Shown here in pieces: positions 1 through 42,664 of a stretch of 42,664 nucleotides of DNA. A model generated the notes under the pieces. The model saw only the letters and a program-made list of their open reading frames with translations. It had not been told where the DNA came from and did not search any database. How positions within the stretch are numbered: the stretch's first letter is position 1; each line of letters starts with the position of its first letter. Source of the stretch: Gammaproteobacteria bacterium (GTDB lineage: Bacteria > Pseudomonadota > Gammaproteobacteria > Thiohalomonadales > Thiohalomonadaceae); NCBI GenBank assembly GCA_003252455.1, contig QKED01000118.1, positions 1 through 42,664 on the forward strand, given 5' to 3'. Both the position numbers and the translations under genes were made by a program.

Positions 1-746
1 ATGGAGAGGAAGAGGTCGTGGGCGAGCAGTCCACCGCGCGCCCCGGGACCATCGGCGGTCACCTCGTGGACCCGTGGCGGTATGGCCGGACGGTAGGGGT
101 TGAGACCGAGATGTTGACGCAACTGATCGGGTTCGAAATCGGGGCGCAGCTCATCCAGCGGATAGAGGGCGCTGTGGGTTACCCCGTCACGCTCGACCGT
201 CAGGGTCACCGCTCGGCGGTCGATGGCGTAGGGCAACAGCTCGTTGAGCAGGGCGCTCCAGGTCGGGGTCGCGTTACCCTCGACTGCGACCACCTGGTCA
301 CCCTGCTTGAGCCCGGCGCTGTACGCGGGTGTGCCGTGGGCCACGTCACCGATGATCGGCTTGAGGCCGGGCACACCGACCACAAACATGGCCCAGTAGG
401 CGAGCACGGCGAAGATCAGATTGAACACAGGACCCGCGGCGACGATAGCGATACGCTTGCCCACCGGCTGATTGTTGAAGGCACGGTGGCGCTCACTCGG
501 ATCCACCTCGCCCTCGCGTTCGTCGAGCATGCGCACATAGCCACCGAGCGGGATACCTGCGAGCACATACTCCGTCTGGTCGGACCCACGTACGGCGCGT
601 AACAGTGGTTTGCCGAAGCCGATGGAGAACCGCAGCACTTTGACCCCCATCTTGCGCGCGACCCAATAGTGGCCGAACTCGTGCACCGCGATGAGCAGGC
701 CGAGGGCGACGATAAAGGCGGCGATGGTATAGAGGAGGTCGAACAT
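1..746 (-). CDS. rseP: RseP-type site-2 protease, N-terminal part (runs off the left edge)
   Basis: Inner-membrane zinc metalloprotease that cuts anti-sigma factor RseA and remnant signal peptides inside the membrane. About 248 residues are visible; the rest lies beyond base 1. The first transmembrane segment (residues about 5-25) carries the HEFGH zinc motif near residues 22-26. A glycine-rich stretch GGYVRMLDEREGEVD follows, then a second membrane segment near residues 100-120, a first PDZ domain and the beginning of a second. The ATG at 746 is the only sensible start, since the protein begins directly with the first membrane helix. It is the last visible gene of the rpsB-to-rseP operon, 6 bases after dxr. 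The order dxr-rseP is conserved in gammaproteobacteria. Confidence 0.93.
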   Translation of the reverse strand, partial: MFDLLYTIAAFIVALGLLIAVHEFGHYWVARKMGVKVLRFSIGFGKPLLRAVRGSDQTEYVLAGIPLGGYVRMLDEREGEVDPSERHRAFNNQPVGKRIAIVAAGPVFNLIFAVLAYWAMFVVGVPGLKPIIGDVAHGTPAYSAGLKQGDQVVAVEGNATPTWSALLNELLPYAIDRRAVTLTVERDGVTHSALYPLDELRPDFEPDQLRQHLGLNPYRPAIPPRVHEVTADGPGARGGLLAHDLFLS

Positions 747-752
747 AGGCCC

Positions 753-1937
753 TTAGAAGCTCCCAGTGGCGACAAGTTCACTGGCTAGTCTACGGGCTTC
801 CTGATCGGCAATGAAGACCTGTTCGAGGCTCTCGGCCGGGCCCCCGCCCAGACGACCCAGGCTCTCCTCGATGATCGCCGGTATCGAAGTAAAGCGCACA
901 CGGCCATCGAGGAAGGCGGCGACGGCGACCTCGTTGGCGGCGTTGAGCAGGGCCGGCATGCGCCCACCACTTTGCATCGCCTCGCGTGCCAGACGCAGGC
1001 AGGGGAAGCGCGTCTCGTCCGGCGGGGTGAAGTCCAGCCGTGCCACCTGGAACAGATCGAGGTCCGCCACCCCGGAGACGATGCGCTCGGGCCAAGCCAT
1101 GGCGTGGGCGATGGGGGTGCGCATGTCGGGGTTGCCCAGTTCGGCGATGACGGAGCCGTCGATGTATTGCACCAGTGAGTGGATCACGCTCTGTGGGTGG
1201 ATCACCACCTGCACGTTTTCCGGGCGGGTGTGGAACAACCAGCACGCCTCGATGAGTTCGAGGCCCTTGTTCATCATGCTCGCCGAGTCGACCGAGATCT
1301 TGCGCCCCATCGACCAGTTGGGGTGGGCCACCGCCTGCTCGGGGGTGACCGTGGCCAACTGCTCCAACGGCGTATCCCGGAACGGGCCACCAGAGGCCGT
1401 GAGTAGGATGCGTGAAACCCCGATGGTGTCGAGGCGTCCATTGAAACTGTCTGGGAGTGACTGGAAGATGGCGTTGTGTTCGCTATCGATGGGCAGCAAC
1501 TCGGCCTGATGGCGCTCGACCACATCCATGAAGAGCTGGCCGGTCATCACCAGCGCCTCTTTGTTGGCCAGCAAGATGCGTTTACCGGCGCGTGCCGCGG
1601 CGAGTGTCGGAGGCAGCCCGGCGGCGCCGACGATGGCGGCCATCACCTGATCGCACTCGGGGTGCGAGGCCACATACTCCAGACCACTCACGCCGGAGAG
1701 CACCTCGATACCCTCGCCCTGCAGGCGCTGACGCAACTGCTCGGCGGCCCCGTCATCGCCCATCACCGCGTAGCGAGGGCGGAAGCGTAGGCACTGCTCG
1801 GCCATGCGCTCGACCTGACGGTGGGCAGTGAGCGCCACGACACGATAGCGCTCGGGATTGCGCGCGATGACGTCGAGGGTACTGACGCCGATAGAGCCTG
1901 TCGACCCGAGGATGACGACGCCGGTCAGCTCAGCCAT
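753..1937 (-). CDS. dxr: 1-deoxy-D-xylulose 5-phosphate reductoisomerase
   Basis: Cytosolic enzyme of the MEP isoprenoid pathway: converts 1-deoxy-D-xylulose 5-phosphate to 2-C-methyl-D-erythritol 4-phosphate with NADPH and a divalent metal. The 394 residues match the family's usual length. Visible motifs are the N-terminal nucleotide-binding LGSTGSIG, the metal and substrate residues in [11 protein letters not shown], the SGGPFR loop and [21 protein letters not shown]. The ATG at 1937 lies inside the end of cdsA (13-base overlap), so the two are probably translationally coupled. Downstream uppS product and this enzyme serve the same isoprenoid supply for peptidoglycan lipid carrier. Confidence 0.97.
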
Positions 1938-2725
1938 AGGACCCCCAGATAGAAGATGGGCGCAGCGGCGGTGAGGCTGTCGATGCGATCGAGCAGGCCA
2001 CCATGCCCGGGCAGGAGCCCACCACTATCCTTCACACCGCAGATACGCTTGAACAGCGACTCGAAGAGGTCGCCCTGGATAGAGATGGCCACCGTCAGGA
2101 GGCTCAACAGCATGAAGGGCACCCAATGATAGGGCAGTGCCAGGTAGACGTGACCCGCCGCCGCCACCGCGAGCGCGAGGAGGAGACCGCCGACGACCCC
2201 CTCCCAGCTCTTGCCCGGGCTCACCTTGGGGGCCAGTTTGTGTTTACCGAAGGCGCGCCCGGCAAAGTAGGCACCGGTATCTGCCGCCCAGATGATCAGC
2301 AACAGCAGCATGGTCAGCCCGACCCCGTGACCGTGCACGGCACGTAGGGCGACGAAGCAGATGAAGGTGGGGATCAGCACCATCAAACCGGCCAGCGCAC
2401 GCGCCATAGGTGAGCTGCGCCATAGCTTGGTACTCGCTGGGTGACCCACCACCCAATAGAAGCTAAAGAGCCACCAAGCGAGGGCGATGTAACCGGTCGC
2501 CTCGGCCCCGAGCAGGCGCTCACTCATGAGCATCAGCATGCCGAGTAGGGCGAGGTAGAGGGCACGTAGTGGGGGGTCGGTCTCCAGCAGTCCAGACCAC
2601 TCCCAGCCTGCGGCGAGGATGATGGCGCCGAAGAGGAAGGCGAACATACTTTGTGGCAGGTAGATCACCGCCCCCACTACCAGGGGCAGCAGGAGCAGGG
2701 CGGTCAACACACGGTGCTTGAGCAT
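1925..2725 (-). CDS. cdsA: Phosphatidate cytidylyltransferase
   Basis: Integral membrane enzyme making CDP-diacylglycerol from phosphatidic acid and CTP, the precursor of all bacterial phospholipids. The 266 residues contain about eight hydrophobic helices. The C-terminal family signature is clear: VSPGKSWEG near residues 170-180, then [11 protein letters not shown] and [19 protein letters not shown] near residues 215-250. The ATG at 2725 has a GGAG ribosome-binding site, and the stop of uppS sits directly in front of it. The gene overlaps dxr by 13 bases. It has the same place in the operon as in E. coli. Confidence 0.96.
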
Positions 2726-3478
2726 CTATTCTCCTCTCACCTGTTCACTGGTGCGGCCGAAGCGGCGCTCTCGATTGGCGTAGGAGTCGAGGCTGTCCAG
2801 AAAGGCGGCTCTATCGAAATCGGGCCAAGAGAGGTCGGTAAAGTAGAGCTCGCTGTAGGCGAGCTGCCAGAGTAGGAAGTTGCTGATACGCTGCTCGCCG
2901 CCGGTGCGGATGAACAGGTCGGGCGCGGGCAGGTCGGTGATGCAGAGCTCGGCCGCGAGACGCTCGCTGTCGATGTCGCCCGGGTCGAGTCGACCGGCGA
3001 CCACCTGCTCGGCGAGGCGACGTGCGGCACGCGCGATGTCCCAACGGCCACCGTAGTTGGCGGCGACACAGAGGGTCATCTGGGTATTCTCGCGGGTCAG
3101 GGCCTCGGCATTGTGGATGCGCTGCTGCAGGGCCGGCGAAAAGGCCTCGATCTCGCCGATGATACGCAGCCGTACACCACTGCGGTGCAGGCGCTTCACC
3201 TCGTTATCGAGGACATGCATGAAGAGGTTCATGAGCAGGCCCACCTCCTCCTTGGGGCGGCGCCAATTCTCACTACTGAAGGCGAAGAGGCTGAGCACCT
3301 CGATGCCCAGGTCGAGACAGCAGCTGATGGTACTGCGTACCGACTCGACCCCGGCCTTGTGACCGGCAAAGCGCGGCAGGTTGCGCTGTTTGGCCCAGCG
3401 CCCGTTGCCGTCCATGATGATGGCGACGTGGCGCGGGAGATGTTGCGCCGTAGCGTGGCGTGGATTTTCCTCGACCAT
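2726..3478 (-). CDS. uppS: Undecaprenyl diphosphate synthase
   Basis: Cis-prenyltransferase that extends farnesyl diphosphate with eight isopentenyl units to undecaprenyl diphosphate, the lipid carrier of peptidoglycan and O-antigen. Motifs seen are HVAIIMDGNGRWAKQR with the catalytic Asp, GHKAGVE, FAFSSENWRRP, and DLFIRTGGEQRISNFLLWQ near the C-terminus. I choose the ATG at 3478 (250 residues, close to the 253 of E. coli) because AGGAGA lies about seven bases upstream. A GTG at 3514 would add 12 residues but lacks such a site. It abuts cdsA without a gap. Confidence 0.95.
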   Translation of the reverse strand: MVEENPRHATAQHLPRHVAIIMDGNGRWAKQRNLPRFAGHKAGVESVRSTISCCLDLGIEVLSLFAFSSENWRRPKEEVGLLMNLFMHVLDNEVKRLHRSGVRLRIIGEIEAFSPALQQRIHNAEALTRENTQMTLCVAANYGGRWDIARAARRLAEQVVAGRLDPGDIDSERLAAELCITDLPAPDLFIRTGGEQRISNFLLWQLAYSELYFTDLSWPDFDRAAFLDSLDSYANRERRFGRTSEQVRGE

Positions 3479-3571
3479 GCCCGATCTCCTGCTCGCCTGC
3501 TTTGAGTGTTGCACCCACGGCCTGGCCGTGAGCTAGAGCGTCACAGCGCGGCCCCGAGGGGCCATGCCGTG

Positions 3572-4129
3572 TCAGATCTCCATCAGGTCCTTCTCCTTGA
3601 CCTGTACCACCTTGTCCACCTCTTCGATGTACTTGTCGGTGAGCTTCTGGATCAGGTCGGCACCACGGCGCTCGTCGTCCTCGGAGATCTCCTTGTCTTT
3701 TTGCAGATCCTTGAGGTCGGAGTTGGCGTCGCGACGGATGTTGCGCACAGCCACCTTGGTCGCCTCGCCCTCCTTGCGCACGACCTTGATCAGGTCCTTG
3801 CGTCGCTCCTCTGTGAGGGGCGGCATGGGCACGCGGATGGTGGTGCCGTTGGTCGAGGGGTTGAGGCCGAGGTCGGAGGTAAGGATGGCCTTCTCGATCG
3901 GGCCGACCATCTGCTTCTCCCACGGCACCACGGTGAGGGTGCGGGCATCCTCGGCGTTGACGTTGGCCACCTGGCGCAGCGGCATCTCGGAGCCGTAGTA
4001 GTCGACCGTGATGTGGTCGAGCAGGCTCGGATGGGCACGCCCGGTGCGAATCTTGGTCAGGTCGCTCTTGAGAGACTCGATGCTCTTCTGCATACGGGTC
4101 TCGGCGTCCTTCTGGATGTCGTTAATCAT
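3572..4129 (-). CDS. frr: Ribosome recycling factor
   Basis: Cytosolic factor that splits post-termination ribosomes together with EF-G. The 185 residues are exactly the typical length. The protein starts [19 protein letters not shown] and has the long three-helix-bundle pattern: [17 protein letters not shown] in the first third, and [18 protein letters not shown] in the centre. Only three bases separate it from the pyrH stop, so the two are one transcript. A gap of 93 bases precedes uppS, the largest inside this part of the operon, leaving room for a minor internal signal. Confidence 0.97.
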
Positions 4130-4132
4130 ACG

Positions 4133-4867
4133 TTACTCTCCACGTTCGACCAGGGTACCCTCGTCTTCCCCCCTGAGCACGCGCAACAGGGCACCGGGCT
4201 TGTTCATATTGAACACCCGCAGCGGCATGTCGTGGTCGCGACAGAGGACGATGGCGGTCTGGTCCATGACCCCGAGACGGCGGTCGAGGGTCTCATCGAA
4301 GGTGAGGCGTTCGTAGCGAACGGCGGTGGGGTCCTTCACCGGATCGGCGGAGTAGACACCATCGACCTTGGTCGCCTTGATCACCAGGTCGGCGTTGATC
4401 TCGATGCCGCGCAAGGTGGCGGCCGAATCGGTGGTGAAAAAGGGGTTGCCGGTACCGGCGGCGAAGATCACCGCCCGCCCCTTCTCCAGGTGGCGGATGG
4501 CACGACGGCGCACGAAATCTTCGCACACCGACTGCATAGAGAGGGCGGACATGACGCGCACGTCCACCCCTTCATGCTCCAGTGCATCCTGCACAGAAAG
4601 CGCGTTGATCACGGTGGCGAGCATGCCGATCTGGTCGGCCTTGGCCCGCTCCATGCCTCCGGCAGAGAGGCTCACGCCACGGAAGATATTACCACCCCCG
4701 ATCACCAACCCCACCTCGACGCCCTCGCGGACCACCTCGGCGATCTCGCTACAGATGCGCTTGACCACGGTGGGGTCGATGCCGAACCCCTGATCGCCCA
4801 TCAAGGCCTCGCCGCTGAGTTTGAGGAGGACCCGTTTATACGCGAATGTGGGAGTGGTGTCGTTCAC
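4133..4867 (-). CDS. pyrH: Uridylate kinase
   Basis: Hexameric cytosolic UMP kinase (UMP + ATP to UDP + ADP) of the amino-acid kinase fold, unrelated to eukaryotic UMP/CMP kinases. The 244 residues begin with a short tail, then [27 protein letters not shown] is the glycine-rich phosphate loop, and [16 protein letters not shown] is the nucleotide-binding region. Located five bases downstream of tsf and three bases upstream of frr, as in most gammaproteobacteria. Confidence 0.97.
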
Positions 4868-4872
4868 AGTGG

Positions 4873-5751
4873 TTAGTTCCCCTTGACCTGAGCCATCACC
4901 TCGTCGGCGAAGTTCTCGCTCTTCTTCTCGATGCCTTCGCCCAGCTCGATGCGCTGGAAGGAGATCACCTTGGCACCCTTCTCCTTGAGCAGTTGCTCGA
5001 CGGTCACATCAGGGTTCTTGACGAAGGGCTGGCCCACCAGGGTCACCTCTTTGAGGAACTTCTTGATGCGACCCTCGACCATCTTGGCGATGATGTCGGC
5101 GGGCTTGCCGGAGTCGGCGGCCTGGGCGGAGAAGATCTCGCGCTCCTTCTCGATCAGCTCGGCGGGGACCTCGCTCTCGTCGACGGCGGTCGGACGGCTG
5201 GCGGCCACGTGCATGGCGATGTCACGGGCCAGCTCCAGATCGCCACCCTGCAGCTCGACCACCACACCGATGCGGCTGCCGTGCAGGTAGGTGCCGAGCA
5301 CACCGCTGGTGGTCAGGGTGATGAAGCGACGCACGTTCATGTTCTCGCCGATCTTGGCGATGAGGCGCTTGCAGGTGTCGCCGACGTTTTCACCACCGGC
5401 CATCTCCAGCGCCAGCAGGGCGTCGGTGTCGGCGGGGTCGTTGTTGAAGGCGAGGTCGGCGACGCCATTGGCGAAGTCGATGAAGTCGTCACCCTTGGCC
5501 ACGAAGTCGGTCTCGCAGTTGACCTCGGTCAGGGTCACCTTGGTGTTGTCATCGTTGCTGCGCGCGATGATGAGACCCTCGGCAGCGGCACGACCGGCCT
5601 TCTTGTCGGCCTTCGCCAGACCGGTCTTGCGCATGTGCTCGATGGCGGCCTCGATGTCACCATCGGTCTCCACCAGGGCCTTCTTGCACTCCATCATGCC
5701 GGCGCCGGTGCGCTCACGCAGCTCTTTTACCAATGCAGCAGAGATTGCCAT
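4873..5751 (-). CDS. tsf: Elongation factor Ts
   Basis: Guanine-nucleotide exchange factor for EF-Tu. I place the start at the ATG at 5751 ([20 protein letters not shown], 292 residues). The frame stays open upstream, but that extension is not family-like. Conserved elements are the N-terminal [15 protein letters not shown] motif, [16 protein letters not shown] (the TDFV loop that contacts EF-Tu) and the C-terminal dimerisation part with [10 protein letters not shown]. It follows rpsB after about 106 bases, a region where E. coli has an attenuator between the two genes. Confidence 0.97.
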
Positions 5752-5857
5752 TGTCTGAAAAAACCTCGGATAAATTTGCAGAAAAAACGGATTGCGGTGG
5801 CGTGCCCGCATCAGGGCACGCCGGGCGGGGCCCGTATGACCCCGCCCTCAGTCAGGC
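5752..5857 (-). terminator. rpsB-tsf intergenic hairpin (possible attenuator)
   Basis: Between rpsB and tsf lies a GC-rich inverted repeat: GTGCCC (5801-5806 on the plus strand, within gcgtgcccgc) pairs with GGGCAC (5814-5819), and a further GGGCGGGGCCC stretch follows. On the transcribed minus strand this comes directly after the rpsB stop. No U-tract follows the stem, so it would act as a partial attenuator or mRNA-stability element rather than a full terminator. Seen in sequence; role inferred. Confidence 0.4.
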
Positions 5858-6619
5858 TTACTCGGCCTCGGCGCTCTCGGCGGCGGCCGCGTCGTCGACC
5901 TCGACGAACTCATCCTCGTTGCCAGCACCAGTGGAGACGGCGCTCTTGCCTTCGAGGATGGCGGTACAGGCGGTGGCAGCGTAGATGGTGATGGCGCCGA
6001 TGGCGTCGTCGTTACCGGGGATCACATAGTCCACACCGAGGGGGCTGTTGTTGGTATCGACCACGGCGATGACCGGGATACCCAGCTTGTTGGCCTCCTG
6101 GATGGCAATCTTCTCGTGACCCACATCGATGACGAAGATGGCGTCGGGCAGACCGGGCATATCCTTGATGCCGCCCAGGCTCTGCTCCAGCTTGGCCATC
6201 TCGCGGCGCTTCATCAGCGCCTCTTTCTTGTGCAGGCGGTCCATGGTGCCATCGGCATCCATCTGCTCAAGCTCTTTCAGGCGCTTGATGGACTGCTTGA
6301 CGGTCTGGAAGTTGGTCAGCATACCACCGAGCCAGCGGTGGTTGACGTAAGGCATACCGCAACGCTCGGCCTCGCTCTTGACGATGTCGCGCGCCTGACG
6401 CTTGGTGCCGACGAAGAGCACGTTCTTGCGCCCGGCGGCGAGCTTGCCGACGAAGTTCATCGCGTCGTTGAACATCGGCAGGGTCTTCTCAAGATTGATG
6501 ATGTGAATCTTGTTACGCTCGCCGAAGATGTAGGTACGCATCTTGGGGTTCCAGTAGCGGGCCTGGTGACCAAAGTGGACGCCGGCTTCCAGCATCTGAC
6601 GCATGCTAACGCTTGCCAT
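5858..6619 (-). CDS. rpsB: 30S ribosomal protein S2
   Basis: Small-subunit protein needed for S1 binding. The 253 residues start [27 protein letters not shown], with the conserved AGVHFGHQ motif, and contain [14 protein letters not shown] and IVVDT-like [22 protein letters not shown]. The acidic C-terminal tail ([18 protein letters not shown]) is longer than in E. coli (241 residues). It is the first gene of the operon and is preceded by a promoter and a structured leader. Confidence 0.98.
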
Positions 6620-6784
6620 GATTTCTAATACTCCGAAATTGGGGTTGTTCCGCCATGCACCCCCGTCGCCAACCCGGCCTCTATCGAGGCGGGCACCCGG
6701 ACGCTCGGTGACGGTGCATGTGAGAAGTTGTGAACCCGCGACACGGTGTCGCGGGCGGCTCTCCTACGGGTTTGCCTGTAGGAG
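6620..6784 (-). promoter_or_regulatory. Structured rpsB leader (two strong hairpins)
   Basis: About 165 bases separate the predicted transcription start (near 6784) from rpsB. The leader can form two stems. One is 6761-6770 with 6775-6784 (CTCCTAC/GTAGGAG core, four-base loop, one mismatch). The other is 6735-6744 with 6746-6755, a perfect ten-base inverted repeat around one base (CCCGCGACAC / GTGTCGCGGG). In gammaproteobacteria the rpsB leader is known to bind S2 for feedback control of rpsB-tsf; assignment of these stems to that role is inference. The GTAGGAGCCGCG stretch also resembles REP-type palindromes. Confidence 0.5.
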
Positions 6785-6790
6785 CCGCGC

Positions 6791-6819
6791 TTTATACCAT
6801 AGTGCGGCGTCCGCAACAA
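6791..6819 (-). promoter_or_regulatory. Sigma-70-type promoter of the rpsB operon
   Basis: On the minus strand TTGTTG (6819-6814) and TATAAA (6796-6791) are separated by 17 bases. The -10 matches the consensus at five of six positions and the -35 at three. The predicted start falls at about 6784, at the outer edge of the leader hairpins. Confidence 0.6.
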
Positions 6820-6997
6820 TCCGCCCAGACACTGTAATCCGCGCCCTCCACCTGTTTAACTGGTTGAAAATAGTGCCTTAACCACCCACACAGGCTAGAC
6901 TGGTCACCCCTTTGTCCAGACTTACGACACGCTGCGTCAACACAGCGCCGATCGCGGCCACGTGACACCCTGCCAATCACCTGGAAAACAATAGCTT
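6820..6997. other. Remainder of the rpsB/map divergent intergenic region
   Basis: No gene is visible here. The stretch separates the minus-strand rpsB promoter from map on the plus strand, so the map promoter must lie in it. TAGACT at 6896-6901 could be a -10 element, but I find no convincing -35 at the proper distance. Confidence 0.5.
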
Positions 6998-7771
6998 ATG
7001 TCCATCGTCTACAAATCCGCCGCCGAGATCGAAAAGATGCGTGTCGCCGGTCGATTGGCCGCCGAGGTGCTGGAGATGATCGCCCCGCACGTCCAGCCCG
7101 GGGTCACCACCGAGACGCTCAATCAGATCTGCCACGACTACATCGTGCACGAGCAGATGGCGGTCCCTGCACCACTCAATTACCACGGCTTTCCCAAGTC
7201 CATCTGCACCTCGATCAATCACACCGTCTGCCACGGCATCCCCTGCGACAAAAAGCTCAAGGGGGGCGACATCATCAATCTGGATATCACCGTCATCAAG
7301 GATGGCTACCACGGCGATACCAGTATGATGTTCTATGTCGGTGAGCCGACCATCCGTGCCCGTCGCCTGGTCGAGGTGGCCCACGAGGCGCTCTGGATCG
7401 GCATCGATATGGTCAAACCCGGCGTGCGCCTGGGTGACATCGGCTTCGCCATCCAGCGCTACGTCGAGGGGCAAAATTTCTCCGTGGTGCGCGAATATTG
7501 TGGCCACGGCATCGGCAGCAGCTTTCACGAAGAGCCGCAGGTCCTGCATTACGGCACCCCGGGAACCGGCGAGGTCCTCCAACCCGGTATGACCTTCACC
7601 ATCGAACCCATGGTCAACGCGGGCAAGAAGGAGGTGAAGCTCCTGGGCGACAACTGGACCGTGGTGACGCGTGATCGCAGCCTCTCCGCCCAGTGGGAGC
7701 ACACCCTACTGGTCACCGAGGCGGGGGTCGAGGTGCTCACCCTGCGTGACGGCGAGGTACGTCCGGCTTGA
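6998..7771 (+). CDS. map: Methionine aminopeptidase, type I
   Basis: Cytosolic metalloenzyme that removes the N-terminal Met from nascent proteins. The 257 residues follow the E. coli type I pattern without an insert or N-terminal zinc finger. Metal ligands are visible at Asp96 (NLDITVIKDG), Asp107 (YHGDTS), His170 (EYCGHGIG), the Glu of FTIEPM and the Glu of the C-terminal LVTEAG region; His78 in NHTVCHGIP is the substrate-side His. It is divergent from rpsB and overlaps glnD by four bases. The map-glnD order next to rpsB is the same as in E. coli. Confidence 0.97.
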   Translation: MSIVYKSAAEIEKMRVAGRLAAEVLEMIAPHVQPGVTTETLNQICHDYIVHEQMAVPAPLNYHGFPKSICTSINHTVCHGIPCDKKLKGGDIINLDITVIKDGYHGDTSMMFYVGEPTIRARRLVEVAHEALWIGIDMVKPGVRLGDIGFAIQRYVEGQNFSVVREYCGHGIGSSFHEEPQVLHYGTPGTGEVLQPGMTFTIEPMVNAGKKEVKLLGDNWTVVTRDRSLSAQWEHTLLVTEAGVEVLTLRDGEVRPA

Positions 7772-10407
7772 ACGCCCCACTCATCGACCTCTCTCAGATC
7801 CCCGAGGCGGCCGACGAAGTTACCCGTGGCGCGGCCTATCGCACCGCGTTGAAGGCAGCCAAGGCGGCCCTGCATCAACGCTTCATGCAAGATGAATCTG
7901 TGCTGCAACTGGTCTCCGACCAGGCCCAGGTGATCGACCAACTGCTCACCCACCTCTGGTCGCACCAGATGCGTGATCTCGATGAGTGCCTCTGCCTGGT
8001 GGCGGTCGGCGGCTACGGTCGTGGGGAGCTCCACCCCCACTCCGACATCGACCTGCTGCTCATCTCCCGTGACGAGCCTGACCGACTGGTCCAGCATCTG
8101 GAGCCGTTCCTGCGCTTCTTGTGGGACATCGGCCTGGTGGTCGGCCACAGTGTGCGCACCCTGGAGGCCTGTGTGAGTGAGGCTACCGCCGACATCACCG
8201 TGGCCACCAACCTGATGGAGTCGCGCCTGCTAGCGGGTAGTCGCACGCTGTTCGAGGCGATGAAGCGTGCCACCGATGCCGATCACATCTGGCCCGGGGC
8301 CGACTTCTTCAGCGCCAAGCTCGCCGAACAGCAGGCGCGCCACCGCCGCTACCACGACACCGCCTACAACCTCGAACCCAACATCAAAGAGGGGCCCGGC
8401 GGGCTGCGCGACCTACAGATGATCGGCTGGGTAGTGAAGCGTCACTACCGAGCCGAGACCCTCGCCGCACTGGTCGAACACGAGTTCCTCAGCCTGGCCG
8501 AGTACCAGGAGCTGATCGACGCACAGACCTTCCTTTGGCGCATCCGCTGCGGCCTGCACCTGTTCGCCAAACGCCGTGAAGACCGTCTCGTGTTCGACCA
8601 CCAGCGTCGTCTCGCCGAGCTGTTCGGTTACCGTGACGACGGTCGTCGCCTCGCCGTCGAGGCGTTCATGCGCGACTACTACCGCACGGTCAAGCGCCTC
8701 TCCCTGCTCAACGATATCCTGTTGCAGCACTTCCAGGAGGTGATCCTGACCCAGGCGGGGCAGAGCAAGCCGGTGCCGATCAACCGCCGCTTCCGCCTCA
8801 ACCACGGTTACGTGGAGGTGATCCACCCACGGATCTTCAAGCGCTACCCCATCGCCCTGCTGGAGCTGTTCCTGATCCTCAGTCAGCACCCTGAAGCCAA
8901 GGGGGTGCGGGCCAACACCATCCGCCTGCTGCGCGCCAACCTGCACCTGATCGACGACGACTTTCGCGCCGGCCTCCCCCAGCGCAGCCTCTTCATGGAG
9001 CTGCTGCGCCAGCCCAAAGGGGTGGCGCACGCGCTGCGACGCATGAACCGCTACGGCATCCTCGGCGCCTACCTGCCCGCCTTCGAGCCGATCATCGGGC
9101 AGATGCAACACGACCTGTTCCACGTCTATACGGTCGATGAGCACACCCTTCGGGTGATCGAGAACCTGCGCCGCTTCACCCAGGCACACCACTCCGACGA
9201 ATACCCGCTCTGTTCGCACGTCATCAACCACCTGCCCAAGCCGGAGCTGATCTACATCGCCGCCCTGTTCCACGACATCGCCAAGGGGCGTGGTGGCGAC
9301 CACTCCGAGTTGGGTGCAGCGGACGCCATCCAGTTCTGTCGCCACCATGGGCTCAGCGAGTACGACACCAACCTGGTCGCCTGGCTGGTACGCAACCACC
9401 TGATGCTCTCCACCACGGCCCAGCGCAAGGACATCAGTGACCCTGATGTGATCAACGACTTCAGCGCCAAGATGGGGCAGCGCACCCGTCTCGACTACCT
9501 CTATCTACTCACCGTGGCCGATGTGCGCGCCACCAGCCCGGCGATCTGGAACGGCTGGAAAGACGCCCTCTTCGCCGAACTCTACACCAGCGCCACCCGC
9601 GCCCTGCGCCGCGGCCTGGCCAATCCGGTGGACAAAGACGAACTGCTCAGCGAGACCCGCAACGACGCCCTCGCCCTGCTCAGTGAGGAGGGTGGTGTCG
9701 ACCTGCCCAAGGTGCCGCCGCTCTGGGGGCGCTTCAACGACGACTACTTCCTCTACTACTCACCGGAGGAGATCGCCTGGCAGACACGCGCCATCCTACG
9801 CCACGGCGACCGCCTCGACCCTCTGATCCTGATCCGCGAGGAGGGGTGGCGCGGGGGCACGGAGATCTTCATCTTCACCCCCGTCTGCCACCACCACTTC
9901 GCCACCACCACCGCGCTCCTCGATCAGCTCGGCCTGGACGTGCTCGATGCCCGTGTGATGCCCTCCAAGGATGGCTTTACGCTAGATTGTTACATTGTAC
10001 TCGATACTAATCAGCAGCCGATTAGAGAGCCGTTTCAGCTCGATCAGATCGAGCGGACACTGAGCGAGCGTTTAGTCTGCACGGCACCGACCCAGAGCGA
10101 CGTGGTGCGCCGCACCCCGCGCCAGCAGAAGCACTTCAGCGTCAATACGCGAGTCGGTTTTCAGCAGTTAGAGGCACGTGGACGCACCATCGTCGAGGTG
10201 GTCACCAGCGACCGCCCCGGGGTGCTGAGCAAGATCGCTCAGGGGCTGGTGCAGTGCGGTCTTCGGGTGCATACCGCGAAGATCGCCACCTTCGGCGAGC
10301 GGGTCGAGGACCTCTTTTTCGTCAGCGACGAGCGCAATCACCCCATCACCGATCCGCTCAAGCTGGCGGAGATCGACGCCACCCTGACCCGCCAGCTCTC
10401 CGCCTAG
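7768..10407 (+). CDS. glnD: Bifunctional uridylyltransferase / uridylyl-removing enzyme GlnD
   Basis: Nitrogen sensor: uridylylates PII proteins under nitrogen limitation and deuridylylates them when glutamine is high. The 879 residues have the full architecture. The nucleotidyltransferase motif GGYGRGELHPHSDIDLLL is at residues 81-98. The HD motif in LFHDIAKGRGGDHSE lies near residue 503. Two ACT domains are at the C-terminus (second: TSDRPGVLSKIAQGL onward). The start is taken as TTG at 7768, inside the map stop codon (TTGA overlap) with GAGG upstream; no ATG occurs before residue 40. Codons at about 9985-10080, just before the first ACT domain, are unusually AT-rich for this gene. Confidence 0.95.
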   Translation: MNAPLIDLSQIPEAADEVTRGAAYRTALKAAKAALHQRFMQDESVLQLVSDQAQVIDQLLTHLWSHQMRDLDECLCLVAVGGYGRGELHPHSDIDLLLISRDEPDRLVQHLEPFLRFLWDIGLVVGHSVRTLEACVSEATADITVATNLMESRLLAGSRTLFEAMKRATDADHIWPGADFFSAKLAEQQARHRRYHDTAYNLEPNIKEGPGGLRDLQMIGWVVKRHYRAETLAALVEHEFLSLAEYQELIDAQTFLWRIRCGLHLFAKRREDRLVFDHQRRLAELFGYRDDGRRLAVEAFMRDYYRTVKRLSLLNDILLQHFQEVILTQAGQSKPVPINRRFRLNHGYVEVIHPRIFKRYPIALLELFLILSQHPEAKGVRANTIRLLRANLHLIDDDFRAGLPQRSLFMELLRQPKGVAHALRRMNRYGILGAYLPAFEPIIGQMQHDLFHVYTVDEHTLRVIENLRRFTQAHHSDEYPLCSHVINHLPKPELIYIAALFHDIAKGRGGDHSELGAADAIQFCRHHGLSEYDTNLVAWLVRNHLMLSTTAQRKDISDPDVINDFSAKMGQRTRLDYLYLLTVADVRATSPAIWNGWKDALFAELYTSATRALRRGLANPVDKDELLSETRNDALALLSEEGGVDLPKVPPLWGRFNDDYFLYYSPEEIAWQTRAILRHGDRLDPLILIREEGWRGGTEIFIFTPVCHHHFATTTALLDQLGLDVLDARVMPSKDGFTLDCYIVLDTNQQPIREPFQLDQIERTLSERLVCTAPTQSDVVRRTPRQQKHFSVNTRVGFQQLEARGRTIVEVVTSDRPGVLSKIAQGLVQCGLRVHTAKIATFGERVEDLFFVSDERNHPITDPLKLAEIDATLTRQLSA

Positions 10408-10778
10408 GCGGGGCGCACCTCGGTCAGCTCAAGGGTATTGCCGTCCGGGTCGCGACAGAAGAGTGCCCGACGCCCGGAGCGGCTCAAGGTGTAGGGGATG
10501 GCCGCCGCATCGAGTCGGGCACAGAGTGGTGTCAGCTCATCCACGCGCAGGGCCAGGTGGCGATCGCGGCCACCGTGCTCGGGGCGCAGGCTGGCGGCAT
10601 CCGGGTTGGGCAACTCCAACAGGTGGATCTGACAACCATCGAGTTGCAGCCAGGCCCCGGCGAAGCCGAGCACCGGACGCTCGGCGCGGGGGATACCGAG
10701 CACCCCCTGATAGAAGTCGAGTGCACGACGGGTGTCGGCCACCAGCAGGCTCACATGGTCGATGGTCGCGATACGCAT
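10404..10778 (-). CDS. VOC-family (glyoxalase/dioxygenase fold) protein
   Basis: Small single-domain member of the vicinal-oxygen-chelate superfamily (124 residues). The N-terminal IDHVSLLVADTRRALDFYQGVLGIPRAERP and the C-terminal FCRDPDGNTLELTEV are typical. The His of IDHV and the Glu of LELTE fit metal ligands. Substrate cannot be told from sequence. I choose the ATG at 10778 because GAGGAGGGG lies six to seven bases upstream; a GTG at 10784 is the other option. It is convergent with glnD, the last four bases of the two genes overlapping, and has no obvious functional link to it. Confidence 0.85.
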   Translation of the reverse strand: MRIATIDHVSLLVADTRRALDFYQGVLGIPRAERPVLGFAGAWLQLDGCQIHLLELPNPDAASLRPEHGGRDRHLALRVDELTPLCARLDAAAIPYTLSRSGRRALFCRDPDGNTLELTEVRPA

Positions 10779-10802
10779 ACCCACCCCTCCTCTTCTCTAC
10801 GA

Positions 10803-10831
10803 TTAACTCACGGGGCCGCTTAGCTTATACT
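10803..10831 (+). promoter_or_regulatory. Promoter candidate for dapC-dapD
   Basis: TTAACT (10803-10808) and TATACT (10826-10831) are separated by 17 bases, matching the sigma-70 consensus at four and five of six positions. Predicted start near 10838, 40 bases before dapC. The divergent VOC gene begins 25 bases to the left. Confidence 0.6.
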
Positions 10832-10877
10832 AACGCGCTTTGCCGGGGTCACCGGCGCCAGGCCGATTCAGGATACG

Positions 10878-12065
10878 ATGAACCCGGAGCTCGACAGACT
10901 ACAGCCCTACCCCTTCGCGCGCCTGGCGCAGCTCAAGCAGGGGGTCACGCCGCCCACAGGGTTGGAGCACATCGCCCTCTCCATCGGCGAGCCCAAACAC
11001 CGCCCACCACACTTCGTGGTCGAGGCGCTCATCAGCCACACCCACGGTCTGGCCAACTACCCGCTGACCAAGGGCTCCGACACCCTGCGCGAGGCGATTG
11101 CCCAGTGGACCACCCGGCGCTTCGCGCTGCGTCGGCCTCTCGATGCCCAGCAGCAGGTGATCCCGGTCAACGGCACACGTGAGGCGCTGTTCGCCTTCGC
11201 CCAGGCGGTGGTGGCGCGCGAACCCGGGGCGCTGGTGTTGATGCCCAACCCCTTCTATCAGATCTACGAGGGGGCGGCCCTGCTCGCCGGGGCGGAGCCC
11301 TACTTTTTGCCCACCACCGCCGAGACCGGCCACCTCCCCGACCTGGAGGCGGTCCCGGCCGATGTGTGGCGCCGCTGTCAGCTCTTTTACCTCTGTACCC
11401 CGGGCAACCCCACCGGAGCGGTTGCACCACTCGCCTACCTCAAGCGCCTCATCGCCCTGGCCGACGAGCATGACTTCGTCATCGCCGGCGACGAGTGCTA
11501 CTCGGAGCTCTACTTCGACGAGGCGTGCCCACCGCCCGGTCTGCTACAGGCGTGCGCCGAGTTGGGACGTGACGACTACGCCCGCTGCGTGGTCTTTCAC
11601 TCCCTCTCCAAGCGCTCCAACCTGCCGGGGATGCGCTCGGGCTTTGTCGCTGGCGACGCGCAGGTGTTGGAGAAGTTTCTCCTCTATCGTACCTACCACG
11701 GCTGTGCCATGCCGCCGCCGGTGCAGGCCGCGAGCCAGATGGCTTGGGGCGACGAGGCGCACGTCCTGGCCAACCGCGACCTCTATCGGCGTAAGTTCCA
11801 AGCGGTAATCGAGCTGCTCGCCCCGGTGCTGCCGGTCAGCTGGCCCGATGCCGGTTTCTACCTCTGGGTCGACGCCCGGGGCAGCGACACCGAGTTCGCC
11901 CGCGAACTCTTCGCCCAACAGAACATCACCACCCTCCCCGGCAGCTACCTCTCGCGCGAGGTGAACGGCGTCAACCCAGGGGCGGGTCGCGTACGCATGG
12001 CGCTGGTGGCCGAACTCGACGAGTGTGTCGAGGCGGCCCAGCGCATCCGCCGCTTTCTTTCTTGA
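10878..12065 (+). CDS. dapC: Succinyldiaminopimelate transaminase
   Basis: PLP-dependent class I aminotransferase that converts N-succinyl-2-amino-6-ketopimelate to N-succinyl-LL-diaminopimelate, in the lysine and peptidoglycan pathway. The 395 residues begin [16 protein letters not shown], typical of the proteobacterial DapC group. SIGEPKH and [14 protein letters not shown] are the N-terminal substrate regions. STPGNPTGA-like [10 protein letters not shown] and [10 protein letters not shown] carry cofactor contacts. [14 protein letters not shown] contains the Schiff-base lysine K245. Context supports the assignment over a generic aminotransferase: dapD follows after 38 bases and dapE is nearby. 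Confidence 0.93.
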
Positions 12066-12103
12066 ATCTACCTCCTACTACTCATCCGATCGGAGTTATC
12101 CCC

Positions 12104-12928
12104 ATGAGCGACATCAAGAGCATCATCGAAGAGGCGTTCGAGCGCCGCGCCGAGATCACCCCGCGCAGTGTCGACGCCCACGTGAAAGAGGCCGTCGAAG
12201 AGGCCATCCGTATGCTCGACTCCGGTGAGGCGCGCGTCGCCGAGCGCCTTGGCGTCGGTAACTGGCAGGTCAACGAGTGGCTGAAGAAGGCGGTGCTGCT
12301 CTCCTTCCGCATCAACGACAACGAGTTCATGAAGGGCGGCTTCACCAACTACTACGACAAGGTGCCCTCCAAGTACGCCGATATGAACTCCCGCGACTTC
12401 CGCGAGGCCGGTGTGCGTGTGGTGCCGCCCGCCTCTGCCCGCCGCGGCTCCTTCATCGCCCCGAGCGTGGTGCTGATGCCCTCTTACGTGAACATCGGCG
12501 CCTATGTCGACACCGGCACCATGGTCGACACCTGGGCCACCGTCGGCTCCTGCGCACAGATCGGTAAGAACGTCCACCTCTCCGGCGGCGTCGGCATCGG
12601 TGGCGTGCTGGAGCCGCTCCAGGCCGCCCCCACCATCATCGAGGACAACTGCTTCATCGGCGCCCGTTCCGAGGTGGTCGAGGGTGTCATCGTCGAAGAG
12701 GGCTCGGTCATCTCCATGGGCGTCTACATCGGCCAGTCCACCAAGATCTACGACCGTGAGACCGGCGAGGTGCACTACGGTCGTGTGCCTGCGGGCTCCG
12801 TGGTGGTCTCCGGCAACCTGCCGAGCAAGGATGGCAAATACAGCCTCTACTGCGCCGTCATCGTCAAGAAGGTAGACGAAAAGACCCGTTCCAAGGTCGG
12901 CATCAACGAGCTGCTGCGCGACATCTAA
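12104..12928 (+). CDS. dapD: 2,3,4,5-tetrahydropyridine-2,6-dicarboxylate N-succinyltransferase
   Basis: Transfers succinyl from succinyl-CoA to tetrahydrodipicolinate, the step before DapC. The 274 residues equal the E. coli length. An alpha-helical N-terminal part with [27 protein letters not shown]-type sequence is followed by a left-handed beta-helix of hexapeptide repeats from about residue 105 to 225 ([43 protein letters not shown]). The start at ATG 12104 is chosen because the protein then begins [15 protein letters not shown] as in homologues; the upstream open frame overlaps dapC and is not conserved-looking. Confidence 0.96.
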
Positions 12929-12952
12929 GCCGTCCACAACCGGGAGAGGCCC

Positions 12953-13297
12953 ATGACCACCCTGTACGGCATCACCAGCTGCGACACGGTGAAAAAGGCG
13001 CGCCGTTGGCTCGATGCCCACGGCGTCGACTACCGTTACCACGACCTGCGCGGCGAGGGCCTGACCCGCGACGACATTGTCCGCTGGTGCCGGGAGGTCG
13101 ATTGGGACCAGCTGCTCAACCGCCGCTCCACCACCTGGCGCGGACTCAGCGAGGAGGAGAAGGGTGTCCTCAACGCCGACCAGGCCATCTCCTTGATGCT
13201 GGTCCAGCCCACCCTGATCAAACGCCCGGTGCTGGAGCACGCGGGCGGGGTGATGGTCGGCTTCAGAGAGGCCGACTACCTCGCCCTCTTCGCCTGA
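12953..13297 (+). CDS. yffB: ArsC/Spx-family reductase-like protein (YffB type)
   Basis: Thioredoxin-fold protein of 114 residues in the ArsC/Spx superfamily. It starts MTTLYGITSCDTVKKARRWLD with one N-terminal cysteine (Cys10) rather than a CxxC pair. It then has the family's helical insert (LLNRRSTTWRGLSEEEKG) and the cis-proline region LIKRPVLEHAGG. E. coli YffB is found directly before dapE as here, so the link to the dap genes is conserved although its function is not defined. Arsenate reduction is not implied; no ars genes are near. Confidence 0.88.
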   Translation: MTTLYGITSCDTVKKARRWLDAHGVDYRYHDLRGEGLTRDDIVRWCREVDWDQLLNRRSTTWRGLSEEEKGVLNADQAISLMLVQPTLIKRPVLEHAGGVMVGFREADYLALFA

Positions 13298-14479
<1,182 letters not shown>

Positions 14480-14482
14480 AGA

Positions 14483-14965
14483 GTGACGGACACCCCCATG
14501 AGTATCGACTTTACCGATCGCGAATATCGCCTGCTGGTGCACATGCTGCTGCTGGCGGAGTGGGTCCTGTTCGCCGATAACAACGACGACCCCGGCCTCG
14601 ACGAGTACCGCGACCTGCTGCACAAACTCATCGCCAAGGCGGACCAACACGGGCTGCGTGGCACCTTTGAGTACAACCGCGAACACGCCCGCTACGTGCC
14701 AAGCGCCGATTTCGAGGAGAACGAGGGGTACATGAACCTGCTCGACCGCTTCATCGACAACAGCTTCTGGGAGGAGCTGTTGGCGCGCATCACCGAGCGT
14801 GACCTGATGCGCCAGCTCGGCGAGGAGGCCTACCAGAACCTCGCCCCCGAACAGCGTAGCGAGATGCTCAAGGGGCTCGAAGAGTACTACTACCAAGAGT
14901 TCCGCAACCACGGTATCGACAACTTCCAGCTGCGCCAGGACGAGGCGCCGCACACACTCCACTAG
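14483..14965 (+). CDS. Conserved-looking acidic protein of unknown function
   Basis: I do not recognise a family. The protein has 160 residues, is strongly acidic and rich in Leu, Glu, Asp and Tyr, and is mainly helical with no signal peptide or membrane segment. It contains REYRLLVHMLLLAEWVLFAD near the N-terminus and an aromatic EEYYYQEF near the C-terminus. Start uncertain: GTG at 14483 lies three bases after the dapE stop; an ATG at 14498 would shorten it by five residues. It is followed after 12 bases by the methyltransferase gene with a good AGGAGG site in between, so the three genes are probably one unit. Codon usage matches its neighbours, supporting a real gene. Confidence 0.75.
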   Translation: MTDTPMSIDFTDREYRLLVHMLLLAEWVLFADNNDDPGLDEYRDLLHKLIAKADQHGLRGTFEYNREHARYVPSADFEENEGYMNLLDRFIDNSFWEELLARITERDLMRQLGEEAYQNLAPEQRSEMLKGLEEYYYQEFRNHGIDNFQLRQDEAPHTLH

Positions 14966-14977
14966 GAGGCACCGCCC

Positions 14978-15688
14978 ATGCAGATCCGTATCGACCCCAT
15001 CACCCAGGTGCGCGACGAGGTCGAACTGATCGAATCGCTGCTCCAGCTCGACCAACGCACCCTGTTGGAGCTCGGTTGTGGCAGTGCCCAACTCACCCGC
15101 CGCCTCGCCACCGGCGGCCCCGGGCGACAGCTCATCGCCACCGAGGTGGATGAGCGGGCTCACGCGCTCAACTGCACCATCGACGACCTGCCCAACGTCC
15201 ACTTCCACCTCGCCGGGGCCGAGGCGATCCCGCTCCCGGCGCAGAGCGTCGACCTGGTCTTCATGTTCAAGTCCCTGCACCACGTCCCCGATGAGCTGCA
15301 CGACACGGTCTTTCGCGAGTTAGTGCGTGTACTCAAGCCCGGCGGCCTCGCCTGGATCTCCGAACCCATCTTCGCCGGTGAGTTCAACGAGGTGCTGCGC
15401 CTGTTCCACGACGAGTCGAGTGTGCGCAAACAGGCCTTCGAGGCGGTGGTGCGCAACGTCGAAGCGGGGGTGATGGCGCTGGTGACCCAGCAGTTCTTTC
15501 TCGCCCCCATGCACTTCCCCGACTTCAACACCTTCGAACAGAGGGTGATCAAGGCGACCCACACCGAGCACCGTCTCGACCCCCTGCTCTACGCCCAGGT
15601 GAAGGCCAAATTCGAGGGCTACTGTGGCGCGGATGGTGCCCATTTCCAGATGCCGATCCGCGTCGACCTGCTGCGCGCCCCCCTCTAA
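14978..15688 (+). CDS. Class I SAM-dependent methyltransferase
   Basis: Soluble methyltransferase of 236 residues. The SAM-binding motif I is LLELGCGSAQLTRRLA (residues about 29-44). The acidic end of strand 2 is IATEVDERA, and motif IV/post-I is VDLVFMFKSLHHVPDEL, with an HHVPD motif common in UbiE/Coq5-like enzymes. VLKPGGLAWISEP is motif VI. The substrate is not predictable. It lacks the biotin- or menaquinone-specific context. It sits 12 bases after the acidic unknown protein and 99 bases before the exporter operon. Confidence 0.88.
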   Translation: MQIRIDPITQVRDEVELIESLLQLDQRTLLELGCGSAQLTRRLATGGPGRQLIATEVDERAHALNCTIDDLPNVHFHLAGAEAIPLPAQSVDLVFMFKSLHHVPDELHDTVFRELVRVLKPGGLAWISEPIFAGEFNEVLRLFHDESSVRKQAFEAVVRNVEAGVMALVTQQFFLAPMHFPDFNTFEQRVIKATHTEHRLDPLLYAQVKAKFEGYCGADGAHFQMPIRVDLLRAPL

Positions 15689-15787
15689 TCCGGCGCTTGG
15701 CCCGATCGGGAACGCCTCAGGGGCTTTTCCCGCCCTCCCGTGGCGCCGATAATGGAACTCCCAGTTTCCATCCGCCGAGGGTCCCCT

Positions 15788-16819
15788 ATGCCACGCCCAC
15801 TCGTGCCGATCCTGCTCCTCGCCCTGGCGGCGGCGGGCTACTACGGCTGGCGTCAGAGCCAGCCCAGCCCCCCCGCCGCGCCCGGCAACGCCCTCACCCT
15901 CTACGGCAACATCGACCTACGTACCCTCAACCTCGGCTTCGAGGCGAGTGGTCGCGTCGTGGCGATGCATGCCCAGGAGGGGGCACGGGTCGCGGCGGGT
16001 AGCCTGCTCGCCGAGCTGGACCCACGCCGCCTCACCCTGCTGCGTGACGAGGTGGCGGCCAAACTCAAGGCCGCCGAGGCACAGCACGCCGAGCTGGTGG
16101 CCGGCACACGCCACGAGGAGCTTGCACAACTACGCGCCGAGCTGGCCGCCGCACGCATCTCCGCCACAAACGCCGGGAAGACCGCCGCACGCCTGCGCAA
16201 CCTCGCACGCGACAAGCTCACCACCCAACAGCAGGCGGACGACGCACGCAGCAGCGCCGAGGCCGCCGAGGCGCACGTCACCGCCCTGGAGGCTCAACTC
16301 GACCTGGCCGAGGCGGGGGCACGGCGCGAGACCATCGCCGCCAGCGAGGCCAACTTGGTCGCCCTACGCGCCGACCTCGACCTGGCCGAGTACAACCTAG
16401 AACAGACCCGCCTCCTCGCCCCGGCGGCGAGTGTGGTGCAGTCACGCCTGCTGGAGCCCGGCGACCTCGCGTCTACCACCCGCCCCGCCTACACCCTGGC
16501 CCTCACAGAACCGCTCTGGGCGCGTGTCTACCTGCCTGGGCCACGCCTTGGACAGATCCACCCGGGGCAACCGGCGCAGCTCTACAGCGACTCCTTCCCC
16601 GGTAAGGCCTACCACGGCTGGGTCGGCTACATCTCGCCGAGTGCCGAATTCACCCCTAAGTCGGTACAGACGAGCGAGGTCCGCGCCGATCTGGTCTACC
16701 AGGTGCGCATCTTCGTCTGTGACCCGAGCGATGAGCTGCGCCTCGGCATGCCGGTGACCGTCACCCTCGACCCCGACGCCCCCACCGTGCGCGACCCCGG
16801 CTGTCCCAGGGGGGAGTAG
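15788..16819 (+). CDS. ybhG: HlyD/YbhG-type membrane-fusion protein
   Basis: Periplasmic adaptor of an ABC exporter, anchored by one N-terminal helix (residues about 4-20, PLVPILLLALAAAGYYG). A biotinyl-lipoyl-like half follows (GNIDLRTLNLGFEASGRVV). Then comes an alpha-helical hairpin of about residues 80-195 rich in Ala, Glu and Arg, then the second lipoyl half (LLAPAASVVQSRLLEPGDLAS) and a beta-barrel domain. I choose the ATG at 15788 with GAGGG upstream; two in-frame starts at 15740 and 15752 would precede the membrane anchor with an unlikely tail. The next gene starts two bases after the stop, so this is the first gene of ybhGFSR. Confidence 0.9.
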   Translation: MPRPLVPILLLALAAAGYYGWRQSQPSPPAAPGNALTLYGNIDLRTLNLGFEASGRVVAMHAQEGARVAAGSLLAELDPRRLTLLRDEVAAKLKAAEAQHAELVAGTRHEELAQLRAELAAARISATNAGKTAARLRNLARDKLTTQQQADDARSSAEAAEAHVTALEAQLDLAEAGARRETIAASEANLVALRADLDLAEYNLEQTRLLAPAASVVQSRLLEPGDLASTTRPAYTLALTEPLWARVYLPGPRLGQIHPGQPAQLYSDSFPGKAYHGWVGYISPSAEFTPKSVQTSEVRADLVYQVRIFVCDPSDELRLGMPVTVTLDPDAPTVRDPGCPRGE

Positions 16820-16821
16820 CC

Positions 16822-18519
16822 ATGCAGGCGGTCCTACGCGCCGCGCAATTGTGCAAGGGCTTCGCCCGCGGCAAGTCACGCGTCGAGGCCCTCGATGAGG
16901 TGACCTTCGAGGTGCGCCCGGGGGTGGTCACCGGCCTCATCGGCCCCGATGGCGCCGGGAAGACGACCCTCATGCGCCTCGCTGCCGGGCTGCTGTTGCC
17001 CGATACAGGCAGCCTGGAAGTGATGGGGCTGGATGTGGTCAGCACACCGCTCGAAGTACAGGCGAGCATCGGTTACATGCCCCAGCGCTTCGGCCTTTAC
17101 ACCGACCTCAGCGTGCAGGAGAACCTCGACCTCTACGCCGACCTGCAGGGGGTCGACCCGCGCGCGCGCCCAGCGCGCTATGCCCGCCTGATGGAGATGA
17201 CTGGCCTCGCCCCCTTCACCGGGCGCCTGGCCGGACAGCTCTCCGGCGGCATGAAACAGAAGCTCGGTCTCGCCTGCACCTTGGTACGTCCGCCACGCCT
17301 GTTGCTGCTCGACGAACCCACCGTGGGGGTCGACCCGGTCTCGCGTCGCGAGTTGTGGGCCATCGTCTACCAGTTGGTGGAGCAGGAGCAGATGAGCGTA
17401 CTCCTCTCCACCGCGTATCTGGACGAGGCGCAGCGCTGCGCGGAGGTGGTGCTGCTGCATCAGGGGCGGGTGGTGGGCCAGGGCAGCCCCGACGCCTTCA
17501 GTCGTCCGCTACAGGGGCGTACCTATCAGGTCGGCCACCCGCAACTGGGGCGCCGTCGCTTACAGGCCGAGTTGGCCGCGCGCGAGGGGGTACTCGACGC
17601 GGTGCTGCAGGACGCCCAGGTCCGTGTGGTGACGCAGACCCCAGGTGCCCCTCCGCAACGCGGTGAGGAGCAGTGGCAGGCGGTCGCCCCACGCTTCGAA
17701 GACGCCTTCGTCGAGCGTCTCGCGGTGCCCCACCCACACCCTGTCCAGCTGCCAACCCAGGCGCCAGGTGAGGCGCGCGAGGTGATCAAGGTCGCTGGGC
17801 TGGAGCGCCGATTCGGTGCCTTTCGTGCGGTGCGCGACCTCAGTTTCAGTGTGCACAGTGGGGAGGTGTTCGGCCTACTCGGTGCCAACGGTGCCGGTAA
17901 GACCACCACCTTTCGCATGCTCTGTGGCCTACTCCCCCCGAGCGGGGGGCAGCTACAGGTGGCCGGCCATGACCTACGCCGAGCCGCGGCGCGCGCGCGG
18001 CGCGAGATCGGCTACATGTCCCAGCGCTTCTCCCTCTACGGCCACCTCTCCGTGGCGCAGAATCTCGGTTTCTTCGCCCGTGCCTACGGCCTGCGCGGTG
18101 ACTACCTACGCCAGCGCATCGCCTGGGCCATGCGGGAGTTCGAACTCGAACCGGTCGCCACGGTGGATGCGGTGGAGCTACCACTCGGCTATCAGCAGCG
18201 CCTGGCGATGGCCGCCGCCCTGCTGCACGAGCCGCGCATCCTCTTCTTGGACGAACCCACCTCCGGCGTCGACCCGCTGGCACGGCGGGAGTTCTGGGCC
18301 CGTATCAACGCCCAGGCGGAGGCCGGGGTGACGGTCTTGGTGACCACCCACTTCATGGAGGAGGCGGAGTATTGCGACCGCCTGGCGATCATGGCCTCAG
18401 GCGAACTGCTCGCCCTTGGCACACCGGCTCAGGTGCGCGCGCGCTGCACAGGGGCCGACGGGGTCGTTCCGAGCTTCGAGGAGGCCTTCATCCAGCTCAT
18501 CGAGGGGCATGCCGCATGA
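16822..18519 (+). CDS. ybhF: Tandem ABC ATPase, YbhF type
   Basis: Two ATP-binding domains in one chain of 565 residues, energising the exporter. The first has Walker A GPDGAGKTT (41-49), signature LSGGMKQKL (about 140) and LLLDEPTVGVDP. The second has Walker A GANGAGKTT (354-362), a non-canonical signature LPLGYQQRL in place of LSGG, and ILFLDEPTSGVDP. E. coli YbhF has the same LPLG substitution, so this is a family trait and not decay. The last bases overlap the next gene as ATGA. Substrate unknown; the E. coli system has been linked to drug efflux and sodium export, which I cannot test here. Confidence 0.93.
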   Translation: MQAVLRAAQLCKGFARGKSRVEALDEVTFEVRPGVVTGLIGPDGAGKTTLMRLAAGLLLPDTGSLEVMGLDVVSTPLEVQASIGYMPQRFGLYTDLSVQENLDLYADLQGVDPRARPARYARLMEMTGLAPFTGRLAGQLSGGMKQKLGLACTLVRPPRLLLLDEPTVGVDPVSRRELWAIVYQLVEQEQMSVLLSTAYLDEAQRCAEVVLLHQGRVVGQGSPDAFSRPLQGRTYQVGHPQLGRRRLQAELAAREGVLDAVLQDAQVRVVTQTPGAPPQRGEEQWQAVAPRFEDAFVERLAVPHPHPVQLPTQAPGEAREVIKVAGLERRFGAFRAVRDLSFSVHSGEVFGLLGANGAGKTTTFRMLCGLLPPSGGQLQVAGHDLRRAAARARREIGYMSQRFSLYGHLSVAQNLGFFARAYGLRGDYLRQRIAWAMREFELEPVATVDAVELPLGYQQRLAMAAALLHEPRILFLDEPTSGVDPLARREFWARINAQAEAGVTVLVTTHFMEEAEYCDRLAIMASGELLALGTPAQVRARCTGADGVVPSFEEAFIQLIEGHAA

Positions 18520-19628
18520 TCAATCGCCGCCTGCGCGCACTGCTACGCAAGGAGTTTTTGCAGGTGTGGCGCGACCCTTCGAGTATCGCCATCGCCTTCG
18601 TCCTGCCGGTCTTCCTGCTCTTGCTGTTCGGCTTCGGCGTCTCCATGGATGCCCGCCACGTCCCCCTCGGGGTGGTGGTGGAACGCCCCAGTTCGGTGAG
18701 CGAATCACTGGTCGCGGCGTTTCGCCACTCCGACTATTTCGCCCCACGCCCCTTCCTCTCGCGACAGGCGGGCGAGGCGGCGCTACAGGCCAACCAGGTG
18801 AACGGGTTGCTGATCCTGCCCCAGACGCTCGATGAACAGCTGAGCACGGGCCAGGGCGCAGGCGTGCAACTGCTGCTGAATGGGGTCGACTCCAACTCGG
18901 CGCGCCTGCTCCAGGGCTATGTACGCGGAGTCTTCGAGGGGTGGCTTGCGCGACAGCAGGCAGCGCGCGGTCGCGCGGGGGCTACGGTAGAGGCGCAACC
19001 ACGCATCTGGTTCAACCCGGAGCTGCGCAGTCGCAACTACCTGGTGCCCGGTCTGATGGTGATCAACATGACCCTGGTCGGTGCACTGCTCACCGCCCTG
19101 GTGATGGCGCGCGAGTGGGAGCGTGGCACGCTGGAGGCGCTGATGGTGACCCCGGTGACCCTGCGCGAGATCCTCATCGGCAAGACCCTACCCTATTTCA
19201 CCCTCGGCATGGGCGGCATGCTGCTCTCGGCCGGGCTCTCGATCCTGCTCTTCGAGGTCCCCCTGCGCGGCTCGCTCTGGGCCCTGATCCTCTTCTCGGC
19301 ACTGTTCATGTTGACCGCGCTGGGGATGGGCCTGCTCATCTCGGTGGTGGCGAAGAATCAGTTCGTCGCCGGGATGGCGGCCATCGTCTCGACCTTTCTA
19401 CCCGCCTTTCTCCTCTCCGGTTTCCTCTTCGACATCGACTCCATGCCCTGGGTGGTACAACTGGTGACGCACATCGTCGCCGCACGTTACTTCGTCACCA
19501 TCTTGCAGACGCTGTTCCTCGCCGGGGATGTGTGGGGGGTGATCCTGCCCAACGCCGCGGCCCTCTCGCTGCTCGCGACGCTCTTCTTCGGGTTGGCCCG
19601 GCGCCAACTGCACAAACGCTTGGAGTGA
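18516..19628 (+). CDS. ybhS: ABC-2 permease, YbhS type
   Basis: Membrane subunit of 370 residues. It has one N-terminal helix (residues about 20-40), a periplasmic domain of about 140 residues, then five helices starting near NYLVPGLMVINMTLVGALLTALVMARE. The EWERGTLEALMVTPV motif after that helix is the coupling-helix region typical of ABC-2 type export permeases. Start at ATG 18516 overlaps the ybhF stop by four bases; the longer upstream frame lies entirely inside ybhF. It pairs with YbhR as a heterodimer. Confidence 0.93.
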   Translation: MINRRLRALLRKEFLQVWRDPSSIAIAFVLPVFLLLLFGFGVSMDARHVPLGVVVERPSSVSESLVAAFRHSDYFAPRPFLSRQAGEAALQANQVNGLLILPQTLDEQLSTGQGAGVQLLLNGVDSNSARLLQGYVRGVFEGWLARQQAARGRAGATVEAQPRIWFNPELRSRNYLVPGLMVINMTLVGALLTALVMAREWERGTLEALMVTPVTLREILIGKTLPYFTLGMGGMLLSAGLSILLFEVPLRGSLWALILFSALFMLTALGMGLLISVVAKNQFVAGMAAIVSTFLPAFLLSGFLFDIDSMPWVVQLVTHIVAARYFVTILQTLFLAGDVWGVILPNAAALSLLATLFFGLARRQLHKRLE

Positions 19629-19631
19629 GCC

Positions 19632-20735
19632 ATGTACGCCATCATCGCCCTGGTGCTCAAGGAGTTGCTGGCGCTGCTCAAGGATAAGCGCAGCCGCATG
19701 GTGATCATCGTGCCACCGATCCTGCAGCTGCTGATCTTCGGCTACGCCGCCTCCTTCGACCTCGACCGACTCCCCTATGCGGTGCTCGACCGTGACGGCG
19801 GCGCAGGCGCCCGGGCCCTGCTCGCCGAGATGGCCGGTTCGCCCCACTTCGATGAGCGCTATCGGCTACGCGATGTGGCCGAGGTCGCCCGCCTCATCGA
19901 CCAGCAGGAGGTGCTGATGGTGGTGCAGATCGACCCACAGTTCGAGCGACGCCTGCAGGCGGGCGAGACGGCCCCGGTGCAACTCCTCATCGATGGACGC
20001 AACTCCAACACCGCACAGATCGTGCGTAGCTACGCCACCCAGGTGATCGAGCGCTTCAACAGCGCCTGGGGCGCACGCGCGAGTAGCGTCCCTCTGGCCC
20101 AGCTGGAGCCGCGCAGTTGGTACAACCCCAACCTGGAGAGTCGCTGGTTCTTCATCCCGGGGGTGGTGGGGATCCTCACCCTGGTGGTGACCATGGTCAC
20201 CACCGCCCTCTCGGTGGCGCGCGAGCGCGAGCAGGGCACCTTCGACCAGCTGTTGGTAACGCCGATGCAGCCGCTACAGATCCTCCTCGGCAAGGCGCTG
20301 CCCGGCCTGCTCATCGGACTCATCGAAGGTAGCCTGGTGGTGACCCTCGCGGTGCTCTGGTTCGAGATCCCCCTGCTCGGCTCGCTGGGGGCGCTCTATG
20401 CCACCATCGGCGTCTTTCTCCTCGCCGCGGTCGGGGTGGGTCTGATGATCTCCTCGTTGGTGAGTACCCTACAGCAGGCGCTCCTCGGTGCCTTTCTGTT
20501 CATGGTACCGGCGGTGATCCTCTCGGGCTTCGCCACCCCCATCGCCAACATGCCCGACTGGGTGCAGTGGCTCACTTACATCAATCCGATGCGCTACTAC
20601 CTCATCTGCCTGCGTGGTGTGTTCCTGGAGGCGACCCCGCTCACCGCCCTCTGGCCCCACCTCTGGCCGTTGATGCTCTTCGCTACCGTCAATCTCGGAC
20701 TCGCCGGGTGGCTCTTTCGCCATAAGCTCTATTGA
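19632..20735 (+). CDS. ybhR: ABC-2 permease, YbhR type
   Basis: Second membrane subunit, 367 residues, with the same fold as the preceding one: N-terminal helix, periplasmic domain, five C-terminal helices. VAREREQGTFDQLLVTPMQPLQILLGK is the coupling region. GFATPIANMPDWVQWLTYINPMRYYLICLRGVFL is the conserved end found in this family. It begins three bases after ybhS and ends the operon. The two permeases are clearly paralogous. Confidence 0.93.
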   Translation: MYAIIALVLKELLALLKDKRSRMVIIVPPILQLLIFGYAASFDLDRLPYAVLDRDGGAGARALLAEMAGSPHFDERYRLRDVAEVARLIDQQEVLMVVQIDPQFERRLQAGETAPVQLLIDGRNSNTAQIVRSYATQVIERFNSAWGARASSVPLAQLEPRSWYNPNLESRWFFIPGVVGILTLVVTMVTTALSVAREREQGTFDQLLVTPMQPLQILLGKALPGLLIGLIEGSLVVTLAVLWFEIPLLGSLGALYATIGVFLLAAVGVGLMISSLVSTLQQALLGAFLFMVPAVILSGFATPIANMPDWVQWLTYINPMRYYLICLRGVFLEATPLTALWPHLWPLMLFATVNLGLAGWLFRHKLY

Positions 20736-20832
20736 AAGTGGGCTGATAACACACACCACGTTAGAGTCTATAGGGTGTTTATCGATATCTATTCCACCCC
20801 ATTTCCGACGAATATATTAAGGTATATAGGGG

Positions 20833-20854
20833 CGTGCCATATAGGGGTGGCACG
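20833..20854 (+). terminator. Hairpin downstream of ybhR
   Basis: Seven-base perfect stem CGTGCCA/TGGCACG with an eight-base loop, about 100 bases after ybhR. No T-run follows, so termination activity is uncertain. Confidence 0.35.
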
Positions 20855-20874
20855 ATGCTCGGCGTGACTTTAAC

Positions 20875-20890
20875 AGGGTATATATACCCT
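20875..20890. repeat. Perfect 16-bp palindrome
   Basis: AGGGTATATATACCCT reads identically on both strands. It lies about 210 bases before the predicted hydrogenase transcription start and shares the TATAGGG/CCCTATA flavour of nearby repeats. Could bind a dimeric regulator. Confidence 0.6.
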
Positions 20891-21001
20891 GAAGCGAGAT
20901 AACATCCGACTGTACTAGTAAGTTATAGCCTGCCTTATCTACCCAATTCATTTCCCGTATCTTTTGTATGGTTGTAGCGAGTGAGACATAAATGTGTCCC
21001 A

Positions 21002-21012
21002 TTGTGCGACAA
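21002..21012. promoter_or_regulatory. TTG-N5-CAA element (HupR-type activator site)
   Basis: TTGTGCGACAA fits the TTG-N5-CAA dyad described for the NtrC-family hydrogenase activator HupR of Rhodobacter capsulatus. Its centre is about 91 bases upstream of the predicted transcription start, a normal activator position for sigma-54 promoters. No hupR gene is in the window. Confidence 0.5.
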
Positions 21013-21071
21013 CATACATTAGGAAAACGTAATAAAGACAATAATTTCCGCCATTTTTCAGGACTTGCCGC

Positions 21072-21087
21072 TGGCCTACTCCTTGCA
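21072..21087 (+). promoter_or_regulatory. Sigma-54-type -24/-12 promoter of hupSLCD
   Basis: TGGCCTACTCCTTGCA contains the invariant GG (21073-21074) and GC (21085-21086) exactly ten bases apart, with TGGC and TTGCA both matching consensus. Predicted start near 21098, giving an untranslated leader of about 53 bases before hupS. Confidence 0.68.
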
Positions 21088-21150
21088 CTCGCTCTATATT
21101 CCCTATGGGATATATGTGTCCTCTCAATCCACCCGGGGTAGCGAGTGAAG

Positions 21151-22233
21151 ATGAAAAAGAAAGTCACCACCTTCTACGATGTCATGGAGGCGCGCGGTAT
21201 CTCCCGCCGTGACTTCATGAAGTTCTGCACCACCACTGCCGCCAGCATGGGGCTCGCCTCCAGCATGGTGCCGCAGGTGGTCCACGCCATGGAGAACAAA
21301 CCACGAATCCCGATCCTCTGGATCCACGGCCTGGAGTGCACCTGTTGCTCCGAGTCCTTTATCCGTTCCGCGCACCCGCTCGCCTCCGACGTGGTGCTCT
21401 CCATGATCTCCCTCGACTACGACGACACCCTGATGGCCGCCGCCGGTCACCAGGCCGAGGCGATCCTCGATGAGATCCGCGAGGAGTACAAAGGCAACTA
21501 CATCGTCGCCGTGGAAGGCAACCCGCCGCTCAACAACGATGGCATGTTCTGCATCGTCGGTGGTCGCTCCTTCCTCGACCAGTTGATCGAAGTATCCAAA
21601 GACGCCCTCGCCGTGGTCGCCTGGGGCTCCTGTGCCAGCAACGGCTGCGTGCAGGCCGCCGCGCCCAATCCGACCCAGGCCACGCCGATCAAGAAGGTGA
21701 TCACCGACAAGCCGATCATCAACGTCCCCGGCTGCCCGCCTATCTCCGAGGTGATGACCGGCGTCCTCACCTACATCCTCACCTTCGGCAAGCTGCCCGA
21801 GCTCGACCGCCAGGGCCGTCCGAAGATGTTCTACAGCCAGCGCATCCACGACAAGTGCTACCGCCGTCCGCACTTCGACGCCGGCCAGTTCGTCGAGAAG
21901 TGGGACGACGAAGGGGCACGCAAGGGGTGGTGTCTCTACAAGATGGGCTGCAAGGGGCCGACCACCTACAACGCCTGCTCCAGCATCGGCTTCAACGAGG
22001 GTACCTCCTTCCCGATCAAGTCCGGTCATGGCTGTATCGGCTGTTCGGAGGAGAATTTCTGGGACAACGGGCCCTTCTATGAGCGTCTGACCCACGTCGA
22101 GGGCTTCGGCATCGAGTCCAACGCCGACACCATCGGCATGGGCGTCGCCGCAGGTACCGCCGCCGCCATCGGGGTGCACGCCGTCGCCAGCGCCGGTAAG
22201 CAGCTGACCAAGAAAGACGCAGAGAACACCTGA
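21151..22233 (+). CDS. hupS: [NiFe] uptake hydrogenase, small subunit (six-cysteine type)
   Basis: Electron-transfer subunit of the membrane-bound H2-uptake hydrogenase; 360 residues from ATG 21151 (a GTG six bases earlier is in frame). A Tat signal SRRDFMK is at residues 18-24, with likely cleavage after VHA (46). The proximal-cluster cysteines are C63, C66, C161 and C195, plus C65 and C166. In mature numbering these are 17, 20, 115, 149 and the two extra cysteines 19 and 120 that hold the [4Fe-3S] cluster of oxygen-tolerant enzymes. H233, C236, C261 and C267 fit the distal cluster; C276, C295 and C298 the medial cluster. A C-terminal helix (about 327-346) anchors it to the membrane. First gene of hupSLCD. 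Confidence 0.97.
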
Positions 22234-22286
22234 GCGCCGCCGCCGAGCCTGGCGCACAACCCCATCTAGAAGAGGTTCGTTGAACG

Positions 22287-24074
22287 ATGAGTACTACTCC
22301 AAACGGTTTTACCCTGGACAATAGCGGTCGCCGCCTGGTGGTCGACCCGGTCACCCGTATCGAGGGCCACCTGCGCTGCGAGGTGAACGTGGACGAGAAC
22401 GGGGTGATCCGCAACGCCGTCTCCTCCGGCACCATGTGGCGCGGCCTGGAGGTGATCTTGAAGGGCCGCGACCCGCGCGACGCCTGGGCCTTCACCCAGC
22501 GCATCTGCGGCGTCTGCACCGGCACCCACGCCCTCACCTCCGTGCGCGCCGTGGAGAACGCCCTCGGCATCACCATCCCCAAGAACGCCAACATCATCCG
22601 CAACCTGATGCAGTTGACGCTCTACGCCCACGACCACCTGGTGCACTTCTACCACCTGCACGCCCTCGACTGGGTCGATGTGGTCAGCGCCCTCTCTGCC
22701 GACCCGCGCAAGACCTCCGAGCTGGCGCAGTCCATCTCCAAGTGGCCTAAGTCCTCCCCCGGCTACTTCGCCGACCTGCAGGCGCGGGTGAAGAAGTTCG
22801 TCGAGTCCGGGCAGCTCGGTCCGTTCAAGAACGGCTACTGGGGCTCCCCCGCCTACAAGCTGCCGCCCGAGGCCAATCTGATGGCCGTGGCGCACTACCT
22901 GGAGGCGCTCGATTTCCAGAAGGAGATCGTCAAGATCCACGCCGTCTTCGGCGGTAAGAACCCCCACCCCAACTGGCTGGTGGGCGGCATGGCGTGTGCC
23001 ATCAACCTGGACGGCGACGGCGCCAACGGCGCGGTGAACATCGAACGTCTGGCACTGGTCGGCTCCATCATCGACCGCACCATCGAGTTCATCGACCAGG
23101 TCTACGTCCCCGACCTGCAGGCCATCGCCTCCTTCTACAAGGATTGGACCTACGGCGGCGGCATCTCCAGTCAGAACCTGCTCTCTTACGGCGACGTCCC
23201 CGGCGTGGCCAACGACTACTCCGCCTCCAGCCTGCTGCTGCCGCGCGGTGCCATCGTCGGTGGCGACCTCTCCACCATCCACGAGGTGGACCTCACCGAC
23301 ATGGAGCAGATCAAAGAGCACGTCACCCACAGCTGGTACAAGTACCCGAACGGCGAGGACGGCCTACACCCCTGGGCCGGTGTCACCGAGCCCCACTTCG
23401 AGCTGGGCCCCAAGACCGTGGGCGACAAGAAGCGCATCGAGGCACTCGACGAAGAGGGCAAGTACTCCTACATCAAGGCCCCGCGCTGGCGCGGTCACGC
23501 CATGGAGGTCGGTCCGCTGGCGCGCTACGTCATCGGCTATGCCCAGGGCAACCCGGAGTTCAAGGAGCCCACCGACAAGCTGCTACGCGACCTCGGTCTG
23601 CCGTTGGAGGCGCTCTTCACCACCCTCGGTCGTACCGCCGCCCGTGGTCTGGAGGCCTCCTGGGCCGCGCACAAGATGCGTTGGTGCTACGACGAGCTCA
23701 TCGCCAACCTCAAGGCGGGCGACAGCGCCACCGCCAACCCCGCCAAGTGGGAGCCCGAGACCTGGCCGAAGGAGTGCCGTGGTGTCGGCTTCACCGAGGC
23801 CCCGCGTGGTGCCCTGGGCCACTGGATCGTGGTCAAGGACGGCAAGATCGACAACTATCAGGCCGTGGTCCCCACCACCTGGAACGCCTCCCCGCGTGAC
23901 GCCGCTGGCAACATCGGCGCCTACGAGGCGGCCCTGCTCAACACCCCGATGGCCGATCCGGAACAGCCGCTGGAGATCCTGCGCACCCTGCACAGCTTCG
24001 ACCCCTGCCTGGCCTGCTCCACCCACGTGATGGCCCCTGACGGCGGTGAGCTGACTCAGATCCGCATCCGCTAA
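22287..24074 (+). CDS. hupL: [NiFe] uptake hydrogenase, large (catalytic) subunit
   Basis: Carries the NiFe(CN)2CO site that splits H2 in the periplasm; exported together with HupS through the Tat system, having no signal of its own. The 595 residues match the family. The N-terminal ligand pair is in [10 protein letters not shown] (C74 and C77). The C-terminal pair is in DPCLACSTH (C574 and C577). The enzyme is made as a precursor; cleavage after H580 would remove the last 15 residues ([15 protein letters not shown]), the job of HupD. It starts 53 bases after hupS with GAGG-type ribosome-binding sequence. Confidence 0.97.
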
Positions 24075-24098
24075 TGGCCAGGCCATAGGAGTAGAGCG

Positions 24099-24788
24099 AT
24101 GAGTAATGAACACGAAGAGAAGGTGCTGAGCATCTATGTGTACGAGGCGCCCCTGCGCCTCTGGCACTGGATCAACGCCCTGGCCATCACCGTCCTCGCC
24201 GTTACCGGCTACCTCATCGGGTCCCCCCCCGAGGCGATGATCGGTGAGGCCAGCGAACACTACCGCATGGGCATCATCCGCTTCCTGCACTTCGGTGCCG
24301 GATACGTGCTGCTGTTCGGCTTTATCGGGCGCATCTACTGGGCCTTCGCCGGTAACGAGCACGCCCGCGAGCTGTTCGTGCCCAAGATGTACTCGATCCT
24401 CTGGTGGAAAGAGCTGCTCACCGAGCTGAAGTGGTACCTCTTCCTGACCAAGGAGCCACACAAGTACGTCGGCCACAATCCGCTGGCGCAGTTCGCCATG
24501 TTCTTCATCTTCCTGGTGGGGATGGTGTTCATGATCTGCACCGGTTTCGCCCTCTACAGCGAGGGGGCCGGTGCAGGTACCTGGTCGGCGGTGGCCTTCG
24601 GCTGGGTACGCGACATCTTTCCCAACAGCCAGACCCTGCACACCTGGCACCACCTGGGGATGTGGTACCTGCTCACCTTCGTCATGGCACATGTCTATGT
24701 GGCGATCCGCGAGGACATCATGTCCCGTCAGTCCATCGTCAGCACCATGATCAGCGGCCACCGTCTGTTCAAGGACGACCGGCCATGA
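24099..24788 (+). CDS. hupC: Hydrogenase b-type cytochrome subunit
   Basis: Membrane diheme cytochrome b that passes electrons from HupS to the quinone pool; 229 residues. Four hydrophobic helices are visible: about 20-42, 63-84, 130-155 and 180-202. Histidines suited for heme binding sit at LRLWHWINA in helix 1, FLHFGAGYVLL in helix 2 and TLHTWHHLGMWYLL in helix 4. The start has a GAG-rich ribosome-binding stretch, 24 bases after hupL. The stop overlaps hupD by four bases. Confidence 0.95.
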   Translation: MSNEHEEKVLSIYVYEAPLRLWHWINALAITVLAVTGYLIGSPPEAMIGEASEHYRMGIIRFLHFGAGYVLLFGFIGRIYWAFAGNEHARELFVPKMYSILWWKELLTELKWYLFLTKEPHKYVGHNPLAQFAMFFIFLVGMVFMICTGFALYSEGAGAGTWSAVAFGWVRDIFPNSQTLHTWHHLGMWYLLTFVMAHVYVAIREDIMSRQSIVSTMISGHRLFKDDRP

Positions 24789-25324
24789 GCGAGACCCTGG
24801 TACTCGGCATCGGCAACCTGCTGTGGGCCGACGAGGGCTTTGGCGTGCGCACGGTAGAGCGCTTCAATCAGCTCTACCACGTGCCGCCGGAGGTGCGCCT
24901 GATGGACGGGGGCACCCAGGGGATCTACCTGGTGCAGTACATCATGCAGGCCAGGCGCCTGATCATCTTCGACGCCATCGACTACGGCCTCGCGCCGGGC
25001 AGCATGAAGCTGGTGCGTGACCGTGAGGTACCGTGTTTCATGGGGGCGAAGAAGATGAGCCTGCACCAGACCGGCTTCCAGGAGACCCTGGCCACGGCCG
25101 AGCTGCTGGGGAGCTACCCGCAGGAGATCCTGCTCATCGGCGTGCAACCCGAGGAGCTGGAGGATTACGGCGGGGGGTTGACGCCCACCGTCGAGGCGCA
25201 GGTCGAGCGGGCGATCGAGGTCGCCTGCGAGACGCTGGCGGATTGGGGGCATGAGGTGGTCGCGCGTGGCCCGGCCATGGGCGTCGCCCCCCTTTCACCC
25301 GACGGGCTCGGTCTAGTCGGCTGA
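24785..25324 (+). CDS. hupD: Hydrogenase maturation endopeptidase
   Basis: Cytosolic protease that removes the C-terminal tail of the HupL precursor after nickel insertion; 179 residues. The start MSETLVLGIGNLLWADEGFGVR is diagnostic. Expected nickel ligands are present: E17, D63 (IIFDAIDYG) and H94 (SLHQTGF). The open frame to the left is only the shadow of hupC; the ATG at 24785 overlaps the hupC stop as ATGA. It is the last gene before a terminator-like hairpin; no hupE-K or hyp gene follows. Confidence 0.96.
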   Translation: MSETLVLGIGNLLWADEGFGVRTVERFNQLYHVPPEVRLMDGGTQGIYLVQYIMQARRLIIFDAIDYGLAPGSMKLVRDREVPCFMGAKKMSLHQTGFQETLATAELLGSYPQEILLIGVQPEELEDYGGGLTPTVEAQVERAIEVACETLADWGHEVVARGPAMGVAPLSPDGLGLVG

Positions 25325-25335
25325 ACATGGGCGTT

Positions 25336-25361
25336 TGTCGGGGTCGCGCGTGACCCCGACA
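25336..25361. terminator. Hairpin between hupD and the convergent cNMP-binding gene
   Basis: Perfect ten-base stem TGTCGGGGTC/GACCCCGACA with a six-base loop, 12 bases after the hupD stop and 58 bases after the stop of the opposing gene. It lacks a T-run on the plus strand, so it may act as a bidirectional barrier or with Rho. Confidence 0.6.
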
Positions 25362-25418
25362 GGCCCAGAAACGGACGGGTAGGCGTGGGTGCGAGTTCGA
25401 TCGAACAGGTCGTGCGAG

Positions 25419-25910
25419 CTACTCGGCCGCCTCGGTCTCGGGGTTGCGCGTGTAGAAGCGGTCGCGCTCGGCGAGCATGGTACGCATGCGCCGGGTGAGG
25501 GTGCGCATCAGCGCGATGGCGACGCTCGGATAGGTCATGATGAGCGAGTGGAAACTCTCTGCCGAGATACTCACCAAGCGGGTGTGACCTCTGGCCACGG
25601 CAGAGGCGGAGCGCGGCTCGCCATCGAGCAGGGCGATCTCGCCGAACACCTCCCCCACGCCGAGCAGCTTCACCTCGAAGTCGGCGATGCGGATACTGAT
25701 GGCACCCTCCATCACCAGGTAGCAGGTGTCACCAAACTCCCCCTGGTTGAACAGTACTTCACCCTCTTCGATGAGTACCTCCTCGGTGCGCTCGGCCAGA
25801 CTGGTCAGGTAGTTGGCCGGTACCTCACTGAATAGATCGACCTCCTTGAGGAAGGAGAGGATCTTGATCAGTTCGACAATGTCGTCTTTGACACGCTTGG
25901 TTTCGGTCAT
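25419..25910 (-). CDS. Cyclic-nucleotide-binding domain protein without a DNA-binding domain
   Basis: Small protein (163 residues) with one CRP/PKA-type cNMP-binding beta-roll. The barrel runs from about residue 25 to 125 (VLFNQGEFGDTCYLVMEGAISI, then FGEIALLDGEPRSASA). E91 and R100, which bind ribose and cyclic phosphate in CRP, are both present, so ligand binding is plausible. After the barrel there is only a short helix (ALMRTLTRRMRTMLAERD) and an acidic tail; no helix-turn-helix, kinase or channel part follows. It probably acts through a partner protein. A CRP-like operator lies 50 bases upstream of its start. Confidence 0.88.
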   Translation of the reverse strand: MTETKRVKDDIVELIKILSFLKEVDLFSEVPANYLTSLAERTEEVLIEEGEVLFNQGEFGDTCYLVMEGAISIRIADFEVKLLGVGEVFGEIALLDGEPRSASAVARGHTRLVSISAESFHSLIMTYPSVAIALMRTLTRRMRTMLAERDRFYTRNPETEAAE

Positions 25911-25959
25911 CTCTACGGCCTGCTGGTTGGAATCGGTCAGCGAGAGATGCCCTCTCTCC

Positions 25960-25975
25960 CGTGACTGAAATCACA
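25960..25975. promoter_or_regulatory. CRP/Vfr-like operator
   Basis: CGTGACTGAAATCACA matches the CRP dyad TGTGA-N6-TCACA at nine of ten half-site positions. It lies 50-65 bases before the cNMP-binding gene. A candidate promoter (TTCCCA-N17-TAAGAT, minus strand, 26007 to 25979) would put the operator at the transcription start, suggesting repression; this last point is inference. Confidence 0.5.
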
Positions 25976-26054
25976 AATATCTTACAAAGCGGATGACGGA
26001 ATGGGAATCCGTAGATCTGCTTAGCCCTACAACCCAATATCGAACGACCCACAA

Positions 26055-26330
26055 CTAGCGGAATTGATAGTGTTTGCGGACCGCCTCGATCACCTGCCAA
26101 CGGCAACTCAGATTCGCCGCGAAGGTGACCATGTCACCCGCGCCGAAGCTCACGGGCTCGCCCCCCACTGGGGTGACGATTACCTTACCTTTTAGCAAGA
26201 AGCAGACCTCTTCTTGGTCGTAGTGCCAGGGAAATTCACTCACCTCACACTCCCAGATGGCCCAGTGGCGCACGCCGAGGGCGTCGAGCTGCGCATCGGA
26301 GGGGTGCGACTCGACCAGGATATCGCGCAT
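26055..26330 (-). CDS. Cupin-domain protein (Cupin_3 type)
   Basis: Single cupin barrel of 91 residues: RHWAIWECEVSEFPWHYDQEEVCFLLKGKVIVTPVGGEPVSFGAGDMVTF. The first cupin motif has HYDQEE and the second is GAGDMVTFAANLSCRWQV. The DUF861/Cupin_3 family has such W-x-C-x-x-x-x-F-x-W patterns. Enzyme activity cannot be inferred. The ATG at 26330 has AAGGAG seven bases upstream. It follows the YadH-like permease after 18 bases, and the pair may be cotranscribed. Confidence 0.85.
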   Translation of the reverse strand: MRDILVESHPSDAQLDALGVRHWAIWECEVSEFPWHYDQEEVCFLLKGKVIVTPVGGEPVSFGAGDMVTFAANLSCRWQVIEAVRKHYQFR

Positions 26331-26348
26331 GTGGGGCTCCTTGAGGGG

Positions 26349-27122
26349 TTAACTCTTGAGTCCGCGCCCCACCTTGAGCAGGTAGAGGCTGTAGGCAAAG
26401 AGCACGGAGATGAACAGCAGGACGATGGCATAGGCCTGTAGTAGGCCAATATCGCTCACCCCAAGAAAACCGTAACGGAAGGCATTGATCAGATAGAGGA
26501 TCGGGTTGCCCAGTGAGATGCAGCGCCAGCTCTCCGGGAGCATATCGATGGAGTAGAAGATGCCACCGAGGTAGGTGAGCGGGGTGAGGACGAAGGTGGG
26601 AATGATGGTGATGTCGTCGAAACTCTGCGCGTAGACGGCGTTGATGAAGCCACCGAGCGAGAAGAGTATCGAGGTGAGCAGCGCCATGGAGAAGACCACC
26701 CAGAGGTTGTGCAGCGGTAGCGAGGTAAAGACCTGGGAGACCAGGGTCACCGCCGCCCCCACACTCAGGCCGCGCGCCACACCGCCGGAGAGGTAGCCGA
26801 TCAGGATCACCCAACTCGGGATCGGCGCGATGAGCTGCTCCTCCACGTAGTGCTGAAATTTTGAGCCGTAGAAGGAGGAGACCACATTGGCGTAGGCGTT
26901 ACTGATGATGCTCATCAGGATCAGCCCCGGCACGATGTAGTCGATATACCGGTAACCCTCGATGGCGGGCAACTGCCGTCCGATGAGGTTGCCAAAGATG
27001 ATGAAATAGAGCGCAGTGGTGATCACGGGTGGCAGAATGGTTTGCACCCAGATTCGCGAAAAGCGACGGATCTCCTTACGCAGTAGCGTCTTGAAGGCGA
27101 CCCAATAGGCCCGAGACACCAT
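26349..27122 (-). CDS. yadH: ABC-2 permease, YadH type
   Basis: Membrane subunit (257 residues) of an ABC exporter with six predicted helices and no large periplasmic domain. FYGSKFQHYVEEQLIAPIPSWVILIGYL is the conserved cytoplasmic loop, and TPLTYLGGIFYSIDMLPESWRCISLGNPILYLINAFRYGFLG is characteristic of the YadH/NodJ group. Start chosen at ATG 27122, which forms TGATG with the yadG stop; a GTG at 27125 adds one residue. Substrate unknown. Confidence 0.92.
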   Translation of the reverse strand: MVSRAYWVAFKTLLRKEIRRFSRIWVQTILPPVITTALYFIIFGNLIGRQLPAIEGYRYIDYIVPGLILMSIISNAYANVVSSFYGSKFQHYVEEQLIAPIPSWVILIGYLSGGVARGLSVGAAVTLVSQVFTSLPLHNLWVVFSMALLTSILFSLGGFINAVYAQSFDDITIIPTFVLTPLTYLGGIFYSIDMLPESWRCISLGNPILYLINAFRYGFLGVSDIGLLQAYAIVLLFISVLFAYSLYLLKVGRGLKS

Positions 27123-28075
27123 CACTCCCCCTCCCCTACACCGCGTTGCGCCTGCCGCCCCTGCGCGACCAGTGAGAGGAACAGCTCCTCCAGGCGATTA
27201 CTCTTGTTGCGCATGCTCAGCACCTCGACCCCCGCTGCGGCAAGTGCGGCGAACAACCCGCTCAGCCCTTGGCCGCGGCTCACGGTCACCTCCAGTGTGT
27301 GTGCATCGACCTGGACCACGCCACAGTCGACGCCGACGAGGTGCGGCGGTGCGTCGATCGGGGCCATCAGATCGAGCACCAGGGTCTCGCAGTTGAGGCG
27401 ATTGAGCAGCGCCTTCATGCTGGTGTGGGCGGCGATACGCCCCTGGTCGATGATGGCGATGTTGCGACAGAGCAGCTCCGCCTCCTCCAGGTAGTGGGTG
27501 GTGAGGACGATGGTGGTGCCCTGGCGGTTCACCTCGCGCAGAAACTGCCACATGGAGCGACGCAGCTCGATATCGACCCCGGCGGTGGGCTCGTCGAGGA
27601 TCAGCAGGCGCGGCGCGTGGATCAGTGCGCGGGCGATCATCAGCCGACGCTTCATGCCGCCGGAGAGGTTGCGTGCCATCTCGCGCCGCTTCTCCCACAA
27701 CCCCAGCTCGCGCAGCAGCACCTCACAGCGCGCGCGCACCGCGCTGCCCTCCAGGCCGTAGTAACCGGCTTGGTTGATGACGATCTCCTCCACCGGTTCG
27801 AACATGTTGAAGTTGAACTCTTGCGGCACCAGGCCGATCTGGCGTCGGGCGGCCATCGGCTCGCGCACCAAGTCGTGGCCGAAGATGCTCACTCGACCGG
27901 CGTCCATATTGACCAGTGAGGCGATGATGCCGATGGTGGTGGATTTGCCCGCGCCGTTGGGTCCGAGCAGGGCGAAAAAGTCGCCCTCCTCCACGTGCAG
28001 GTCGATCCCGCAGAGCGCGCGATGCCCGCCGGCGTAGGTCTTCGTCAGCTGTGTGATATCGATGGCGTGAGACAT
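27122..28075 (-). CDS. yadG: ABC ATPase, YadG type
   Basis: ATPase subunit (317 residues) of the same exporter. Walker A is GPNGAGKST (about 38-46), the Q-loop is LVPQEFNFNMFEPVEEI, the signature NLSGGMKRRLMIARAL, and Walker B LLILDEPTAGVDIE, with an H-loop in LTTHYLEEAE. The C-terminal 85 residues form the extra domain of this subfamily. The ribosome-binding site before ATG 28075 is weak. An operator-like inverted repeat (28142-28165) lies about 70-90 bases upstream. Confidence 0.93.
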   Translation of the reverse strand: MSHAIDITQLTKTYAGGHRALCGIDLHVEEGDFFALLGPNGAGKSTTIGIIASLVNMDAGRVSIFGHDLVREPMAARRQIGLVPQEFNFNMFEPVEEIVINQAGYYGLEGSAVRARCEVLLRELGLWEKRREMARNLSGGMKRRLMIARALIHAPRLLILDEPTAGVDIELRRSMWQFLREVNRQGTTIVLTTHYLEEAELLCRNIAIIDQGRIAAHTSMKALLNRLNCETLVLDLMAPIDAPPHLVGVDCGVVQVDAHTLEVTVSRGQGLSGLFAALAAAGVEVLSMRNKSNRLEELFLSLVAQGRQAQRGVGEGE

Positions 28076-28141
28076 CGTGGACCAATCAGGTGGGGTAGCA
28101 AGGGGCGCAGCACTCTAGATGGGGCGCTGAGCATGGGATCA

Positions 28142-28165
28142 TGCGCAAATGATTACAATTGCGCA
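28142..28165. promoter_or_regulatory. Inverted repeat TGCGCAA-N10-TTGCGCA
   Basis: Perfect seven-base arms separated by ten bases, one full helical repeat between centres, in the 208-base divergent region between yadG and the DUF898 gene. The geometry fits a dimeric regulator. No regulator gene is adjacent. Confidence 0.5.
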
Positions 28166-28283
28166 ACGAATTCTCACAATCTAGCGAACTCGGTCGTAAG
28201 CAATCGTGCTGAAATGTGTCCATTCGACCCAAAATGCAAGAACGCACCGTGAATCAGCGGTATAGGGAAGTGGCGCAAGCAGT

Positions 28284-29633
28284 ATGGCCAATGTCAGCTA
28301 TAGCCTCGTCTATGAGGGAGAACTGACCCTGGGGCGTGATCCGCTCGAGGTGGAATACAATCTGGTCACATTCTTCAAGCTACCACAGCAGAAGGTCAAG
28401 GCGCTCATCGACCGGGGTCACGGCACCCTCAAACGCAACCTCACCCTGCCCGCCGCCGAATATATGCAGATGGTGTTCGCCGAGGTGGGGCTGAAGGTAG
28501 AGATCTACCACCGTACCCTCGCCAATGAGGCGCAGCCTGCCCGCGGCACCAAGGCGAGCAAGCCATCACCCAAGCGCGCGACAGCGATCCCGTTACACCC
28601 ACATCGCGCGGCCAAGCAGCAGGCCAAGGCGCGCCTCTACCCACATCTGTTTACCTTCACCGGTAGTGGCAGCGAGTACTTTCGCATTTGGTTCGTAAAC
28701 CTGCTGCTGACCCTGGTCACGCTCGGGCTCTTCAGCCCTTGGGCCAAGGTGCGCAGCGACCACTACTTCTACGCCAATACCTGGCTCGACGGCCACAAAT
28801 TCACCTACCACGCCGATCCCTGGGAGCTGATGCGTGAGTGGTCTACCCCCACCCTGGCCGCACTGCTCTGGCTGAATATCTACCTCTGCCACCCCATGGT
28901 GGCACCGCTGCTGGCCGTGGCCATGCTACCCATCATCCCCTGGCTGGTGGTTTACAGTATGCGCAGTCGGGCCAAGAACAGCACCTACCGCTACGTGCAG
29001 TTCCACTTCGACGGGGGCTACCGTGACGCCCTCGGCCCCTTCCTGCTCTGGCCCGTGCTGGCGCTACTCTCCCTCGGCCTGTTGCTGCCCGTGGCCATCT
29101 ACCGCCAGAACGCCTTTCTCATCGGCCAGAGCCGCTTCGGCAAGGTGCGCTTCAGCTTCAATGCCACGCTGCGCCACTACTACCGGCTCTACCTGCCACC
29201 GGTCCTCCTGGTGCTGACCCTGGCCGGTGCCCTCGGCTACCTCTACCTGCAGCTACCCGCCCCACTCTCGCCGCAACTGCGACTGCTACTACCACCAGGG
29301 CTGGTGCTCGGCGCACTGCTGCTCGTCACCTACCTGGGGGCCGCCGGGGCCAACCTACGCTATGCGGGGTTAAGCGTGGAGAAGCAGTCCTTCATCAGTC
29401 GTCAGCGTCCGTTGCAGCTGTTCGTACACCGCCTCAAGTACCTGCTCCTGATGCTCACCACCCTGGGGCTCGCCTATCCCTGGCTACGCGTGGCGCGGGC
29501 ACGCCTGCGCGCCGAGAGTCTGGCGCTGATGGCCGGCCAGGGCTTCAAGGAGTTCATCGAGCAGCAGGAGAACATGGGGCAGGCACCGACCTCCCCCGAG
29601 TTCGAACTCTTCACCTTCTCCAACGCGGCCTAG
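28284..29633 (+). CDS. DUF898 (YjgN-type) membrane protein
   Basis: Inner-membrane protein of 449 residues and unknown function. Residues 1-80 form a soluble domain (MANVSYSLVYEGELTLGRDP and following). Residues 85-115 are a basic Ala/Lys linker. The DUF898 membrane part follows, with repeated patterns FFRIWFVNLLLTLVTLGLFSPWAKVR-like and LFVHRLKYLLLMLTTLGLAYPWLRVA. Several helices and WAKVRSDHYFYANTWLDGHKFTYHADP are typical. Its last four bases overlap the end of convergent mrpG. No partner genes suggest a role. Confidence 0.88.
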   Translation: MANVSYSLVYEGELTLGRDPLEVEYNLVTFFKLPQQKVKALIDRGHGTLKRNLTLPAAEYMQMVFAEVGLKVEIYHRTLANEAQPARGTKASKPSPKRATAIPLHPHRAAKQQAKARLYPHLFTFTGSGSEYFRIWFVNLLLTLVTLGLFSPWAKVRSDHYFYANTWLDGHKFTYHADPWELMREWSTPTLAALLWLNIYLCHPMVAPLLAVAMLPIIPWLVVYSMRSRAKNSTYRYVQFHFDGGYRDALGPFLLWPVLALLSLGLLLPVAIYRQNAFLIGQSRFGKVRFSFNATLRHYYRLYLPPVLLVLTLAGALGYLYLQLPAPLSPQLRLLLPPGLVLGALLLVTYLGAAGANLRYAGLSVEKQSFISRQRPLQLFVHRLKYLLLMLTTLGLAYPWLRVARARLRAESLALMAGQGFKEFIEQQENMGQAPTSPEFELFTFSNAA

Positions 29634-29974
29634 CTGCGGACTCCATCACGTGGTTCGCCCACCGCGGGGGGCGCCGCACGGGTAGGTAGCCCGAGGTGGA
29701 GTGCCGCACGTGCGAGCAGATGGGCACTCACCGGCGCGGTGATGAAGAGAAAGAGTGTCACCAGCAGTTCATGCAGGCTCAGGGTGTCGCCCTGGCTGAA
29801 GTAGACCCCGGAGGCGATGAGCAGGCTCCCCACCCCCAGGGTGGTCGACTTGGTGGGCGCATGCAGGCGCGAGAGGAAGTCGGGCAGGCGCACCAGCCCC
29901 ACCGAGCCGACGAGGGTAAAGGCAGCGCCGAGCAGCACCAACAGGGCGAGCAGCGCCTCGATGAGCGGGTTCAT
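29630..29974 (-). CDS. mrpG: Mrp Na+/H+ antiporter subunit G
   Basis: Small membrane subunit, 114 residues, three helices. LLGAAFTLVGSVGLVRLPDFLSRLHAPTKSTTLGVGSLLIASGVYF holds the conserved LPDFLSRLHAPTK loop of the MnhG family. It is the last gene of the mrp operon, overlapping mrpF by four bases, and convergent with the DUF898 gene. Confidence 0.94.
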   Translation of the reverse strand: MNPLIEALLALLVLLGAAFTLVGSVGLVRLPDFLSRLHAPTKSTTLGVGSLLIASGVYFSQGDTLSLHELLVTLFLFITAPVSAHLLARAALHLGLPTRAAPPAVGEPRDGVRS

Positions 29975-30240
29975 TCGATGATGTCTCCACGTAGCAGGTA
30001 CTTACACAGGGCCAGGGTACCGATGAAGCCCATCAGGGCGATGAGCAGCGCCGCCTCGAAGTAGATCTGACTCTGCTGGCGGATGCCGAACAGCACAAGC
30101 AGGGCGATGGTGTTGATGTAAAGGGTATCCAACGCCAGGATGCGGTCGGGGGTACTCGGCCCGCGCATCAGACGCCAGAGGCTGAGGGCGAGGGCCAGCG
30201 CGACCATGGCCAGGGCGAGGGTGAGGGCGACGCTCAACAT
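29971..30240 (-). CDS. mrpF: Mrp Na+/H+ antiporter subunit F
   Basis: Small membrane subunit of 89 residues with three helices. RLMRGPSTPDRILALDTLYINTIALLVL has the conserved GP-TPDRILALD motif of MnhF. The ATG at 30240 lies within the end of mrpE (seven-base overlap). The same frame is open much further upstream, but only as an overlap with mrpE and mrpD. Confidence 0.94.
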   Translation of the reverse strand: MLSVALTLALAMVALALALSLWRLMRGPSTPDRILALDTLYINTIALLVLFGIRQQSQIYFEAALLIALMGFIGTLALCKYLLRGDIIE

Positions 30241-30728
30241 GGCTCCAATACCTCCTTGAGGGGCGCCTCGTAGCGCTGTTTGATCTCCGCCACCAGCGCT
30301 TCGGTATCCTCCACATGGAGGGCGTGCACCCAGAGTTCCGTGTGGTCCTGCGACAGGCGGGCCGCGACCGTCCCCGGGGTCAGACTGATGACGTTGGTGA
30401 GGATAGAGATGGCCAACTCGCTCTGCAGCGAGAGCGGCACCACCACGAAGGCCGGGTGCAACTGGCGCGGACGCACCAGGATCTGCCGCGCCACCGTGAT
30501 GTTGGCGGTGACGATGTCGTAGAGCACCAGGAGCAGAAAGCGCAGCATCAGCAGGGGGCGCGCCACCACCACCGTCTCGGGCCAGAAGGGCCGCGTGAAA
30601 AGCGGGATGAGCCAGGCGAAGAGCCCACCCACGAGCAACTGCGCGAAGCTGACGCTGTTTTGTAGCAACAGCCAGATGAGCAACAGGACCAAGCTGAGCC
30701 AAGGGTGAGGGAAGAGTCGGCGCATCAA
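30234..30728 (-). CDS. mrpE: Mrp Na+/H+ antiporter subunit E
   Basis: Membrane subunit of 164 residues. Two or three N-terminal helices (LFPHPWLSLVLLLIWLLLQNSVSFAQLLVGGLFAWLIPLF) precede a cytoplasmic domain with SELAISILTNVISLTPGTVAARLS and LWVHALHV, both conserved in MnhE. It overlaps mrpD by four bases and mrpF by seven. Confidence 0.94.
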   Translation of the reverse strand: MMRRLFPHPWLSLVLLLIWLLLQNSVSFAQLLVGGLFAWLIPLFTRPFWPETVVVARPLLMLRFLLLVLYDIVTANITVARQILVRPRQLHPAFVVVPLSLQSELAISILTNVISLTPGTVAARLSQDHTELWVHALHVEDTEALVAEIKQRYEAPLKEVLEPC

Positions 30729-32254
30729 GGCACCTCCACGTGTGGCGTGAGTACGGCATCGATGTAGTGCTGTGGGTCGAGCAGTTGTAGCGCCGTGGCG
30801 TCGGTAAAGTCGAGAAAGGCGGGGGCCGCGACCAGCAGCAACAGGGCGAGCCCCAGCAGCCAGAGCAGCGCGAGCAGCTCACCGCCCAAGGCGGGCAACG
30901 ACTTGGGTAGGGCATCCCCCCCCTCACCCCGATAGAAGACCAGACTGCCGCTGCGCGCCAATGCCACCATGGCGAGCAGGCTGGTCGATAGCACCACCGC
31001 GAGCACCCAGGCCGCCTGCGCATGGTCGAGTGCCGCGCGCAGCAGCAGCCACTTGCCGATGAAGCCCGACAGGGGGGGCAGGCCGGCCATCAACACCGCG
31101 GCGACAAAGAATAGCGCGCCGAGGATCGGCCCATCGGCCACCCGTACCCCTGGGGCGAGCCGGTCACCCAACGCCCCGCGCCGTAGCGCCACCGACTCGA
31201 CCAGCAGGAAGAGGATTGCCGCCGCGAAGGTGGCGTGCGGCAGGTAGTAGAGGCCGGCACTGAGGCCGGTCGCCGAGTCGAGGGCGAAGGCGGTGAGTAG
31301 CGTCCCGGCGGAGCCGACCACCAGATAGGCCACCTGTAGCGCGAGCCGGGTGGAGGAGAGGGCACCGAGGATCCCGGCCACCAGGGTGAGCAGGGCCAGG
31401 GGCAGCAGCCAGGGCTGATAGAGCCCGGCCAGCGGGCCGGCCAGCGGACCAAAGATGAGCGTCTCGACGCGCAGGATGGCGTAGGCCCCCACCTTGGTCA
31501 TCACCGCGAACAACACCGCCACCGGCAACGAGGCGCTGGCATAGGCGTTGGGCAGCCAGGGGTGGAGCGGCAGCAGCGCCCCCTTGAGGGCGAACACCGT
31601 CAGCAGCAGCAGCCCCGCCGCCGCCACCCAGCCCCGCTCAGCCGCACCTACCGTCCCCACCAGGCGCGCCATATCGGCCATGTTGAGGGTGCCGAGGAGA
31701 CCGTAGAAGAGCCCCGCCGCGATGAGGAAGAGGCTCGACCCGAGCAGGTTGAGCACCACGAAGTGCAGTCCAGCGCGCGTGCGCGCCGCCCCTCCCCCGT
31801 GCAGCAGCAGGCCGTAGGAGGCGAGCAGCAGCACCTCGAAGAAGACGAAGAGGTTGAACAGGTCACCGGTCAGAAAGGCGCCGTTGAGACCGAACAACTG
31901 CAGTTGGAACAGGGCATGAAAGTGCCGTCCGCGCGCATCGTAACCACGCAAGGCGACGGCGATGGCGGCCAGCGAGAGCAGCGCCGTCAACCACACCAGC
32001 GACGCACTGAGACGGTCCGCCACCAAGACGATACCAAACGGGGCGGGCCAGTCGCCGAGGGCATAACTGAGGGTCTGCCCACCGCTCACGGCGCTGATTA
32101 GGAGCAGTGCTACCAGGTTGAGATAGAGCACCGAGAGGGTACTGAGGGCGCGCGCGATGTGGCGTCGCGCCCCCTGGGGCTGGCTGCGCATCCAGAAGAT
32201 GCCGATGGCCGCCAGCAGCGGCACCAGCAGCGGGGTGATCAGCAGGTGACTCAT
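30725..32254 (-). CDS. mrpD: Mrp Na+/H+ antiporter subunit D
   Basis: Proton-channel-like subunit related to complex I NuoN/NuoM, 509 residues and about 14 helices. FFEVLLLASYGLLLHG has the conserved Glu in helix 5, and FALKGALLPLHPWLPNAYASASLPVAVLFAVMTKVGAYAILR is the Proton_antipo_M core with its Lys. Start at ATG 32254 (MSHLLITPLLVPLLAAIGIF), overlapping mrpC by four bases. Confidence 0.94.
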   Translation of the reverse strand: MSHLLITPLLVPLLAAIGIFWMRSQPQGARRHIARALSTLSVLYLNLVALLLISAVSGGQTLSYALGDWPAPFGIVLVADRLSASLVWLTALLSLAAIAVALRGYDARGRHFHALFQLQLFGLNGAFLTGDLFNLFVFFEVLLLASYGLLLHGGGAARTRAGLHFVVLNLLGSSLFLIAAGLFYGLLGTLNMADMARLVGTVGAAERGWVAAAGLLLLTVFALKGALLPLHPWLPNAYASASLPVAVLFAVMTKVGAYAILRVETLIFGPLAGPLAGLYQPWLLPLALLTLVAGILGALSSTRLALQVAYLVVGSAGTLLTAFALDSATGLSAGLYYLPHATFAAAILFLLVESVALRRGALGDRLAPGVRVADGPILGALFFVAAVLMAGLPPLSGFIGKWLLLRAALDHAQAAWVLAVVLSTSLLAMVALARSGSLVFYRGEGGDALPKSLPALGGELLALLWLLGLALLLLVAAPAFLDFTDATALQLLDPQHYIDAVLTPHVEVP

Positions 32255-32580
32255 CGCGGCGCCTCCTTGTCGACCCCATCGTGCCCATCCTCCGCGCGCG
32301 CCTTGAGGGCGAGCATGGTGACGAAGGCGGTCATGGCGAAGCCGATGACGATGGCAGTGAGCACCAGCGCCTGCGGCAGCGGGTCGGCGTACTCCGTGCC
32401 CACCTCCGAGAGGATCGGTGCCCGCCCGGGCAGTAGCCCGCCCATAGCGAAGAGGAAGAGGTTGACGGCATAAGAGATGAGCGTGAGGCCGAGCACCACC
32501 GGAAAGGTGCGCCCACGCAGGGTCAGGTAGACCCCACAGGCGGTGAGCAGGCCGACACTGAAGGCGTAGAGCAGCTCCAT
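32251..32580 (-). CDS. mrpC: Mrp Na+/H+ antiporter subunit C
   Basis: NuoK-like subunit, 109 residues, three helices. VYLTLRGRTFPVVLGLTLISYAVNLFLFAMG and DPLPQALVLTAIVIGFAMTAF are the conserved MnhC segments, with the DPLPQALVLTAIVI motif. The start codon shares a base with the stop of mrpA (TAATG), and GGAGG precedes it. Confidence 0.95.
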   Translation of the reverse strand: MELLYAFSVGLLTACGVYLTLRGRTFPVVLGLTLISYAVNLFLFAMGGLLPGRAPILSEVGTEYADPLPQALVLTAIVIGFAMTAFVTMLALKARAEDGHDGVDKEAPR

Positions 32581-35384
32581 TACACCTCCTCCTCTGCATC
32601 GGTCAGCGGGGTATGGCTCTCGCGGTGCATCAGTCCGATGTTGACCAGGATGAGCAGGGTCGCCCCAACCACCACCAGATAGACCCCCAGGTCGAAAAGC
32701 ATTGCCGAGGCGAGTTCGAAATCGCCCACCAGCGGCCAGTGCAGATGCTGGAAGGTGGAGGTGAGGAAGGGGTGGGCAAAGAGCAGACTACCCAGACCGG
32801 TGGCGGTGGCCAGACTCAGGCCGAGGGTGATGAGCCAGTGGTGGTTGCGCGGCAGGCGCGCCTGCGTCCAGGCCACACCGTTGGCCAGATACTGCATCAC
32901 CAGCGCCACGGCGGTGATCAGGCCTGCGATGAAGCCGCCCCCCGGCAGTTGATGGCCGCGCATGAGGATGAACATCGACACCAGCAACGCCAGCGGCAAC
33001 AGCAGGCGTGAGAGGGTCGCCACCACGGGGGGATAGAGGTCCGGGTCCCAGCGCCGCCCGTCGCTGTCCGCCTCCGGGCCCTGCAGCTTGATGCCGTCGA
33101 GCATGCCGTAGATACCCAGGGCGGCGAGGGCCAGCACCGTGATCTCACCTAGGGTATCGAAGCCCCGGAAGTCGACCAGGATGACGTTGACCACGTTCGC
33201 ACCGCCGCCCCCCGGTAGCGCCTGCTCCAGGAAGAAGCCACTGATGCTCTGGCCCTCGCGACTCAATACCGCGAAGGTCAGCAGTGCCATACCGATGCCC
33301 GCGAGCAGGGCGATCAGCAGGTCACGCACCACCCAGGGCGACGTGGCACGACTCTCTTGCTGGGGCAGGAAGTAGAGCGCCAAGAGCAGCAACACGATGC
33401 TCACCACCTCGACGCTGAGCTGTGTCAGGGCCAGGTCAGGGGCCGAGAAGCGCACGAAGATGAGCGATACCACCAGGCCTACGGCCCCGAGCAGGGTCAG
33501 CGCCACCAGGCGCTGGCGATAGAGCAACACGGTGGCGATGGCGGCCAGCGCCAGCACCAGGGTGGTGACCACACCGAGCAGGTCCATGGGCAGCAGGGTG
33601 CGCCCCCCCTGCAGTTCGGCACCCGCCTGCAGGGCCCCGGTCAGTGCCAGGGTCATGGCGAAGAGCAGCACCCAGAGGGCCATGTGCGGCAGACGCTCTG
33701 GGGTCGAGAGGCGGGTGACCGCCCCCGCCCAGAGGTAGAGGCGCTCCAAAAGATGGTGGGCACGGCGATACATGCCGGGCCGTTCGGCCAGTCGCGCGTA
33801 GATCTCGAACAGCGGTGCACGGGCGATATAGAGGGAGATACCCCCGACTAGGGCGATGACACTCATCCACATCGCCGGGCTGAGGCCGTGCCACAGGGCC
33901 AGGGAGAAGCTCGGCATGGGCCCCTGCAGCACACCGCTAGCGGCGACCCGCAGCAGCGGCTCCACCACATAGGAGGGGAAGATGCCGACCGCAAGGCAGA
34001 GGATCACCAGCAGCTCGACCGGTACCTTCATCCAGCGCGGCGGCTCGTGTGGCGTGCGGTCGAGGCCGATGGGCTCACCGTTCCAGAAGACGTCGTGGAT
34101 GAAACGCAGTGAGTAGGCCACGGCGAAGATCCCGGCGAGGGTGACCGCCGCCGGCAGCAGCCAGCCGAGGCGCAACTGGGTGGCGGCGCCCACCGCCTCG
34201 GCGAAGAACATCTCTTTGGAGAGAAAGCCATTGAGCAGCGGTACCCCGGCCATCGCCGCCGAGGCGATGATCGCCAGGATCGCCGTGTGCGGCATGTACT
34301 TCCATAGGCCGTTGATATAGCGCATGTCGCGACTACCGCACTCGTGGTCGATGATCCCGGCGGCCATGAACAGCGAGGCCTTGAAGGTGGCGTGGTTGAT
34401 GATGTGAAACACCCCGGCTACGGCGGCCAAGGGGGTACCAATACCGAACAACAGGGTAATCAGCCCCAGGTGACTGATGGTCGAGTAGGCCAGGAGCCCT
34501 TTGAGGTCGTGCTGAAAGAGCGCCACCACGGCCCCCACCAACAGGGTCACCAGCCCCGCCCCACCCACCAGCCAGGACCACTCCGGGGTCCCAGAGAGCG
34601 CGGGGAAGAGGCGCGCGAGGAGAAACACACCGGCCTTGACCATGGTCGCCGAGTGCAGATACGCCGAGACCGGCGTCGGCGCGGCCATGGCGTTGGGCAG
34701 CCAGAAGTGAAACGGGAACTGCGCCGATTTGGTGAACACCCCGAGGAGGATGAGCACCAGCATGGGTGTATAGAGGGGGTGGGCACGGATCGATTCGCCC
34801 GAGGCGAGCACAACACTCAGTTCGTAGCTCCCGGCCATCTCTCCGAGCAGCAGAAAGCCACCGAGCAGGGCCAGGCCGCCCGCCCCGGTGATGGCCAGGG
34901 CCATGCGTGCGCCGTTACGTGCGTCGCTTCGCCCCTGCCAATAGCTGATGAGCAGGAACGAGGCGAGGCTGGTCAGCTCCCAGAAGATGAGCAGTTGGAT
35001 CAGATTCTCCGAGAGTACCACGCCGAGCATCGCCCCCATGAAGAGCAGCAGATAGGCGTAGAAGCGCCCCATGCTGTCCCTGCTGGTGAGGTAGTAGCGG
35101 GCATAGAGGATCACCAGCAGACCGATGCCGAGGATCAGCAGTACGAAGAGCAGCCCCAGACCGTCGAGGCGAAAGTGCAGGTCGAGCCCCTGCGCGGAGA
35201 GCCAGGCGATACGCTGGAGTTGCGTTTCGCCCGCCATCGCCCCCTGTAGCGCAGGCCACAGGGCATAGGCCGCGGCGAGGGTAACGGCCCCGGCCCCCCA
35301 GGCGGCGTTGAGCCGCCCGAAACGGGCCAACCAGGCGACGAGAGGGGGCCCGACGACGAGGGTGAGCAGGATCGCTAACAGCAT
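32580..35384 (-). CDS. mrpA: Mrp Na+/H+ antiporter, fused subunits A and B
   Basis: Largest subunit, 934 residues. Residues 1-600 form a NuoL-like proton-translocating part: ENLIQLLIFWELTSLASFLLISYW, then AHPLYTPMLVLILLGVFTKSAQFPFHFWLPNAMAAPTPVSAYLHSATMVKAG-type core. The MbhD/MbhE-like region ends with NVILVDFRGFDTLGEITVLALAALGIYGML. From about residue 780 there is a complete MrpB domain (LSRLLLPLALLVSMFILMRGHQLPGGGFIAGL...), so A and B are one chain as in many proteobacteria. I choose ATG 35384; the ribosome-binding site is weak, but a short upstream reading frame with a strong site overlaps it. All following subunits overlap, suggesting coupled translation. Confidence 0.94.
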   Translation of the reverse strand: MLLAILLTLVVGPPLVAWLARFGRLNAAWGAGAVTLAAAYALWPALQGAMAGETQLQRIAWLSAQGLDLHFRLDGLGLLFVLLILGIGLLVILYARYYLTSRDSMGRFYAYLLLFMGAMLGVVLSENLIQLLIFWELTSLASFLLISYWQGRSDARNGARMALAITGAGGLALLGGFLLLGEMAGSYELSVVLASGESIRAHPLYTPMLVLILLGVFTKSAQFPFHFWLPNAMAAPTPVSAYLHSATMVKAGVFLLARLFPALSGTPEWSWLVGGAGLVTLLVGAVVALFQHDLKGLLAYSTISHLGLITLLFGIGTPLAAVAGVFHIINHATFKASLFMAAGIIDHECGSRDMRYINGLWKYMPHTAILAIIASAAMAGVPLLNGFLSKEMFFAEAVGAATQLRLGWLLPAAVTLAGIFAVAYSLRFIHDVFWNGEPIGLDRTPHEPPRWMKVPVELLVILCLAVGIFPSYVVEPLLRVAASGVLQGPMPSFSLALWHGLSPAMWMSVIALVGGISLYIARAPLFEIYARLAERPGMYRRAHHLLERLYLWAGAVTRLSTPERLPHMALWVLLFAMTLALTGALQAGAELQGGRTLLPMDLLGVVTTLVLALAAIATVLLYRQRLVALTLLGAVGLVVSLIFVRFSAPDLALTQLSVEVVSIVLLLLALYFLPQQESRATSPWVVRDLLIALLAGIGMALLTFAVLSREGQSISGFFLEQALPGGGGANVVNVILVDFRGFDTLGEITVLALAALGIYGMLDGIKLQGPEADSDGRRWDPDLYPPVVATLSRLLLPLALLVSMFILMRGHQLPGGGFIAGLITAVALVMQYLANGVAWTQARLPRNHHWLITLGLSLATATGLGSLLFAHPFLTSTFQHLHWPLVGDFELASAMLFDLGVYLVVVGATLLILVNIGLMHRESHTPLTDAEEEV

Positions 35385-35434
35385 AGCGACCCCCACTCGG
35401 TCGGCTTGATGGTGGTGTGTGAGGCGCGCCCCAT
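35375..35434 (-). CDS. Possible 19-residue leader peptide overlapping mrpA
   Basis: A short frame, MGRASHTTIKPTEWGSLCC, starts at ATG 35434 behind a textbook ribosome-binding site AAAGGAG (35446-35440) at five-base spacing, and stops at TAG ten bases inside mrpA. mrpA itself has only a G-run in front of its start. Ribosomes ending here could re-initiate on mrpA. No protein homology is claimed; a chance ORF is possible. Confidence 0.4.
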   Translation of the reverse strand: MGRASHTTIKPTEWGSLCC

Positions 35435-35450
35435 CCGATCTCCTTTGCGC

Positions 35451-35465
35451 CACGCCGAGGGCGTG
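35451..35465 (-). promoter_or_regulatory. Hairpin just upstream of the leader-peptide ribosome-binding site
   Basis: CACGCC and GGCGTG form a perfect six-base stem with a three-base loop, ending four bases before AAAGGAG. It could influence access to the ribosome-binding site; otherwise the 148-base gap between the ThiE-like gene and mrpA shows nothing I can name. Confidence 0.35.
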
Positions 35466-35532
35466 ATCTCTTGTTTTCAGCTCACCCGGGGGTGTGCCCG
35501 TACATTAGGAGGATGGGCTCGTGCGGTGCCGA

Positions 35533-36096
35533 CTACCAGGGCTTGGAGAGGGCGATACCTGCGGCCCCGGCCGCGTGGGCCGTGGCCAGATCGCCCTCTT
35601 TGATCCCCCCGAGGGCGTAGACCGGAAGCTCGACCAAGGCCGCGAGGGCGCGTAGACCCTCCCAGCCGAGGGGCAGGCTGTCGGCATGGGTCGCCGTGGC
35701 CTGCACCGGTGAGAGAAACAGTAGGTCGGCCCCGAGGGCCGCCGCCCGTCCCAACTCCTCAGCGCTATGACATGATATGGCAAGGAGAGTTCCCGGCGGG
35801 GTCGAGAGGGTGCCTGTCGAGGTCACCTCCTGACTACCCAGGTAGCGCCCGTCGGCCCCGGCGGCGGCCACCGCATCACCCTCGGCCCCGAGCAGCAGCA
35901 GTGAGGCGTGGGCCCGCACCAGGGGCATCACCGCCGCGGCGAGGGCCTGTTGGTGGGCCGTGTCGCGACACCCCTTGGCACGCATCACCACCAGGCGAGG
36001 CCCCCGAGCCAGGACCGCAGCGAGGCGCGTATGGAACTCGGCATCATCGGCAAAGGCGCCGGTGAAGTGGACGATGGGCGGCAGCGGACGGCGCAT
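35533..36096 (-). CDS. Stand-alone ThiE/TenI-like protein (probably not thiamine phosphate synthase)
   Basis: TIM-barrel protein of 187 residues related to thiamine phosphate synthase. Family features are VVMRAKG (for QLREK), RYLGSQEV (for HLGQEDL), ISCHSAEELGRAAALGADLLFLSPVQATATHADSLPLGWEGL and YALGGI near the end. The Asn-Asp metal-binding motif of true ThiE is replaced by LLLLGAEGDAV. SPV-x-x-T-x-x-H-x-x-x-x-x-LGW is typical of the ThiE-like domain fused to Nudix hydrolases in gammaproteobacteria, but here the Nudix half is absent. A ribosome-binding site GGGGAGGGG precedes ATG 36096. The following gene (mtnP) is 13 bases upstream of it, so they are probably cotranscribed. Confidence 0.8.
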   Translation of the reverse strand: MRRPLPPIVHFTGAFADDAEFHTRLAAVLARGPRLVVMRAKGCRDTAHQQALAAAVMPLVRAHASLLLLGAEGDAVAAAGADGRYLGSQEVTSTGTLSTPPGTLLAISCHSAEELGRAAALGADLLFLSPVQATATHADSLPLGWEGLRALAALVELPVYALGGIKEGDLATAHAAGAAGIALSKPW

Positions 36097-36109
36097 CTCC
36101 CCTCCCCGT

Positions 36110-36853
36110 TCAGAGCGTGGGGATGAGGTGTTCGAGCAGGCGACGTACCTCCTCCATCCCCTCGTTGAGGTTGTTCTCGATCTCCTTCATGGTGATCTCC
36201 GCCTGGTCGCCCTTACCGGCGGCCCAGTTGGCCACCACGCAGATGGCGGCATAACAGAGGTCGAGCTCGCGCGCCAGGGAGGCCTCGGGCATCCCGGTCA
36301 TACCCACCAGGTCGCAGCCGTCGCGCTCCAGGCGGGTCACCTCGGCGATGGTCTCCAGTCGCGGCCCCTGGGTGGTGGCGTAGGTGGCCCCGATCACCGC
36401 CCCCTGGTTCAGCTCGCGGGTGGCGTCGATGATCTTGTGGCGCAGGTCGTGGCAGTAGGGGTGAGTGAAATCGATATGGGTGACGTGTGTCAGCCCCTCC
36501 TCGAAGTAGGTGTTCACCCGGTTCCAGGTGTAGTCGACGATCTGGTCGGGGATGATGATGCGCGGCGGGGCCATCTGCTCGGTGATACCGCCCACGGCGT
36601 TGACCGCAATGATGTTCTTGACCCCGTACTCCTTGAGCGCCCAGATGTTGGCGCGGTAGTTGATTTTGTGCGGCGGGATGGTGTGGCCATAGCCGTGACG
36701 CGGCAGAAAGGCGACCTCCTTGCCGTGCAACACGCCGATCACCAGCGGCCCGGAGGGCTCGCCGTAGGGGGTGTGCATCACCTCTTTATTGATGATCTCC
36801 AGCCCCTTGAGGCTGTAGAGACCCGTGCCGCCGATGATTGCGATGTCTGCCAT
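36110..36853 (-). CDS. mtnP: S-methyl-5'-thioinosine phosphorylase-type purine nucleoside phosphorylase
   Basis: Cytosolic phosphorylase of the MTAP/PNP-II family, 247 residues. It starts MADIAIIGGTGLYSLKG. The phosphate-binding PRHGYGHTIPPHKINYRANIWAL and MTGMPEASLARELDLCYA are clear. In the base-binding loop VNAVGGI replaces the SACGSL of adenosine-type MTAP, which in Pseudomonas-type enzymes goes with methylthioinosine as substrate. That specificity is inference from the motif and agrees with the adjacent hypoxanthine phosphoribosyltransferase, which would use the released hypoxanthine. AGGAG precedes ATG 36853. Confidence 0.88.
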   Translation of the reverse strand: MADIAIIGGTGLYSLKGLEIINKEVMHTPYGEPSGPLVIGVLHGKEVAFLPRHGYGHTIPPHKINYRANIWALKEYGVKNIIAVNAVGGITEQMAPPRIIIPDQIVDYTWNRVNTYFEEGLTHVTHIDFTHPYCHDLRHKIIDATRELNQGAVIGATYATTQGPRLETIAEVTRLERDGCDLVGMTGMPEASLARELDLCYAAICVVANWAAGKGDQAEITMKEIENNLNEGMEEVRRLLEHLIPTL

Positions 36854-36890
36854 GGTGGGGCTCCTGGGATGATGAGTAGGGCGGCGGGCG

Positions 36891-37442
36891 TCAGAGCCCT
36901 TTCACCGCGAAGATACCGGGGGCGTTGCGCAGGTACTCCTTGTAGTCCATGCCGTAGCCGAAGACGTAGCGGTCGGGCAGCTCCAGGGCGACGAAATCGG
37001 CCTGCACATCGGCCTTGCGCGTATGCCGCTTATCGGCCAGCACGGCGGTGTAGACCGCCTCGCTCCCCTGCCCCTGCAGCCACTCCAGGATCGCCACCAG
37101 GGTGTACCCCTCGTCGAGGATGTCGTCCACCAGCAGCACCACGCGCCCGCTCAGGTCGGTACGTGGTTTGGCGTACCAGTGCAGCTCGCCGCCCGAGGTG
37201 GCGCCGCGATATCGGGTGGCGTGCAGATAGTCGCACTCAAGGGGAAAGTCGAGACGTGTGAGCAGACGTGCGCTGGGGATGAGTGCCCCGTTCATCACCG
37301 TCAGCACCACGGGATTGCGTCCACGCAGCACATCGGCGATGCGCTCAGCCCAACCATCGATGGCCGCCTCGACCGCCGCCTCATCGAAGATACAGTCGGC
37401 CTCGGCCCACACCTGGGCCGCCTCTTGCGCGGTCACGGACAT
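36891..37442 (-). CDS. hpt: Hypoxanthine-guanine phosphoribosyltransferase
   Basis: Purine salvage enzyme making IMP/GMP from base and PRPP; 183 residues. The PRPP motif is VVLLVDDILDEGYTL (about 96-110). LTVMNGALIPSARLLTRLDFPLECDYLHATRYRG is the N-terminal core, and KADVQADFVALELPDRYVFGYGMDYKEYLRNAPGIFAV is the hood/base-binding end. AGGAG is six bases before ATG 37442. It precedes mtnP by 37 bases and probably forms one salvage operon with it. Confidence 0.94.
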   Translation of the reverse strand: MSVTAQEAAQVWAEADCIFDEAAVEAAIDGWAERIADVLRGRNPVVLTVMNGALIPSARLLTRLDFPLECDYLHATRYRGATSGGELHWYAKPRTDLSGRVVLLVDDILDEGYTLVAILEWLQGQGSEAVYTAVLADKRHTRKADVQADFVALELPDRYVFGYGMDYKEYLRNAPGIFAVKGL

Positions 37443-37823
37443 GCGTTACTCCTAGTTTGTCGACAGCTCACCGGCCCGGAACCGACCGGGCCGTGGCCAT
37501 CGGGCTGCGGCATACAAGTTGCGAGGATTATCCCGTCCGCCCCCGTGGATAACAACCGCCTTGTGCGGTAACGACGGGCGATCTGGGCGGATTGATGGGC
37601 CCGGGGCGATGCGCAGAGGTCATGTCGGTGGCGACACCGCTCAGCGCACAGACACCCCCACGCGGCGACACCTCCGGTGTGTATCAGGCGATGCAAAATG
37701 CACCCGACCTGTCGCAATCGGCAACACCCCCATCACGCGCCCACGCGGCACAGCGCCGTTGTACATCACGACAACCACCCGGGGCGACCCGAGGTGAATG
37801 GCAGACGTCAAAGGCAGAACACC
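37443..37823. other. Gene-free stretch upstream of hpt
   Basis: These 381 bases between hpt (minus) and the small CC-tail protein (plus) hold divergent promoters but no gene I can support. A perfect eight-base hairpin, CGGCCCGG (37472-37479) with CCGGGCCG (37486-37493), lies 30-51 bases before hpt and would be in its leader. Confidence 0.55.
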
Positions 37824-38159
37824 ATGCACACCACACAACAGAATCACATCCACCACACCATCCGCCTCACCCAGTCACCCTCGCGCACCAGTCTGCAACG
37901 ACTGAGTGGGGTCGAGGGCCTACTGGGGGCGGCGCGCCACGGGGCCTATCGGCTGGAACTGGTCTACGACCTGAGCCGTCTGTGCTGGAGCGAGGTCGTC
38001 CCGCACCTGGAGCAGGTCGGGATCCGGCGCAAACAGGGGCTCTGGCAGCGTTGGCGTGACGGCCTGCGCGATCTTCAGGACCAAAACCTGCGCGATAACC
38101 TAAAACACACGCCCGCCTGCTGTAGCCGACCGCCCGTAGGGGCCGGTCGACATCCCTGA
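37824..38159 (+). CDS. Small protein with possible HMA-like fold and CC tail
   Basis: A 111-residue frame with coding-like codon usage. Residues 9-70 alternate as strand-helix-strand-strand-helix (HHTIRLTQ, SLQRLSGVEGLLGAA, YRLELVYDLSRL, WSEVVPHLEQVGI), resembling a ferredoxin-like heavy-metal-associated domain. However, the N-terminal CxxC of metal carriers is missing. The end is Trp/Arg/Asn rich (LWQRWRDGLRD, NLRDNLKH) and closes with TPACCSRPP. ATG 37824 has AAGG upstream. I have seen nothing in the window that links it to a pathway. Domain assignment is a fold-level guess. Confidence 0.55.
   Translation: MHTTQQNHIHHTIRLTQSPSRTSLQRLSGVEGLLGAARHGAYRLELVYDLSRLCWSEVVPHLEQVGIRRKQGLWQRWRDGLRDLQDQNLRDNLKHTPACCSRPPVGAGRHP
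38127..38149. terminator. Hairpin at the end of the small-protein gene
   Basis: CGACCG and CGGTCG pair, with an inner CCC/GGG helix and a two-base bulge. It covers the last codons of the small gene and lies 20 bases beyond the creA stop, so it may serve both convergent genes. No T-run. Confidence 0.4.
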
Positions 38160-38168
38160 GCCCACACC

Positions 38169-38645
38169 TCAGCGCGAAGGAAAAGCGAGGATCGGCACGC
38201 TGGAGATGGCGCTCTTGGGGCTCCCGTCGACGAGCTTGTCGCTGTAGACCAGATAGATGAGCACGTTGCGCTTGGCATCGAGAAAGCGCACCACATGCAT
38301 CGTTTTGAACACCACGGAGGTGCGCTTACTGAACACCTCCTCACCCTGCTTGAGTTTGGCGGGCAGCTCGATAGGCCCGACCTGCCGGCAGGCGATGGAG
38401 GCGTCGGAGGGGTCTTCGGCCACGCCGATCGCCCCCTTGAAGCCGCCCTTCTTGGCCCGGCTCAGGTGACAGGTGACGCCCGGCACCTGCGGGTCGTCGA
38501 ACGCCTCGATGACGATCTTGCTGTCAGGGCCGAGCCACTCGAACTGCGTGTCGACGCTGCCGATCTCCTCCGCCCAGGGCGTGGTGTGGACAGAGCAGGC
38601 CAGCCAGAGACCCAGGGCGATGCGTTTTGCGATGCGACACGCCAT
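38169..38645 (-). CDS. creA: CreA family exported protein
   Basis: Periplasmic protein of unknown function (158 residues). A signal peptide covers about residues 1-27, with likely cleavage near PWA/EE. The CreA signature is clear: [65 protein letters not shown], then [48 protein letters not shown] 38645 has GAGGAG eight bases upstream; the longer open frame belongs to the opposite side of the neighbouring gene. It follows the anchored unknown protein after 11 bases. Confidence 0.92.
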
Positions 38646-38656
38646 GTGCGAACTCC

Positions 38657-39130
38657 TCAATGCTTCTTGTCCGGGTCGGCATCCAGGCCACGCAGGCTGG
38701 ATTCCAGCTCCATGTACCACTGCTCCGCGGGCTTGTGAAAATAGAGGATCAGCTCGCGCTGCTCCACCTGCTGCCGCATCAGGTCCTTGACCTTGACGCG
38801 CTGCTTGACCCGCGCGCGACGCCCGGTGGAGTCGATCTCCACGAACATCACCTCCATCGAGATGATCTCCAACGCCTCGGGTTTGATCAAAAAGAGGCGT
38901 TCGATGAGGTAGGGGATATCGACCTGGGCCTGGGTCTCGGGGCTGTGATACCTGGCCGCGGCGGCAAAGTCCTTGAACTTCACATCCTCCCAGAAGTGGC
39001 TCACCTGTGCCTGCAGCGTCGCCTTCTCGCCACCGAGCCCGAGGCCGAAGTCGTAGAGCCGGCCACCGGAGAGGTGCGCGGCGAACAGGTAGGCAGCCAC
39101 CAGGGCGGTGATCAGTAGCAAGGCACGCAC
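38657..39130 (-). CDS. Membrane-anchored or exported protein of unknown function
   Basis: 157 residues. An N-terminal hydrophobic segment ([20 protein letters not shown]) acts as signal or anchor, so the rest faces the periplasm. After it comes a helical part with [43 protein letters not shown], and then strands [22 protein letters not shown], an arrangement like NTF2-type or DUF4878-like domains. I cannot name a family. It is 11 bases from creA and 31 bases after the ABC permease, suggesting cotranscription. Confidence 0.75.
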
Positions 39131-39161
39131 ACAAGGACTCCTCTAGCCATCGGGTAGCACA

Positions 39162-39932
39162 CTATAGCGGCGCACGTGCGGTGAGCGGTAACAGCAGGAT
39201 CGGCAGCAGCGCCAACGCCACCCCACCCAGGGTCAAGGCCGACAGCGCGGCGAAGAGATAGCCCCAATCCACCTCCAGTGCAGCGCTTTCCGCAAACGCC
39301 TCGTAGCCCCAATAGAGCGGCATCAGCTTCTCACCGAAGGCGACCAGGTCGCCCTGCGCCTCGGCGGGGACGACGAACTCGGAAAAGAGGATCTGCGGCA
39401 AAAGCAGCAGCGGGATGGCCGCCACCGCGCGCTCCTGACGGGTTGCCAGGGTCGAGACGCAGAGCCCGAGCCCCACCCCACTGAGCGAGGCGGAGAAGAG
39501 GATGAGGCTCTGCAGCAGAAAGGGGCCAGCCAGGGCCAGACGCCACTCCAAGGCGATCTGCAACAACAGCGCCTGCGCCAGACCCAGCAGCCCGAGCAGC
39601 AGCAGTTTGGAGAGGATATAGGCCGAGGGTCGCACCCCGAGCAGCGCCTCGCGCTGGTAGATGGCGCGCTCCTTGACCACCTCGCGACAGGCGTTGATGG
39701 CGCCGAACCAGATGGCCGAGAGCACCAACACAAAGTAGAGCGCCGGGGTCTCACGCTCCATCTCACCCCACACCAGAGAGCAGAGCCAGCCGATGAGGGG
39801 CGCCTGTAGCAGCAGAATAAGCAGGGTCGAGAGGTCACCGAGCAGCACCTGAGCATAGCGTGCCGTGAGCACGCGTAGTTGCTGGGCAAAGCCCCCCAGA
39901 CGCACGGTCGAGGCACCGCGTCGCTTACGCAT
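39162..39932 (-). CDS. ABC-2 permease of an ABCG-like exporter
   Basis: Membrane subunit of 256 residues with six helices. After a basic start (MRKRRGAS) come QVLLGDLSTLLILLLQAPLIGWLCSLVWG, then the conserved ALYFVLVLSAIWFGAINACREVVKERAIYQREALLGVRPSAYILSKLLLLG. The NACREVVKERAIYQREA loop is characteristic of ABCG/WHITE-type transporters. I choose ATG 39932, six bases after AGGAGG; another ATG at 39938 is directly adjacent to that site. It overlaps the ATPase gene by eight bases. Substrate unknown. Confidence 0.88.
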   Translation of the reverse strand: MRKRRGASTVRLGGFAQQLRVLTARYAQVLLGDLSTLLILLLQAPLIGWLCSLVWGEMERETPALYFVLVLSAIWFGAINACREVVKERAIYQREALLGVRPSAYILSKLLLLGLLGLAQALLLQIALEWRLALAGPFLLQSLILFSASLSGVGLGLCVSTLATRQERAVAAIPLLLLPQILFSEFVVPAEAQGDLVAFGEKLMPLYWGYEAFAESAALEVDWGYLFAALSALTLGGVALALLPILLLPLTARAPL

Positions 39933-40860
39933 CGCCATCCTCCTCACCTGCGCGACGCGCACGCAGACGCGCCAGGATCGCCGCGGCGTCACGCCCCGGC
40001 GGTTGCTCGCCAGTCGGGGCTGGCACGGGATTTGATTCTCCACCCATGTCCCCTGCGGGTTCGCACGCTGCGCCCGGCTGACGTTGGGCCATCCGCTGCG
40101 GCCAGCCTGAGGCGCGGTAACGGGCCGCACTGGTGGCGGCATCGGTGCTGGCGAGGTAGCGGAAGATCTCCTCGTGGCGCGCGACCCCGAAGTAGCCCAG
40201 TGCCTCCACAGGGGGCCCGAACCAGACCAGGCGCCCGGCCTGGATGATCAGTAGTTGATGGCAGAGGTCGAGGGACTGCATGGCGTGGGTCGCCACCAAG
40301 ACCACACGCCCACCACTGGCGACCTGACGAAACAGCGTCATCAGCTGCTCTTCGAGCCCGGGGTCGAGGCCGGAGGTCGGTTCATCGAGCACCAGCAGGG
40401 CCGGACTGGAGGCGAGCTCCATGGCCACCGAGACGCGCTTACGCTGGCCACCGGAGAGGCGGCCAATCGGCAGATGCTCTCGCCCGTCGAGACCGGTAGC
40501 GACGATCAGGCGTGACACGGCACGGCGCCGTTTCTCACCATCGAGTCCGCTGAGGCGTAGGCGCAAGGCGAAATCGAGGGACTGCTGCACCGTGAGCGCC
40601 GCATGCAGGGCGTCGTCCTGTGGTACATAGCCGACCCCGAGATGCGCCTGCACCCGTTGGGGCCCGAGCCGCACGCTCCCCTGCGTGGGTTCGAGTAGGC
40701 CGAGCATCAGGCGCAGCAGGGTGCTCTTACCCGCCCCCGAGGGGCCGATCAAGGCACACAGTTCGCCGGGGAAGAGGGTCAGGTCCACACCCTGGATCAG
40801 GGTATGGGGGCCGACACGATAGTCGAGCTGGCGCAGATAGAGGGGGCGGGGTGCGGCCAT
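39925..40860 (-). CDS. ABCG-like ATPase
   Basis: ATPase subunit of 311 residues. Walker A is GPSGAGKST (39-47), the Q-loop VGYVPQDDALHAALTVQQSL, signature RLSGGQRKRVSVAMELASSP, Walker B LLVLDEPTSGLDP and H-loop VATHAMQSLD. The QRKRVSVAMEL and DEPTSGLDP motifs place it in the ABCG family, with the permease on a separate gene. The C-terminal 80 residues are a low-complexity Arg/Ala/Gly/Pro tail of unclear role. ATG 40860 lacks a good ribosome-binding site; the frame continues 35 codons upstream without family-like sequence. Confidence 0.9.
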   Translation of the reverse strand: MAAPRPLYLRQLDYRVGPHTLIQGVDLTLFPGELCALIGPSGAGKSTLLRLMLGLLEPTQGSVRLGPQRVQAHLGVGYVPQDDALHAALTVQQSLDFALRLRLSGLDGEKRRRAVSRLIVATGLDGREHLPIGRLSGGQRKRVSVAMELASSPALLVLDEPTSGLDPGLEEQLMTLFRQVASGGRVVLVATHAMQSLDLCHQLLIIQAGRLVWFGPPVEALGYFGVARHEEIFRYLASTDAATSAARYRASGWPQRMAQRQPGAACEPAGDMGGESNPVPAPTGEQPPGRDAAAILARLRARRAGEEDGDA

Positions 40861-41325
40861 TGGTCGGCAATGGTCTGTAGCGGATCGTGGTGTTAGTAGA
40901 CCTGTGTTCGCCCTTGGGTACAAGTGCCGAGAGGGGCACTCATGGGCGAGGTTCGATGTAGGCATTCAGGTCCATAGCACATCAGACCCCGCTAATACTC
41001 TACCGCTAGGTGATCTTACGTAGATCGATCTGCTACGTAGGTGTTTCGCTATTGAAGACATAAGATCATGTATCGATAAGCAGTCGCATCTGAGCACGCG
41101 CTTTAGGAAATCGTCCGGCATGGCTTGATGCAAATCATGGAAAATTTGTAGCTAAAACGTGATCTAGACGTCGTTCTTTCTCTATGTGCCTAAGCGCATA
41201 AAGTTTACGAAAGTTCATCGACTAGGCCTTGTAGCCGAGAGGATTTCACCCATACTTAGCATAACTAGCTGAAATAACAGCATATTTTACGAAACCACGA
41301 CGAACCGATAGCACGAAATATTTAA

Positions 41326-41367
41326 TACACAAGATTGACTGAAGCAATATTAGAAATATCTTGTGTA
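41326..41367. repeat. Ten-base inverted repeat TACACAAGAT / ATCTTGTGTA
   Basis: Perfect arms at 41326-41335 and 41358-41367, 22 bases between them. The arms overlap the proposed -35 and -10 boxes, so either an operator blocking the promoter or a stem-loop is possible. Confidence 0.55.
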
Positions 41368-41399
41368 AAGCATTGTTAAGTAGGATTTTCACCCATCGA

Positions 41400-41416
41400 T
41401 AAGTGTGACACACTTA
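41400..41416. promoter_or_regulatory. 17-bp perfect palindrome TAAGTGTG-A-CACACTTA
   Basis: Eight-base arms around a single A, 32 bases after the previous repeat and 151 bases before the surface-protein start. It looks like a dimeric regulator operator; it shares the GTGT/ACAC core with the repeat before it. Confidence 0.55.
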
Positions 41417-41567
41417 ACATACCAATCAGACTACAAAATCCATGGACGGGGACGACAACCACGGCATAAGTACGATGTGCGCAGCCACCCAATGCGTATG
41501 AGCGGGACACAGAATCGACTACGCAACTAGTGGCAAACTACACAATATTGTGATGAGGCAAACTGCA

Positions 41568-42664
41568 ATGAGCACTCAATTCCACCGTTCTCCCCTCTCC
41601 CTCGCACTGGCTGTTGCGACCCTGGCAGGCGGTGCCCTGTTCGCCCACCAGGCGGCTGCCAACACCGCTGCCGACACCACCATCCTCAACGTGGTGCACG
41701 TCTACTATCAGGACGCCGGTCTCTCCACCAGCTTCGAGGCCACTGCCTCTGCCAGTGTCACCGTCAACCTGGTCGAGTCCGGCCTGACCGTGACGACGGC
41801 CATCGACCAGACCGTCGGCTCCGGCGCCACCGCCACCTACGTCTACGACCTCACCGCCACCGCCAACGGTAGCGATACCTATGACGTGGAGATCGCCAAG
41901 GGCGCCACCTCCGGGGTGATCAACGACGCGGTCACCTATAGCCTGCTCGACAATACCGGTGCCGCCGTGGGCGCTCCGGTCGCCGCAGGCGTCACCAGCG
42001 TCACCCTGGGCGCCTCGCTGATCACCGCCGTGACCGCCGAGGACACCCTGCAGTTCGCCGGTGGCACCTTGAGCAACATCTCCGCCGGTGACGTGGTGGT
42101 GATCAATGGTGAGTCCTTCATCGTCACCTCCGTGGTCGCCGGCTCCGGCGCCAGCCACGACAACACCGGTGCCACCGCGCACACCGATATCGGCGTCACC
42201 ACCGCCGAGGTCGCCGGTGTCCTGGTGCTGCAGGCCCACCCGGCCGGCAGTGCGGTGGCCCCCTCCTTCGTCAGCGGCTCCACCTCCGCAGTGGCCAATG
42301 TCGGTGACCTGGTGGCCGAGCGCGTGAGTCTGGCCATCTACTCCACCGCCGACACCAACACCGCCGCCGACGGCACCGTGGTGCACACCCTGGAGAGCGA
42401 CTACAACAGCAACGGCACCATCAACACCTCCGGTGACGGCTATGCCAACACCAGCAACACCACCACCTTCACCGGTACCCAGCTCTCCATCACCAAGAGC
42501 GTGCGTAACGTGACGGCCGGTGAGGTCGCCTACGCCGCCACTACCACCGGTGACCCCACCGACGTGCTGGAGTACGAGGTGATCGTGGAGAACACCGGTG
42601 GCGGTAGCGCGGCCAACGTCTACGTGGTCGACACCGTGCCCACCTACACCTCCCTGGTGGTCTC
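41568..42664 (+). CDS. Large exported surface-type protein with DUF11-like repeat (runs off the right edge)
   Basis: At least 365 residues; open to the window end. The start MSTQFHRSPLSLALAVATLAGGALFAHQAAA is a classical signal peptide with cleavage after about residue 32. The rest is very rich in Thr, Ala, Val, Gly, Ser, Asn and Asp and contains no Cys, no Trp and no Met after the start, as in secreted beta-rich adhesins and S-layer-like proteins. From about residue 307 (TQLSITKSVRNVTAG...VLEYEVIVENTGGGSAANVYVVDTVPTYTSLVV) it follows the DUF11/B_ant_repeat pattern: E-Y-x-I-x-x-x-N-x-G, then V-x-D-x-x-P. More repeats are likely downstream. TGAGG lies nine bases before ATG 41568; an in-frame ATG at 41553 is the alternative. 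Confidence 0.82.
   Translation, partial: MSTQFHRSPLSLALAVATLAGGALFAHQAAANTAADTTILNVVHVYYQDAGLSTSFEATASASVTVNLVESGLTVTTAIDQTVGSGATATYVYDLTATANGSDTYDVEIAKGATSGVINDAVTYSLLDNTGAAVGAPVAAGVTSVTLGASLITAVTAEDTLQFAGGTLSNISAGDVVVINGESFIVTSVVAGSGASHDNTGATAHTDIGVTTAEVAGVLVLQAHPAGSAVAPSFVSGSTSAVANVGDLVAERVSLAIYSTADTNTAADGTVVHTLESDYNSNGTINTSGDGYANTSNTTTFTGTQLSITKSVRNVTAGEVAYAATTTGDPTDVLEYEVIVENTGGGSAANVYVVDTVPTYTSLVV

Follow-up and report, generated by a model that had tools for sequence, protein, structure and literature searches.

A bare hupSLCD cassette for a six-cysteine [NiFe]-hydrogenase with a diverged signal peptide, with no HyaE or long HyaF found in the genome

The contig of 42,664 nucleotides analysed here (the window, meaning this whole stretch of DNA) carries a four-gene operon, hupSLCD, which probably encodes a membrane-bound uptake hydrogenase of group 1d that is made without HyaE or a long HyaF, has a HupH protein as its likeliest helper and serves at low O2. 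With its bare gene content, its diverged signal peptide and a genome in which HyaE and long HyaF were not found, the cassette is a variant of a known enzyme. Textbooks attribute O2 tolerance to the six-cysteine cluster, while how that cluster is put together and protected in the process is unsettled in the field. A naturally stripped six-cysteine system would reveal which helpers are dispensable and would offer a direct test of recognition by HyaF/HoxQ. It also calls for caution, as six cysteines alone do not warrant the statement that an enzyme works in air.

Table 1. Coordinates of the hydrogenase genes and of the small-subunit features in the window
Feature	Position	Strand	Details
hupS, [NiFe]-hydrogenase small subunit, six-cysteine (group 1d)	21151..22233	+	360 aa; TIGR00391 537 bits, cut-off 179.5
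Twin-arginine signal peptide, 46 aa	21151..21288	+	TIGR01409 33.5 bits, cut-off 16.7
C63, T64, C65, C66 codons (mature C17, T18, C19, C20), first proximal-cluster motif	21337..21348	+	
C161 to C166 codons (mature C115 to C120), motif CASNGC	21631..21648	+	
C195 codon (mature C149), sixth proximal-cluster ligand	21733..21735	+	
hupL, large subunit, 595 aa	22287..24074	+	Gln71 at the Hyd-5 Glu73 place, His229 place kept, DPCLACSTH
hupC/hoxZ, b-type cytochrome membrane anchor, 229 aa	24099..24788	+	TIGR02125 241.9 bits, cut-off 121.5
hupD/hyaD, large-subunit maturation protease, 179 aa	24785..25324	+	TIGR00140 206 bits, cut-off 151.8

Translated from its ATG at 21151 to the stop at 22233, HupS has cysteines at residues 26, 63, 65, 66, 134, 161, 166, 195, 236, 261, 267, 276, 295 and 298. 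The mature protein is predicted to begin at Met47, with cleavage between VHA and MENK, a site placed by alignment: residues 47-356 correspond to residues 1-310 of HoxK of Cupriavidus necator, and residues 47-354 to residues 1-308 of hydrogenase 1 (Hyd-1) of E. coli, with equal spans on both sides in each comparison. The first-pass annotation had numbered six proximal-cluster cysteines (63, 65, 66, 161, 166 and 195) as 17, 19, 20, 115, 120 and 149 of the mature protein, with the spacing of Hyd-1 and of the Ralstonia membrane-bound hydrogenase. Translation and both alignments confirmed this numbering, and the equal spans and identical mature positions confirmed the spacing; all six were matched in the alignment with group 1d small subunits. 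The match to HoxK, a protein of solved structure, reached 580 bits (E 1.4e-173), which dismisses a chance likeness, and identity in the alignment was 74%. The medial and distal cluster ligands are also present (mature H187, C190, C215, C221, C230, C249 and C252), as are P242 and Glu76 in mature numbering. Compared with the hupS of locus L043, codon positions 1, 2 and 3 are 80, 88 and 37% identical; the protein is therefore under constraint, which disfavours a dead operon.

The six cysteines as such are ordinary, and HupS adds one more member to a known group. Among 140 small-subunit frames from fetched loci, some of which overlap, 89 (three of them copies of the window gene) had cysteine at all six places; the pattern was C-G-C-C-G-C in 46 and odd or partial in five. 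A six-cysteine gene was present in all of the best 80 of 593 named genome loci, a count that is in part built into the method, since Cys19 and Cys20 belong to one of the two search patterns (TCC[ST]ESFI). A class-wide BLAST sample gave matches of at least 523 bits in 26 of 369 genomes, with the next class at 395 bits or less, and the cysteine motifs of every one of these 26 genomes were inspected, in sets of 22 and 4. In a quick tree of 108 rows, which left out short rows and the four-cysteine rows of named loci and was used only for the split between six- and four-cysteine enzymes and for the sister relation to L043, the 87 six-cysteine rows were set apart by a single branch with support 100. 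HupS lies on their side of it, inside group 1d, together with C. necator HoxK and E. coli HyaA. A careful tree of 48 rows, built on mature sequence only, supported the same split at 100/100. Membership of HupS in the six-cysteine (group 1d) lineage is well supported by alignment and trees, and with it the predicted [4Fe-3S] proximal cluster, which had been proposed at first pass from C65 and C166 (mature 19 and 120) standing where standard enzymes have glycines.

No match in the six-cysteine range was found among 19 genomes of the same family (best 378 bits); this lineage may therefore have acquired the cassette. Relatives of HupS are encoded in 126 plasmid records and three phage-collection records, the best at 78% identity. 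A phage or plasmid origin of the cassette was set aside, with no mobile-element gene among 16 flanking window proteins run through family libraries.

The operon consists of nothing but the hupSLCD cassette (21151-25324), in which the hupD ATG overlaps the end of hupC. Family profiles recognised the twin-arginine signal and the b-type cytochrome partner, and HupL has both metal motifs, L1 (RICGVC) and L2 (DPCxxCxxH). At the place of Glu73, HupL has Gln71 (codon 22497-22499), a residue common to L043. This place holds Gln in 19 and Glu in 89 of the 108 six-cysteine loci with a readable motif, so Glu does not define group 1d; nor does Gln follow the loss of helpers, since a long HoxQ/HyaF is encoded within the locus or the genome for at least 14 of the 19 Gln loci. 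Meanwhile, Asn164 of HupS (W118 in HoxK; codon 21640-21642) lies between ligands C161 and C166, at a position that is W, Y or F in 82 of 86 six-cysteine relatives. It is Ser in L043 and His in L061, L045 and L088; as L045 and L088 show HoxLOQRT matches, this residue is not strictly tied to helper loss.

Candidate promoter elements were set aside for hupS on near-chance counts or two mismatches. A sigma-70 scan of 20700-21200 returned a single site, located on the opposite strand; shuffled sequences gave 1.0 on average. FNR-like boxes (TTGATNNNNATCAA, up to two mismatches) number 16 in the whole window against a mean of 4.91 in shuffles, and the sole one upstream of hupS (20778-20791) has two mismatches, as does a -24/-12-like site at 21072-21087, a type with 21 occurrences in the window and 20.1 expected. 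Directly upstream of hupS, 15740-20735 encodes an HlyD-type protein, a double ABC ATPase and two RbbA-like permeases, an ABC exporter seemingly unrelated to the hydrogenase. Genes of a Mrp-type cation/proton antiporter occupy 29630-35453 on the minus strand, including one for a 957-aa protein with MbhD, MbhE and MnhB domains.

The window is a whole contig, and the operon lies in its middle, between flanks of 21 kb and 17 kb. Profiles of HoxL, HoxO, HoxQ, HoxR, HoxT and HypA to HypF had no match in the window, the HoxV profile met only hupL itself, and the HoxR rubredoxin profile had no match in contig C43 either. Across the genome (99.72% complete, 118 contigs), no match was found to HyaE/HoxO (PF07449) or to the HybE/HoxT family (PF11939), and no long two-domain HyaF/HoxQ was found, the sole PF04809 match being a single-domain HupH. 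In controls on 14 known genomes, PF04809 matched only E. coli, and PF07449 gave weak matches in thioredoxin-like proteins (seven of the 14 genomes, three above the cut-off).

The single-domain HupH is encoded on contig C43, between a protease gene and a four-cysteine hupS, adjoining hypD, B, A and C. Read from its first ATG it has 144 aa, and it covers only positions 158-276 of the 283-position HoxQ profile; the open frame measures 281 aa from stop to stop, so that the short length depends on the start codon chosen and on the profile coverage. The neighbouring small subunit is of the four-cysteine Isp type. This second hydrogenase locus (C43, L009, 2630-10373, and C47, L010, 5502-7211), an operon seemingly split over the two contigs, also holds Isp1/Isp2-like genes and a response regulator that has a DNA-binding domain at its C-terminus, besides hypDBAC, the protease and HupH. 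A third hydrogenase, a group-3b-like cytosolic cluster on C19 (L012, 2841-7584), comprises a large and a small subunit, an NAD-binding/diaphorase-like protein, a 4Fe-4S protein and a protease.

Helper genes were surveyed in 45 six-cysteine genomes: the own genome, 21 chosen mostly for the lack of helper genes at their loci, and the 23 remaining six-cysteine genomes of the class sample. Two of these (G194 and G073) look like one genome, with the same coordinates and scores, which leaves about 44 distinct genomes. HyaE was not found in 13 of the 45. Long HyaF was not found in four, namely the own genome, Thiotrichales BB31 (G056, locus L043), G032 (L014) and G058 (L061); G071 and G108 were counted as having it on one PF04809 match each, within a frame of 302 aa in the former and 285 aa in the latter, and a contig end truncates the PF04809 match in both G108 and G349. 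Of the 26 six-cysteine genomes in the class sample taken by itself, 24 had long HyaF, the exceptions being the own genome and G032. In G032 the operon, which seems to be divided between two contigs, retains HupF and a shorter HoxQ of about 180 aa, and thus does not have the same arrangement as that of the own genome. Neither HyaE nor any HupH was found in G058, whose signal peptide is canonical, and this genome counts against a simple rule linking the absence of long HyaF to signal departure. Its hydrogenase contig, 6.1 kb long, opens inside a divergent protease gene and extends about 1 kb past the cytochrome gene; with so short a contig, in a metagenome-assembled genome of 2.5 Mb and unstated completeness, the helpers may be unassembled.

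The signal peptides of six-cysteine enzymes are nearly frozen, reading about ETFYxVMRRxGxxRRSFxKxCSLTA. That of HupS departs from the 90% consensus of 86 six-cysteine relatives at positions 6, 13, 14, 21, 27, 28, 33, 37 and 44. The signal was readable in 99 of 112 loci (13 were unreadable): 87 keep R14, S21 and L28, nine miss one of them, and three, the window, L043 and L014, miss all three. Two of the 45 genomes (G071 and G108) have no readable signal; among the other 43, departures at two or more of these places occur in three of the four in which no long HyaF was found and in none of the 39 that have one, four of which show a departure at one place. The Fisher p values of 0.0003 with G058 and 0.00009 without it are uncorrected for kinship and so overstated. 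HyaE is disfavoured as the reader of the signal peptide, as 10 of the 13 genomes without it depart at fewer than two places, though p was 0.023. Nine genomes with a readable signal have long HyaF but showed no HyaE; all nine keep R14 and L28, and eight keep S21 (Lys in G349), which suggests that this stretch of the signal is kept in place by long HyaF rather than by HyaE.

The window and L043 are sisters in the mature-sequence tree (100/97), and L014, on a long branch, falls elsewhere in the tree at a weakly supported position (87/73). Two changes are required on the best tree, and the AU test does not reject a single clade (p 0.376). An independent-pairs test gave one (starred) or two independent contrasts; the traits coincide in those rows, and the test has no power. 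The association between signal peptide and HyaF thus appears to reflect one or two evolutionary events, at most two of them independent, and the Fisher values overstate it.

HyaE and HybE reportedly bind Tat signal peptides, and HoxO and HoxQ are said to bind the HoxK precursor. We tentatively propose that the two-domain HyaF/HoxQ reads R14, S21 and L28, and that the six-cysteine enzymes of the own genome and of BB31 have been re-addressed to the single-domain HupH of the four-cysteine enzyme, an explanation that is possible but falls well short of probable. If it is true, a [4Fe-3S] enzyme would be matured by the helper of a [4Fe-4S] enzyme, without HyaE and HyaF.

By likeness to its family, the enzyme would split H2 at the Ni-Fe site of HupL and pass the electrons via three clusters of HupS, proximal [4Fe-3S], medial [3Fe-4S] and distal [4Fe-4S], on to HupC and the quinone pool, and bound O2 would be removed with the help of the proximal cluster. 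Unlike in most relatives examined, assembly would proceed without HyaE/HoxO and without the long two-domain HyaF/HoxQ, on a HupS precursor whose signal peptide has lost the R14, S21 and L28 kept by the family. The likeliest helper would be the single-domain HupH of the four-cysteine Isp locus together with its HypABCD, and the enzyme would most likely be assembled and used at low O2. For the four-cysteine HynSL of Alteromonas, according to passages of one report, HupH is required for maximal activity in E. coli, and this HupH has only 11% similarity to that of T. roseopersicina (PMC3102683). This requirement, taken with the apparent need of the C. necator enzyme for auxiliary proteins under aerobic conditions, makes low-O2 maturation with the HupH of the four-cysteine enzyme the best reading. 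Collectively, the gene content and the signal peptides suggest that a six-cysteine enzyme is matured without its usual chaperones, perhaps through that HupH.

It had been suggested at first pass that the host may oxidise H2 under microoxic or oxic conditions. Microoxic oxidation stands as our best guess; the oxic half lacks such support, given that no HyaE, HybE/HoxT or long HyaF was found, that HupL has Gln at the Glu73 place and that a six-cysteine enzyme working only at low O2 is on record. This is the group 1d enzyme of Methylacidiphilum fumariolicum SolV, described as active only at low O2, below 0.2% (PMC5364354; restated in PMC12319191). HupSL of T. roseopersicina is considered unstable and oxygen-sensitive in a source that does not exclude proteolysis (PMC6981441). 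Because the usual helper proteins seem to be absent, activity in full air is not to be assumed.

Alternatively, the cassette may encode a fully air-tolerant enzyme of the knallgas type, its missing helpers replaced by unrecognised genes or simply unneeded. We consider this rather unlikely, although all cluster ligands and Glu76 are conserved, the identity to HoxK is high (74%), and the cytochrome b and protease are in place. Nor is a full hox set universal, given that E. coli has only hyaE and hyaF after hyaD and that no HyaE was found in 13 of the 45 surveyed genomes; a six-cysteine enzyme of Aquifex even shares the Gln (TQ) motif of HupL (PMC6981441). Against air tolerance, aerobic cluster formation and rearrangement in C. 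necator appear to need auxiliary proteins, among which HoxR has been linked to the Cys19 bridge (PMC10583674), and replacement of Glu73 by Ala in Salmonella Hyd-5 abolished H2 oxidation in air (PMC3940037), Gln being outside that test; the SolV enzyme, too, shows that six cysteines may go with activity at low O2 only.

It is improbable that the enzyme, its six cysteines notwithstanding, forms the [4Fe-3S] cluster badly and is O2-sensitive or poorly active, drifting after helper loss. Such drift would fit the failure to find HyaE, long HyaF and the HybE family in the own genome, the Asn164 and Gln71 at mostly conserved places and the diverged signal peptide. It fits poorly with intact cysteines and other ligands, with the constraint on codon positions 1 and 2, with the same state in two hosts of very different base composition, and with a Gln that recurs in 19 of 108 six-cysteine loci, most of them with a long HoxQ/HyaF in the locus or elsewhere in the genome. 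Least probable is that the helper genes sit in gaps between the contigs, as they could in an assembly of 118 pieces in which the Isp operon itself is split over C43 and C47, or that the contig is contamination from another organism: the long flanks hold no helper genes, tetranucleotide correlation with 25.7 kb of three other own contigs is 0.98 for the window and 0.95 for the operon alone, which disfavours contamination, and the BB31 genome shows the same helper absence.

The preferred reading, a six-cysteine enzyme assembled at low O2 with few helpers, can be set beside known systems. No description of a bare cassette with a diverged signal and without HyaE or long HyaF was found in a search mostly outside subscription journals, which is weak evidence. 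The HoxKGZ enzyme of C. necator (group 1d, PDB 3RGW and 5MDJ) has the same six cysteine positions, medial and distal ligands, b-type cytochrome and protease. It differs in its signal peptide, in mature residue 118 (W, against N in HupS) and at the Glu73 place (E, against Q), and its genes stand in one run with hoxLOQRTV and hyp genes, whereas the window has no hoxLOQRT match. In C. necator, Rhizobium and Acidovorax, hoxL, O, Q, R and T and the hyp genes follow the structural genes, hoxV being annotated in C. necator, while in Azospirillum the hox/hyp helper genes lie upstream of them. The hyaABCDEF operon of E. coli hydrogenase 1 has the same order of small subunit, large subunit, cytochrome and protease, but hyaE and hyaF come next, where the own genome yielded neither HyaE nor long HyaF.

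By description rather than by sequence, the cassette resembles the Hup enzyme of M. fumariolicum SolV, which in passages of PMC5364354 combines a six-cysteine small subunit, a short cluster and a second hydrogenase elsewhere with activity only at low O2; the SolV cluster (hupSL, hupZ, hupH) contains a hupH, and the window cassette has none. The closest relative is Thiotrichales BB31 (L043, 100/97). Its HupS has Ser at residue 164 where the window has Asn, its flanks are unrelated, and its DNA has 47% GC against 64%; in comparisons of the window with L043 and with the BB31 Isp stretches, the only real matches were the four hydrogenase genes and their four-cysteine relatives. No HyaE was found in BB31, and its one HupH, a single-domain protein in a frame of 150 aa, stands beside its four-cysteine enzyme. 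Both genomes nevertheless carry the same bare four-gene cassette, with the same kind of diverged signal peptide and the same Gln motif in HupL.
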